Positions 1 through 64,000 of a stretch of 64,000 nucleotides of DNA are shown piece by piece. Position 1 is the stretch's first letter, and each line of letters opens with the position of its first letter. The notes beneath the pieces are model-generated. The model had not been told where the DNA came from. It made no database searches and saw nothing but the letters and a program-made list of their open reading frames with translations. The translations under genes were made by a program, and so were the position numbers. The stretch comes from Liolophura sinensis (taxonomy: Eukaryota; Mollusca; Polyplacophora; Chitonida; Chitonidae). The stretch covers positions 52,482,046 through 52,546,045 of the forward strand of contig NC_088302.1 of the NCBI RefSeq assembly GCF_032854445.1, read 5' to 3'.

Positions 1-469
1 TACAATGTGAGACCCACACTCAAATAGTAGATTTCCCCACAATTATTGACTCGAGCTGTGTGGATTAAGCACTTGATGATCTGGTATCTGAAACGCAGCA
101 GGTAACGGAATTTCCTATTTCCGTTAGTGTATTGTTAAAATCCCGTACTAGTTCACAACAAGTTTGCTACAGATCAGGTTGTGGTCTGCTCTGACAAAGG
201 AACGAACAGTAAACTGATTAAAGCGGAAATGAACGTGTTGGTTTCAGCAAATAATACAGTGTTGACTGGTACAAAAACTTGGTTCGCTGAATCATGGTTA
301 TGTTGCAACCGTTTGAAAGAAAATAGAAAAATGTATCATCATCGTTTCATTGTTGCATATAGGGTCTCAGGTGGCCTTAGCCCTACATATGTAATATTTA
401 TTACATTTAGCTTGAAAGTCACATAAACCCTCATTCACCCGCCACTGATAAAAACATCGACAACTTAGT
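1..469. other. non-coding stretch, nothing recognised
   Basis: No exon, RNA gene or repeat is recognised here. The only open frame of any size (181-426, plus) has no domain, no splice context and ordinary AT-rich composition, so it is treated as chance. Confidence 0.4.
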
Positions 470-2438
470 CAGAGTCAGTCACTGAGACTGAGAGCATCCA
501 CCTTTGACAATATTTGCCACTGAACAATCAGCCATATCAGCAGCAACAACTGACACCATTAACAACAGACAACATCAGCCACTGATAATAGCATACGTCA
601 GTAACATCATAAGTCACTGACAGCATCAATCACTAAAAATACCAGCCCCGGATATCATCAGTCACTGACAGTATCAGTCACTGACTGCATCAACCACCGA
701 CAGCATCAATCACTGACAGCATCCGCCACTGACAGCATCAACAATTGACAACATCAACCATGCACTCACAGAATCAGCCACAGACGAAATCAGCTACCGT
801 CAGCATCAACCACTGACAGCTTCAACCACTGGCAGCATCAACCGATTTAACCACTGACGGCAACAACCACTGACAGCACCAACCATTGACACCGACAGCA
901 TCAACCACTGACAGCACCAACCACTGACACCGACCGCATCAACCACTGACAGCATCCGCCACCGACAGCATCAACCACCGACAGCATCAACCACTGACGC
1001 CATCCGCCACCGACAGCATTAACCACTGACAGCATCAACCACTGACAACATCAACCACTAACAACATCAATCACTGAGAGCATCAACCACTGACAGCATC
1101 AACCACCGGCAGCATCAACCACCGACAGCATCAACCATTGACACCGACAGCATCGACCACTGACAGAATCCGGCACCGACAGCATTAACCACTGACAGCA
1201 TCAACCACCGGCAGCATCAACCACCGACAGCATCAACCACCGACAGCATCAACCACTTACAGCATCAACCACTGACAGCACCAACCATTGACACCGACAG
1301 CATCAACCACTGACAGCATCCGGCACCGACAGCATCAACCACTGACAGCATCCGCCACCGACAGCATTAACCACTGACATCAACCACTGACAACATCAAC
1401 CGAATCAACCACCGACGGCATCAACCACCGACGGCATCAACTACTGACAGCATCAACCACTGACAGCATCAACCACCGGCAGCATCAACCACCGACAGCA
1501 TCAACCACCGACAGCATCAACCACCGACAGCATCAACCACTGACAGCACCAACCACTGACAGCATCAGCCACTGACAGCATTCGCCACTGACAGCATCAA
1601 CCACTGACAGCATCAACCACCGGCAACATCAACCACTGACAGCATCAACCACTTACAGCATCAACCACCGGCAGCATCAACCACCGGCAGCATCAACCAC
1701 TGACAGCATCAACCACCGACAGCATCAACCACCGACAGCATCAACCACTGACAGCACCAACCACTGACAGCATCAGCCACTGACAGCATTCGCCACTGAC
1801 AGCATCAACCACTGACAGCATCAACCACCGGCAACATCAACCACTGACAGCATCAACCACTTACAGCATCAACCACCGGCAGCATCAACCACCGGCAGCA
1901 TCAACCACTGACAGCATCAACCACCGGCGGCATCAACCACCGACGGCATCAACCACCGACGGCATCAACCACTGACAGCATCAACCACTGACATCAACCA
2001 CTGACAACATCAACCGAATCAACCACTGACAACATCAATCACTGAAAGCATCCGCCACTGACAGCATCAACCACCGGCAGCATCAACCACTGACAACATC
2101 AATCACTGACATCAACTACTAAAAGCATCCGCCACTGACAGCATCAACCACTGACAGCGTCAACCACTGACAGCATCAACCACCGGCAGCATCAACCACT
2201 GACAGCATCAACCACTGACAGCATCAACCACCGACAGCATCAACCACTGACGGCATCAACCGCCGATAGCATCAACCGCAGATAGCATCAACCACTGACA
2301 CCGACAGCATCAACCACTGACAGCATCCGCCACCAACAGCGTCAACCACTGACAGCATCCGCCACCGACAGCATCAACCACTGACAGCATCAACCACCGA
2401 CAGCATTAACCACCGGCAGCATCAACCACTGACAGCAT
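470..2438. repeat. 16-bp minisatellite array
   Basis: About 2 kb of a tandem repeat with core CATCAACCACTGACAG. Variants carry CCG for CTG and occasional insertions of CGCATC-type words. The left edge (about 470-640) is degenerate and the centre is well preserved. The period is not a multiple of three and no open frame runs through it. Longer blocks recur inside the array (for example around 1440-1700 and 1680-1950), so expansion was also by multi-unit duplication. It lies outside any recognised gene, about 6.4 kb past the TRIP4 stop. Confidence 0.9.
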
Positions 2439-2529
2439 GAAAGGGGAAAGAAACCTTTTTAACTTGATAAAACTAATCAATAAATTTGTTCAAAAATGCC
2501 TGACTTAAGTTATTAAACATCAATAAACT

Positions 2530-2627
2530 GTGCCCGGTTTCCACCCACCATAATGCTGGCCGCCGTCGTATAAGTAAAATATTATTGAGTACGGCGTAAA
2601 ACACCAATCAAATACATAAATAAATAC
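2530..2627 (+). repeat. tRNA-derived SINE, family A, 3' fragment
   Basis: Only the conserved 3' half is present: the block with ATAATGCTGGCC, then TATAAGTAAAATATT and ACGGCGTAAAACACCAATCA, followed by a short ATAAATA-type tail. It matches the full copy at 37740-38010. The tRNA-like head is missing. Confidence 0.75.
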
Positions 2628-3239
2628 TAAGAGTACAAGTCTCTTTTTAAGTATGAATGTGGACGGTGTATCCAAAATGTCTGACGCTATGTTCCATGAA
2701 TCTGCTCAATTCCGTTAAACCTGGGGCTAGGGGCTATTGCACATTCATCGTGTTGAATATGATCGCCACGTCGGACATATGAACAGTTGCAATCAAAACA
2801 CAACCCAGATACAAGTATTTTGATTGACAACAACTTACGTAGTGTTATGATACACGATGCCCATAATGATTAACTTTTACACGCCTCGAGCATTCCTTGC
2901 GTCTGTCCTGCATTATTGAAAACTGTTAACTCCGCCCTAATTTCTTATTTTATATACTTTCTTAGTTCTTTTGGTGGTTTGTGTTGAATGTTGGTCCTGC
3001 GATTATTCACCCGGTATTATTAAACAGTTTTCCCCACGATATACACAGAATCACCAGTCGACTGCGATTGTAACCTATAATTGACCATCGTTACAGGGGG
3101 CGGAATTACGCAAGCTCTCTATGGTGTCCCAAATAACTGTCATTATCAGTCGCGGCAATTACTTATATATTTGCCTGACTGTCGTTTAAAGCTGTACCCA
3201 AGATTTTATTTTGCTTAATGCATTTGTACTTTCGGTTAG

Positions 3240-3440
3240 TATTATGGTGGGAGAGCGCGGGTGGGAACCCACGATCATCCATGTGTTGTTGGCAGTTCTT
3301 ACAACTTTTCACTTAAAGAATCATGGTATATTCTTGAGTACGGTGTAAAAAACCAAATCAGATAAGTAAAATGAAAGCTGGCGTTGATCCTTTATTTTAT
3401 TTGATTTGTGTTTTACACCCTTCACAAGAATGCATATAGG
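3240..3440. repeat. SINE family A pieces in mixed orientation
   Basis: Three short family A pieces lie together: about 3243-3297 on the minus strand (middle block), about 3329-3365 on the plus strand (tail block) and about 3392-3437 on the minus strand (tail block). This suggests nested or rearranged old insertions. They are divergent and the exact limits are uncertain. Confidence 0.45.
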
Positions 3441-3737
3441 TGAGAGACGAGAGGTCTTCAACCAACGTTAGACTGAGTAAAGGGCAACTGACCTTGTCAA
3501 TCACTTATAGTCTTCACGTCCACAGACATTGAAAGTGGGACATGACATCGAGGGTGCCATTTCTGGAATCTTTAACCTGACTGTGGCCGAGTTCGTGGGA
3601 ATCTTAGACACCTACTTGATCTACTTTCCGGCAATAGGCCATATAGCCGAACCGATAGGAGACAGGCCATGACCATCAGTGTCGTGCAAAGCCCCTGAAA
3701 CCGCTTGGTCATTAGACATGTAGGTTACACGAGCCCA

Positions 3738-4139
3738 CTGATTTTTTCTTACTATTTATGTAGTAAATTTGTCAACTTCAACCTCAAAAATATATATGCT
3801 CTAACTTTCGCCTGATACAATGCCATACTACCACACGCAGCTGGCACTTTTCTCTACATTTCATAAAATCAACTTTCATGTACCATGACCACCATTTTTT
3901 GAGCTGTGATTGCTGGAAGTGAAGTCATGACATTTTGTTACCTTGGTAACCTCCAGAGGGGTAGCAAGTAACAATGGCCAAAAAATTTTCAGTTCTATAC
4001 AAAACAGACAAACGTCTGATTTATTTTAACTAGGTGTAAACTAATAGTGTAGAAATTTTAGTGTATCAACAACCTAAAATGTCTGTATGACAGTATTACC
4101 CAATCAGTGCTTCTTCATTCTTCAGTTCGGAGGCAAATC
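3738..4139. repeat. unknown dispersed repeat, copy 1
   Basis: Shares long stretches with 5021-5273, including CTTCAACCTCAAAAAT, then CACTTTTCTCTACA, TGACCACCATTTTT and GAGCTGTG, ending in CATTCTTCAGTTCGGAGGC. This copy has an extra central segment (about 3955-4065) absent from the other. No terminal inverted repeats or coding capacity were seen. Confidence 0.65.
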
Positions 4140-4855
4140 TTGGACCCAACTGCCTGAATTGCGCATATGTAACCTATAATTTGGAGAAAGTTTTAGAACT
4201 TTTTATCAGCAATATCTTCATATGATACTGGCACTCAAAACAAAATATTACATGGCTCAAGGGAAATGTAAAAATTTCAGGGCTGTATGTAAGAGCACAC
4301 TCAGGCTGATACTCTGGGTATCTGAAATATGATGTTTTGTAGAGAACGGGGGTTAAATTTCTTTTCTGTGAAAACAAATTCTGCACTTGTCCTGTTTTTC
4401 CTTTAGATGCAACACGTTGTCATTAGAAACTAAAATTTGACCACCTCTCCTCAACTGCACTGAAGTTATGTGAGAATTACTAACCCCGTTAGTGCCATGT
4501 CTTAGTAGACATGATTTGTTCCAAAAAGTGACATTTCTTTTATTATTGTTGCACACAGATAGCACATTTGACGAAATGTTATTAAAGATAAGAAGCATAT
4601 CAACATTCAAAGCTGTTTTAAAACACCCCGAGGGCATATTTACTGTTTTTTAAAGTCACTCTGCATGTAATATAATGACAATACATAAGTGCGCAATGCT
4701 CTATAAACCTCACATATAGATGTTTTAGGATGATGGGATAAAATAACTTTCTAAGTACACATCCTTAAACATTTCTGGTAAAATAAATGCAATCTTACAA
4801 GTTGAAAATTCAAGTCTAATAAGTTTCCTGTTGGATTTTTTTTATGAAAAAAAGG

Positions 4856-4873
4856 AGGGGGGGGGGGGGGATT
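4856..4873. repeat. poly-G tract
   Basis: A run of about 15 consecutive G preceded by an A/G-rich stretch. It is a simple-sequence tract with no gene context. Confidence 0.9.
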
Positions 4874-5020
4874 GGAGGGGGTGGCTGAAGATCAGCCATG
4901 GTAAATGCACACAAAGTAGTCCATGATCATATTAAAACAATTACAACTTGACCTGATCAAAATAAAGGTGATCAGCCAAAACACTGGGCCTCTTTCCTGT
5001 AGTTTACACAGGTGCATTGA

Positions 5021-5273
5021 CTTTCCTTATTATTTATACAGTAAACTTCAACCTCAAAAATGTATATGCCCGAACTTTCGCGTGGTATAATGTCATACCA
5101 CCACATTCAGCTTGAACTTTTCTCTACAACACATAAAGAACCAGCCTAGTGTGACCACCATTTTTCTGAGCTGTGGTTGCTGGAATTGAAATAATGGCAT
5201 CTACAACCTAAAATGTCTGTATGGCGGTATTACCCAAGCAGTGCTCTTTCATTCTTCAGTTCGGAGGCAAAGT
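5021..5273. repeat. unknown dispersed repeat, copy 2
   Basis: Shorter copy of the element at 3738-4139 in the same orientation. The two are about 1.1 kb apart and clearly diverged, so this is either an old local duplication or two insertions of one family. Confidence 0.65.
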
Positions 5274-5544
5274 AGGGTACCATTTGAACATTGTAATAAA
5301 CATAAATTTCTAACTGAAATCTGGTCCCAATGTCTTAGGCCTAACTTCCATGTAGGGAGTTGCGCTGTCTCTTTTTCGCCAATTGCCACTTTCTGAGCTG
5401 TGTAGGACAGTGTACATAAGGAAACCGTTGTATACACAACACTTAGCACCTTCAAACGCGCCAAGGTTATTTCCGGCTTGGTAACAGTGAAGCATGGAGA
5501 TGTTTTTAAGCATCTACTTACATATTCAGAAAGCTTCTTCGCTC

Positions 5545-5692
5545 ATAAGTGGGAAAGTCTGCCAGCAATTATAATGGTCGTGGGTTTTTCCCGGGCTCTA
5601 CCAGGGATTCTCCCACTATATAATACTGGCCGCCGTCGAATAAGTGAAATATTCTTGAGTAAGACGTAAAACACCAATTAAATAAATATAAT
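5545..5692 (+). repeat. tRNA-derived SINE, family A, 5'-truncated
   Basis: Starts within the middle block (GTGGGAAAGTCTGCCAGCAA) and runs through the tail block AAGTGAAATATTCTTGAGTA to the A-T tail. It lacks the tRNA-like head. Confidence 0.75.
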
Positions 5693-8600
5693 TTATAAAG
5701 CAGTTTTGATTCAATACACACATTCAATTTACTTCATTCAAATTTCTCCCTTACGGATGGTTATTTGAAGAAAGATACAAAACACACTTCCCAAAAGGTT
5801 GAATCACATTCATTGATTTTGATACAGGATATTGGTTCATAACATATCAGCAATCTTATAATAACGAGATCGTATGTACATCATCACAACGATCCAACAT
5901 TTAAACAATAGCTGGTCTGAGACCTCCGATTTCACAAAACACAACAAGAGACTAGCCCATAGGCTACAGGGAGATGTTCAACTATAGGTGCACCGAAAGT
6001 TGAAGTTCCAACATTATCGACCTGACTTTTAATCTTCACTTTAGGGCCTAGACATATTTTGGGAGGCGCTTTAGAGACGAGAATACCCCACTTCCAAAGG
6101 TTTTGGAAAAGACAGGCAAGTTCCCCATTTTATCATGGAGCAGCAGTGTGCTTGGCGCGTTTATTGAAGCATTTGCCCAATGATAACTTCTCTGTATAGC
6201 GTTGTTAGGACGACTGTTTCCGCTTTGGTAAAACTAGCCATTTATCCATATCAGCTCTGGCTATATTCTTCTCTGGGATGCCAGTAGGCCTAATGAGTAA
6301 ACTTGAAGCAAATGAAGATAGTATGTAAGATTGTTTCATGCTCTGTTTACAGACAACCTGAGTTTACATTATCACAGCCATAGTATGAAAACAGGGCACT
6401 GCTGTGAAAAACAAGGATGTAAATATCGTAGCTTTACCAGGAGTGGAACCCTCAGTCAAGATACACAACCAAAAATACATTATTTCCCTTTGAGAAGAAC
6501 AAAAATAAAACAAATTATTTTCCTTTGACACGAACAAAAATAAAACTGTATAGAAAGGAAGCAATTTTCAAATTACAAAGCTTCACCCTACTCTGGTTTC
6601 CTCCGATTTTACTGAAATTTGTATGTTCCGTCTTATTATCAAATATTCACGTTTTGTGACCCTAAATTTTTTTATGTGATAGGACATTCATTACATTTGT
6701 TGTGAATGTGTCTAAAAATGGTATGTAAATGTAGTGCACAGTTTGCTATTTTATTTCACGTTAATACAATATTAAATCAATAATTTTCCCATCCACCAGA
6801 TGGCAACACTGTACTAAACTCATTATCACAGCTCTTAACTTTTCTTTCATCTCCATTTCCTTATAAAAGAATTAAAACAAAAACATTAGCAGCTTGATAA
6901 ATATACTTAGCTTACCTAAATATACCATCAATGAAACTGCATAGTGTTGAAGTCATGAGATACATTAAAATATTGGCCTCCAAACCAAAAAAAAAAAAGA
7001 ATTATTAACACTGTCATACATATCGTATAATTATATAGTACCAAGATCTTGCCAATAAATCAACAAGAAAGACCAACATTAGTATACTGTTACGACTAGG
7101 ACTGTTTATCATATGCGTAAGGATTGCAGAGCAGTGATTCGTATGTTATGAAGTTGTAAATCATTGTGGTGGTAAAGCTCACTGTGGGGGACTTAGTGCA
7201 CAACTTTACCACATATGTCTTTGATATGCAAATCGCGAACTACATCTGGCAATCCATGTATTACACGGAGGCAATTGCAACCCAGTGAACAGCTGAATAA
7301 AATGTTGAGCTATGAGGTAAAAGACTTCCATGGTCTTTAATATGCAAATCGCTACCGATGATAGGCTTTCTGTGTACTCTGGGTGGCTACTGCAACCCTA
7401 TGATTGGCCAAAAACTTTCACCAAACTGGACACCGACACCTCCACCGACAACATCTGATCCCGTCTCACAATGCCTCTGCTTACTTCGTAAGGCGAGCTA
7501 AAATGAATGAGGTCTTGTCTCAGGCTACTTGATGCACACGGCCACGTAAAATTGCAAATTGAATCAACTCTGGCAGAAGTGTCTACTAACCGCCCAATCA
7601 TCACAGACAGTGTATGCTGATTATGTTAACAAACAATCTGTGAACAAAACACAGTCTACACACAGTTGAGTTGACAGGAAGCCAAAGTTGTGACGATTTC
7701 AACCCACTTTTTAAACTGTATGTAAAAGCCATCTTTTTAGTGGAATCAATATCACATTCCAGTATTATCACACTATTAACCTATTGCAAATGACCTAAAA
7801 CTTCGCTCAAACAGATGCATTTTTACAGGAAATATTTGTTATAAAGTATCACTTTTAGTGCTGAAACTTTTCTTCAGTAGGATGTCATCCTACTTTCCAA
7901 CAAAATCTCTGAATGAGGTAGAAAGAGTAGCCATGGATGAAATTTTACATTATTTACCATATTTTATCCACATTTTTAACAAAACCTAATTGTGGCCTAT
8001 CACTTCTGTATAATGTTAAGAGAAGATCATAAATTTGATTTGTACCCAAGAAAGGACCAATCATGGACAGACGAAGTTGGCAACTTCTGCACTGAGAAAA
8101 CTTTAACAATCCAATTCTTGTAAATTCTCTGTCTTTGTGAGGTTAATAAAGGCATGTGGCCATCATGATTTATCACGGAAAATAAGAAAATCTGATTTAC
8201 ACAGATTTGTATTAGTGCGTCTAGACATGTATGCTAATGTTGTGAAAAATTGAAATGACCAGGTAAATTTTGTAAAACTAAGGAGCCATGCATTTACCCC
8301 AGATAAATCCCGGTAGAGGACTATTCACTGTTGGGCTGCAAGTATGATAAACACACTGTTTGCATGACCATTCCATGCAAATCTGTCTGTAACTGCAGAT
8401 CTATAAACCAAAATAAAGTCAATTTGAACAGTATCATGTGAATTATAATTTTAGTTAAAAACAAAAACGTGACACTGTGTGACTGTCACCATCGAAACAT
8501 TAACAGTTTTCGAGATGATTTAAAAAAGCTATCACTGGATGCATTTGAGAGGTTAACATCTTCTCTTCAGGTATATGACAAACGTACTACATGCCAGACA

Positions 8601-8823
8601 GCTCAACTTCGTTACCAAACATGTGAAGTACATGTAACTGTAAATCAGTCATTTGTCCATTAAACCTTCGCTCATCACCCACAGCCACATCCCTGAGCAA
8701 ACCACACTGGCTTCCTTGCGCCTGGGTCAGGTTTTATAACAGACTAGGGCAGTCATTATTCAATGTGTCTATCTTTGGTAATCTTTAACCAAGCAGATGT
8801 CAGAGTTTTGTCTTCAACAGATG
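5693..8823. other. region downstream of TRIP4, no gene recognised
   Basis: AT-rich sequence with stops in all frames and no exon-like homology recognised. It includes the presumed TRIP4 3' UTR, but no clear AATAAA was found on the minus strand close to the stop. The only structure seen is an imperfect direct duplication at about 7185-7420 carrying two ATGCAAAT octamers. Confidence 0.4.
7185..7420. repeat. imperfect 116-bp direct duplication with octamer motifs
   Basis: Two copies spaced 116 bp apart each contain ATATGCAAATCGC (octamer ATGCAAAT at 7226-7233 and 7342-7349) preceded by GTCTTT. The flanks are only loosely alike. Octamers are POU-factor sites in animals, but nothing else here shows regulatory function. 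Confidence 0.4.
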
Positions 8824-11800
8824 TCAGACTGTTTCAGGAGACCTCAGACCTTTCTTAGCACCTTGATGAATATGATTCTCTAATTTATCTGGAAAAAAAA
8901 ACATAAACAAAAGTTAGCCATCACTATTCACCAAGTTTCTCAGTAGTTCATTACCTTCACCCTGTTTATAGGTTAACAGAGTAACATTAATTTGCTGATC
9001 TGAGTATTTATAAAAGAAAGACAGGTTAATGTTCCCACAAGAGAATCTTCCGAACCAGCAGGAACCAGCTGTGTGTCATCAGCACATTGTCTGATATTGG
9101 TTATCCCTTTCATGTTTATATTACTTCTGATCTTATATCCAAGTATTTCAGCACATGCTAGAAAAATATAAGATGACATGGGGTCACCTTGTCTTTAACT
9201 TCGGCTGATATTGAACAAGGACGATATAAGTCCATGATGCAGCACACTTGAGACGATATTCATTTCAATTGTTTTTAGGCGTTTTCGAAAGTGTTTTCAA
9301 AAGTTTAAAGATCTGACAACTTCCTGCATTAAGTTCCAGGAAATAGAATCAAAAACTTTCTCATAATCTACTGTAAGCAGTAATCCTGGTATTTCCTGTT
9401 CTACGGTTTCAAACATAATATGGTATATCAAACGTATATTTTGGATAAACATCTACCTGGTATAAATCCCCAATGGTCCTTGTGCATAATCATACTATTT
9501 TCAGTTTATTTACAATACCTGCCCTGATGAGATTATCCCTTAAATGTACATTTAGTAAGAGTATCTCTTGGTTTATTTGGTTTTGGTAAACATGCAATTA
9601 TCCATTGTTTCTATGTAGCTGATATTCAACTTTTTTTGAAAATCAGCTGCTGTTAAAACAAAACAACCTAAATCTTTCCAGGACATTTTATAACAGGAAA
9701 ACCATCCAACCCCTGGTTTTCTTGTTCATCTCATCAATGCTTAGCTCCTTATGCATGATTTCACCTTCTAAAATTTCAACTTAGTTTGGCAGAAAAAAAC
9801 TTGGTGAAGAGACTTGGCAGAGGTACTTGGGAGAGGAAACTTGGTGGGGGGCCTTGGCAGAGGAATCTTGGTGAAAGGACTTGGTGGATGTTCTTGGCAA
9901 CTTGGAGAAGGGACATGTTGGAAGTACTTGTCAGAGGCAACTTGATGAAGGGATTTGGCCAAGAAAACTTGGTAAAGGGAATTGGCAGAGGTACTTGGCC
10001 GAGAAAACTTGGTGAAAGGACCTGGCAGAGGCAACTTGGAGAAGGGACATGTTGGAGGTACTTGGCAGAGGAAACTTGATGAAGGGACTTGGGCAAGAAA
10101 ACTTGGTGAAGAGACTTGGCAGAGAAAACTTGGTGGAGGTACTTGGCTGAGGAGACCTGGTGAGGGGAATTGGCAGAGGAAACTTGGTGAAGGGACTTGG
10201 CAGAGGAAACTTGGTGAAGGGACTTGCTAGAGGAAACTTGGTGAAGGGACTTGGCAGAGTGAAGTTGGTGAAGGGACTTGGCAGAGGAAAGTTGGCAAAG
10301 AGACTTAGCAGAAGTACTTGGTGGAAAAAAACTTGTGGCAGGATCATGGTGGAGAGACTCGGCAGAGGAAACTAGATGAAGGGACTTGGCAGAGCAAATT
10401 TGGTGAAGGGACTTGGCAGAGTAAATGGTTAAGGGACTCGGCAGAGTAAAGTTGGTGAAGGGACTTGGCAGAGTAAAGTTGGTGAAAAGGCTTGGCAGAG
10501 GAAAGTTGGTGAAGGGACTTGGCAGAGTAAACTTGGTGAAAAGACTTGGCAGAGGAAACTTGGTGAAGGAACTTGGCAGAGCAAACTTGGTGAAGAGACT
10601 TGGCAGAAGTACTTGGTGGAAAAAACTTGTGGCAGGAACATAGTAAAGACTGGGCAGAGGAAACTTGGTGAAGGGACTTGGCAGAGGAAACCTGGTGAAG
10701 GGACTTGCCAGAGGAAGCTAGGTTAAGGGACTTGGCAGAGGAAACTTGGTGAAGGGACTTGCCAGAGGAAGCTAGGTTAAGGGACTTGGCAGAGGAAACT
10801 TGGTGAAGGGACTTGTCAGAGGAAGCTAGGTTAAGGGACTTGGCAGAGGAAACTTGGTGAAGAGACTTTGCAGAAGTACTTGGAAAAAACCTTGTGGCAG
10901 GAACATTGTGGAGAGACTCCGGCAACGGAAACTTGGTGAAGGGACTTGGCAGAGGAAACTTGGTGAAGAGACCTGGCAGAGTAAAGTTGGTGGAGGTACT
11001 TGGCTGAGGAAACTTGGTAAAGGGACTTGGCAGAAGTACTTGGAAAAAACTCGTGGCAGGAACATGGTGGAAAGACTCCGGCAGAGGAAACTTGGTGAAG
11101 GGACTTGGCAGAGAAAACTTGATGAAGGGCCTTGGCAGAGTAAAGTTGGTGAAAGGGCTTGGCAGAGGAAAGTTGATGAAGGGACTTGGCAGAGGAAACT
11201 TGATGAAGGAACTTGGCAGAAGTACCTGGTGGAAAAAACTTGTTGCAGGAACATGGTGGAGAGACTCTGCAAAGGAAACTTGGTCAAGGGAGTTGGCAGA
11301 GGAAATTTGGTGAAGGGGCTTCATTGACAATCTGAGAAGAGGAAACTTCATGGAGGGACCCTACTGCAATAAACATTTATAAATACAGGTTGAAGAAATT
11401 CAGTAAATACTTAACAATTACTGTTTTGGAATAAGACTGAACAACTAATGGTGGGAAATCAAAACACTTACAAATTTTGTGTTTGCCTTTGATTGGAAAT
11501 TTGATGACCAGTTCTTGAGGATGATCACAGATAAACACATACGCTGAAGCAGATTCTCCCTCAGGAAACTGTAAACAGACATGCTACAAACATCTCAGAA
11601 TTTCACAATCCCATGTTTACAATATACTGTACATAATGCAGGGCAACAGAATGTTAGTCATCCAATACTAAACTCCTCACAATAGAATTATGTCACAATG
11701 TGAACTTTAATTTTCAAAACAAAAAAAGCAAACTCAGTAATAATAGCTGCATGTCCCCTATTTGTATGAGGTGTCAGTAGAACAGCTGTATATCCCCTAT

Positions 11801-14800
11801 TTCTTTGCGGTGTCAGTACAGGGTGTCCCAGAAGTTGTGCACCATCCTGATTTTCATTTTTTTCTGTGTTTCAGATTTAATACTGATTTTAAATTTTTTC
11901 TCTCTTTCAGAGTTACTTATGACTAATAAACTCACAGTAAAAGAAAGGGTTGAATTGGTTTTTATGTTTGGAAGAGATGGGGCAACATACTGCTCTGTGG
12001 CTCAAGCATTCAACCTCAACCTGGATGATGGGAGACTTCTGGGACATCCTGTATAACAGCTGTATATCCTCTATTTGTACAAGGTGTCAGTACAACAGCT
12101 GTATATCCCCTATTTGTATGAGGTGTCAGTACAACAGCTGTATGTTCCCTATTTGTTTGAGGTGTCAGTATAAAAGCTGTATGTCTCCTATCTGTATGGG
12201 TCAGTATAACAGCTGTATGCCCCCTATTTGTATAAGGTGTTAGTACAACAGCTGTATGTCCCCTATTGTATGAGGTGTCCGTATAACAACTTTATGCCCC
12301 CCATTTGTATCAGGTGTAGGTATAAAAACTGTATATCACCTATTTGTATTAAGTGTCAGTATAATAGCCGTATGTCCCCTATTTGTATGAAGTGTCAATA
12401 TAACAGCAGCAAGTCCCCTATTTGAATGAGGTGTCAGTATAACAGTTGTATGTCCCATATTTGTATGAGGTGTCAGCATAACAACTGTATGTTCCCTATT
12501 TGTATGAGATGTCAGTATAACAGCTGTATATCCCCTATTTGTATGAAGTGTCAGTATAACAGCTGTATGTGCCCTATTTGTACGAGGTGTCAGTATAACA
12601 GCTGTATGTCCCCTATTTGTATGAGGTGTCAGTATAACAGCTGCATGTTTCCTATTTGAATAAGGTGTCAGTATAAAAGCTGTATGTGCCCTATTTGTAT
12701 GGGTCAGTATGTCCCCTATTTGTACAAGGTGTCAGTATAACAGCTGTATGTCCCCTATTTGAATAAGGTGTCAGTATAAAAGCTGTATGTTCCCTATTTG
12801 TATGAGGTGTCAGTATAACAACTGTATGTCCCCTATTTCGATGAGGTGTCAGTATAAAAGCTGTATGCCCCCTATTTGTATGAGGTGGCAGTGTAACAAC
12901 TGTATGTCCCCTATTTGTACAAGGTGTCAGTATAACAGCTGCATGTTCTCTTTTTGTATGAGGTGTCAGTATAACAGCTGTACATCCCCTATTTGTATGA
13001 GGGGTCAGTATAACAACTGTATGTCCCCTATTTGTATAAGGTGTCAGTATAACAGCTGTACATCCCCTATTTGTATGAGGGGTCAGTATAACAGCTGCAT
13101 GCTTCCTATTTGAATAAGGTGTCAGTATAACAGTTGTATGTCCCCTATTTCGATGAGGTGTCAGTATAAAAGCTGTATGTCCCCTATTTGTATGGGTCAG
13201 TATAACAGCTGTATGCCCCCTATTTGTATGAGGTGGCAGTATAACAACTGTATGTCCCCTATTTGTACAAGGTGTCAGTGTAACAGCTGCATGTTCTCTA
13301 TTTGTATGAGGTGTCAGTATAACAGCTGTATATCCCCTATTTGTTTGAGGTGTCAGTATAAAAGCTGTATGTCCCCTATTTGTATGTAAGTATAACAGCT
13401 GTATATCCCCTATTTGAATAAGGTATCAGTATAACAGCTGTATGTTCTCTATTTGTGTAAGGTGTCAGTATAACAGCTGCATGTTCTCTATTTGTTTCAT
13501 GTGTATTTGTATAATAGCTACATGCCCCTTACCTGTTTGAGGTGTCAGTGTAACAGCTACATATGCCCTGCCTGTGGGCTGTCAGTACAACAGTTACATG
13601 TTCCCTGCTTGTTTGAGGTGTCTGTATGAGAATTACGTGTCCCCTATCTGTCTGAGGTGTCTGTATAACAGTTGCGTGTCCCCTATCTGTTTGAGGTGTC
13701 AGTATAACAGCTACATATGCCCTGCCTGTGGGCTGTCAGTACAACAGTTACATGTTCCCTGCTTGTTTGAGGTGTCTGTATGAGAATTACGTGTCCCCTA
13801 TCTGTCTGAGGTGTCTGTATAACAGTTGCGTGTCCCCTATCTGTTTGAGGTGTCAGTATAACAGCTACATATGCCCTGCCTGTGGGCTGTCAGTACAACA
13901 GTTACATGTTCCCTGCTTGTTTGAGGTGTCTGTATGAGAATTACGTGTCCCCTATCTGTTTGAGGTGTCAGTATAACAGTTAAGTGTCTCCTATCTGTTT
14001 GAGATGTCAGTTTAACTGTTACGTGTCCCCTATCTGTTTGAGGTGTCAGTATAACAGTTAAGTGTCTCCTATCTGTTTGAGATGTCAGTTTAACTGTTAC
14101 GTGTCCCCTATCTGTTTGAGGTGTCAGTATAAGTTTCGTGTCCCCTATCTGTTTGAGATGTCAGTATAACTGTTACGTGTCCCCTATCTGTTTGAGGTGT
14201 CTGTGTAACAGTTTCGTGTCTCCTATCTGTTTGAGATGTCAGTTTAACTGTTACGTGTCCCCTATCTGTTTGAGGTGTCAGTATAACAGCTACATATGCC
14301 CTGCCTGTGGGCTGTCAGTACAACAGTTACATGTTCCCTGCTTGTTTGAGGTGTCTGTATGAGAATTATGTGTCCCCTATCTGTTTGAGGTGTCAGTATA
14401 ACAGTTAAGTGTCTCCTATCTGTTTGAGATGTCAGTTTAACTGTTACGTGTCCCCTATCTGTTTGAGGTGTCAGTATAAGTTTCGTGTCCCCTATCTGTT
14501 TGAGATGTCAGTATAACTGTTACGTGTCCCCTATCTGTTTGAGGTGTCTGTGTAACAGTTTCGTGTCTCCTATCTGTTTGAGATGTCAGTTTAACTGTTA
14601 CGTGTCCACTATCTGTTTGAGGTGTCTGTATAACAGTTACGTGTCCCCTATCTGTTTGAGGTGTCTGTATAGCAGTTATGTGTCCACTATCTGTTTGAGG
14701 TGTCTGTATAACAGTTATGTGTTCCCTATCTGTTTGAGATGTCAGTATAACAGTTACGTGTCCCCTATCTGTTTGAGGTGTCTGTGTAACAGTTTCGTGT

Positions 14801-17800
14801 CTCCTATCTGTTTGAGATGTCAGTTTAACTGTTACGTGTCCCCTATCTGTTTGAGGTGTCAGTATAACAGCTACATATGCCCTGCCTGTGGGCTGTCAGT
14901 ACAACAGTTACATGTTCCCTGCTTGTTTGAGGTGTCTGTATGAGAATTATGTGTCCCCTATCTGTTTGAGGTGTCAGTATAACAGTTAAGTGTCTCCTAT
15001 CTGTTTGAGATGTCAGTTTAACTGTTACGTGTCCCCTATCTGTTTGAGGTGTCAGTATAAGTTTCGTGTCCCCTATCTGTTTGAGATGTCAGTATAACTG
15101 TTACGTGTCCCCTATCTGTTTGAGGTGTCTGTGTAACAGTTTCGTGTCTCCTATCTGTTTGAGATGTCAGTTTAACTGTTACGTGTCCACTATCTGTTTG
15201 AGGTGTCTGTATAACAGTTACGTGTCCCCTATCTGTTTGAGGTGTCTGTATAGCAGTTATGTGTCCACTATCTGTTTGAGGTGTCTGTATAACAGTTATG
15301 TGTTCCCTATCTGTTTGAGATGTCAGTATAACAGTTACGTGTCCCCTATCTGTCTGAGATGTCAGTATAACAGTTATATGTCCCCTATCTGTTTGAGGTG
15401 TCAGTATAGCAGTTAGGTGTCCCCTATCTGTTTGAGGTGTCTGTATAGCAGTTACGTGTCCACTATCTGTTTGAGGTGTCTGTATAACAGTTACGTGTCC
15501 CCTATCTGTTTGAGATGTCAGTATAACAGTTACGTGTCCCCTATCTGTTTGAGGTGTCAGTATAGCAGTTAGGTGTCCCCTATCTGTTTGAGGTGTCTGT
15601 ATAGCAGTTACGTGTCCCCTATCTGTTTGAGGTGTCAGTATAACAGTTACGTGTCCCCTATCTGTTTGAGGTGTCTGTATAACAGTTATGTGTTCCCTAT
15701 CTGTTTGAGATGTCAGTATAACAGTTACGTGTCCCCTATCTGTTTGAGATGTCAGTATAACAGTTATGTGTCCCCTATCTGTTTGAGATGTCAGTATAAC
15801 AGTTACGTGTCCCCTATCTGTTTGAGATGTCAGTATAACAGTTACGTGTCCCCTATCTGTTTGAGATGTCAGTATAACAGTTACGTGTCCCCTATCTGTT
15901 TGAGATGTCAGTATAACAGTTACGTGTCCCCTATCTGTTTGAGATGTCAGTATAACAGTTATGTGTTCCCTATCTGTTTGAGGTGTCAGTATAGCTACAT
16001 GCCCAAAACTTAGGCTTGATCTGCAAATTGTCCATGGTGAATCCATGTACCAAGTTTTAAACAACAAACTGTTATGATGAACACAATTTGTTGTAGGTGA
16101 CAACTGATGATTCCATCCAAATCTTCCATTCCGTTCCATTTTTTGAACTCACTTCCATTTTTGTCATTCACTGAATGACAATTAACATAAAAACAACTTC
16201 AACTCAACCAGTCTGTACTACAAATACTCCTATATGAAGTTGGCTACAGATAAATAAATGTCAAACAATAAACATCCCAATATCAAACATCAGAGGTCAT
16301 GATTGATATCCCAGGATAGATATCTTAGTTATGGATATCCCATAATAGATATCATATTGGCCATGTCATTAACAGGAGGTTTCACACAAAGAGTCCAGCA
16401 CATTCACACAGTGTTACAGACAACTTATGTCATATAGCGGATGTATAATATGCTAAATATGTAAAATAACATCATCAAAGACCGGTTTCCTTCAGGTTGT
16501 TAATGCAGTACCTTTTGCCTGTACTCTTCTTGGCCCAAACAGTCCAGCACATTCACACAGCCCAACAGACAACTGACTGGGTACTGTGTGGGGAACTTAA
16601 GCTTAGGATCTGGAACAACAACGGTGTAAATAACACATATACATAAACATATCTGTTTAATAAAACAATCAGTGTTTACATAATTCATGTAGAATACATG
16701 TACACTTCCTTCGTGTTTGGCTGTAGGACTCTTCAAGTTGGGTGGTGTACAATGGCTGCAGGACGGTCTATAATTGATGTAGGACAGTACTGATGGATGC
16801 TGGATGGCAAATGGCATTGACAACTGTAGGACTGTGCACAGTGGCTATAGGATGGTGTATAATTGATGTTGGACAGTACTGATGGATGAGGAATGGCAAA
16901 TGGCATAGACAGCTGTAGGACTGTGTACAGTGGCTATAGGATGGTTTATAATTGATGTAGGACAGTACTGATGAATGAGGGGCGGCAAATGGCATAGACA
17001 GATGTAGGATTAGTGGCTATAGGATGGTGTATAATTGATGTAGGACAGTACTGATGGATGAGGGATGGCAAATGGCATAGACAGCTGTAGGCTTGTGTAC
17101 AGTGGCTATAGGATGGTGTATAATTGATGTAGGACAGTACTGATGGATGAGGGATGGCAAATGGCATAGACAGCTGTAGGCTTGTGTACAGTGGCTATAG
17201 GATGGTATATAATTGATGTAGGACAGTACTGATGGATGAGGGATGGCAAATGGCATAGACAGCTGTAGGACTGTGCATAGTGGCAGCAGGATGGTGTAGA
17301 TGTGTACAATGCACATGGAGACAGATTGGGTGTCGACATTTTACATCAGTCCTTCCATGCCTGCTACATACTGGTTTGAACTTGAGCATAATTCTGAGGT
17401 TGGATAAACAAAGTAACACTTTATGTATGGGAATGTATGTACAACAGCAATTAATGATTTTTCCACTAAAAATTTATATTCAACACAGAAAACATAGACA
17501 TAGACATGTACTATAAATCTTCAACCTTTTCACACGTTTTCAAGGTGTTCATTCAAGCATGTTTATTTATTTATTTGACTGGTGATTTACGTTGTACTCA
17601 AGAATATTCAATATGGCCAGCATTATGATGCAAAAGCCATGGCAAATCTATTCAAGCATATTCTGAAGGCATTATTCTGACTGCATTAATAAAATTATAC
17701 CTTTTGTGAAGCCCTGAAAGTGATCAATCCAGCTACAGTAGTTTTGTCTCCAAAATTCATTTGTTAATGAGCACAAATTGCACTGAAAGTTGATCTTTTG

Positions 17801-20800
17801 TATGAGAAAAACGTTGAGGACTGACTCACCATTGTAGTACTGTCTATAGAACTGTTCAACGTCCTCAATGTCATCTTTCTCGGGGGTCTTGCCAGTGGCA
17901 GCTATCCACAATCGACCCCTGTGGGGGGTGTACCAGGTCCTGCCCTCATGTCTACAGCAAGAGAAAAACAAATCAAAACGTTGTTTATTTGCGCTGCTCT
18001 TTTATGAGATCAACTGTAAGAATGCACCACTTTCACTTTTCACAAGACTTTATACATTAATCAACTTTTAAAGCAAATCGAATGTCCTTATAATGAAAAA
18101 AAAAAAATCCTTAATGGTGTTATAATGAAAAAAAAAATACAGCTTGAAATCATTTTCAAATAAAACGGAAAGACATTGGACATACAGGTAGAAAAAGATT
18201 TGTGAAAGTGAACCTGGCTGCCAACTTACCTTGTGAAGCAGACATATCCCATTGGAAAAATGCCATTTCATCACCAAATGTAATATTCTACTTTATCATT
18301 TACTTAAATAAAAAACAGTAATTTATCTGCTTGAAAAATGCACTTTTGGGGTAACATTTCAGGGCAAATACAGCACCTTTTTAACTGTATCTAAGTGTTC
18401 TTTCAACATGAGAGGGTAAAAGACCAATGAACTTATCAGGCTTACATTTTTATGCCTTTGATGAGAAGTGATGCCCAAGGCTGATGTATACTCAGGCTTA
18501 CTTTTTTATGCCTTTGATGAGAAGTGATGCCCAAGGCTGGTGCACAATCAGGCTTACTTTTTTATGCCTTTGATGAGAAGTGATGCTGAAGGCTGGTGCA
18601 CAATCAGGCTTACTTTTTTATGCCTTTGATGAGAAGTGACGCCCAAGGCTGATGTATACTCAGGCTTACTTTTTTATGCATTTAATGAGAAGTGATGCTG
18701 AAGGCTGGTGCACAATCAGGCTTACTTTTTTATGCATTTAATGAGAAATGATGCTGAAGGCTGGTGCACAATCAGGCTTACTTTTTTATGCCTTTGATGA
18801 GAAGTGACGCCCAAGGCTGATGCACAATCAGGCTTACTTTTTTATGCATTTAATGAGAAGTGATGCTGAAGGCTGGTGCACAATCAGGCTTACTTTTTTA
18901 TGCATTTAATGAGAAGTGATGCTGAAGGCTGGTGCACAATCAGGCTTACTTTTTTATGCCTTTGATGAGAAGTGACGCCCAAGGCTGATGCACAATCAGG
19001 CTTACTTTTTTATGCCTTTGATAAGAAGTGATGCCCAAGGCTGGTGCACAATCAGGCTTACTTTTTTATGCCTTTGATAAGAAGTGATGCCCAAGGCTGG
19101 TGCACAATCAGGCTTACTTTTTTATGCCTTTGATGAGAAGTGATGCCCAAGGCTGGTGCACAATCAGGCTTACTTTTTTATGCCTTTGATGAGAAGTGAC
19201 GCCCAAGGCTGATGTATACTCAGGCTTACTTTTTTATGCATTTAATGAGAAGTGATGCTGAAGGCTGGTGCACAATCAGGCTTACTTTTTTATGCCTTTG
19301 ATGAGAAGTGACGCCCAAGGCTGGTGCAAAATCAGGCTTACTTTTTTATGCCTTTGATGAGAAGTGACGCCCAAGGCTGATGTATACTCAGGCTTACTTT
19401 TTTATGCCTTTGATGAGAAGTGACGCCCAAGGCTGGTGCACAATCAGGCTTACTTTTTTATGCCTTTGATAAGAAGTGATGCCCAAGGCTGGTGCACAAT
19501 CAGGCTTACTTTTTTATGCCTTTGATGAGAAGTGACGCCCAAGGCTGATGTATACTCAGGCTTACTTTTTTATGCCTTTGATGAGAAGTGATGCTGAAGG
19601 CTGGTGCAAAATCAGGCTTACTTTTTTATGCCTTTGATGAGAAGTGACGCCCAAGGCTGATGTATACTCAGGCTTACTTTTTTATGCCTTTGATGAGAAG
19701 TGATGCTGAAGGCTGGTGCACAATCAGGCTTACTTTTTTATGCCTTTGATGAGAAGTGATGCCCAAGGCTGGTGCAAAATCAGGCTTACTTTTTTATGCC
19801 TTTGATGAGAAGTGACGCCCAAGGCTGATGTATACTCAGGCTTACTTTTTTATGCCTTTGATGAGAAGTGACGCCCAAGGCTGGTGCACAATCAGGCTTA
19901 CTTTTTTATGCCTTTGATGAGAAGTGACGCCCAAGGCTGGTGCACAATCAGGCTTACTTTTTTATGCATTTAATGAGAAGTGATGCTGAAGGCTGGTGCA
20001 CAATCAGGCTTACTTTTTTATGCCTTTGATGAGAAGTGACGCCCAAGGCTGATGTATACTCAGGCTTACTTTTTTATGCATTTAATGAGAAGTGATGCTG
20101 AAGGCTGGTGCACAATCAGGCTTACTTTTTTATGGCTTGGATGAGTGAGTGAATGCTTGGGTTTAACATCGTACTTAACAATTTTTCTATCATATGACAA
20201 CGAAGGGGTCCTTAGAGTACATGTAATATGCCTCCTTCTTGCAGGACGAAATTTGCACTATCCCCTTATCGCTGAACGCCAGGGAGGAAGCTACAACTTC
20301 CTCTTTTAAGGTCTTAGGTGTGACCCGACACAGGACTGACCCTGAATCTACCGCCCCCAAAGCGGACGCTCTACCAAGCGAGCCACTGGGGTCTGTCCTT
20401 GGATGAGAAGTGATGCACAAGGCTGATGCATACTCAGACTTACTTTTTTATGCCTTTGATAAGAAGTGATGCCCAAGGTTGGTGCATACTCATGCACATT
20501 CCTTCGTCATTCATCTCCTGTAATTCTCTATCCTGTATTCGTACAGATGACCTCTTATCCACATTACCATTGTCCTCTGACCTTTCACCTTTGACCTTTT
20601 TACTGTAACTACCACCTGGTGGTACAAACTGAAAGCAAAGCAGACAGAAATTTGAACAGTGTCATTCAATATTTACTTGTTCAACAATACATACCTATTT
20701 ATTCAGCCATTTATGCTCAAGAGGAAAAACTGATGTCCTCAATCTATCCTGACAAAATATGTGGGATTTTTCTGTATACTGTTTCCATGATCAGCCCATG

Positions 20801-23800
20801 AGATCAACCTTTCCTGGCCCATTATAAACAACCCTAATCTGCTTCATTGTCTCATTCCTTGTCATATTATCATATTTCAGAAAATTATTTTATCAACATA
20901 TTATTTATATTCTGAAGTGTACATAAAGTAATAACAATGTGTGCCACAAATCAAAAGCAATGAAGAATTGTCTTCAGAAATGTTTTAATCTTTTTTTTTC
21001 ACACTGTTTTCTCCCCAAGAAATGGTACATCAGAAATTATTTTATTGGGTTTCTGACCTACATTATTATGAGCATCAGAAAATCCAAAAACATATCAGAA
21101 CAATCACAGAAACTAACTATTTCAAAAGTTCCAAATGTAGAGAAATGAGGGAGATTCTGATTAAGAAACTAGGCTGACATTATATCAGTTAACTGACATT
21201 ATATCAGTTAACTGACATTATATCACTTAAATGACATATCAGTTAAATGACATTATATCACTTAACTGACATATCACTTAAACATGCCACATACTGCCCA
21301 TTAGATTATTCTAATTCAAATGGTCCATATGGCACAGCCAAAAAAGTCTAAAAAGAATAAATAAAGGTAGTTTTGGGTACAATTTTGCTTGGTGATTAGC
21401 ACGACACTGATTTCATCTCATCATTTATGTTCACTTTGATAACATGAAAAGCCAAAAAAGTCTATATTCTTAACTTTATTACATGCAGATAAGTTAAACC
21501 ATTAACCTACATATACACTTTGCACATACTGTAATTCTTCAACCTTTTCGTACGTTTGCAATGTGTTCATTCAAGCAAATTCTGAGAGCATTACTCTGTG
21601 TAGACTGACAAAATCATACTTTCTGAAAAGCCCTGAAATTGGCCAATCTCACCAATGTAGTTTCGTCTCCAAAATTAAATTAAAAACATGTATAAATTGC
21701 ACTGAAAGTTGCTCTTTCATATGCAAAAAGAATTAGGGTAACTGCTTTTATCAAATGGAATTCACAGAGGACTGTAAAGTGATCAATATCTCTTTCATTT
21801 GTATACCTGATTGTTGTTTAATGTCACACTCAGGAATTTTGCCTTATCTGATGGTTGTCAGTTTACAGGGTGGAGCGAACCAGTGCTCAAGATGAATCTA
21901 TCACCAGTTACTGGAGGACTTTTCTTCATACATCTGACATGTCACATTGCAGGAGGCAAGTCCCATAATCAATATATACCCTAATTTTCGTCCATGGCTA
22001 ATTTGCCCATTTTTCGTGGTTCTGAGAGTTCTATTGATTTTATAAAGGTGTTTTGAGGTTTGTTTGGAACATGGGATAATATTCTGCATTCAGTGCCAAA
22101 AGGAGTATTTTGTTACATTTGTTTGCCTCTAAAAATGTATTCTCATGGGCAAAATTTTAGGTCATCTCATATAGGGAAATCATTCGGCCAAAATAATAGA
22201 GTTTAAAGACCACTGGTTCACACACACATACACAGACAGGTGTTGCGACGTAGCATCATTTTGGGACCAAGAGTCTCAAACTATACACATATTCACCAAC
22301 CTTTGGCGGTAACTGTTCAATGGTTGGGTTCATTATCTCCCCTTGTGCAGCGGACTCTTTCAATGCTTGCTTTGGCCGGGCACCATAATGAACCTGCTGT
22401 ACCACCTCATCGTCCTCGTTGTACATCAGCGAAGAACTGTCATCTACATCAATCACCCGTCTACCGGCAAAATCGAGTGTGATCTTTCTGTCTTTGCGCG
22501 AGGCATGTCTCTTAGAACGAAGTTCTGCTTCTCTCTTCTTAAGTGCAGCTCGATCAGACTTAGACAGCCATTTTGAATTGGAGGCAAAGTAATCTGATTC
22601 ATCATCTATCACTTTTGTCCGGGACACACTGCAAAAAAAAGCACATGCAAGAAAATTTCCCAAAAGATCACAGCAGTAAATGCCACCATGTACAGGCCGT
22701 GAAATCTTGGTGGTTGACGTAACTAAACAATTGGTCACAGGTTTTAAGCCTTGAATAACCAATCGTTCGGTTTCGCCATGACGAAAAAAGACCAATTGTT
22801 CGCTCAAAATGGTTATGTGAACATGTGGTTAATAAAGTCATCTACAGAACTTCTAGCAGATTTTTTCCATTTATTTACTGTAACTTCGGCAAAGCCTATT
22901 AATTTGTGCATAAAGTTGGTTGTATTGCAGTACAATCCTTCATGCACGTCCAGCGAAATCCTCAGCGTACATCAGGGTGGATCAGAAGCCACTATAAAAC
23001 ATATTTGTCATACACACTGAGAATCACATGACTTTCAAGGCCAGACCAACATGTGTTATATTCCTGAGTATTTTTATTTTCTTTGATGATTAATAATTAC
23101 TTGCATAGTTAGCAGCTTGTAGTGTGTGTAATATCCAACTGGCTTATGCAGCCCTCACCACCCCTGTCTATTGAAATGGTTTCTTCAAACAGGGTGAAAT
23201 GATATAACCACTCACACAAGGGAATGTCAACGATGAAGAGCTCATGGAAATTGTTGACTAGTGAAAGTTCAAATTCAGTTCAAATTGAATGTCACCTTTC
23301 TCCACCTACTGCTATTTTCTCAGCCTACTGCTAGCTCAGCAAGAGAACAATACATGACTGGGGAATGCTGCAGCTAGCATGTGTTGTGTACATAACAAAG
23401 GAGACGTAGTGCCAATGCTCACGGCGGGAAAATGTGGCTGTAGGTCGAATAATCCTTTCTTAGCTAAAAGTTTTAATATTTGGTCTTAACACAGAAGCCT
23501 TCTCAGGAGTTACCTATACACCACCTCTTAGTAAGCAGGTAGTTTGTAGGCTGGGCTTGACTACACAAACTGGAGACAGCCCAGATACATGGACCTGATA
23601 AATAAACAGAGCACGGACCTCAACGAAACCTGGTCAGAGCGGAAAGCTGGTGACTGCATTTAATGCATAATGTTCAAGTTCAGTAGAATACATTACAGCA
23701 TGATGACACCAATGACGGATCTCAGGTGTATTAGCGCTTGTTTTTCGCCAACAGACAAGTATTAGAACAACGTGGGAAGAGGTAGCTCTAACAACTGAGA

Positions 23801-26800
23801 TGACATCTATTTTGTGGTAGGTCTGCACAATTACACTCCACATAACAGACAAAATTTCGTGGCCTGCATATAGCTCAGGGCTCTGCAAATACTGATTAAT
23901 TTCAGTCTAATAATGACCTTGTATTATTTTTATCATATCTCCATGGAAGGTAGGGTACTTCCACTCCACCAGGTAGTAAGCAACATTATTCATATTCCAC
24001 TAAGTAGTAGGCAACAATTCATATTCCAGTAAGTAGTAGGCAACTTTATTCATATTCCACTACGTAGAAGGCGGCTTTATTCATATAAGTAGGCAAGTCA
24101 GTCTACTTTCTCAATTTCAGTCATGCTTATTTCCTAACCTTAATGAACATTTAAAAATTTTCCCTCAGAAATCTTCCTAAATACTGATATACACAAAAAC
24201 TAACACAGAGTCTGATTTTTCAAAAAACTGAATTTCTAATGTTCCAAAGTTAAATTTTTGGTCAATCTGAATTTGAATCTGATCTAAATTAATATGGACA
24301 TTTTTGACTTCCAGGAAGTATGTGCATATTAAATCACAAGTGACAGAAAGACAGAAATGAAGATAAAGATCAAAGACTAACCTGGTTCTATCATAATCTA
24401 GCAGTCTGTCTTTATGCTGTAATGCCTTCTCAAAGCCAGCTTCCATTTTTGCTACAGTGGTTGGCAAATAATCTCGATTATCTCCTTTGGTCAAAAACTG
24501 TCGTAACTTTTCACTCTTTTTTGAACCTCGTGATAAAATCTCCTGTTCTTCTTGGGTACACACCTGTAAACGTTTTCGTGAAAAAATCATCAATTTTGTA
24601 CTCTTATAATTCTTCCTGCTCTCATACTATACAACTCCATATTCCTCATTGCAATTTCATTATTTTAGACGAAAATGACATATACCTATTCCATGTGTGG
24701 TCACTGTCCTAAAAACCAAAATTTGGAATGGCTCTCATTCCAAAAACATTTTACTTCTGAAAATAGAACTGTACAGTGGAATTCGAATTTGAAATACATG
24801 CAACAGATTAAAATTAATATCCAGTATTTGTCTACGTTTTTCCTCTCCCTGTGAAAGAAGATTTACAAGACTCATCACCTCTCCACAGAAGAGACAGGGA
24901 CCAGAGCCCTCTTGCTCACACACCACTCTCTCACACCGCACACTGATCAGACAACTCACCACCTCTCCACAGAAGAGATATGGACCAGAGCCCTTCTGCT
25001 CACACACCACACACTAATCAGACAACTCACCACCTTCCTACAGAAGAGACAGGGACCAGAGCCCTCTTGCTCATACATCACTCTCCCACCCACACACTAA
25101 TCAGACAACTCACCACCTTCCTACAGAAGAGACAGGGACCAGAGCCCTCTTGCTCATACACCACTCTCCCACACCACACACTAATCAGACAACTCACCAC
25201 TTCTCCACAGAAGAGACAGTGACCAGAGCCCTCTTGCTCACACACCACTCTCCCACACCACACACTAATCAGACAACTCACCAACTCTCCAGAGAAGAGA
25301 CAGGGGCCAGAGCCCTTCTGCTCACACACCACTCTCCCACACCACACACTAATCAGACAACTCACCACCTCTCCACAGAAGAGACAGGCACCAGAGCCCT
25401 CCTGCTCACACACCACTCTCCCCACACAACACACTAATCAGACAACTCACCACCTTCCCACAGAAGAGATATGGACCAGAGCCCTTCTGCTCACACACCA
25501 CACACTAATCAGACAACTCACCACCTTCCTACAGAAGAGACAGGGACCAGAGCCCTCTTGCTCATACACCACTCTCCCACCCACACACTAATCAGACAAC
25601 TCACCACCTTCCTACAGAAGAGACAGGGACCAGAGCCCTCTTGCTCATACATCACTCTCCCACCCACACACTAATCAGACAACTCACCACCTTCCTACAG
25701 AAGAGACAGGGACCAGAGCCCTCTTGCTCACACACCACTCTCCCACACCACACACTAATCAGACAACTCACCACCTCTCCACAGAAGAGACAGGTACCAG
25801 TGCCCTCTTGCTCATACACCACTCTCCCACACCACACACTAATCAGACAACTCACCACCTCTCCACAGAAGAGACAGGCACCAGAGCCCTCCTGCTCACA
25901 CACCACTCTCCCACACAACACACTAATCAGACAACTCACCACCTTCCCACAGAAGAGACAGGGACCAGAGCCCTCTTGCTCATACACCACTCTCCCACAC
26001 CACACACTAATCAGACAACTCACCACCTCTCCACAGAAGAGACAGGGAGCAGAGCCCTCCTGCTCACACGCCACTCACCCACACCACACACTAATCAGAC
26101 AACTCACCACTTCTCCACAGAAGAGACAGTGACCAGAGCCCTCTTGCTCACACACCACTCTCCCACACCACACACTAATCAGACAACTCACCAACTCTCC
26201 AGAGAAGAGACAGGGGCCAGAGCCCTTCTGCTCACACACCACTCTCCCACACCACACACTGCTCAGACGACTCACCAGTTCTTCACAGAGGAGACAGGGA
26301 TCAGACCCCTTCTGCTCACACACACCTGTCACACACTGATGAGACAACTCACCGCCTTTCCACAGAACAGACACGGACCAGAGCCCTCTTGCCCAAACAC
26401 CACTCTCCCACACCACACACTGATCAGACAACTCATCAGTTCTCCACAGAAGAGACATGGACCAGAGCCCTCCTGCTCACACACCACTCTCCCACATCAC
26501 CTACTGATGAGACGACTCACCAACTCTCCACAGAAGAGACAGGGACCAGAGCCCTCTTGCTCACACACCACTCTCCCACACCACCCACTGATCAGACGAC
26601 TCACCAGTTCTCCACAGAAGAGACATGGACCAGAGCCCTCCTGCTCACACACCACTCTTCCACATGACACGCAGTTACTGATCAGGCGGTGCTTGGAGGC
26701 TTGGCACTCACAACAATGACGACCTGACAAAGAACAACAATGAGTTAGGATTTACTTTTCTCAGAAGCTGAAACTGAAACGAAACCTTCTTTTACCAGAT

Positions 26801-29800
26801 TATTTCTGAAGGTTGTAAATGACCTAACATTTAATCCACCGCTAAGTCGCTCATTTTGCCTGATTCTGTTGGTCTTGGAAGTCATTTTCAGTTTGTTTGG
26901 AAGGTAGGATGATGTCCTTCTGGAGAAATATAAGACTCAACACAAAATTATCATATTTTAATTTGGATATACCTTGGCGTAAATATTTTGGGCCATTACA
27001 TTACATGTACTTCAAAATCAAACTATAGCTATAGAACTTCTATAGGTTAAAATTGCTATTTTAACTGCTGAATTGCAAATTTGTTACTCTACATGTGTAT
27101 GTTATTTATACACAACTGAGTACATTGGTACATATGTAAAATTTCAACATAAATAAAAACTGCAATTTTTTATAATATCTGAAGGCTGAAATCATGAGGG
27201 GACTCGAGGAAGATTGATTTGTCACTAACCGATCTCCCTCAGAAAATAAAGTATTATTATTTTTATTATTATTATCGCGATAAAGACTACAGCATGGTGG
27301 CCTGAAAAGGCCATTTAAAGAGACAAATAAAGGTCATACTAGAAAATATAATATTTGGCACTGAAGCCCTTAGAATATCATCTCGCTTTTCAACCAAACT
27401 TAATAACATATTTCTAAGATAAACAAAATTCCTACAATGAGGAAAAGTAACTAATCAAAGTCATGTACAAACTTTTTGTTGATATACATACCAGAAATTG
27501 AAAATATTTACTTTTCACCTTAAATGCAAACATACATAAAAATGTCAGTGCACAAGAACGTATGAGAAATAAATACCTGGTATCTGTATTGCGCTCCTGG
27601 CCTTTCCCTCCTGACTATATAGGGGAACAAACTTGTTTTTCTTCTTGGGTGAGTTGGAATGTTTCTCAGACTGTTGGATGTCTACATTCAAGTCCTGAGA
27701 AAGGTAAAAAATGTTGCATGGTCGTCCCAAGCAAAGATTTGTCTGGTGTTTTATTTAACTTATAGACGTTTTAGGGCCATTTCAAGCCAGGAACAATGCC
27801 AAAATCACACGTTATACATGCACTGAAGATAAAATTCTTACAAAAAGAAAAATTTTTTTGTTGACTTCCCTCAATCAGAAGACATTGTTGTAAAAATACA
27901 ACAATATTATTAATGGATACCAGCAGGTGGCAAAGCCTCTGAAATAATCAAAAACATAGCATTTATTACGCACACTTCTGTTGACAATAACTCCCACCTA
28001 CCTACAGTAAATCCCCTATAATATCAATCAATCATCAATAGTCAACCTGATGTATAACGTGAAATTTAATATCATTCTCTGTAGCATCCATGTACATGTA
28101 AACAGTTTAGTTACAAGCAACTGTGGTTTATTTGCCTCACGTATCAGTCTTATGGTCTGTAACTGGCATAAACTGGACCAGTGCAACGACACTGACTGTA
28201 ACAATGCCTCATGGAAAACAATGCCTCATGGAAAACAATGCCTCCTATTGCCTTGTAACACTCACACCAAAATGGTCAACTTGTCAACTAAAGTGAGAGC
28301 AGTGTTTCAGCTCTGGTTTTGAGGTTGGTATTGAAATGCATGTATTTTTAACACAATAAGTCAAAACAACACTATTTATCTTTATTTTCAAAACTGATTA
28401 TCATTCATATACATACCTCCATTTCACCAGCCAATTGCATTAGGCCATTCACAGTTGGAAAGGGAGGCTGGGCATCCGTCTCCATGACAACCTTCTTTAC
28501 TGGTGAAGGTTTTTTAACTACTCCACTAAAATAACTTTCCTCTTCCTCAGGTTTTTTATATACCTATGTGAAAACATAACACACTCAGTTTATCAGAGAG
28601 TTAAAAATGCCTTAAAATATGTGAAATTACCGGGTAGTTTACCAAATAACAATTTGAAATTAATATCCAAGACAAAAAGAAACTAAAAAAGCTTGAAATC
28701 AATGACCCATGGTCTTAAGCTTTCTGACTTATTAATTTAAGAGTATTTTACTTTCAGGTAAAATTTTAGCACTAGAAACTCCCTCAAAACAGGCACCCCA
28801 GCAACACTTTACCTGCATAACATTGCATCACTGTCACTTGTCTATAGAGCTGAAATGCCATATCTAAGCTATAAGGAGATGACTCTCCATCCAATCACAC
28901 GATACAGAGCTGCCTCAATGACAAGTCATGTCTTCAGACACCACACACAATGCCCATCGAGTCACAGGATACTGTTAAACTTATAGTTTTGCCTTACTGA
29001 CACACTATGTCTGAGACACCAGACATGACATCCACTCAGTCACAGAATACTGTCATGTATATAGTGCTGCCTCACTGATATGCCATATATTAGACACCAG
29101 AGATAACTCCCCATCCAGTCAAAGGATACTGTCATACTTCCAGTGCTGCCTCACTGACAGGCCATGTTCGAGACACCAGTATGACTCAGTTGGTAGAGCG
29201 CCCGCTGTGAGGTGGTGGATCCAGGGTCAATCGCAGGTCGGGTCACACCTGACCTTAAAAGAGAAAGTTGTTGCTTCTCCTCTTGGCGTTCAACATTAAG
29301 GGGCTAGTGCAACAACTGGTTGACCCGTATGCCTTTAATAAGTCATCTCAGTGAAGCAGCACTAGATAAATGAACGGTCGAAATCCATTCTGCAGCAAGG
29401 AGGCACGTTACATGTACATGCACTACATATCATACGACTGAAATATCGTTAAGTATGACGTTAAAACCTAAGCACCCACTCACTCCCAGACACCAGACAT
29501 GACACCCAACCTGATCACACGATACTGTCATGTATATAGTGCTGCCTCACTGACATGCCACATTTAAGACACCAGAGGTAACTCCACATCCAATCACACT
29601 AAACTGACAATGGCACAATTAGTAAATAGATGACTAACTGTTCAAGTACTGGCCAGCCCTATGTCAGTATTACGTATGAAGATATAGCAAGAGTTATTAT
29701 ATGTAGCTTAACAAAGTTACATCATTAAACTGTCTAAGGAATTAAATGTAGCTAAGGAACATTGAGATTATTTCATTTCAGTTGGCCAACATCACTTCAT

Positions 29801-32800
29801 CCAACAACAACAATAATAACAACAACAAATACTGGGGAAAAAAAGTTAACAGCAAATTTTTTTTCAACTATAAAGAATCTAAGAGATTCTGAAATAAATA
29901 ACAAGAGTAATCAAAAAAATTCTAATGATATCTATGAAGTACTGCAGACCAAAAATCCAAACCATTCTTCCTCTATTCCTAATCAAATTATAACTGAGGA
30001 ACACAATGTACAAGTAACAGATTCCAAATTTATTCAAGAACTTCTTCGAAAATTGTGCCAGAAGTATTTCACAATTGAGATCTTCCACAGTAAAGCCAAA
30101 CCTAGGCAAATTAAAATGTGTTATCAGTGAAAAAGTACAAAATGATTATACCTTCCCTTTTCCTAATGTTACTGAAAAGTATGTTTATGAACAGTTATAT
30201 GCATTAGACCAGTGAAAGCCTGTGGTCTTGACTGTATAAATGCTAAATTTTTACAGTATTCTACACGAGATATCAAAAAATCATTGACTTCAATAACAAG
30301 CAGGTGCATAACAACAAATACCTAATACTTGGAAAATAGCAAAGATCATACCTCTCCACAAAGGTGGAAATAAGTCATTCATCAAAAATTATCGGCCCAT
30401 ATCAATACTTCCAAGAAAAGTCACATTCCTGTGAAAATGCTTTAATGAAAATTGCTAAATGTTGGCATTAATCAACTGCTAATGGAAATATAGCTGGATC
30501 TGATATGGCAAACCACTCAATCCTACTAGATAAGTTATAAGTGTATAAGTTCCACAACACAGCCTGGAGATTCTTTAGGTCTTATTTCCAAAACAGAAAA
30601 TGTGTAGTTAATGTAGCAGGAAACGCTTCAGGGGAGATAACAATAGAAACAAGTGTTCCACAAGGCTCAATATTGGGAAAACTACTTTTCATCATGTATA
30701 TCCATGACCTTCCACAATGTATTAAAACAAGTACTTCTCATATTGAGAACTTTGTTGATGACACAACTGTCTATTATAGTGAGTTAAAATGTTACACAAA
30801 CTGAGACAGTTTTGAACGAAAGCCTAAAAGCTGTCACCATAGGGTGTTATGAAAATGAAATGTACTTAAATCCAGACAAAACAAAATTTATGGTAATAAC
30901 TTCTTGAAAGTGTCTCAGAAGAGTAAAAAACAATGCCTTCAACATAAAAATTTAATACTCATCAACAAAATTGCTTCGTGTTTTCATAAACGAAACACTT
31001 ACATGGTAAGACCATATTGATTTCATCCGCAAAAAAGAAATTCAGAAGTTCTTGGAATTTTAAGGCAGGAGATTTATATGGATTTAAAGACACAAAAAAC
31101 TTTTTCTCATAGCTACATTTTGCCACTATTTGATTACTGTAGTTCAATATGGGGAACTTGTCCCCAGTCACTTACTGACAGATTATTTAAGGTTCAAAAA
31201 AGAGCAGCTAAAATTATTTTAAACTGTAAAATACATACTCCTACAGCTCCAATTCTCCTAGAGTTACACTGGATGCCAATTTCTAATCACATCTGATATG
31301 GTATGATTTGTTTAAATCATTGCAGGATAAGTCAACACTATATCTAAAAGAAGTGATTGTACAGCAGTACACAATACATTTCTTAGGTCAACTGTTAACA
31401 ATCTTCATATTGAGAATAATAACTTGAACTATTAAAAAACAGTTTTACAGTAGTGGGCTGTCATGCTTGGAACAGTTTAGAATGTCTAATCAAAACAGCA
31501 CCATCACTTTCTACTTTTAAGTCACGTTATTTGAAAAATTATTTTTATAATTAAAATTTATATAAGCTGATAAAAAATGGAATTGTATATACTGTTAGTA
31601 CTTGTCTAATCTTCATGTATTGTTATAGACGGCCTCTGGGGGTGGGGGAGCAAATTGTTGACAGAGCCACCCTCTTTCAATGAAAGTTTCATTCATTCAT
31701 TTGCTCATTCATCCATTCATCCATAAATAAGCAACACCTTACTAGACTAGAAACATGAAAGTCCATTTAACCTGGCAAAAGTACACGAAACACTACATTC
31801 CCTGACCATAGAACACAGATCACTGTATAACACTTTACTCAATGTACCTTCTGATTAACACCATTTACCTGAACTTCATCAGGTACTGCTTGTGATGGTT
31901 TCCAACGGTCCAGAAGCTCATTAACAAACTTTTTGCATCTTGCATCTTTCTTGTCCAGTAATTCATACATGTATTCTTCCAAGTCATGAGGGTCATTCAT
32001 CGATAGTATATACCTGGTATGAATTCCAAAAAACATGTACTGGATTTAAGCAAAGGATGGATATTTTTTGCCAAAGAATTCTTACTTGATTCGATCACCA
32101 TAACAAAATTGTGCGCAGCAATGGGAATGGGAGATGTTATAATATATGTTTGATCAGATAACAGCACATGTATGTGGAATGTCCCTTTGTTTAGCAAGTA
32201 GCCAAGTCAGCATTTCAGCAGTTTCTGGATTCATACACATTTGGATGGGACAAGGGGCCTTCTCTCAAAGTAACTTGAGGTGTGATTTTGTGATAGTTGC
32301 TAGACCGAATATACATCTTGCATAGTCAGGTCTGTTAGCTCATCGGTGCCGATGGCAGCCACTGTAATATCACCTCTCACAGCCATGTTAAAGGTTTGCT
32401 AAAGCCCCTACCTTATTTCATTCAAAAACCTGCCTGAACTTTCGAGAAACTGCTGATATGCCACTGATCAGCTTATCTGTTTAATCCGTTCAGTGTACTC
32501 AGATTAGTAAGGTATTTATTTATTTATTTGACTGGTGTTTATCGCTGTAATCAAGAATATTTCACTTATATGACGGTAGCCAGCATTATGGTGGGCAGAG
32601 CCCGGAGAAAAGCCACAACCATCCGCAGGTTGCTGACAGACCTTTCCGCGTACGGCCAGAGAAAGTCTAGTAGAGTAAATTAAAAACCAAAAGTGTTGGT
32701 GGTCAAATGTGTTCATAATGGCATTCACAGCACATTTCATACCTGTAGGCCTACTTCCTATATACACTGTAGGGTAGGGGTATGTGGGGTATAGGTTGAA

Positions 32801-33243
32801 AGACTAACTCCATCTCCATGGGGTGATGGCAGAAGGTTCACAACCATAACAGCTGTTTCAATGAGTATTATTTTTTAAACTTCTAGAATATAATTTAGAC
32901 CACTGGCAGGCGTAAAAATTATTATCGCTGATAGATAAATCCTAAAGAATAAAATAGAAACATGACACCCAAATGTTTTTATTCGTAGTTCAATAACCTA
33001 CTCGGCTACTGTCACTTTCATCTCTTGCTGTCAGTTGACACTTCATTGCTTGGTAAGGAACAAGCAAATGGTCAGGCGGCCACTGTTTCAAAATTCGTGA
33101 ATACACGACACAGCATTCGTGACACACACAAGCTACATCGTTAGTGACGGTCATACAAAGTCGTACCTGGCATTTTCTTCCGAAATGTCAATATCAAATC
33201 TTGAAAACTCCCGACAAACCCATATGACTATGGGCGCTGCCAT
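8824..33243 (-). CDS. TRIP4: TRIP4 / activating signal cointegrator 1 (ASC-1), 12 coding exons
   Basis: Coding exons on the minus strand, 5' to 3': 33167-33243, 31869-32013, 28417-28563, 27577-27694, 26605-26723, 24382-24563, 22301-22628, 20444-20628, 17830-17951, 16512-16609, 11472-11568, 8824-8888. All junctions are GT-AG, phases agree throughout, and the sum is 1683 nt (560 residues; human about 581). Residues 1-75 resemble the N-terminal helical region (ISEENARYILSMNDP). Residues 163-204 form the cysteine-rich C2HC5 finger (CGRVVCEQEGSGPCLFCG). HASRKDRKITLDFAGR sits in the middle. The ASCH domain starts near 416 (MHQPWASLLIKGIK, then WYTPHRGRLWIAAT, SCLLGCVNVLDCL, VIKFPIKG). The end IHQGAKKGL matches the human C terminus. 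ASC-1 is a subunit of the ASCC complex (transcription coactivation, clearance of collided ribosomes). The introns are crowded with tandem arrays. Exon structure is inferred from homology, without transcript data. Confidence 0.93.
8973..9765 (-). mobile_element. LINE reverse-transcriptase fragment, L1/Tx1-like
   Basis: Minus-strand pieces in order: KELSIDEMNKK (about 9755), TVDYEKVFDSISWNLMQ (about 9380-9320; family form VDFEKAFDSI.W), and SSYIFLACAEILGYKIRSN then ITNIRQCADDTQLV (9179-9060; family form LF...AE.L...YADDT). This is the palm region of a non-LTR reverse transcriptase. It has stops and frameshifts between the pieces, and no ORF1 or endonuclease was seen. It lies in TRIP4 intron 11 in the sense direction. 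Confidence 0.75.
9786..11335. repeat. 27-bp minisatellite array in TRIP4 intron 11
   Basis: About 1.55 kb of a 27-bp unit (CTTGGCAGAGGAAACTTGGT then GAAGGGA), strongly purine-rich on the plus strand, with a longer interruption type (TACTTGGTGGAAAAAACTTG, GGCAGGAACATGGTGGAGAG) spaced by a few hundred bases. The nine-codon period gives long open frames on both strands (LGRGNLVKG on plus, SLHQVSSAK on minus) that I reject as genes. Confidence 0.92.
11742..16003. repeat. 39-bp minisatellite array in TRIP4 intron 10
   Basis: About 4.2 kb, roughly 100 units of 39 bp (for example TGTCCCCTATCTGTTTGAGG then TGTCAGTATAACAGTTACG). Three subdomains are visible: a TGTATG/CCCTATTTGTATGAGG type at 11742-13480, a mixed higher-order zone (154-bp repeats at about 13560-13970, then a block of about 581 bp repeated near 14485 and 15066), and a homogeneous zone to 16003. 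The period of 13 codons gives open frames on both strands, up to 367 codons, which are not genes. A mariner-type remnant is inserted at 11819-12051. Confidence 0.93.
11819..12051 (+). mobile_element. short mariner/Tc1-type remnant inserted in the 39-bp array
   Basis: Terminal inverted repeats CAGGGTGTCCCAGAAGT and (inverted right end) CAGGATGTCCCAGAAGT match at 16 of 17 bases. It is flanked by TA on both sides (11817-11818, 12052-12053), and removing it with one TA restores a normal 39-bp unit. Inside, the plus frame reads TNKLTVKERVELVFMFGRDG then ATYCSVAQAFN, resembling the N-terminal helix-turn-helix region of a mariner-like transposase. Only 233 bp long, so most of the transposase is missing: an internally deleted copy. 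Confidence 0.85.
16392..16425. repeat. partial duplicate of TRIP4 exon 10
   Basis: AGTCCAGCACATTCACACAG, then after five differing bases CAGACAACT, is repeated from within exon 10 (16541-16574) at a distance of 149 bp into the downstream intron. This is a single exon-derived copy with no array. Confidence 0.6.
16766..17290. repeat. 89-bp tandem array in TRIP4 intron 9
   Basis: About six units of 89 bp (one shortened to about 82) with GTATAATTGATGTAGGACAG and GGATGGCAAATGGCATAGAC. Partly open frames on the minus strand (for example HPSVLSYINY) are repeat by-products. I see no similarity to a TRIP4 exon, unlike the 56- and 84-bp arrays. Confidence 0.85.
17512..17815. repeat. intron segment duplicated at 21536-21740, copy 1
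   Basis: Lies just downstream (minus sense) of exon 9. It shares TCTTCAACCTTTTC, GTGTTCATTCAAGCA, AAGCCCTGAAA, TCTCCAAAATT and AAATTGCACTGAAAGTTG in the same order with the copy in intron 7. A SINE fragment (17561-17649) interrupts this copy only. It may be a segmental duplication or two insertions of an unrecognised family. Confidence 0.65.
17561..17649 (-). repeat. SINE family A fragment with target-site duplication
   Basis: Minus-strand tail and middle block of family A (tail repeats, then GTACTCAAGAATATTCA and GGCCAGCATTATG). Flanked by a perfect 10-bp duplication ATTCAAGCAT (17551-17560 and 17650-17659). It is 5'-truncated. Confidence 0.8.
18437..20135 (-). repeat. 56-bp tandem array derived from the TRIP4 ASCH exon and its splice donor
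   Basis: About 30 units in intron 8. On the minus strand each contains CACCAGCCTTGGGCATCACT then CTCATCAAAGGCATAAAAAA followed by GTAAGC, that is the exon 8 end (HQPWASLLIKGIKK) and its 5' splice site. Variant types occur: GTGCACCAG or GTATACATCAG starts, CCTTCAGCATC for CCTTGGGCATC, and TTAAATGCATAAA for CAAAGGCATAAA. Types recur in blocks, showing multi-unit turnover. The period is not divisible by three, so the reading frame is not kept across units, but the donor is kept in virtually all. One more unit (20398-20443) sits between the SINE and exon 8. Confidence 0.94.
20146..20397 (-). repeat. tRNA-derived SINE, family B, with target-site duplication
   Basis: On the minus strand it starts with a tRNA-like head (GTGGCTCGCTTGGTAGAGCG, a Pol III A box) and ends AAGTACGATGTTAAACCCAA with a CACTCACTC tail. 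It is flanked by a perfect 10-bp duplication CTTGGATGAG (20136-20145 and 20398-20407) and interrupts one 56-bp unit, so it inserted after the array had formed. Its sister copy is at 29180-29487. Confidence 0.88.
20444..20628 (-). CDS. TRIP4: TRIP4 exon 8, start of ASCH domain; founder of the 56-bp array
   Basis: Acceptor TTTCAG ends at 20629. The exon reads FVPPGGSYSKKVKGERSEDN, continues through SVRIQDRELQEMNDEG and ends MHQPWASLLIKGIKK (human RIQDQEFQEG, VHQPWASLLVRGIKR). The donor AA|GTAAGT at 20443-20442 leaves phase 2 and joins exon 9, giving KHEGRTWYTPHRG. The last 48 bases plus eight intron bases are repeated downstream about 30 times. A SINE has since inserted just inside the array. 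Confidence 0.92.
20629..22300. other. TRIP4 intron 7
   Basis: Holds a short repeat at about 21168-21286 (units of about 19-26 bp built on ACTGACATTATATCAGTTA) and a segment at about 21536-21740 that resembles 17512-17815 beside exon 9. No further coding sequence was recognised. Confidence 0.6.
22629..24381. other. TRIP4 intron 6
   Basis: No coding sequence recognised. A short run of about four 30-bp units (TCATATTCCACTAAGTAGTA, GGCAAC) lies at about 23955-24095. The rest looks unique and AT-rich. Confidence 0.55.
24869..26604 (-). repeat. 84-bp tandem array derived from the TRIP4 zinc-finger exon and its splice donor
   Basis: About 21 units in intron 5, each a copy of the 3' part of exon 5 plus the first nine intron bases. 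On the minus strand each reads CGRVVCEQEGSGPCLFCGE followed by GTGGTGAGTTGTCTGAT, so nearly every unit keeps a consensus 5' splice site (GTGAGT). The standard unit is 84 bp (28 codons), six shorter than the founder segment; a few units are shorter (about 71-81 bp, for example near 24990 and 25060). Because the period is divisible by three, long open frames appear on both strands; these are by-products. No pyrimidine-tract acceptor precedes the units, so they are not a row of exons. The left end decays into unique sequence at about 24870. Confidence 0.93.
26605..26723 (-). CDS. TRIP4: TRIP4 exon 5, C2HC5 zinc finger; founder of the 84-bp array
   Basis: Encodes RHCCECQASKHRLISNC then VSCGRVVCEQEGSGPCLFCG, closely matching the human ASC-1 finger. 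Acceptor AG is at 26725-26724. The donor CTG|GTGAGT at 26604-26603 leaves phase 0 and joins exon 6 (GTG TGT ACC), giving CGELVCTQEEQ as in human CGTLVCTHEEQ. From CTGATCAGT within this exon through nine intron bases, the sequence is repeated about 21 more times downstream. The first extra unit keeps the frame open to an equivalent donor (exon end 26521), which would add 28 codons with another CGRVVC and CLFC pair. The frame closes in the next unit. Confidence 0.92.
26724..28416. other. TRIP4 introns 3 and 4 (around exon 4)
   Basis: Apart from exon 4 (27577-27694, carrying SPKKKNKFVPLYSQEGKAR, human KKKTKFVNLYTREGQ) I see no repeats, genes or mobile elements in this stretch. Confidence 0.5.
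28845..29600. repeat. 75-80-bp tandem array split by a SINE, TRIP4 intron 2
   Basis: Degenerate units with AGACACCAGACATGACA, CCATCCAATCACA, GATACTGTCATGTATATAGT and GCTGCCTCACTGACA recur about every 75-80 bp on both sides of the SINE at 29180-29487. Roughly six to seven units in total, clearly older and more diverged than the 56- and 84-bp arrays. Confidence 0.75.
29180..29487 (+). repeat. tRNA-derived SINE, family B, in TRIP4 intron 2
   Basis: The tRNA-like head has ACTCAGTTGGTAGAGCG (A box) and a degenerate B box (GGGTCAATCGC). The body matches the copy at 20146-20397 (GGTCGGGTCACACCTGACCT, GGCGTTCAACATTAAGGGG) and the end is AAGTATGACGTTAAAACCTA with a CACTCACTC tail. Both sides carry AGACACCAG (29171-29179, 29488-29496), consistent with a target-site duplication, though that word also recurs in the host array. 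Confidence 0.83.
29760..31722 (+). mobile_element. degenerate LINE, CR1/jockey-like reverse transcriptase
   Basis: Plus-strand pieces in family order: TWKIAKIIPLHKGGNKSF and KNYRPISIL (about 30330-30405), SVPQGSILGKLLFIMYIHDL (about 30652-30710), FVDDTT (about 30750-30770; usually YADDT), and the C-terminal FDYCSSIWG and RLFKVQKRAAKIIL (31120-31220). It is broken by many stops and frameshifts, and no intact ORF1 or endonuclease was seen. The 3' end is a run of ATTCATTC-type words at about 31685-31722, as in LINEs with simple-repeat tails. It lies in TRIP4 intron 2, antisense to the gene. Confidence 0.82.
32512..32665 (-). repeat. tRNA-derived SINE, family A, 5'-truncated
   Basis: Minus-strand copy in TRIP4 intron 1: tail (TATTTATTTATTTGACTGG), AATATTTCACTTATATGACG, GCCAGCATTATGGTGGG, then the middle block to CCGCGTACGGCCAGAGA. 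The tRNA-like head is absent. Confidence 0.8.
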
Positions 33244-33563
33244 CTTGGATTTTCGATTGCACCATTCGGATGATTCCGACTATTTACGACAGTTTTTCTT
33301 TTCTTTTTTTTTTTAATTTATGATTTTTTTATCCTGATATAATTTTGTACCATAAAAATTGCGAAGTTGGTTGAACAGAACACACTGTTTGATAGAATCT
33401 TCTTTTGTAATAGTTTTAATTTTAATATCGGGCAAAGAATATTTTCGTACATTTCCGACTTTTTTCGCGGGAAAGACAACGCGTGATATCCCGCCAACTT
33501 GTTGTGCAAAGGCAAGATTTCTGCAATCCCAACTGTTTTTTCCACTTCTTCAAGACAGAAGCA
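33244..33563. promoter_or_regulatory. bidirectional TRIP4-PCLAF promoter with E2F-like sites
   Basis: The two start codons are 320 bp apart and point away from each other. The interval holds a palindromic E2F-type site TTTCGCGGGAAA (33463-33474) and a second TCCCGCCAA (33489-33497), both close to the PCLAF side. On the TRIP4 side the start codon lies in CCAAGATGGC (about 33239-33248 on the minus strand), the YY1-type start-codon element common in housekeeping genes. No TATA box was seen. PCLAF is an S-phase gene under E2F/DREAM control in vertebrates, so the sites fit its expected regulation. Transcription start sites are not known. Confidence 0.7.
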
Positions 33564-36500
33564 ATGGTGCGAACAAAGGCAGACGGTGCGGGTAGAAAAG
33601 GTACTGCGGCAAGGTTTTCAAGCTAAACAGAACAGAAAATGGGAAAATGAAACAGAATCGTTTATCTGCAAAACACATTACAACAACAGCGCCATGTTAT
33701 ACGAGGAGTAAACAAAGAGACGTATACGACAGCGCTATCTGCACGCCCTTCAGTCTGACCACAGTTGCGACGCTACTATAAATAGACAACGTCATGTTAA
33801 GGAATTATGAGAAATAGTTTGGTTGCTGTAAAGATTAGGTTGCAATGTTCACGTGTAGCGTTCTTCGTCACTACTTACGTCAAGGCAATCCTATTTCCCT
33901 GAATGAGACTGACTAGTCCGAGTACACTGAGTATTGGTTGAGGAATGTCTGGATGTGCCTAGGCCATCTAGATGCACTCAGTGTGCTAGTTAATATTCTG
34001 ACAGTCATTGTAACATTGAGTTCATTGCCTTCTCTCAAACAAATTGCTGCACATCTGCGCACTCCATCATGATGGGGCCGATTTCAATCAAGTCCACGCT
34101 AACACCCAAACTTACCAGCACTAAAATGCATGTTCTTTTTTATGCCTTTTTGGTTTGAATTATGACGATTGAAGTTGTTCTTACAAATGGCACAGGAAAT
34201 ATAATAGTTTTCTCGAAGATTTCAATGCTGAAACCTATTTGCATTACAAGCCCAGAAGTAGGTCATGTGACACTTCAGAATGGCGGTCTACAGCGAGTCA
34301 CCCAGTACTGCCAAAGTTCTAGCAGTCAGTGTGACCATAAGGCAGCCAGTGAATGAGTTCCATTGGTGTAGATTGTAAATTAAGAGGATAGTATTAGAGA
34401 TTCCACCAGAAAGAATTTTTACAATAGCACACTGAGCCCATGCAGATGGACTAGGATGCACCATTTTCATGGCTGCTCATCATACGCTCAGGTACCAACA
34501 ATGTTGTCTAAATGGTAGAACCCAGGTGGCGACCAGAACAACCTGTCCACTTACTTTTAGCTGGTCATATCCGCATAATAACATCTCCCCTTCCAGTTGC
34601 CACACAAAATTTTGTAACGATAATCCAATAAAGTGTCATTTCAAGCTTAAAAAGCCTATATACACAGGCCAAATTACAGGGAAAGCAATCTTAAAAAGTA
34701 CTGCATGTATTGACATAAGGGGGATCTTCCATCATCAATTCGCTGTGGGCATATTATGTACGGTAAATTACAAACTTATCACTTGTTGTATCGTGTACTA
34801 GAATCTAGTGTACTAGTAAACGTTGAGTTCAAGTCCAGCTCATGCTAGCTTCCTCTCTGGCCCTACGTGGGAAGGTCTGTCCGCAAGCTGCAGATGGTTG
34901 TGGGTCTCTCCCAGGCCTTGCCCGGTTTTCTCCCACCATAATGCTGGCCTCCGTCGTATAAGTGAAATATTCTTGAGTACGGCGTAAAACACCAATCATT
35001 ATCAAATAAATTAATAAAGTAAATGTTAGGGATGGCTTCTGAAAAAGCACTCTACCAGCTTGAAAGTGCTTGAAAAATACAATTCATTTTTAAGTACTTG
35101 AGAGTTCTTAAAAAGAGGCAAATACTCCTGGAAACTCCTTGAAAATCTTTGTCCCGAACTTAAATATTGTCTGCTGACTGCCGAGTCTGTATATCGGGAG
35201 TTTGCTGATAATTCTCCCATAATCAGGGCTTCCGCTGGCACTCGCCATTGTCGCAAATTTAGAACAGTTTTTTGAAATAGCGATAAAATTTGAAAAAATG
35301 CGAATGTTTTGGGGACAAATTTATTTACTTAAGAAAAAATACAAACATTATGCACAGTTTGTACGCTTTGCATTTATGTGAAGCATAATGACTTGATGGG
35401 GATGTTCCATCATTGATGATCTGTGTGCATGTTAATCACCCTGAATTGTTAAATTCATGACTTGAGTATTAACATTCATTAACTTGAGGATAACAGAGAC
35501 AATCTGCCTAAACCCTTGCAGGGTATTCATTTTCTTTAGAAACAGGAGGATATTTCAGAAAAGTTACAGAAATTAATTAAATATGGAATGTTTTTGTGTC
35601 AATTTTCAGCTGCTGGAGCAAAAGCCCCACGTAAAGCCTTGTCTAGTAGTGGCACGTCTAGCTCATCATCCTTGGCATCCCCAAAAGCAGGTAAGGCTTC
35701 ACTTTGCCCCTTCATTGTAAACCTTGCTGAGGTTACTTATGTATATTTCCATTTCCACTGATGAGTAGAGTATTGTGGTAACTCTCCAACAAAAGGTGCA
35801 ACGCAATTCATGATCGCCTAGTATCTTTTTTTAGAGTTGTACCTTTTGTTGAAGTTACCACAATACTTTACTTATGTATGTAAACCTTGTTTTAACTCCT
35901 TGACACACTCTGTGGGAAGAGTTTGACACGACCCTTGATACATCCATCCCTAATGAGGAGGCGACATATTTCTTAGTCCTGTGAGGTGCAGCTGGTGTGA
36001 AGCAGGACCCTGAGCCATTGTAGTGCAAAGTCATACATGATACAAAGTATCAGTTTCTATTGTAATGTACTATCTTTAATGTGACCTCCTCATCATGAGC
36101 TGGAAAAGGAACATTTGACATCAATAATATGACGTCAAGTCCTGCTGCTGGGTGTTTGACAGGTTCCCATACCCAATGAATTGTTGCAAGCAGTATTTCC
36201 TTCTGTCAAGCTAAATCTAAGTCTGGTTTCTCCAAATCACTAAGTCATTTGTACCTTACCTAGTTAAACTGTTTCCTCTCACTTCACAAGCTGCTATGAG
36301 TGGGTCATAGGTTTTAAAACTCCTTAATATCCCAGATCATTCTCTAATGTCTCTCATTTGTCTGTTTGTCTCTCTGTCGGCAACTTTACAGGAAAGTTAT
36401 GCAGGAATTCGGATGAAATTTTGTGCACGTCGGCTTTGGGCAAGGGATCTGTCCATTAAATTTTGGTGGTTATCTTGATCCAGGATTTTTTTTAAGATTG

Positions 36501-38421
36501 TTTACCATTGGTCGAAATGACTTAAATGCAGAGTTCTGTCCCATTGTGTGTAGAGTGGAAATTCAAACAATTAGCTGGAGAAGAGGTTTGTACTGTCTGG
36601 GCATGCAGTCCAGTTAGTAGCCGTAGTTAAAAAATAGAGATCAAGTTTTGATACTTGCTACCAATTATTTATCTGTACTTATCTGGCCAAGGGGTTGGCA
36701 TGCTAGCACAGTAGAATTACGAGGAGCCTCTCACCAATGCAGTCATGGAGTCCAGTTCATCCTGATTTCCTCTCTGGTCGTATGTGGGAAGGTCTGCGGG
36801 TGGTCAAGGTTTTTCCTTTAGCTCTGCTCAGTTTCCTCCTAACATAATGCTGGCTGCCATCGTAGAAATGAAATATTGTTGAGTATGGCGTTTTAAATGA
36901 AGCAAATAAATAAATCCCATTAATTGCCTTTGACAGGAAACAAATATGGTGGAGGTAATGTGGCATGTCCTAGACCGGTACCAGACTGGCAGAAAGGTAT
37001 ATCAAACTTCTTCCCGAAATCACCAATGGGAAAAGGGAAGGAGAACCAAGAGCCGGATATTGTGGAGATTGGAGAAGGCAGTGGAGTGGGATGGTAAGGT
37101 TCTTCTGTAAGGCTTACAACTGTAGTGTGCACGACATCTGCCGTGTACTTTCAGTTGTCAATTTGGGTGGATGATAGCAGGCAGACCAGGAAAAGTAGCC
37201 AGCTACACGACTTGAAATAAAATGGGACCTTTGGTCAAAGTTGGTGGTCTTATCTTTTTATCCCATCACATGCATTGGTGTCATCTTGAATAGTAGTCCT
37301 TCATTGGAAATGAACTGAAACAGGTGACGTCATATCCCCTAAGTATACAAGAGCAATACTTGTTTACTGTATTTCACTTTAAGTTTAGCATTTTTCATGA
37401 GGCAAATTTTGTTGATTTAATTCTTCCACCCTATAGGGCCACTTCAGAATTTTATTGTGAAGTTTGATTAATTTCAACTTATGTGTTGGTATCATTGTTA
37501 TATGTTTATGTGCTTCTCAAAGTGCATTTTTACATATCGCAATCAAAATTTAAGAAAAAAATTACATTGGGTCCTGAAATCCCAATGGAGCGCAGTTTGG
37601 CAAACAAGGCATCGGTCGGCTAGTAGAGATGCAAGTCCTTATGATTGCTAACAAAGGCTTGACAGCGTGGTAAGATGCTGTCTGGCAGATTTGTGGTATA
37701 TACAGATACATCATACATTATTTCCTGTGTAACACATCAGGGGGCCTCCGTGGCTCAGTTGGTTAGCGCGCTAGCGCAGCGCAATGACCCAGAAGTCTTT
37801 CACCAATGCGGTCGCTGTGAGTTCAAGTCCAGCTCATGCTGGCTTCCTCTCCGGCCGTACGTGGGAAGGTCTGCCAGCAACCTGCGGATGGTCATGGGTT
37901 TCCCCCGGGCTGTGCCCGGTTTCCTCCCACCAAAATGCTGGCCGTCGTCGTATAAGTGAAATATTCTTGAGTACGGCGTAAACACCAATCAAATAAATAA
38001 ATAAATAAATGTAACATCAATGGTTTTGCTGATTTTCAAAGCCGACATTTGTCTAGCATTATTTTACTGTATTTTTGTGACTTCTCTTGTAAGTCATGCA
38101 GCATGATTGATTGCAGTATTAAAATTTTGTTTCTCTGAACTGGAGGTCACCCTGTTGTCATAACTTCGTATGATCTTGAAACTTTTGTACTGGTACTTTA
38201 TAGTGATTTTGCATGTTTCTGTTATGTAGATATCAAATTTGTGATGTACGGGTGAAAGATGCAATTGGACGAGTGAAAGTTGTAAACTTCAGATATTTTA
38301 ACCATGGACAACTCTGTAAATGTTCAGTTTTTGTCTTGTTTTCCTCAGCAGTTCAGAAGGAAGCTCTTCATCATCCAGCATAGATCAAGGGGGGGACACT
38401 CAAGATGTTGAAGACGTTTGA
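33564..38421 (+). CDS. PCLAF: PCLAF (PAF15), PCNA clamp-associated factor, 4 coding exons
   Basis: Exons 33564-33600, 35610-35690, 36937-37093 and 38349-38421; phases agree, 348 nt, 115 residues (human 111). It begins MVRTKADGAGRK as human MVRTKAD. APRKAL (18-23) keeps the human RK.L element. Lysines 12 and 21 have the same nine-residue spacing as human K15 and K24, the ubiquitinated pair. PRPVPDWQKGISNFF carries the PIP box Q58-I61-F64-F65 (human WQKGIGEFF), and KEN (74-76) matches the APC/C degron. The tail is acidic and serine-rich. The protein binds the PCNA ring and is itself ubiquitinated to guide replication and lesion bypass in the nucleus. The last acceptor is a CAGCAG tandem (38346-38351), so one serine may be optional. 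Each intron holds a same-sense SINE. Confidence 0.92.
34822..35018 (+). repeat. SINE family A in PCLAF intron 1
   Basis: Begins at the tRNA B-box part (GTTGAGTTCAAGTCCAGCTC) and continues through GTGGGAAGGTCTG, ATAATGCTGGCC and TATAAGTGAAATATTCTTGA to an A-T tail. The A-box half is missing. Sense to PCLAF. Confidence 0.85.
35769..35867. repeat. foldback hairpin in PCLAF intron 2
   Basis: Left arm 35769-35802 (AGTATTGTGGTAACT, CAACAAAAGGTGCAAC) pairs with right arm 35836-35867 (GTTGTACCTTTTGTTG, AGTTACCACAATACT), leaving a 33-nt loop. About 30 of 32 arm positions pair. Its flanks share TGTAAACCTTG (about 35718 and 35880), so it may be a small foldback element. A precursor-microRNA-like transcript is possible but unsupported. 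Confidence 0.7.
36688..36915 (+). repeat. SINE family A in PCLAF intron 2, abutting the exon 3 acceptor
   Basis: Divergent but nearly full-length copy: GGTTGGCATGCTAGCACAG (A-box region), the B-box region near 36760, GTGGGAAGGTCTGCGGG, CATAATGCTGGCTG and the tail AAATAAATAAAT. The tail ends only about 21 bp before exon 3 (36937), so the acceptor region TAATTGCCTTTGACAG follows the SINE directly. Confidence 0.8.
37740..38010 (+). repeat. SINE family A, full-length reference copy, PCLAF intron 3
   Basis: The tRNA-like head has CGTGGCTCAGTTGGTTAGCG (A box) and GAGTTCAAGTCCAGC (B box). The body has GTACGTGGGAAGGTCTGCCA and TTCCTCCCACC, the 3' block TATAAGTGAAATATTCTTGA, ACGGCGTAAACACCAATC, and an AAATAAATAAAT tail. 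Flanks TGTAACACATCA and TGTAACATCA look like an imperfect target-site duplication. This is a SINE, not a tRNA gene: the head cannot form a full cloverleaf and it continues into the family body. Confidence 0.88.
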
Positions 38422-38732
38422 GACGTGAAGGATTTATCTCCCTTGATGATGTTTTTACACTGATGACAGTCCATGCAGAACTGATGGATTTGACATAGTC
38501 ATGCCAGACGAAACGTTTGCCGACCTTGACTGACGTGGTCAAAATTTGGCAAAGTGAAACTGTAAGCTGAACAGGGACAAATCAACTAGTTATGAACTGG
38601 TTTTGCCTTTGAAACTGTCATTTGCTACAACCACCAAATAAGAAAGATATTTTAACTTTGTACAAATTTTCATACATCATCATCATATCTCAGTATCATC
38701 TCTTTATATGTAAATTATCATTCCTGTATTGT

Positions 38733-38738
38733 AATAAA
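38733..38738 (+). terminator. PCLAF polyadenylation signal
   Basis: AATAAA 312 bp past the PCLAF stop codon in sense orientation, the first such hexamer in the 3' region that I noticed. Cleavage would follow shortly after. Confidence 0.6.
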
Positions 38739-39617
38739 GATGATAAAAATAAGTTGAGCCCTTGTGTCACTCAGTATCAGTCATTTCACTTTTTTAGAAG
38801 AGTTATTTTTGGACTACATGTAATTTTCCCAATTTTGAACGGACACCCAAAATCTCTAGCTTTTAGCACAAAATTGGCTTGTGACCTGTAATAAGATTAA
38901 GAGAAAAAGTCATTTTTATTTATTTTTTGTGGGGACTTGCATCTCTATTATTTTGCAGGACTTGCATCTCTATTATTATTTAAAAATAAATAATTTTTAT
39001 TTATTTTTATGAAGAATTATTCTTCATAATTGTCAATTATGAAATTGAGAGTTGAACATTGAAAAAATGTCTTTCTCGGCCTTTGACATCTAACGATCGA
39101 TCAGTCTTATTACACCATAGTGGTAGCTGAATGGGGAATGAGAAGTCTTTTGACATGTTCTAGGGATGTATTTATACAAGAACTTACTCAGAATTTACAA
39201 GTGCCAAGCGATATTTTAACATTGTTACATCGGAAATAACAATTTTAAAGTGATTTGAAATTTTGACGTGAAGGTGGAGAGAACATAAAAATTACATTAA
39301 GTTCAAAAGAAAATGCAAGAAAGTGTAAATGTGGTCTGCAATATTTTTTTTTGCAATTTTTTCTTTAAAGAGAAAGACATTTGAAAAGAATATATGTATG
39401 GTGAGTATTGGGGACCAGGTTTTTTGTGTAATAAATATATTTCCACTGGAATTTGGTCTTTCGGCTGACAAAGGTGCTCAAAATGGATTTTGATTATATA
39501 TATATATTTTTAATATATTCTTAAATATTATCATAATTCAGATTAAATGCAGATGTTTGGATATAAAGAACACATTTACATTCAAATATATTTATTAGAC
39601 GTGCATCACATGTATGA
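38739..39617. other. spacer between PCLAF and the LTR fossil
   Basis: Very AT-rich with no genes seen. Small palindromes lie near 39005-39045 (ATGAAGAATTATTCTTCAT, CATAATTGTCAATTATG), and there is a TA run at about 39495-39510. Confidence 0.5.
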
Positions 39618-39730
39618 TGTTGTGGGTTCTAATTATGGACAGGAACGCAACACAGAATGACTCGACTGGTACAGCTATATTGTTGCCAGTGTCGGTTACA
39701 TATATAATCGTAATCTGTAGGATGACAACA
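39618..39730 (-). repeat. LTR (3' end of the element)
   Basis: A 113-bp terminal repeat matching 43745-43857 at about 95 percent, with TG...CA ends. Unusually short for Ty3/gypsy elements but within the range known for the Mag group. Confidence 0.85.
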
Positions 39731-42700
39731 TTACATCCCTCCCAACATTTGGAAATAAAGCATGAGATCTTAGTCATCATAGATCTGCTATTATGCACAC
39801 GATATAAATCGAAATATCAAAATTAACTGTCCGTATAGTCAAGCTCTGACTCTTAGGCTTTGAAGAGCAATGAAATGTTAAGCACTTTATATGCTGTACT
39901 TGTTAATAATTAAAGGTACAAATAAAACAACTAAAAGTTCAAATTGTTCATTATTGGAGGGTATCAATCAGAAATGTCAATCACGAGGTTATATAGTCTC
40001 TGAAATGAACCGATGGCTGTCGTCTACGACTGGAAACTCATGGTTGCACTGATTCATCATGGCTGTGAGCGGGAGTGGCATCATCAGCAAGGTCGTCGTC
40101 ATCAAGGTCAATGTCACTGATGTGACTGTTGGTGGTAGTATCTGAACATGTATTATTAGATCTCAACACTTTCATAAATGATGAGTTTCTGGTGATGGAG
40201 TGATCTCCATGTTTAACGGTGATCATTGATCCTTTCACTGCGGTGACTTTATACGGGTTGGAGTTGAACAGAGGTTTAAGTTTACCCTTTTTCTGGTTGC
40301 GTAGAAGTACGATATCACCAACACGAATGGCTTAGCCTGTGCGTGAAGATCAACATAATACTTCATTCTCTATTTGGCGCCATCGTCTTTAACCTGGATG
40401 TCGCATTGAGAGACTGGTTGGGCAAGTTGTGGTAAAGTTGTGCGGTACGGTCTGTTGATTAGTGGTTCAGCAGGTGGTTTGTCAGTTGAGCTGTGGGGCG
40501 TTGCACGGTAACTCCTTAAGAATTTGTATAGTTCCTGTTTCCATGGCTTTCCTTCAGCTTCAGATGCACGCATGGCTTTCTGTAAGGTCTTGATGAACCT
40601 TTCTGCATCACCATTAGCTCTTGGCCAGTACGGCGTGATTCTCCGGTGTTTGATAGCTAGGTAATCGAGGAACTGGTGAAACTCTGTACTATTAAATGGA
40701 GGTCCACTGTCAGTTTTCAAAACTGATGGTATATCATGTGTGGCAAATATCTTGTCAAAGGCGGGAATGGTGATTCGTCATAGACAATCAGTAAGTAGTC
40801 TCCAGAGGGTAATGGTCCAACGAAATCTGCACAGACGTTTTCCCATGGTGCTTGCGGGAACACAGTCATCTTGAGCGGTTCTTGACGGGAAGAGTTTTCT
40901 AGGGTTACGGCCTGGCACGGGATACAGTTATGAATGGTTGTCTCCACGAGTTTATCGATACCAGGGAACCAAACCTTTTGATGAAGCAGTTTCTTTGTTT
41001 TGACAATACCTTGATGTCCAACGTGGGCGAGGTCGCACACTCGCTGTTGAAGGCAGGCTGGTATCACAATGTGGGAACCAAACAGGAGGATACTTCCCTC
41101 AGAGTTTACTGATAACTCAGTGTGCACTGTAGCAAAGGACTGAAGCTGTCTTGCTGTAGCGCTGTCAAGCTTTGCGTTAACATTTGGTCTGTAGGCAGAT
41201 TTCCATTTGCTTGGAGCATCTGGTGACTGAACAGGGTGTCTGGACAGAAAATCAGCTGGATTGTCATGTCCTGGGCGATATGTTACGTTGTACGAGTATC
41301 CTTGAAGCTCTGTTTGACTGTAGCGTTGTTCAACAGGAGTGAGGGATCGACTGGCATAGGAGATTGTCTTGGTGTGGGAAGAGCCTTTCTGAGTGAGTGC
41401 TGCTCCGAGTCCTACGTGACTTCCGTCAACTATGAGTTCATCAGGTTTTGATGGATCATAGTAGGCCATAACACTTTGTTCAGTTAGGGCAGCTTTTCGT
41501 GCAGTGGCTTCAACAAGGTCGCAAGATTGGGGATAAAGCGAGCGCAATATTGTACCATGCCGAGGAAGCTTTTAATTTCAGTTGCATTCGCAGGGCGGGT
41601 GGTGTTTTTGATGGCTTTCACTTTCTTTGGATCAGGAGAAAGACCATCCTTTGTGAACACATATCCGAAGAATTCAATCCTCGACTTGCTGAATTCACAT
41701 TTCTCACGGTTCAGAGTGAGGTTGAGTGCTCGTATGCGCAGTAAAGTTGCCTAAAGTCGTTGATCATGTTCTTGCTGGTCACGTCCATGGGGAAATACAT
41801 CATCACTAAGGTTAATAACACCAGGTAGTCCTTGAAGAGCCATTCTGATGTGGTTCTGGAAGACTTCGGCAGCTGAACACACCCCAAAGTTCAAGCGTTC
41901 GTATATGAAGAGGCCCACATGTGTAGAGAACGTTGTGAGGCTGCGGGATTCTGGGTGAAGTTCGATTTGGTGGTAACCAGCATTCAAGTCGAGTTTGGAG
42001 AATATCGTAGATTCATTCAGTTCAGATATGATATCATCCAGAGTGGGAGTTATGTGTCGTTCTCGCTGAATTGCTTCATTTGGTACGCGCATGTCAACAC
42101 AAATTCTGATCTGAGATGGGTTTTTAGGTTTCTCGACTACACGGATAGGGGACACCCATGGTGTGGGTACATCACCAACTGGTTTGATAATGTCAAGTTC
42201 AAGTAGTCGTTTGAGTTCTGCTGTCGTACGTTCACGCAGATTAAACGGGAGACGTCTGTGTTGGTGAGCGACGGGTTGTACGCTGCTGTCCACATCTAGT
42301 TTGGCTTGAACACCTTTCAATTTACCAAGTCCAGTAAAGCAATCCTTGTACTTAGACACGATTTCATTTGTAAGCGATGTAGGACAGTACTGTATTTCAC
42401 AAATACACTCTGTAATATTAAGAAGTCCAAGATCCACGCATGTGCTGTAGCTGAGTAGAGTGTCGAAATTTCCTGGTGTGATGTAGAAGGTTGTTTGCAC
42501 AGATTTATTTCCGGCTGTGACAGTTGCTGACAATTTACCTACTATTTCTAATGACTGGCTAGTGTTATAGGCAAATATCTGCAGTAATTTGTCCATATCA
42601 CGTGCAGGCTGTGGAGTAAGCTGTGTGAATGTTGTCTCACTCAACATGTTTACCTGTATCGATTACAGCTTGGAGTGTTTTTTTTTCGTTGACAGCGACA

Positions 42701-43744
42701 GTTACTATTGGTTGTTTTGTGAAAATTCCATCACTGTGACTGTATACGCTGAATACATATTCAGCATCTGAACTGGAGTCAGCAAGGTGTGCAGCGCTTC
42801 TGACTTGCTTGACAGATTCAAATTTGCCAGTGTCATGCTGTTGACGTATTTTCTGTCGGCAAACGGATTCAAAGTGATTAAATCTATTGCAAAATAGATA
42901 TGCCTTTCCCTTAGCTGGACAGGTTTTTCCTTCTGGGTGGGGATATGCATAGCCACAATATCTACAGTATTTACTGTGAGGCTTGTTGCTGGATAGTTTC
43001 GCATTTTTCCGAATGGATTTGCGGGCAGGGGTTGTTCTGTTTTGCTGTGACTTGTTTAATACAGTATTTACCGTCTCTGGGATAGGCTGATTGGGCTGTT
43101 CAATCGTCTTCGCCTGGCGTTCGGACTGTTCCATAGCTCTAGCTAGATTTAATATGTCCATCAATTTGAGGCCTGGATCACGCAGAATGCGTTGCCGAAT
43201 TCTGTTGGAGCTACATCATGGTATAAGCTGGCCTTTGATTTCTCTGTCTTGATCCGAGAATTCGCATGTAAGGGCTAACTGGCGCAGACGTGTAGCGTAC
43301 GTGTCCATTGTTTCACCTACGTTTTGCTTAGTGCTGCGAAATACGTATGTTTCATAGTCAATGTTTCGTCTGGGGTTGAAGTGAGCATTCAGTTTCTCTA
43401 GAGCTCCTTCTAGGATTAACAGGGCTCTTTGGCGCTTTTTATCCGCGATATCCATGGCAACTAGAAGATTTTGGAAACGTCGGACATATTTAGTCCATCG
43501 TTGAGCTATTGATGAAGGGTCACTGTGCACGTCGAACGAAGGGAATGTCGGCAGTGACTGGGCCATCGTCATGTTGTTGTTGCAGCCGCGTGTGCTGTGC
43601 GCCACAACAGCTGAGTGGAACAAAAGTGACGTAAAATTCACTGGTTTAGAGTGATTTTTCGGTAAAAAGTTAATTCCTGCGTGTTTTCTGAGTCACAAAA
43701 TGTCTTACTGATAACAATGTGTCCATTCTCATCGCCAAATATAA

Positions 43745-43857
43745 TGTTGTGGGTTCTAATTATGGACAGGAACGCAACACAGAATAACTCGGCTGGTAGA
43801 TCTATATTGTCGCCAGTGTCGGTTACATATAAAATCGTAATCTGTAGGATGACAACA
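43745..43857 (-). repeat. LTR (5' end of the element)
   Basis: Partner of 39618-39730. On the minus strand it begins TGTTGTCATCCTACAG and ends CCCACAACA, followed directly by the presumed primer-binding region. Confidence 0.85.
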
Positions 43858-44674
43858 TTACAACATGCTTATTTAAAACATTATTTATCAACAACGATAA
43901 ATACCAAAAGGTAGTCCCAAATACTTACCATACAAAAAATAGCCTTTTTTCCTGCCCTCAAAATTTGCGAAAAGAAATGCTAAAGACCATATTTGCAAAT
44001 AAGGTTTGACGCTCTTTATTATCTGATTTTGGCATTTTTATGGTTTCTTCTACTTTAAGTCTAAGAACGGTTTGTTACCCTGGGGCCAGGGGTTTAAATC
44101 AGGATTTAAAGTGTGTACCGTACACACTTTGGTATATAAACAAATTGGTGTTCTGGTGATCTTTTAAACATCTCTTCACACTACTGCCAGGTGTGGGGAA
44201 TTAATTGAATGAAAGATAGCCCAATTTATAACAGTATTGGAAATCAACCATCGTCTATAATGGTGTTACAGTTTTCCAGTCAGGAAACACTTTTAATCAT
44301 GCTTTCTGAAAGGCCAAAGATAACTTGGGAGGTATGATCATCGATGTGAGAAATACGTAAATTGTTACCGTTGCCGCAGCAAGAAAGACTGAACTTACGA
44401 TTGTTGTTCAACTCCATATTCAAGAGGATTTCACTTATACAATGGCAACCAGTTTTAAGAATGAAGGAAACGGGAGTAGCTTACAGCGGTTTCCGCTTCC
44501 TTTGTTTCTAGATTACATTAATTGGCCATGCGTATCAGAGCTCTTTCAGCAGGGGAACATGTAGTAGACAGAAAGTTATGGACCTCTCCATGAGGGAAGT
44601 AGAAATTCACTTAAACTCACTAGCACGACAAAGGGAAACAACTCAATACATTAGTAGTCAATATCCTTCGAAGC

Positions 44675-44680
44675 TTTATT
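44675..44680 (-). terminator. candidate CK1 gamma polyadenylation signal
   Basis: AATAAA on the minus strand (GACAATAAAGC), about 2.67 kb past the distal CK1 gamma stop, before a T/G-rich stretch. Other hexamers may exist within the interval, so this is only a candidate for the gene's end. Confidence 0.35.
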
Positions 44681-47345
44681 GTCAGGACTAGTTATTTACA
44701 ATAGAAGAGAAACATAATTGTTGCCAAACACATGCAAACAGTGTATGTAGTGCCCTACAAGTACTGTTGTATAATACATGTATAAAGAGGATGTTCTGTC
44801 TGAATCTATTACAGTCAATTACAGATGTTTCACTTTATGGTCAGCTTGGACACTGAACAAACATTAGATACAAAATAAATTCTTGACAATTTACCTTCCA
44901 TATAATTACTTATCCAATGATTTTAACAAAATCATGAATTTAATATATAAAACAATATTTAATACTTGGCAACAAAATGTACAGACAGCTGTGAATATTT
45001 CCCTCCCCCAATCCAACCCCAGTTACACATCCCAACCCTCCATGCCTAAGTTACCCTCCCATTTAATCACGCAAAATTGGAAATATTATTTGTATGGTCA
45101 TCAGATCACAATAAAACAGGTTGATGTGCATATAATAAAGATATTAAAAGACGATAAAAAAAAGTGTTTTTAGAACAATTACATAACAAATTTTGTATAT
45201 GTAAGTGTTCAATATTACAAACAATCACACAGGCGGTCGGTGAACTGCAGGTGTCCTGTGTAAAGGTTAAGCAAACCTTTGACACCCAAGGGTCAACTAT
45301 TGCATGGATATCATCACAAAATTGATTCACGGCCACAAATTTACATAGATTTCTGTGTCTGACCAGTGCAACAAACACAGCATACATGTGTATGTCAGGT
45401 CAGTTATACAGGGTTCTGATTAAGCTAGCACAAGGTAGGTACATGTATATATCACTGACATAAGAGCAGTGATTGATGTTGTATTTACAGGTGTTTTGTC
45501 CAGGTGAGATGTTCCCACACACAAGTACAGGCCAATCTTCCCAAGTAATATCAGTCCCTCAGTCTATCATTCAATTCTCATTTACACATTCAAACTCACA
45601 TTCAAGGCCTAATAATACACAGGCTGGACAAATTATTTACAATGTGCGCGCTGGCAAGCGGTAACAAGTACTGATCTAGTTTACAGAGCAGTCCAAAAAA
45701 AAAGAAAAAGATAAATACACAATAGTTCTGTCTAGGGGAAATCTTCCAGCAAAGAGATTTAGGTAATTTTGCAGTACCAGCTACAAAATTACACCTATCT
45801 CTGTTCTCTAGTTTATTTTTTTTTAAGTTTGATGGAAATAAACTTGTCATATCTCGAGGTTAAAATTCAAAACTAAACTTTTAATTTATATGTATATTTG
45901 CAGTCGACATGTCAGCTTAAAATTTATTTTTTTTCTTTGTGTATCTAAAAAAAACCTCAGGTACTTACATGTAGGTCTCCATAATGAAATATCACCAAAG
46001 ATTAATGGTTTAACCTGGATGTCCAGTGATGGTCAGACTTCAAATAGCTGTCAGCTGAAGAATTCTTCTGTGCCTTCACATAAAATGCTACAGATTTAGG
46101 CCAAGCTATGTATGGTTAATAGACATGTTTTTTTGTTTCCTTTCCTTTCTCTCCTCAATAAATCTAACAATTTATGTAAACAAAAGCACTTGGATTTTCT
46201 ACGTTTAATTTGTCAGCCACAAAAAAAAAAGGGGAATTTTAAGCAGGTCACATATCCCTATGGGGAGATAACAATATACAGTATGTTAGGCAATTGGAAC
46301 TGTACACGTCCTCTGTAGGTAGCCTACAGTCAAGTATAATTCTGTTCTAGATAAGCTGTACTGAAAATGCAATATCCAAGCAAGGGCTACCTAAAAGCAT
46401 GAAAAACAAAGCACAACACCTCTTCTACAAATGATTTTTTACAGGTAGATTGTGTATAAGACGGTCATCATGGCAACAAATATTCTAGTTAGAAACTCTG
46501 ACACTTTTTCCATAAACAAATTCTACGTGGGATACTTTATTTTAGTACATATAATATCGATGATTTGTCACTTTATAGGTCATCTATCTCTTAAACAACA
46601 ATACAGATAATAACAAGAACTACATGTTTTAATGGTACCCATGATATTCAATAGATCTGTGAAAACTGGTACATGTACATAAACATATGTCAGTTTGTAT
46701 TCTTAACTCTTTCACTCACATGTGTAGCAAGCAAAGTTCCCTAGAATGACAGCATCCAGTCTGAAATAGCATACCCCCTCCTCCTCTCTTCAACCTGCTT
46801 TATCAAATTACAATGTACCCTCAAGCTCTATTTATGGCAGAACTCTATACCGAAGCTTGATTTGTTGCTGACATCTAAATGATATACCTAGGAGCTTAAC
46901 ATTTTCATGATTATCATTAAATCACAAAAAAGAATTATAAACATCATACAATTATCAAAAAACGCAGTCTGACAATACATTAGTTTTTGAATGAGTAGTT
47001 GTGACAAATATACAAAGAGTGACAATCAAATTTTCAGGACAAAGCAATAATAAAACAAAGAAAACATTTGCAGCAGTGTTTAGCTTAACAGTAATGTGAT
47101 CCTCTCTGGTACATATGCATCTCACAGCTGTACAGCTTTTGAGAAGACAAAGAATGCAGTTGTATAAGCACAAAGATACAGTACCGCAGAAAATCCAGTT
47201 CCTGTCAAACTCTAGTCATGTAGCCACTGTTACAAACCCCTTGAGTAGGGGCACTTTTCTTACTATCATCCTCTTCTATGCTATTTGCAGACCCTGGCGG
47301 TGTTTTCAAAGGAACCATGTCTCGAGCCTGCTTAAAGGCCAACAG
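44681..47345 (-). other. presumed CK1 gamma 3' UTR and downstream
   Basis: AT-rich, with no coding homology on either strand. Probably a long 3' UTR of the kinase gene, judging from the stop at 47346-47348 and the next candidate poly(A) signal. Confidence 0.4.
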
Positions 47346-47400
47346 TCATTTTGGCCGCTTTTCTTTCCGTCGCTTCTTTCGGCGGTAAAAGCAACAGCAC
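47346..47400 (-). CDS. CSNK1G: CK1 gamma alternative terminal exon B (three-cysteine tail)
   Basis: Acceptor GTTGCACACAG ending at 47401. In the same phase as exon A, it yields [18 protein letters not shown] and a stop at 47346-47348. It keeps all three cysteines of the vertebrate tail and a longer basic stretch. Its first bases (GTGCTGT) are identical to exon A, which suggests an old exon duplication. Confidence 0.8.
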
Positions 47401-50400
47401 CTGTGTGCAACAACAGAGTGTGGTAATGAACAAATCCATGCACCCCCGCGCACCAACCACTGCCAGTGCAATCACAGTGATGTCATCCCTGCTTGAGTTC
47501 TGGGAACACAAGCTTTGTAACGTACAAACAATAGCAGTAAAGTCAACTAAGTCCAGTAAGTAAAACATACAAATAAATTTTTCTATGATGCATTGAAACG
47601 AAAGTAATAAAGTGTGTAGGAGGAGGAAGATTGGGTGTGGGTAGCGATATCTACATGTAGAGCCTAGCCCCTGGGTGTGGGGAAGGAGAGATCCAGTGTA
47701 GTAATGCTACGCCTGACGGTTCTTCTTTTTCCTCCGTCTCCTGAAGAAACAGCACCTGGAGAAAGGAGAAGAAGCAGGGGTGGTCCATGATCAGTGGTCA
47801 ACTCCAGACATGCACTTACACGGAGACACAGCAGCTCTTATCATAGCAGCACCCCAAGCCACAGCCTAATTTTCTCTGCAGTTTTACATGATACAGAACA
47901 CATATTTCTTAAACCTTCCTGGGGAAAATTCTTTTATCTGAATAATACATCTAGATCTTGATTTTTGAAGAGCCTAGACATTTTTTTTTTAAGTACCTAC
48001 TTTATGCAAAAACACTGAGAATCCAGGTTACAACCACATACAAAGCTAGACACCACATGCCAAAATCATCTGTCAAACACACACCACATCACACTATTTG
48101 CACATCATCCACAACCACATTACACTGTAAGGAGCCATCATACACTAGATTTAATTTGTGTTGTTTTAAGTCCTACGGGTGGCTTTGGTGCTCCTGCTAT
48201 TAACCCTCGTATGTGTCTTATAAAACAAGACCAACTTCATACAGGTTTTCCCAGCCTAAATAGCTAGCAATATTTAATATGTTATCCAACTGACCAAGAG
48301 CCACTACAAAAATGGTCATCACTAAAAAAGAAAAAAATTCATCACTTTTATATGGATAAAAACATAGCTAACAGTAACTTTTTAACAAAATCATTTCAGT
48401 ATGCTGAATGTGGTCCTGGGCACTGAATAACATGCTTACATGAGTATATATGTGAATGCATGGTTCTGCTTCACCTTAGAAAATAGGAGACTTTAGGAAG
48501 TTTAAAGGTTACAAATGGTTCAAGGTCACCTCGACCTTAATTGAAATCTCATAATGCATTGCAACTGTGTAGAAATTTACCTGATTAATCTCTTCCCCAC
48601 CCCCTAATTTGACAAAGGTTAGCATTGGAACCCAATATAGGAAAATATAACATGGTTATTAGAAAAATACATATTTCACACAAAAATGCAATATTATGAG
48701 CGTACATGTTCTGCTGTCTATTGTGTAACTGATACATGTATATGTACATAGCAGTTAACATGGTGTTTGCATTGTGAAGATTTCAGAGAAGATACAACAG
48801 TTTCAGAGATGGATGACAGTGATGAAGAAATCAAATGGTTGCTCTCCTTCCCCTCCACTCCAGGTTCACTAGAACCTCAGATCTTACATAAGAGGACAAA
48901 AAAGGTGTGTCAGATGTAACATAATAATGTATACACAGGGTCACACATGGTACAATTTCATTATTTATCAAAAGTTGATGAATAATTTATCTGGGTTTAA
49001 TTCTCTAGTAGAGGAAGAATACTTAATTCTCTACTAGAAAAAAATAAATACTGAGTTTAATTCTGCTTCAGCAATTTAAAAGTATTTCTTTCAGCCTACC
49101 AATAAACCCATTTAAAAAGGGATTTGCAAAGCCATGCTGGGAACTACATGTGCTACAACTAGTAACATATCTGTACTATACCCACAGCAATCATGTCAAC
49201 AAGTCTGTCTTTGTTGTTCCACAGCTCTTCTCAATGGAACAACAGTTGACACATCTTTAAGCAGTTAGCACTGTTTAAGCCCTAATTTCTCAACCTGCTT
49301 GCAAGTCATATAATTTTAATATGGGAATCATGAACAATTATCCTGTCATTAAAAAAAAATATATTTCAAATTTCTGTAAAGGACAAAACTTTGGCAATCC
49401 TAATAATATAGTTAGCAATCCTCTTAAAAGCTTTTTTGTTGCATCACCTGTATCTTTAGTTGTGTGCAGCAGCTTGAGAAAGTAGGGTATTAACAGATGT
49501 AATATAGTAGCAAGTCAGACTTCCCCCAATCTCACTAACTTGTACGGAGAAGAGATAAAGGGCTACGTACTTAGTTTCGTCGACCACTTCAACTTCAGCC
49601 TGAGCTGTGATGGGTGTATTGGAGTGGCCAGCTGTAGGGTCATCTGTTGCCAGTTCTCCATTCGTTGAGCTAACCACCTGAGGAACAGAAATGTGAATTA
49701 TCAGTTAGAACATGGGACAAAAGCGTTTTTGTTTTTTTCAAAGGGCAGATTAGCAGGGAGCAGATAGGTGATACAGATATTGTCATCATGATATTAAACG
49801 TAGGTCTACATTGTAGTTAAGCCCAGGAATATTAATGCTTCAAGATTTTAACTTGAGATTTTTCAAGAATTTTCAAAAACAGGATAAAAAAAAGGGGTAG
49901 ACAGAAGCAAAGCAGTGCTACACACAATTCATGAAAAATTTTACTGATACCCTGAATGAACTTGAACAGACAAGATACTTTGTCCTGGACTAAGAGAGGA
50001 ATTAATAAAGCATATAGTGAGATATAGTTTGAGGGGGGAAGTAGTTCAGCATTGGTATTTATTGTAAATCAAAGTACATGTACATTTATATGTGCCAAAA
50101 AGCTTAAATTCTATCAACACACTTCAATCCTAGTGTTGAGAAACTTCAATAACACATCTGATGACTGAGAGCAACTGCTTTTGTTAAATTCTCTACCTCT
50201 CCTTGTATTAGTTGGTTTGTGAATTAATAAATTTTGAGTTTTTTAAATTTAATCAGGTTCAACCCTTTGAGTAACATTTTGAACACACATACAGGCGCTC
50301 GCACACAGAGGCACAAAAACCATTACAACCATGCTGAAACATTATTTAATAGTTTCTTACAACTCCTAATATACTACTGTTCAGATTGCCCTGAGATTGA

Positions 50401-53400
50401 AATGCTGGAATCAAAGATGCCTGTTTACAACTCTCATGTGGAGAGGAATACGAAAATCTTCACAAAAAAATGAATTGCCATATCAATTCGTCATACCTGA
50501 AAAATTAGCCGACTTACGTATTTTGAGGAAACATGGCTTCTCAAGACAATCTTACAACTAAGTTTATATACAAGATGCAAATAAATTTAAATCCAGGGAT
50601 TTACATATGAAAGGAATATCTACTGAAAGAATCTTATTACATAAAACTATGCTTATGAATAAAGAATGTGATGGAGGATGACTATGTATATGAATGATCA
50701 GAGTTTAACATCAGCATGACTGATTTTTGGTAATAGGTAATGGACGTGATGACAACCACCTTTGTGGGGCAGCTTACAGACCAAGTACATAGCTACAGAC
50801 TGGAGCATTCATCCCATTTGACCACGGCATTGCCATACTGTGCACTGTGAAGCATAGTATCATATGTAAAGCAGAGACATTAAGAACATCCATACTGACA
50901 GAAGACAGAGTGGCACGGTCAGGCAGGCAGACAGCAAGAACTGCACAAGCCTAGGTGTGAGAGCTAAACTGGGCGTATGAGAGAGAGCCTACCTGAACGG
51001 AACCCCCATGTCTATCTGCGGCCAGGTTAGTGCCCAGAAATCGGGGCTGCTCTCCCCAAGCATGCCCCCTTTGATTACCACTCTGCTGAAAGGCAAACCG
51101 GAGCATGTACATTAGAAGACACCCTTGTACCAGCAAACTGTCCACCCCCAGAAAGCACTGGCTATGGGTGGCCATCAGGAAGCCACGGAGACGGTTGTCA
51201 CAAAGTTTATCTGTACTAAATCATTGCACACGTATGTCATTGAGTCACATCATTCAGGGATGTTGATGTTTCCACACAGTCTTCTCCTCAGGGTAATTAA
51301 CCATACCCATTATGAATGACACTTTCCGTGCCATAAAACAAAAAAACAAAATCTTTTTTAGTCACAAGACAAAACCGGACAACAAACCAAAACAGAGGAA
51401 TTGTAATGTTACATGTACAACATTTATATGAGAACCCAAATCCCAAACCCTAAAATAAACAAAACCCAACACATCGCAGACTTTGTAATTAGGTAGACAG
51501 CAAACAGCCAGACAAAACACCTAAACATCTTTCCAAAACTAAGCAGCCACCAGTCTTGACATACTGTGAACTGAAGCCATGGGTCAGCAAATGAAACCAA
51601 AATCCAAAATGAAAGTGAAAGTGAGGAGATGAAAAGTTACAGCAGTGAGAAGGACACATGCCAAGAGATAAGGTAAGTTTAGGAGGATACAAAATGAAAA
51701 AGGACATAAAAATGGTTAGCCACACTGGGGACATGCAGAGACCAAGCTATATTTTACATTTTACATTACACATGCACCATTTCCATAATGTATAAGTTGT
51801 CAAATTAGCTACTTGCAAACAAAAATTGTAAGTCTAAACCAGTGACAAAGAATGCTAGGTTAGCTTGTTGAGAAATGGGAGAAATGATAAAAGAAACAAA
51901 CATCTAAGTACAGAAGGGGAAAGTTTGCATGTAATACCGTTATACATGCATACAGAAAGAGATGGTTTAATTCTATCAATCATGTATACATGTAAGCAAA
52001 CCACAGTATTCTTTACACTTCACAAGAACTTACCTACATTGCACACCATTTGTTTGTACCAATTATTTGTACCAACATGTAACCCTAAAGTCTGGCATTT
52101 GGAAAGCCTAAAAATTCACATGTATTCATGGGAGACTGGACACTGACCATATGTGTACACATGTTTGTATACTGTAATATATACATAACGCACACAGTCA
52201 AATTTTACCATCATAAAACACACGATACTGTCCAACTTCAAATCTAAAATTTAACCTTTGATTAAACGATCCAAACTTTGACATCTATGGCTTTCAAACT
52301 TGAATAGCTTTTGAAACACAGGACTTAAAATGTTCAAGTCAGAAGTGACAGTTTATTAGGGTCACTGTAAATCTTTAACCTACAACATCTAAAGCACTTT
52401 TTAAAGTGAAATTTATGCATACAATTACACTGTATCTTGAAAATGATGAAAAGATTTGCTTGCGTCAGTATCAATAAAACTTAATAAAACCATTAAAATA
52501 TAAAAAAAAAATAATGAAAGAATTATTTCTCTACATCCCATCCCATGAGAATATTTAAAAATAGTGGTCACAGATTCGGAAGAAGAGCTTGAAGAATCAG
52601 TTTATGTGAAATGTACCTTTGTCTGAAATATCCAATTAAAATTGGGAATTAAATTGGAAATTTAAGGAATTAAGGCACAGCCAATATATATGAGTATTTC
52701 TGCTGGAAATCAATACTGCGCAAGTAAAGAAGAGGGTCTTCCAATTACATCATAAAACCCTAATCCTCATTTCATGATTCACAAGAATTGATCATGATTG
52801 GAAATCAATCCAGACACAGACGTAACCCGATTCACGCCATCACAATGACAAAGCAGGTAGCTGAACGAAATATCTCCCTCAAAGTAAAGATAATTTGGTA
52901 ATAATTAGCCCCTAAAGGGAGGTAACTGTAACAGGCAATAATTAAGAAGAAATGACTAAATAAAATGGGAATTCTTAAGGTTTCTGTTCACGGTATTCAT
53001 GTTTTTTTCTCTAAATTTTTGTAAGAGCGTAGGAACACTAAACAGTCGCGGTACACAGGCTTTGGGAAGCCATATTCAGCCACGTCAACTACAAAAAAGC
53101 GCTATGAAACTTTTGTGGCATTGACGAAAGAGGATTTGCCACAAAATTTCCTTCTCATTGGCTATGCAATCATGCATCTTATTATAGGTTCACAACATGG
53201 CTTTACCATGAGCTGTACAGCTCTTGTTTGTTGCTCTATATTTGGAGCCTTGCAGAAACTTAAAAAGGAAAAAAAATCACAAATAATAATAATAAACCAG
53301 GATAAGTGACAAGGAGCTTTCACTTTCAGTATAACTCACATGAGAGTTTTCTTTTCTTTTAAATTTATTTGTCTGAATGTTACTTAACACCATACTAAAG

Positions 53401-56400
53401 AATTTTCTTTGGTTGCAAGTGCACTGTAAGAATTATATTTTCTCAAACTTTTGGAACGCTACATATATACTGTTTATTTTAGTCATATTAACAAACCATT
53501 ATTATTTACATATGTATACACTTTTGGTGAAGCCCTAACCCTGACATTGCTGTCACAGCCAAGCTAGTAGAATGTTCAGATTACGAACATTACCAGATCT
53601 TCATTCTTCCCAGCTTACCTTTCAGAAATACAGACCCTTCAATTCACTAACCTGGAACTTAATCTTTTCGAGTGTGCTGTCCCCAACATATCCAAGCTGT
53701 AAGCTACAACAACAGGTTCCCTATAATCCTATGGTAATTCTGAGTCATCTAGTCACATGAATACTAAAACCATAATGCCACCCCAAACATAAATGGACCT
53801 GTCGCACTGAAAGCAAGCCAGACTTCACTTAATCTGTACTATCAACCAGTTATCATACTCAATATCGTCCGGAAAAAGATATCTTGTGGAACGTTTAGAT
53901 TGAAGCCAAGAAGATTAAACCTCGTTTGTGGGTCGCAATATTATTTTTTTGTTTTTCAGGAAATTAGAAAAAGGAACTACAAACAATTACTAATAAAACA
54001 GATCTTAATTTTCAAGACGGCAGCCGAGTTCACCCAAACAATGAAGACATGATTTCAAAATGTAACATTGCAAAGCTCGGATGCTGTCCCGTGGATACTT
54101 TCGTTACTTTTGTGTTAATTGCAATGTTATGGTCGTTATCATTCTAACATAATGAGGTGATATGAATTCAGAATTACTTAAAGAACACTGGAAAACTGTT
54201 TCGTCATATATAGCTTTGACACCTTGAGAGTAGTACAGGCAACAAGACCATATTCTAGATTTGTGTATTTATCAATTCAGAGCGGTTAATAAGGAAGCTC
54301 CAAGAACATGGCCACCCAATCTCAGACTTACATGTAAAACTCTTGAAGAATCAGTGAATACATGTAAATAAATCCACTGGCTCATAGTCAGCACATCAAC
54401 TTGCAAGTAAAACATTCAGAGAAAAGAAATAAAAAAAATTGTGGACTCAACTAACAGGATCATTCACATGCTCTTAATTATAAATAGTGAAAAGTTAAAA
54501 CTGCAACCAAAGCAAAGACCTTCAATCTGTTAAGTACATGAAAACAAATAGGTATATTTATATCATAACTGGTATAAACAACTGAATACTGGTTTGAAAA
54601 AAATCCATAAATTTATTAACTACATTCAAATAGCATCTAGAGAACAAAAATGTACAGACAGACATGCTTTGTGTTTTGAGAAACTAGTGTAAAATCAATG
54701 ACACGGATTGAAAAGTCGCTGTCTGCATGAAGTTAAGACTCCTCATCAAGGTGTACGCATTAAATGACAATATACAAGGTTGAGGGCAGCATTGGTTATC
54801 TCCCCTTGATTACTGATGTGGGGACTGAGGCAAACGCTAAAGAGTGTAACAGGACAGAGGACGGTGTTGAGGATATCTGGACATGCTGTAGGGGCATAGG
54901 AGAGCCCGGGACGAGAGAAAAACCGGCTCCTACCTTTCTTACCTTAGTTGTGGCAGCACCGTGCCGATCTCGCCCAACATCTTTATTATTGGGGGAGATG
55001 CCAGAATCGGCAGCAATGGAACTAACTGGGGTGGCCTGAAACGGGGAATAAAACCAGCTCTACATGTAGCAATGGCATATGTTTTTACATCCTGCAGACA
55101 TCCACAGGTGGTTTGCTGGGTACTGCAGATTTCATGTCCTACTTTTCAAAATGGATAGGTTCCAATATATATATTATTTCTACTATTTTTTTTATCACTA
55201 CACTTTTGTACGCGGATCACATATTTTCCCCGTTTGCAAGCTGCAAAAACGCACAGCCAAACTGAAATTCCATACAAATTAAAGGTGGAATAAAGAGAAC
55301 AAAACTGTACTTCACTTCACTTAAACTAAGCAAATAATATTATCCACACACATATACCAAGAAATGACAAGTAAACACAAAATGTACTTTATGAGGGAGG
55401 GGCAATAAAAGAATGGGGAACCATACACAAGTCAGAAATAAATATATTTTAAAACATGTTAATACATGAATTATTTATAATGAGGAAAACAAAATTCAGA
55501 AATTAACATACACTCACATGGATTAAAACCAGTCTTTAGCAAAAGAGAGGACTTCATCTTATCCATAATAGAAACATGTGATTAAACAGTAATACTTGGT
55601 TATTCGTTCAAATGGACATAACATGCTGTTTCTCAATAAACCTGATGTCTAGTAAGCCAAAGATCAATACTTCTAAATGGCTGTACATCTAACAGCCACA
55701 TTAATGCTGTTGACTACATGTACAGATGTAGGAATACACAATTACATGTGACACATACATGTACATTTACAGACTGAAGATACTTTCAGTTTATACACAA
55801 ATCATAAACAGAACTTGGGACAGAAGATAGTATTAAACTTACCAGCTGCCTGCCAACCCAGTCAAATTCCCAATCACAGTCCCAGCCCATTTTTTCCAAG
55901 AGATCTGTAAACAGCTTCCTAAGGTAGTCGTAATCCGGGGTTTCAAAGAAGTCTAATCGTCGGACGTAGCGTAAATATGTTGCTAATTCTTCTGAAAGCA
56001 AGCCACAATTGAATCAAGTCTTGTGCTTGATGCATAGAAAACTAACTGTTCTACTTAGCTGTACATATCTAAATTCTTTTTGATTAGTGTTCAAGATGTA
56101 CTCGTGAGTTTTGCATCTATATTTAGGCTACAGGTCTGGTTTATGGGTGTCCTGAATAAACCACTGGCCATTGCTATGAAATGACAAACCTAATGACAAA
56201 AAGGAAGCTGCAGAAGCAGAAAGAGATGGATTTGAACCAATGAAGGCTTCACTTTCATGTACAAAATGCCATGCAGGTGTATCAATCCTTTTAATTGACA
56301 TTTGTACACATATGTAAAAAGGATTCAATGACCAGCCTGTGCTATTCAGCAAATGTTCTTTATATCAGTGGATCTACGGCAACATGAAGAAGCATACATG

Positions 56401-59385
56401 TACCCAGAGAACAATGTGAGCTTTTGTTTTTAATCAGTTATATATGTACGTACTTTCAATTTCTGTTTCTGTTAGCAGTAACATTTCAGTACTCGATGCA
56501 GATCGTACCTGGAAAGTTTTCACATAACACCTCGATGGGTGTCGCACGCTTTGTGTCACCTATCTTCTGATATCGTTCCTTGAGTGTCTCTGCTTTGAGA
56601 CCCTGCCATGGTAAACTCCCTCGCAGAAAGTACATGAACATGTGACCTAGTGCTTCCAGATCATCCCGCCGACTTTGTTCTGCACACAAAAATCACCACA
56701 CATTCGATGTTGAATTGGGAGTAGTTTGCAATCAACAGACACAAGCACATTTTCAACATGCGAATGTATTACATATTCTCAGGTTTACCTTAACAAGGGA
56801 TCACAGAACATATATACAGAATAACTAAGAAGAAAAAGCAAGCTGATCAATCCAAAAAGCTAGGTTAGTATTAACAATGGGTCATATATCAAGGGTTAAA
56901 GGGAATCACCATTAATTAGGTGGTGTGAGAGATACCCAAGTCCACAATAAGCTGAATTTTAGTTACAATACATCTAAGGCATTTAAATGTGATCAAGGCT
57001 TTTGGTTTTCATCCTGGAATATATAAACTATGAGCAAATCAGTATTAATCCTGTATCCTTAGCAGGTTGAAAGATAAATATGTTTTGCTCAGAGGTGTCA
57101 TACCGGACAAAAATGTAACACATCCATGACTGAAATCATGACCAAACACTGACGTAACTTTAGACAAATGCATGGGAGTCTACCTTGCATTTTCTTTAAC
57201 AATACATTTATTTCAGTTCAATAAAGGCATAAAGATATAACCATGTAAATCTTATTAATTTCATGGTACCGATCATGTACAGGTATGAAACAAAGATATT
57301 ATCTGCAGTCTCATAACTGTAGACATAATTTAAGTGAAACAGCAAAAAGGATAAGAGTTAATCTTCAAACTACTTACCTACATGTTCAAACCTCTTAAAA
57401 TGCACGTACATTTAACAGTTACAAGTCTACGTAATATTAACGTAAAAATCACACAATTACAGTGTATAAATTTATACACATTAATACAAAGAAAATGAAA
57501 TCCGTGATTAAATGTCATACATGCAGATTAACTTGCACTATCATATCCTCAGTTAGTGAAATGAAGAGGCAATAGTTACATCTTCCAGCTAAATTCTCTT
57601 TGATTTACCTTCATCTTACACATATATGATGAAGTCTGAGCACAGCATATACAAATTTATTCGTTTATTGCTTTGATTCTTCGTTTAATGCCACTGAAGC
57701 CTTCACCTATATGATGGTGATAAGTTGGACCACAAAGTAGGCATTACAACAAAGTAGTTCTAAATTTTGACTTCACAGCATACCACTGTGTTTTAATATT
57801 AGTAACATTTTAGTTTCAGTAAGAAATGCATGAAGATTCAGGTCCAATTTTAATTAGTGCATGTATTTCAGATTGTGAGGAAAAAACTGAAAAATACCAT
57901 CTGTTTACTTACCTTTACCAAGATGTGTATTTATACTCATATATCGAGCAGTTCCTGTGAGACTTTTGTGTTCTCGGTATGGAATATGTTTGTGAGTTTC
58001 AGGGTCTATGTATTCCTTGGCCAGACCAAAATCTATAATGTTTATGATATGTTGTTTTTTATTAGACTGCCGTCCTATGAGGAAATTCTCAGGCTTCACA
58101 TCTCTGTATATAAGATGTTTGGAATGGACATATTCCATTCGGGTGATCTGAAACAGAAAGTGAAGTATTCCGCCACTGTAGCAGCCAAATATGAACTAAA
58201 TTTGAAAATAATACATGTGACAAACACTTCTTAATATTGGATTTTATTTCCATTCAATAATGTTAATCAAACATTTTAATAAGATAGTAATTCAACAAAA
58301 TCCAATAGAAGATCTTAGTCTTCCACATTTTTGTTCACCTTGCCATTCTAGTATAACCGTTGCATTTATGCCTGCTTCACAGAATGTTCACAGCAGTCAT
58401 TTGCTCTCTTCATTCATTATGGTGTAAGGTAACATTTCTCTACAAACAGCTGGGGGCTAAAAACTTCATTATATGAGTCAAGAATTGCTGAGATAGCAAC
58501 CAACTTATAGTATCTGTTTATGTATGTGTACACATGTTGCATATTTCACTTCAAATGCACTTGCTCCATGTGTACACATATATCGCATAACATGTGGCTA
58601 AATACAAATGTACTCAAAAGAAATGGTAAAGTTTATTTATTTTGCTAGTATCATATGCTGCGCTCAAAATTTTTCACTCATAAGTTGGCAGTACAGTGAA
58701 TGGAAGAAAGGCATACATGTACTAAATGTAGTTATGTAACAATTTCCTTGTTAATCACATTCCTCTGTGTTATTTTTCCTCATTCACTTTCTAACTTCCC
58801 ACGCATTTCATCCACTATTGTCACAGCTAATCAACATTTTCCTCTTTGGCCTGCAGAGGGTCTTCCTTAGATACTGCGTATCGGTACATGTGGACTGCAA
58901 GCAGGTTATTGATTGGGATTAGGTCTGCCTCAGTAAGAGTATTTACTTAGCTTACTAGGCAGTCATGGTACTGTGGTATCCTCCTGCATGTATTCTCTGT
59001 GTCAGAGGATACATGTAGATTTAGACCTCCAGCTGCTGGCTAACTCCTAGTTTAGACACACTATGAAGATGAAAGGCTGCCAGCTATTGCACCCAGACAT
59101 GCAGGCCCAAGGCTGTGAGGTGAATGCAGTGAATTTGCTATACATGCATTTCCTACATGTCGATGTGTGCGTTTCTGCAGCCTAGGATCAATTTCTAAAT
59201 GGGGAGCTGGTTTGTTGGGCAACCTTGTTTACTTACAAGTTGTATGGCAATCATGAGGACTGTTTTGAGAGAAAACTTCCGGTCACAGAGGTCGAACAAG
59301 TCTTCGAGGCTTGGTCCCAGCAACTCTAGCACCAGCGCATTGTACTTTCCACATGGGCCAAAGTAATACACTTGTGGAATGCCCT
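47346..59385 (-). CDS. CSNK1G: casein kinase 1 gamma, 3' part of gene (5' exons outside window)
   Basis: Minus-strand exons: 59237-59385, 57913-58147, 56509-56679, 55843-55991, 54943-55035, optional 50993-51085, 49571-49677, then 47707-47755 or 47346-47400. All phases agree. Visible residues start [20 protein letters not shown] and include the catalytic loop [11 protein letters not shown], the CK1 signature [19 protein letters not shown], and [15 protein letters not shown], then the gamma-specific tail VVSSTNGEL...[14 protein letters not shown] and a cysteine-plus-basic end. Best match is vertebrate CSNK1G1-3; invertebrates usually have one gene. CK1 gamma is a membrane-anchored Ser/Thr kinase (C-terminal palmitoylation) that phosphorylates LRP6 in Wnt signalling. 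The N-lobe exons (glycine loop, catalytic lysine) were not found between 59386 and 64000. Confidence 0.94.
47707..47755 (-). CDS. CSNK1G: CK1 gamma terminal exon A (two-cysteine tail)
   Basis: Strong acceptor (CTCCTTTCTCCAG) ending at 47756. The first base completes the lysine codon left by the exon at 49571-49677, then [15 protein letters not shown] and a stop at 47707-47709. The composition matches the human end CCCFFKRRKRK: palmitoylatable cysteines plus a basic patch. I saw no poly(A) hexamer between here and 47400, so the exon A message may run on through the exon B region as 3' UTR. Confidence 0.85.
47756..49570. other. CK1 gamma intron with one unexplained exon-like segment
   Basis: Mostly AT-rich with no repeats recognised. 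A plus-strand segment at 48787-48904 has an acceptor-like and a donor-like edge and an open frame ([20 protein letters not shown], then [15 protein letters not shown]), but matches no family I know and lies antisense to the kinase. Confidence 0.3.
50993..51085 (-). CDS. CSNK1G: CK1 gamma cassette exon (31 codons)
   Basis: Acceptor TTTCAG|CAG and donor CAG|GTAGGC, 93 nt, phase 0 on both sides, so skipping keeps the frame. It reads [20 protein letters not shown] then [11 protein letters not shown] and leads into VVSSTNGEL. Vertebrate CSNK1G isoforms carry an optional insert ending [11 protein letters not shown] at the same place. The CAGCAG acceptor could make the first glutamine optional. The conserved second half contrasts with a free first half. 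Confidence 0.85.
51086..54942. other. CK1 gamma intron, nothing recognised
   Basis: About 3.9 kb of AT-rich sequence with no exon, SINE, tandem array or transposon recognised. Open frames are short and without domains. Confidence 0.45.
55036..59236. other. CK1 gamma introns between kinase exons
   Basis: Apart from the exons at 55843-55991, 56509-56679 and 57913-58147, no repeat family or gene was seen. ACATGTAC-type palindromic words are frequent. Confidence 0.4.
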
Positions 59386-60324
59386 CTGTTACGAAAAACC
59401 AAAACCAGTAACAGTTAATACCAGATACATTTGTGAAAGAAATACATTACACATTAGAACACAGAAAATATAGGATGGATATGAAAACAAATAAACATTC
59501 CTTTATGAACTGGTTTGTTACTACACAGCAGCACAAGTGTCAAGTGTCATATCACTATCAGCTACTGTTTGATCGAACAATGATTATTTCTCACTTAGGC
59601 CCCACAAGAGAAAAAATAAAAGCAATAACAGGCCAACTGTTACTGAGTTTTATAATTAATAATAATTCAATCTTTTTATAAATTTTAGATTCCACAGATA
59701 TTACACGTCCAGTGTATGCATGCATGTACAGGTAAACATAGCACATAACACACATTCACTAGGTGTTGTTTTAAGCATATACTCCGGTCATTTCTCTAGA
59801 GATGAATTTATCACAATAACTAAAAGATGTAGATGGATGAATTACCTTCATACACTTGTGAAAAGGTTGAAGGAATTGGGTAATAAATGGTTTAGTGATG
59901 ATGTCATTGAGTCCTTAAACCAGTCCAAGTACATGTACTTACAAACCTTGTAAGAAAAATGAGCAGGGCTGCCATGTAGACAATTATATAAGATGTCTTA
60001 CGGAACTAGTGGCAATTTCCCCATAAATTTGAAAACAATGTGGTGAAAGAATTTATGTTACTGAAAAAAAGAGAGGATGAAATAACCTAGTTGTCAACAT
60101 TCTTCTCTCATGAGATTTCTCTGCTTAAGCAGCTGGTTCTAGGCCAAGATAGTAACGAGGGATCCTGACTTTATTTTACCTCCTGTAATGGTTACAGTTC
60201 TACAATATTGTGTAATAGTTGCTGTGTAATGCTATTACTATCAAACATACATGTACACATGCATACTTACACAGACAATACATTTGCTTCAGATCATAAA
60301 ATTAGTGAAACAAGTGTTCACTTA

Positions 60325-60365
60325 TTTGATTTGATTGGTGTTTTACGTCCTACTCAAGAATAACG
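60325..60365 (-). repeat. SINE family A tail fragment
   Basis: Short minus-strand match to the family A 3' end (TTTGATTGGTGTTTTACGTC, TACTCAAGAAT). It is too short to date or bound well. Confidence 0.55.
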
Positions 60366-61814
60366 TGGACAAGAAACATCAACATATGCCACATGAATGA
60401 CATTATGTACTGATTATGCAATGATTGTCATACAATTTCTATAAAACTTAATGTATTGGTTCATGATGGAGATAAGTTGAAAACTCCAGATAATCAATGT
60501 AACTGCTACAGAACAATTTCATGATAAAGTGTTCTGGGTTTATTGGCTGATAGGATGTGGACAGGGCCTCTTTACTGCCACTATGCACACACAGCTTTCC
60601 ATCACCCATTCTCTAGTTGGTACCTTGAAGAAGACAGCGACTGGTCAGTAAAGTCATGGCATATTGTAGAGCTATTGATTCTTTCTAGCAATGAAGAATA
60701 AGGCAAAGGGGTAACCTGTTTATGCCTGGGTGCCAAGACTTGCCAAGCCCTACTAATGGCCGGATTTCAAACTGTCTCCATGAAGGCTGCCCTCCTATTC
60801 CATAAATCTGAGAGAAAACTTGGTAAATGCAATCAGACTATTGTCCAAGATCATGCCAGAGCTTGTCCTGTGCTTTCATGATGAACATTTCGTTCATACT
60901 TTTTAAGAATATGCTTTGGTTACATAACTATATAGCACTTCAATCGATGTAAGAATTAAATTCACATGAACATATGATTTAATGCACCACAGAACAGAAT
61001 AAAGGCACAACAAAAACTGGCGGCAAACTAGTTACAACCTTCATGTAATATACATGTATGCAAAATGCATTCCATTTATGAACTCAATCAATCGAACACA
61101 GTATCTGGTGTTTTCTACAATTTACAGGTATTTAATGCAGCAGGATGGCCAAGCAAAATACATCTCCCAGTGATGGCCATATTTTCTGTGGAGCCTATTG
61201 CTGTTTTAACAGAAGATCCACTTAACCAAAAGCAGAATAAAAAGTTCTCCAAACTACAAGTACTATAATTCTTCATGTTCTTTGAAGTCCTTAACATTAA
61301 AAAAAGGTTATATACTCTGACATGAATTGTTGTAAATCTGACCATTCCTCCACATTCAATGATTTGGAATATTGGTGTTTTAATCAGCCCTGTTAGTAAT
61401 TAAAAACAATGCACTCATTTTTGTGGCTTAGGCGTTACCATTCAAATTCCTCCTTATGGATTTCTGAACATTGTTCCAGGACTCACACTACATAACTACT
61501 ATTAAACCTACACGTATCAGTCCTCCCACACATGTACACATGTACTCTTGACTTCTGTTTTCACCTTGACATGTATATGTTACCACAGTCTGACACAACA
61601 AAAGAGCTTTAAATGAACTCTTCACACATGTATGTACAATGTACATATAAGAGTCCAAGCAGCACACAGTTTGCTTTGAGCTTCTGGTGCTTGAACATGT
61701 ATCAGAATAAATGCAGAAATAAGAGAGGTATAGTGTCTACACCAAAACTGTGATGAAACCATGGACAGACATGATTGTGGTGAACTAAGAAAATAGCTGA
61801 AATTTACTATCATA

Positions 61815-61960
61815 GCCCAAAAAGGCCGGGGTCCAGGGGCCGCCTAGGCCCCGGAAGCTAGAAAAATCTGCGGAAAACAGGTAAATTAATCGAAACTGAA
61901 CAAAGAAAAAGCGGAATTCCGCTAAAAAGCGGAAAAAAAATCATGTCTGCATGGAATAAA
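61815..61960. repeat. GC-rich palindromic segment, possible repeat end
   Basis: An AT-rich intron is interrupted by a GC-rich near-palindrome (GGGGTCCAGGGGCCGCCTAG then GCCCCGG) followed by GCGGAATTCCGC and repeated AAAGCGGAA words. It looks like part of a dispersed element, but I cannot assign a family. Confidence 0.4.
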
Positions 61961-62059
61961 TAGCTGGCAAGATAATGGTTGGTTTCCATGTCATAGTCGC
62001 TATGCATATACATGTAGATATACTATGCTTAGGCTTGGTGCTGCAAATAAGCAAAGCAC

Positions 62060-62061
<2 letters not shown>

Positions 62062-62106
<45 letters not shown>
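62062..62106. repeat. TA dinucleotide microsatellite
   Basis: About 22 TA dinucleotides in a row within the 5' CK1 gamma intron. Confidence 0.9.
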
Positions 62107-62107
<1 letters not shown>

Positions 62108-64000
62108 CCCACAGTATCTCAAATGGAGTGATTGAAGAGCATGTACATGACCAGTTTAGTTATTAATAAGATCTATGAAAGAGAACAAAATTTATGTCTG
62201 CATTTCAACCCATGCCAAGTTACGAAAGAAAGCAGACAGCTGTACATGTACTTTATTGTACCAAGGAAGTGCAGGTTAGGTGTGGTAAACAAATGGAAGG
62301 GACAAAACTCAGAACCAGAAACCTGCAATCACACATCAGCAGCCATGTCCACTTTTAAGAATATATTACAATATGACCAGGCACCTTCACTGCATTTGAA
62401 CAAGATCAGTTTAGTCTGGAGAAGACAGAGCTGGTCAGAGTTTCCATGGTAATTGCAGCCAGCTGAAGTTGAATAGGCCAGCTTTTGGCTTCAATTAGGT
62501 GCATCTGTGTGCAGTGTGGTGTGCAGGAGTGAGGCAGAGAGGCAAGTAGACACTGACCAGGCTCTATCTATCAACACCCCCTAATGTTCAGACATCAGCT
62601 GATCACTTCATAGCCATTACTAAACATGACCTTGCTGGGCGGTCTGTTACAGAAACCATCCGCAAAAACCATATGCAGTCCGTTCAGACAAGGCACAATA
62701 CAGGGCCACGGTGTTGTACTCACACCGTGTACATGTACACATATATACATGTACATGTAGGTCTGAAACTAGAAACATTCAGCTATCAGCATAAATACAA
62801 TGTACATATACATGTACATGTATTACACCTAAATTAAGTTGGTTCACACATAAGTACGTAAGTGTAGTATACTCTGCTACATGTATTCGTACCTATTACC
62901 CTGCATGTTAGAAAATGTTTCCTAACAAAATGAAAATTACATGTATGTCTTCTTTAGTGATCAAACTACAGTTTATACTAGTACAAGAAGAAATTTCTTC
63001 AAAGGCCAAAAAGTGTGAATAAAGATAGGTGTTATAGGCAGCTTACGACGCAGTTCAGCCGCTAATGGCCACAGTGCTATGACCATAGCAAATATGCTTA
63101 ATGACTGAGATGACTGAGGGCCTGTTCAGGAAAGAACTGTGGGGGGACATACCAAAAGGGTCTGGCCGAATTGGGGTGGGGGCGTGGGGAACAGACCGAA
63201 TGGGGCTGGGTGTTGGGGCACAGAGGGGGCACTTAGCTGGCCCGAAGAAGGCATGCAGTATCTGTGTACATGTCACCTTGCCCACACTGTAGCACCATGG
63301 TTCGCCAGGCTCGGACACTTTCGGGGGTGTTCACAGAGTTCCGAACAAGATCAACGACGACGAAATTTCTGAAAAGAATCTGAGCGTTGACGGAAAATAT
63401 GCATACTATAGAGGAGTAATTAACATGTACACGAAAAGACCCTAAATGAAATGTTTCTTAACAAAAATTTCAGGGCAGAATTTTCTTCATTTGGTTTAGA
63501 AACTTAATCTTTGTTTTATAGTTCCTTTTCATGTATCCTTTAAGAAATCTTGGATAATATCTCTGCCTCAGTCAATATACGTTTTGTGGGTGACTGGCAA
63601 GTCCATACAATGATCAATCATACTATGAATTACATGTAAATACATGGATCATACATATGTAATTGTTAAGAATAAACTACATGTCCATGAATAAATGTGC
63701 ATATAAAATTACATGCAAACTACATTACTTGAAGCAAAGGTGATACAATGATTTTAAACATCATACAAAATCTTGCATCAGAACACAGGAAGTAAAGAAA
63801 ACATGACAATGCATTTACTCAAGTAGTATTGAAAAAGTTACTAGCAAAATAGTCTAACATATCTCCCAAATAATTACTGAAACCATCTGGAGTTGATATT
63901 TGCTACAGAATAGAGAATGTTGTACAACTCTTTCAATATGCAGAGATTAATGAATATTACGGCATTATTAAATATCCTATACATGTACACCGCATTGGTT

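Follow-up and report, generated by a model that had tools for sequence, protein, structure and literature searches.

How does a gene come to carry 21 copies of one of its own exon-intron boundaries in the intron that follows, and are the additional 5' splice sites used? The question is raised by the TRIP4 (ASC-1) gene, which lies on the minus strand of a 64,000-nucleotide stretch of DNA (the window) on contig C8 of the Liolophura sinensis assembly (609 Mb in 632 contigs; 609,464,459 bp in total). The earlier note, made from the letters alone, had attributed this DNA to a mollusc, and its source is indeed a chiton. According to the accessible part of the original description, the assembly was published as Liolophura japonica, with 632 scaffolds, 609,495,693 bp and HiFi reads of 8,347 bp on average at 14X (PMC11068029); the species name was later corrected to L. 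sinensis by the assembly authors. We consider, with a probability of roughly 85%, that the array behind the zinc-finger exon (array A) is a 'mirage', that is, a minisatellite derived from a tandem duplication straddling the 5' splice site, which is tolerated and of which the first copy is the one used.

Anatomy of the two TRIP4 arrays

The translated finger exon together with the next exon matches Pfam zf-C2HC5 with E = 1.7e-10, in agreement with the earlier identification of a TRIP4 C2HC5 finger exon, and the translated TRIP4 exons also include an ASCH domain (E = 6.5e-10, Pfam). The best protein match is the same species' 'activating signal cointegrator 1-like isoform X2' (NCBI; P0001 in what follows), which is 99% identical. 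This predicted protein, one of the two members of its cluster, has a single finger and uses the first donor at both array A and a second array, array B, which derives from the end of the ASCH exon (Table 1). The finger exon is bordered by ...tttgtcag upstream and by gtgagtcgtc downstream.

Table 1. Features of the TRIP4 locus, in positions of the window
Feature	Position	Strand	Remarks
TRIP4 zinc-finger exon (exon 5 of the earlier note)	26605..26723 (119 nt)	-	array A unit derived from 26685-26605
Functional finger-exon donor, GTGAGT	26599..26604	-	first of 22 unit donor positions; joined in P0001
Array A, 21 intronic copies, mostly 84 bp	24867..26595	-	exon end plus nine intron bases; 19/21 donors intact
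Next TRIP4 exon (VCTQEEQ...)	24382..24563	-	spliced to the finger exon in P0001
ASCH exon, domain start (...MHQPWASLLIKGIKK)	20444..20628	-	array B derived from the exon end
Functional ASCH-exon donor, GTAAGT	20438..20443	-	
Array B including the insertion, 31 copies of 56 bp	18436..20434	-	46 exon and 10 intron bases; first copy split
Insertion of about 250 bp in the first copy of array B	20145..20397	-	TCATCCAAG on both flanks

The finger exon resembles array A up to position 26685, which is 81 nt into the exon. Counting the functional one, there are 22 units (about 26685-24867), mostly spaced at 84 bp and in some cases at 83, 77, 71 or 85 bp. Each intronic copy is composed of about 75 nt of exon sequence (6 nt shorter than the 81, as read by eye) and nine intron bases, an anatomy that agrees with the earlier description of the array as the 3' part of the finger exon plus nine intron bases with a donor. 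The 21 copies match the exon unit at identities of 0.76-0.86. When they were globally aligned to it and compared with shuffled sequence, as the earlier note had proposed, they scored 49.3 on average with a minimum of 39.5, versus an average of -0.4 and a maximum of 14.0 for 1,050 shuffles. GTGAGT is kept in all copies except the third and last units, which have ATGAGT. In a whole-genome DNA search, which gives lower-bound counts and omits common words, the unit had at least 22 matches, all of them at the TRIP4 locus. Moreover, units 6, 7, 10, 12, 13 and 15 pair with units 17, 18, 16, 19, 20 and 21, respectively, at identities of 0.97-1.00, and these near-identical pairs indicate block duplication and thus past turnover of the array.

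In array B, the sequence at the donor position is GTAAGC in all 31 copies, compared with GTAAGT in the real donor. As judged by eye, the TCATCCAAG that flanks the insertion in its first copy is likely a target-site duplication, and the insertion itself looks SINE-like; ARAGORN and Rfam gave no match to it.

Since tandem arrays are difficult to assemble, both could in principle be artefacts of the assembly. However, they measure about 1.8 and 1.7 kb, whereas the reads average 8.3 kb at 14X in the accessible part of PMC11068029. The units also differ from one another, and unrelated arrays of the same design are present elsewhere in the genome, so that an artefact is very improbable.

A tolerated minisatellite could have formed in four steps. 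The first would be the duplication of a segment reaching from the interior of the exon to about nine intron bases, at a junction with no more than a few bases of homology; by eye, the overlap at the duplication junction is about 1 nt in array A, as read from the flank of the last unit, and 3 nt (TGA) in array B. Unequal exchange or slippage may then have expanded and homogenised the array. Since the copy still connected to the body of the exon would retain the complete exon as well as the first donor, splicing would stay there and the later copies would be intron. That the functional copy is the one used would explain why the others are tolerated. From then on, the copies would drift as intron DNA, with their donors retained through the homogeneity of the array.

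Reading frame and donors of the copies

The earlier note had also proposed that every unit repeats a peptide, which holds in part. Indels shift the frame and unit 3 has an in-frame TAG in its linker; the peptide and a single frame are not kept by all units. The common unit length of 84 bp is divisible by three, and runs of units are open in one frame, from which one might suppose that array A consists of amplified zinc fingers, which are coding now or were so formerly. This is hardly credible, given the TAG, the units of 83, 77, 71 and 85 bp and the one finger of P0001. Moreover, the codon-position test is flat: no codon constraint was detected in array A, where the variable columns by codon position are 10/20, 12/20 and 9/19.

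Regarding the donors, the about 20 strong 5' splice sites claimed before are borne out, as 19 of the 21 copies of array A are intact and have duplex energies of -9.2 or -9.4 kcal/mol, compared with -9.2 for the functional donor, when calculated with what we take to be the sequence of the U1 end. For the array B copies the predicted pairing with U1 is weaker, -4.5 (-4.3 in the last copy) versus -5.6 for the real donor. The 19 decoys of array A thus match or slightly better the energy of the real donor, which would suit regulated splicing, in which some decoys are used and either insert 28 residues in frame (donor 2) or, if they lie further on, reduce the output of TRIP4 through a premature stop. 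Indeed, the second donor of array A is in frame and open, and its use is predicted to add 28 residues. In the human IFI6 (6-16) gene, a minisatellite reportedly supplies multiple splice donors, several of which are said to be used, whereas in array A it is only the second donor that is in frame and open. All intact decoys after donor 2, 18 in number, lie past a stop in the frame of the exon, and most decoys are therefore predicted to bring in a stop if used; read-through of array B runs straight into TAA. In addition, one 140-residue open stretch of translated array A has one weak protein match (E = 5.8e-4, 29% covered), and a second EGSGPC motif occurs in none of the 120 TRIP4 relatives listed.

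The donors also lack pooled conservation. In ten boundary arrays taken together, 15/60 splice-core columns and 166/534 other columns are variable, with P = 0.38 in a test whose alignment columns are not independent. Arrays A, L010 and L025 taken singly lean towards conserved splice sites, the 6-mer windows conserved at least as much as the splice core being 12/84, 4/25 and 8/37, respectively, which counts against the mirage reading; the pooled test is flat, however, and the idea of conserved decoy donors was not retained. We consider regulated splicing unlikely on these grounds, and the first donor is probably the one used in cells, as expected of a tolerated mirage. With 20-30 near-identical donors in the same exon context, such arrays are natural experiments on how the spliceosome chooses by position alone.

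Comparison with amphioxus mirages and other systems

The array had been called unusual in the earlier note. It is real, but it is one of two in the gene, more of its kind exist elsewhere in the genome, and the kind has already been named 'mirages' in amphioxus. According to the accessible part of the amphioxus study, the intron/exon boundaries of globin genes and of Adh3, 5' as well as 3', have undergone minisatellite-like duplication; the copies show concerted turnover, splicing was regular by RT-PCR, and a route to intron gain is suggested (PMC3087553). The portion available of a second study (PMC3902484) adds troponin C (TnC) and PGBD5, the latter with two such arrays, as further amphioxus mirages. 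As far as these portions describe them, amphioxus mirages share with the chiton arrays the tandem units across a donor or an acceptor, the many copies with AG/GT and the concerted turnover, and PGBD5 shares with TRIP4 the presence of two arrays in one gene. In the chiton, units spanning the boundary, AG/GT in the copies and the involvement of both 5' and 3' boundaries were all found. On the other hand, the chiton copy numbers are 21 and 31, compared with 3 and 6 in the BflGb6 haplotypes and up to 7 in PGBD5 in the same portions. Adh3 and globin transcripts were examined in amphioxus according to that text, while the chiton arrays are known from DNA and from the predicted protein P0001.

The present results extend a cephalochordate phenomenon to a mollusc. 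As far as the accessible portions of the literature examined go, three points are new: the phylum, copy numbers higher than those reported before, and an initial estimate of frequency, obtained from a set of kinase exons. Among the best-ranked matches in the open-licence literature, we found no boundary minisatellite in a mollusc. In the available text of two chiton genome papers, the words 'tandem', 'satellite' and 'intron' are absent from PMC11068029, while in PMC12005716 'satellite' is absent and 'tandem' is used once, for gene duplications. Intronic minisatellites and exon duplications that are missing from the final transcript are reported for an earthworm in the accessible part of PMC12783039, and are not clearly of the same kind.

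Intron gain through AG/GT tandem duplication is the subject of earlier work (Rogers 1989; Zhuo 2007; Gao and Lynch 2009, as cited in the accessible part of PMC3087553). There, as in the chiton, the splice signals are copied internally, whereas in the chiton it is an existing intron that is lengthened. If the estimated frequency holds, the chiton arrays could be used to ask whether boundary duplications feed intron gain. Introner-type elements, by comparison, consist of one element dispersed over many loci. No such dispersal was found, as the array A unit is confined to the TRIP4 locus in the whole-genome search (a lower bound) and 11 unit types had no match beyond their home locus in 363,086 bases.

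Boundary arrays elsewhere in the genome

Boundary arrays arose repeatedly in this genome, at donors as well as at acceptors. Of 138 matches to PF00069, we surveyed the 36 whose open frame does not exceed 130 aa, and in the 94,575 bases fetched there were 20 merged arrays with a period of at least 20 (TRF). Splice-boundary arrays were found at 4 of the 36 kinase exons, at the donor in L033 and L040 and at the acceptor in L025 and L026, whereas 0.77 would be expected if 20 units were placed randomly over 72 boundaries, assuming two per exon (Poisson P = 0.008). A fifth kinase boundary array, in L036, derives from the preceding kinase exon, which was recovered with 1,400 more bases; it was left out of the four because that exon is outside the list of 36. 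With two donor and two acceptor arrays in the kinase set, the idea that boundary duplications are tolerated at donors only was dropped.

A second sample consisted of 20 stretches of 10 kb from contig C8, 18 of them spaced and two adjoining the window. Eight arrays were viewed by eye and five were assigned to four unrelated exons, belonging to DIS3L (PDB match, 3.3e-8), an Ig domain (I-set, E = 0.006 and 0.0022, under Pfam's cut-off), an EGF-like domain with two inverted copies (cEGF, 2.6e-4, also under the cut-off) and TBCK, a name borne by one of ten homologues of an exon that has no Pfam or PDB match. At L018 the EGF-like exon and its donor array occur twice, inverted, within about 7 kb (80-384 and 6947-7110). 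Since the choice of arrays on C8 favoured donor motifs, the ratio of donors to acceptors was taken from the kinase set only, and the number of boundary arrays in the 200 kb is a minimum, because frames at the array edges were followed for five peptides only. With four independent cases per 200 kb, as sampled on this one chromosome, there would be about 12,000 boundary arrays genome-wide (Poisson 95% interval, about 3,300-31,000). If this frequency holds, such arrays would be found at a few percent of the exon boundaries of this chiton, in donor and acceptor forms. Tandem repeats are dense in general, with 65 arrays over 32,148 of 264,000 bases, the window included.

Some candidates were not retained. 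An excess of donor motifs in 44 array consensuses (10 versus 6.06 expected, s.d. 2.20, from shuffles) was not convincing, and for this reason we relied on exon-anchored loci instead. L049 starts about 13 nt into the intron and was not counted, and no exon could be named for L012 and L011, which have donor-like units, or for L002.

Random placement does not readily yield the boundary rate of the kinase set, and the initial duplication may thus not be neutral toward splice sites. A preference for boundaries, seen in four cases from one domain family in one genome, is suggestive only. We would therefore propose only tentatively, and with more doubt than belief, that minisatellites arise preferentially at splice boundaries in L. 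sinensis, for example through continued re-seeding of the array from exon copies under selection, or through DNA events linked to splicing that promote duplication there. If so, the genome would hold thousands of boundary arrays, a lasting supply of decoy splice sites and material for new introns.

The predicted strength of the decoys varies among arrays. In L040 they are stronger than the real donor, with U1 energies of -9.5 (one of -8.2) versus -5.7, which makes this locus a good test case for position against donor strength; its decoys (about 1405-1749 in gene orientation) read AAG/GTAAGC, and the real donor of the kinase exon AAG/GTATGC. The decoys of L006 mostly about equal the real donor (-10.7 to -11.2 versus -10.7), with two lacking GT, and most of those of L010 equal it (-9.1), a few being weaker. 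In L033 and in the two L018 arrays, some decoys equal the real donor and others are weaker. These mixed energies indicate that there is no systematic weakening, although weakening does occur. Weaker decoys, namely all those of array B and several in L033 and L018, are what selection against competition would give, and count against the mirage reading.

Other minisatellites lie in and around TRIP4, at 615-2438, 9797-11321, 12051-15993, 16745-17298 and 28903-29179 of the window; their off-array matches, among those listed (at most 12 per array), miss the located TRIP4 exons. By eye, retroelement-like frames (integrase-like and zinc-knuckle-like) can be seen on the minus strand at about 40000-43700, and frames of a casein kinase I-like gene on the same strand at about 55800-59450.
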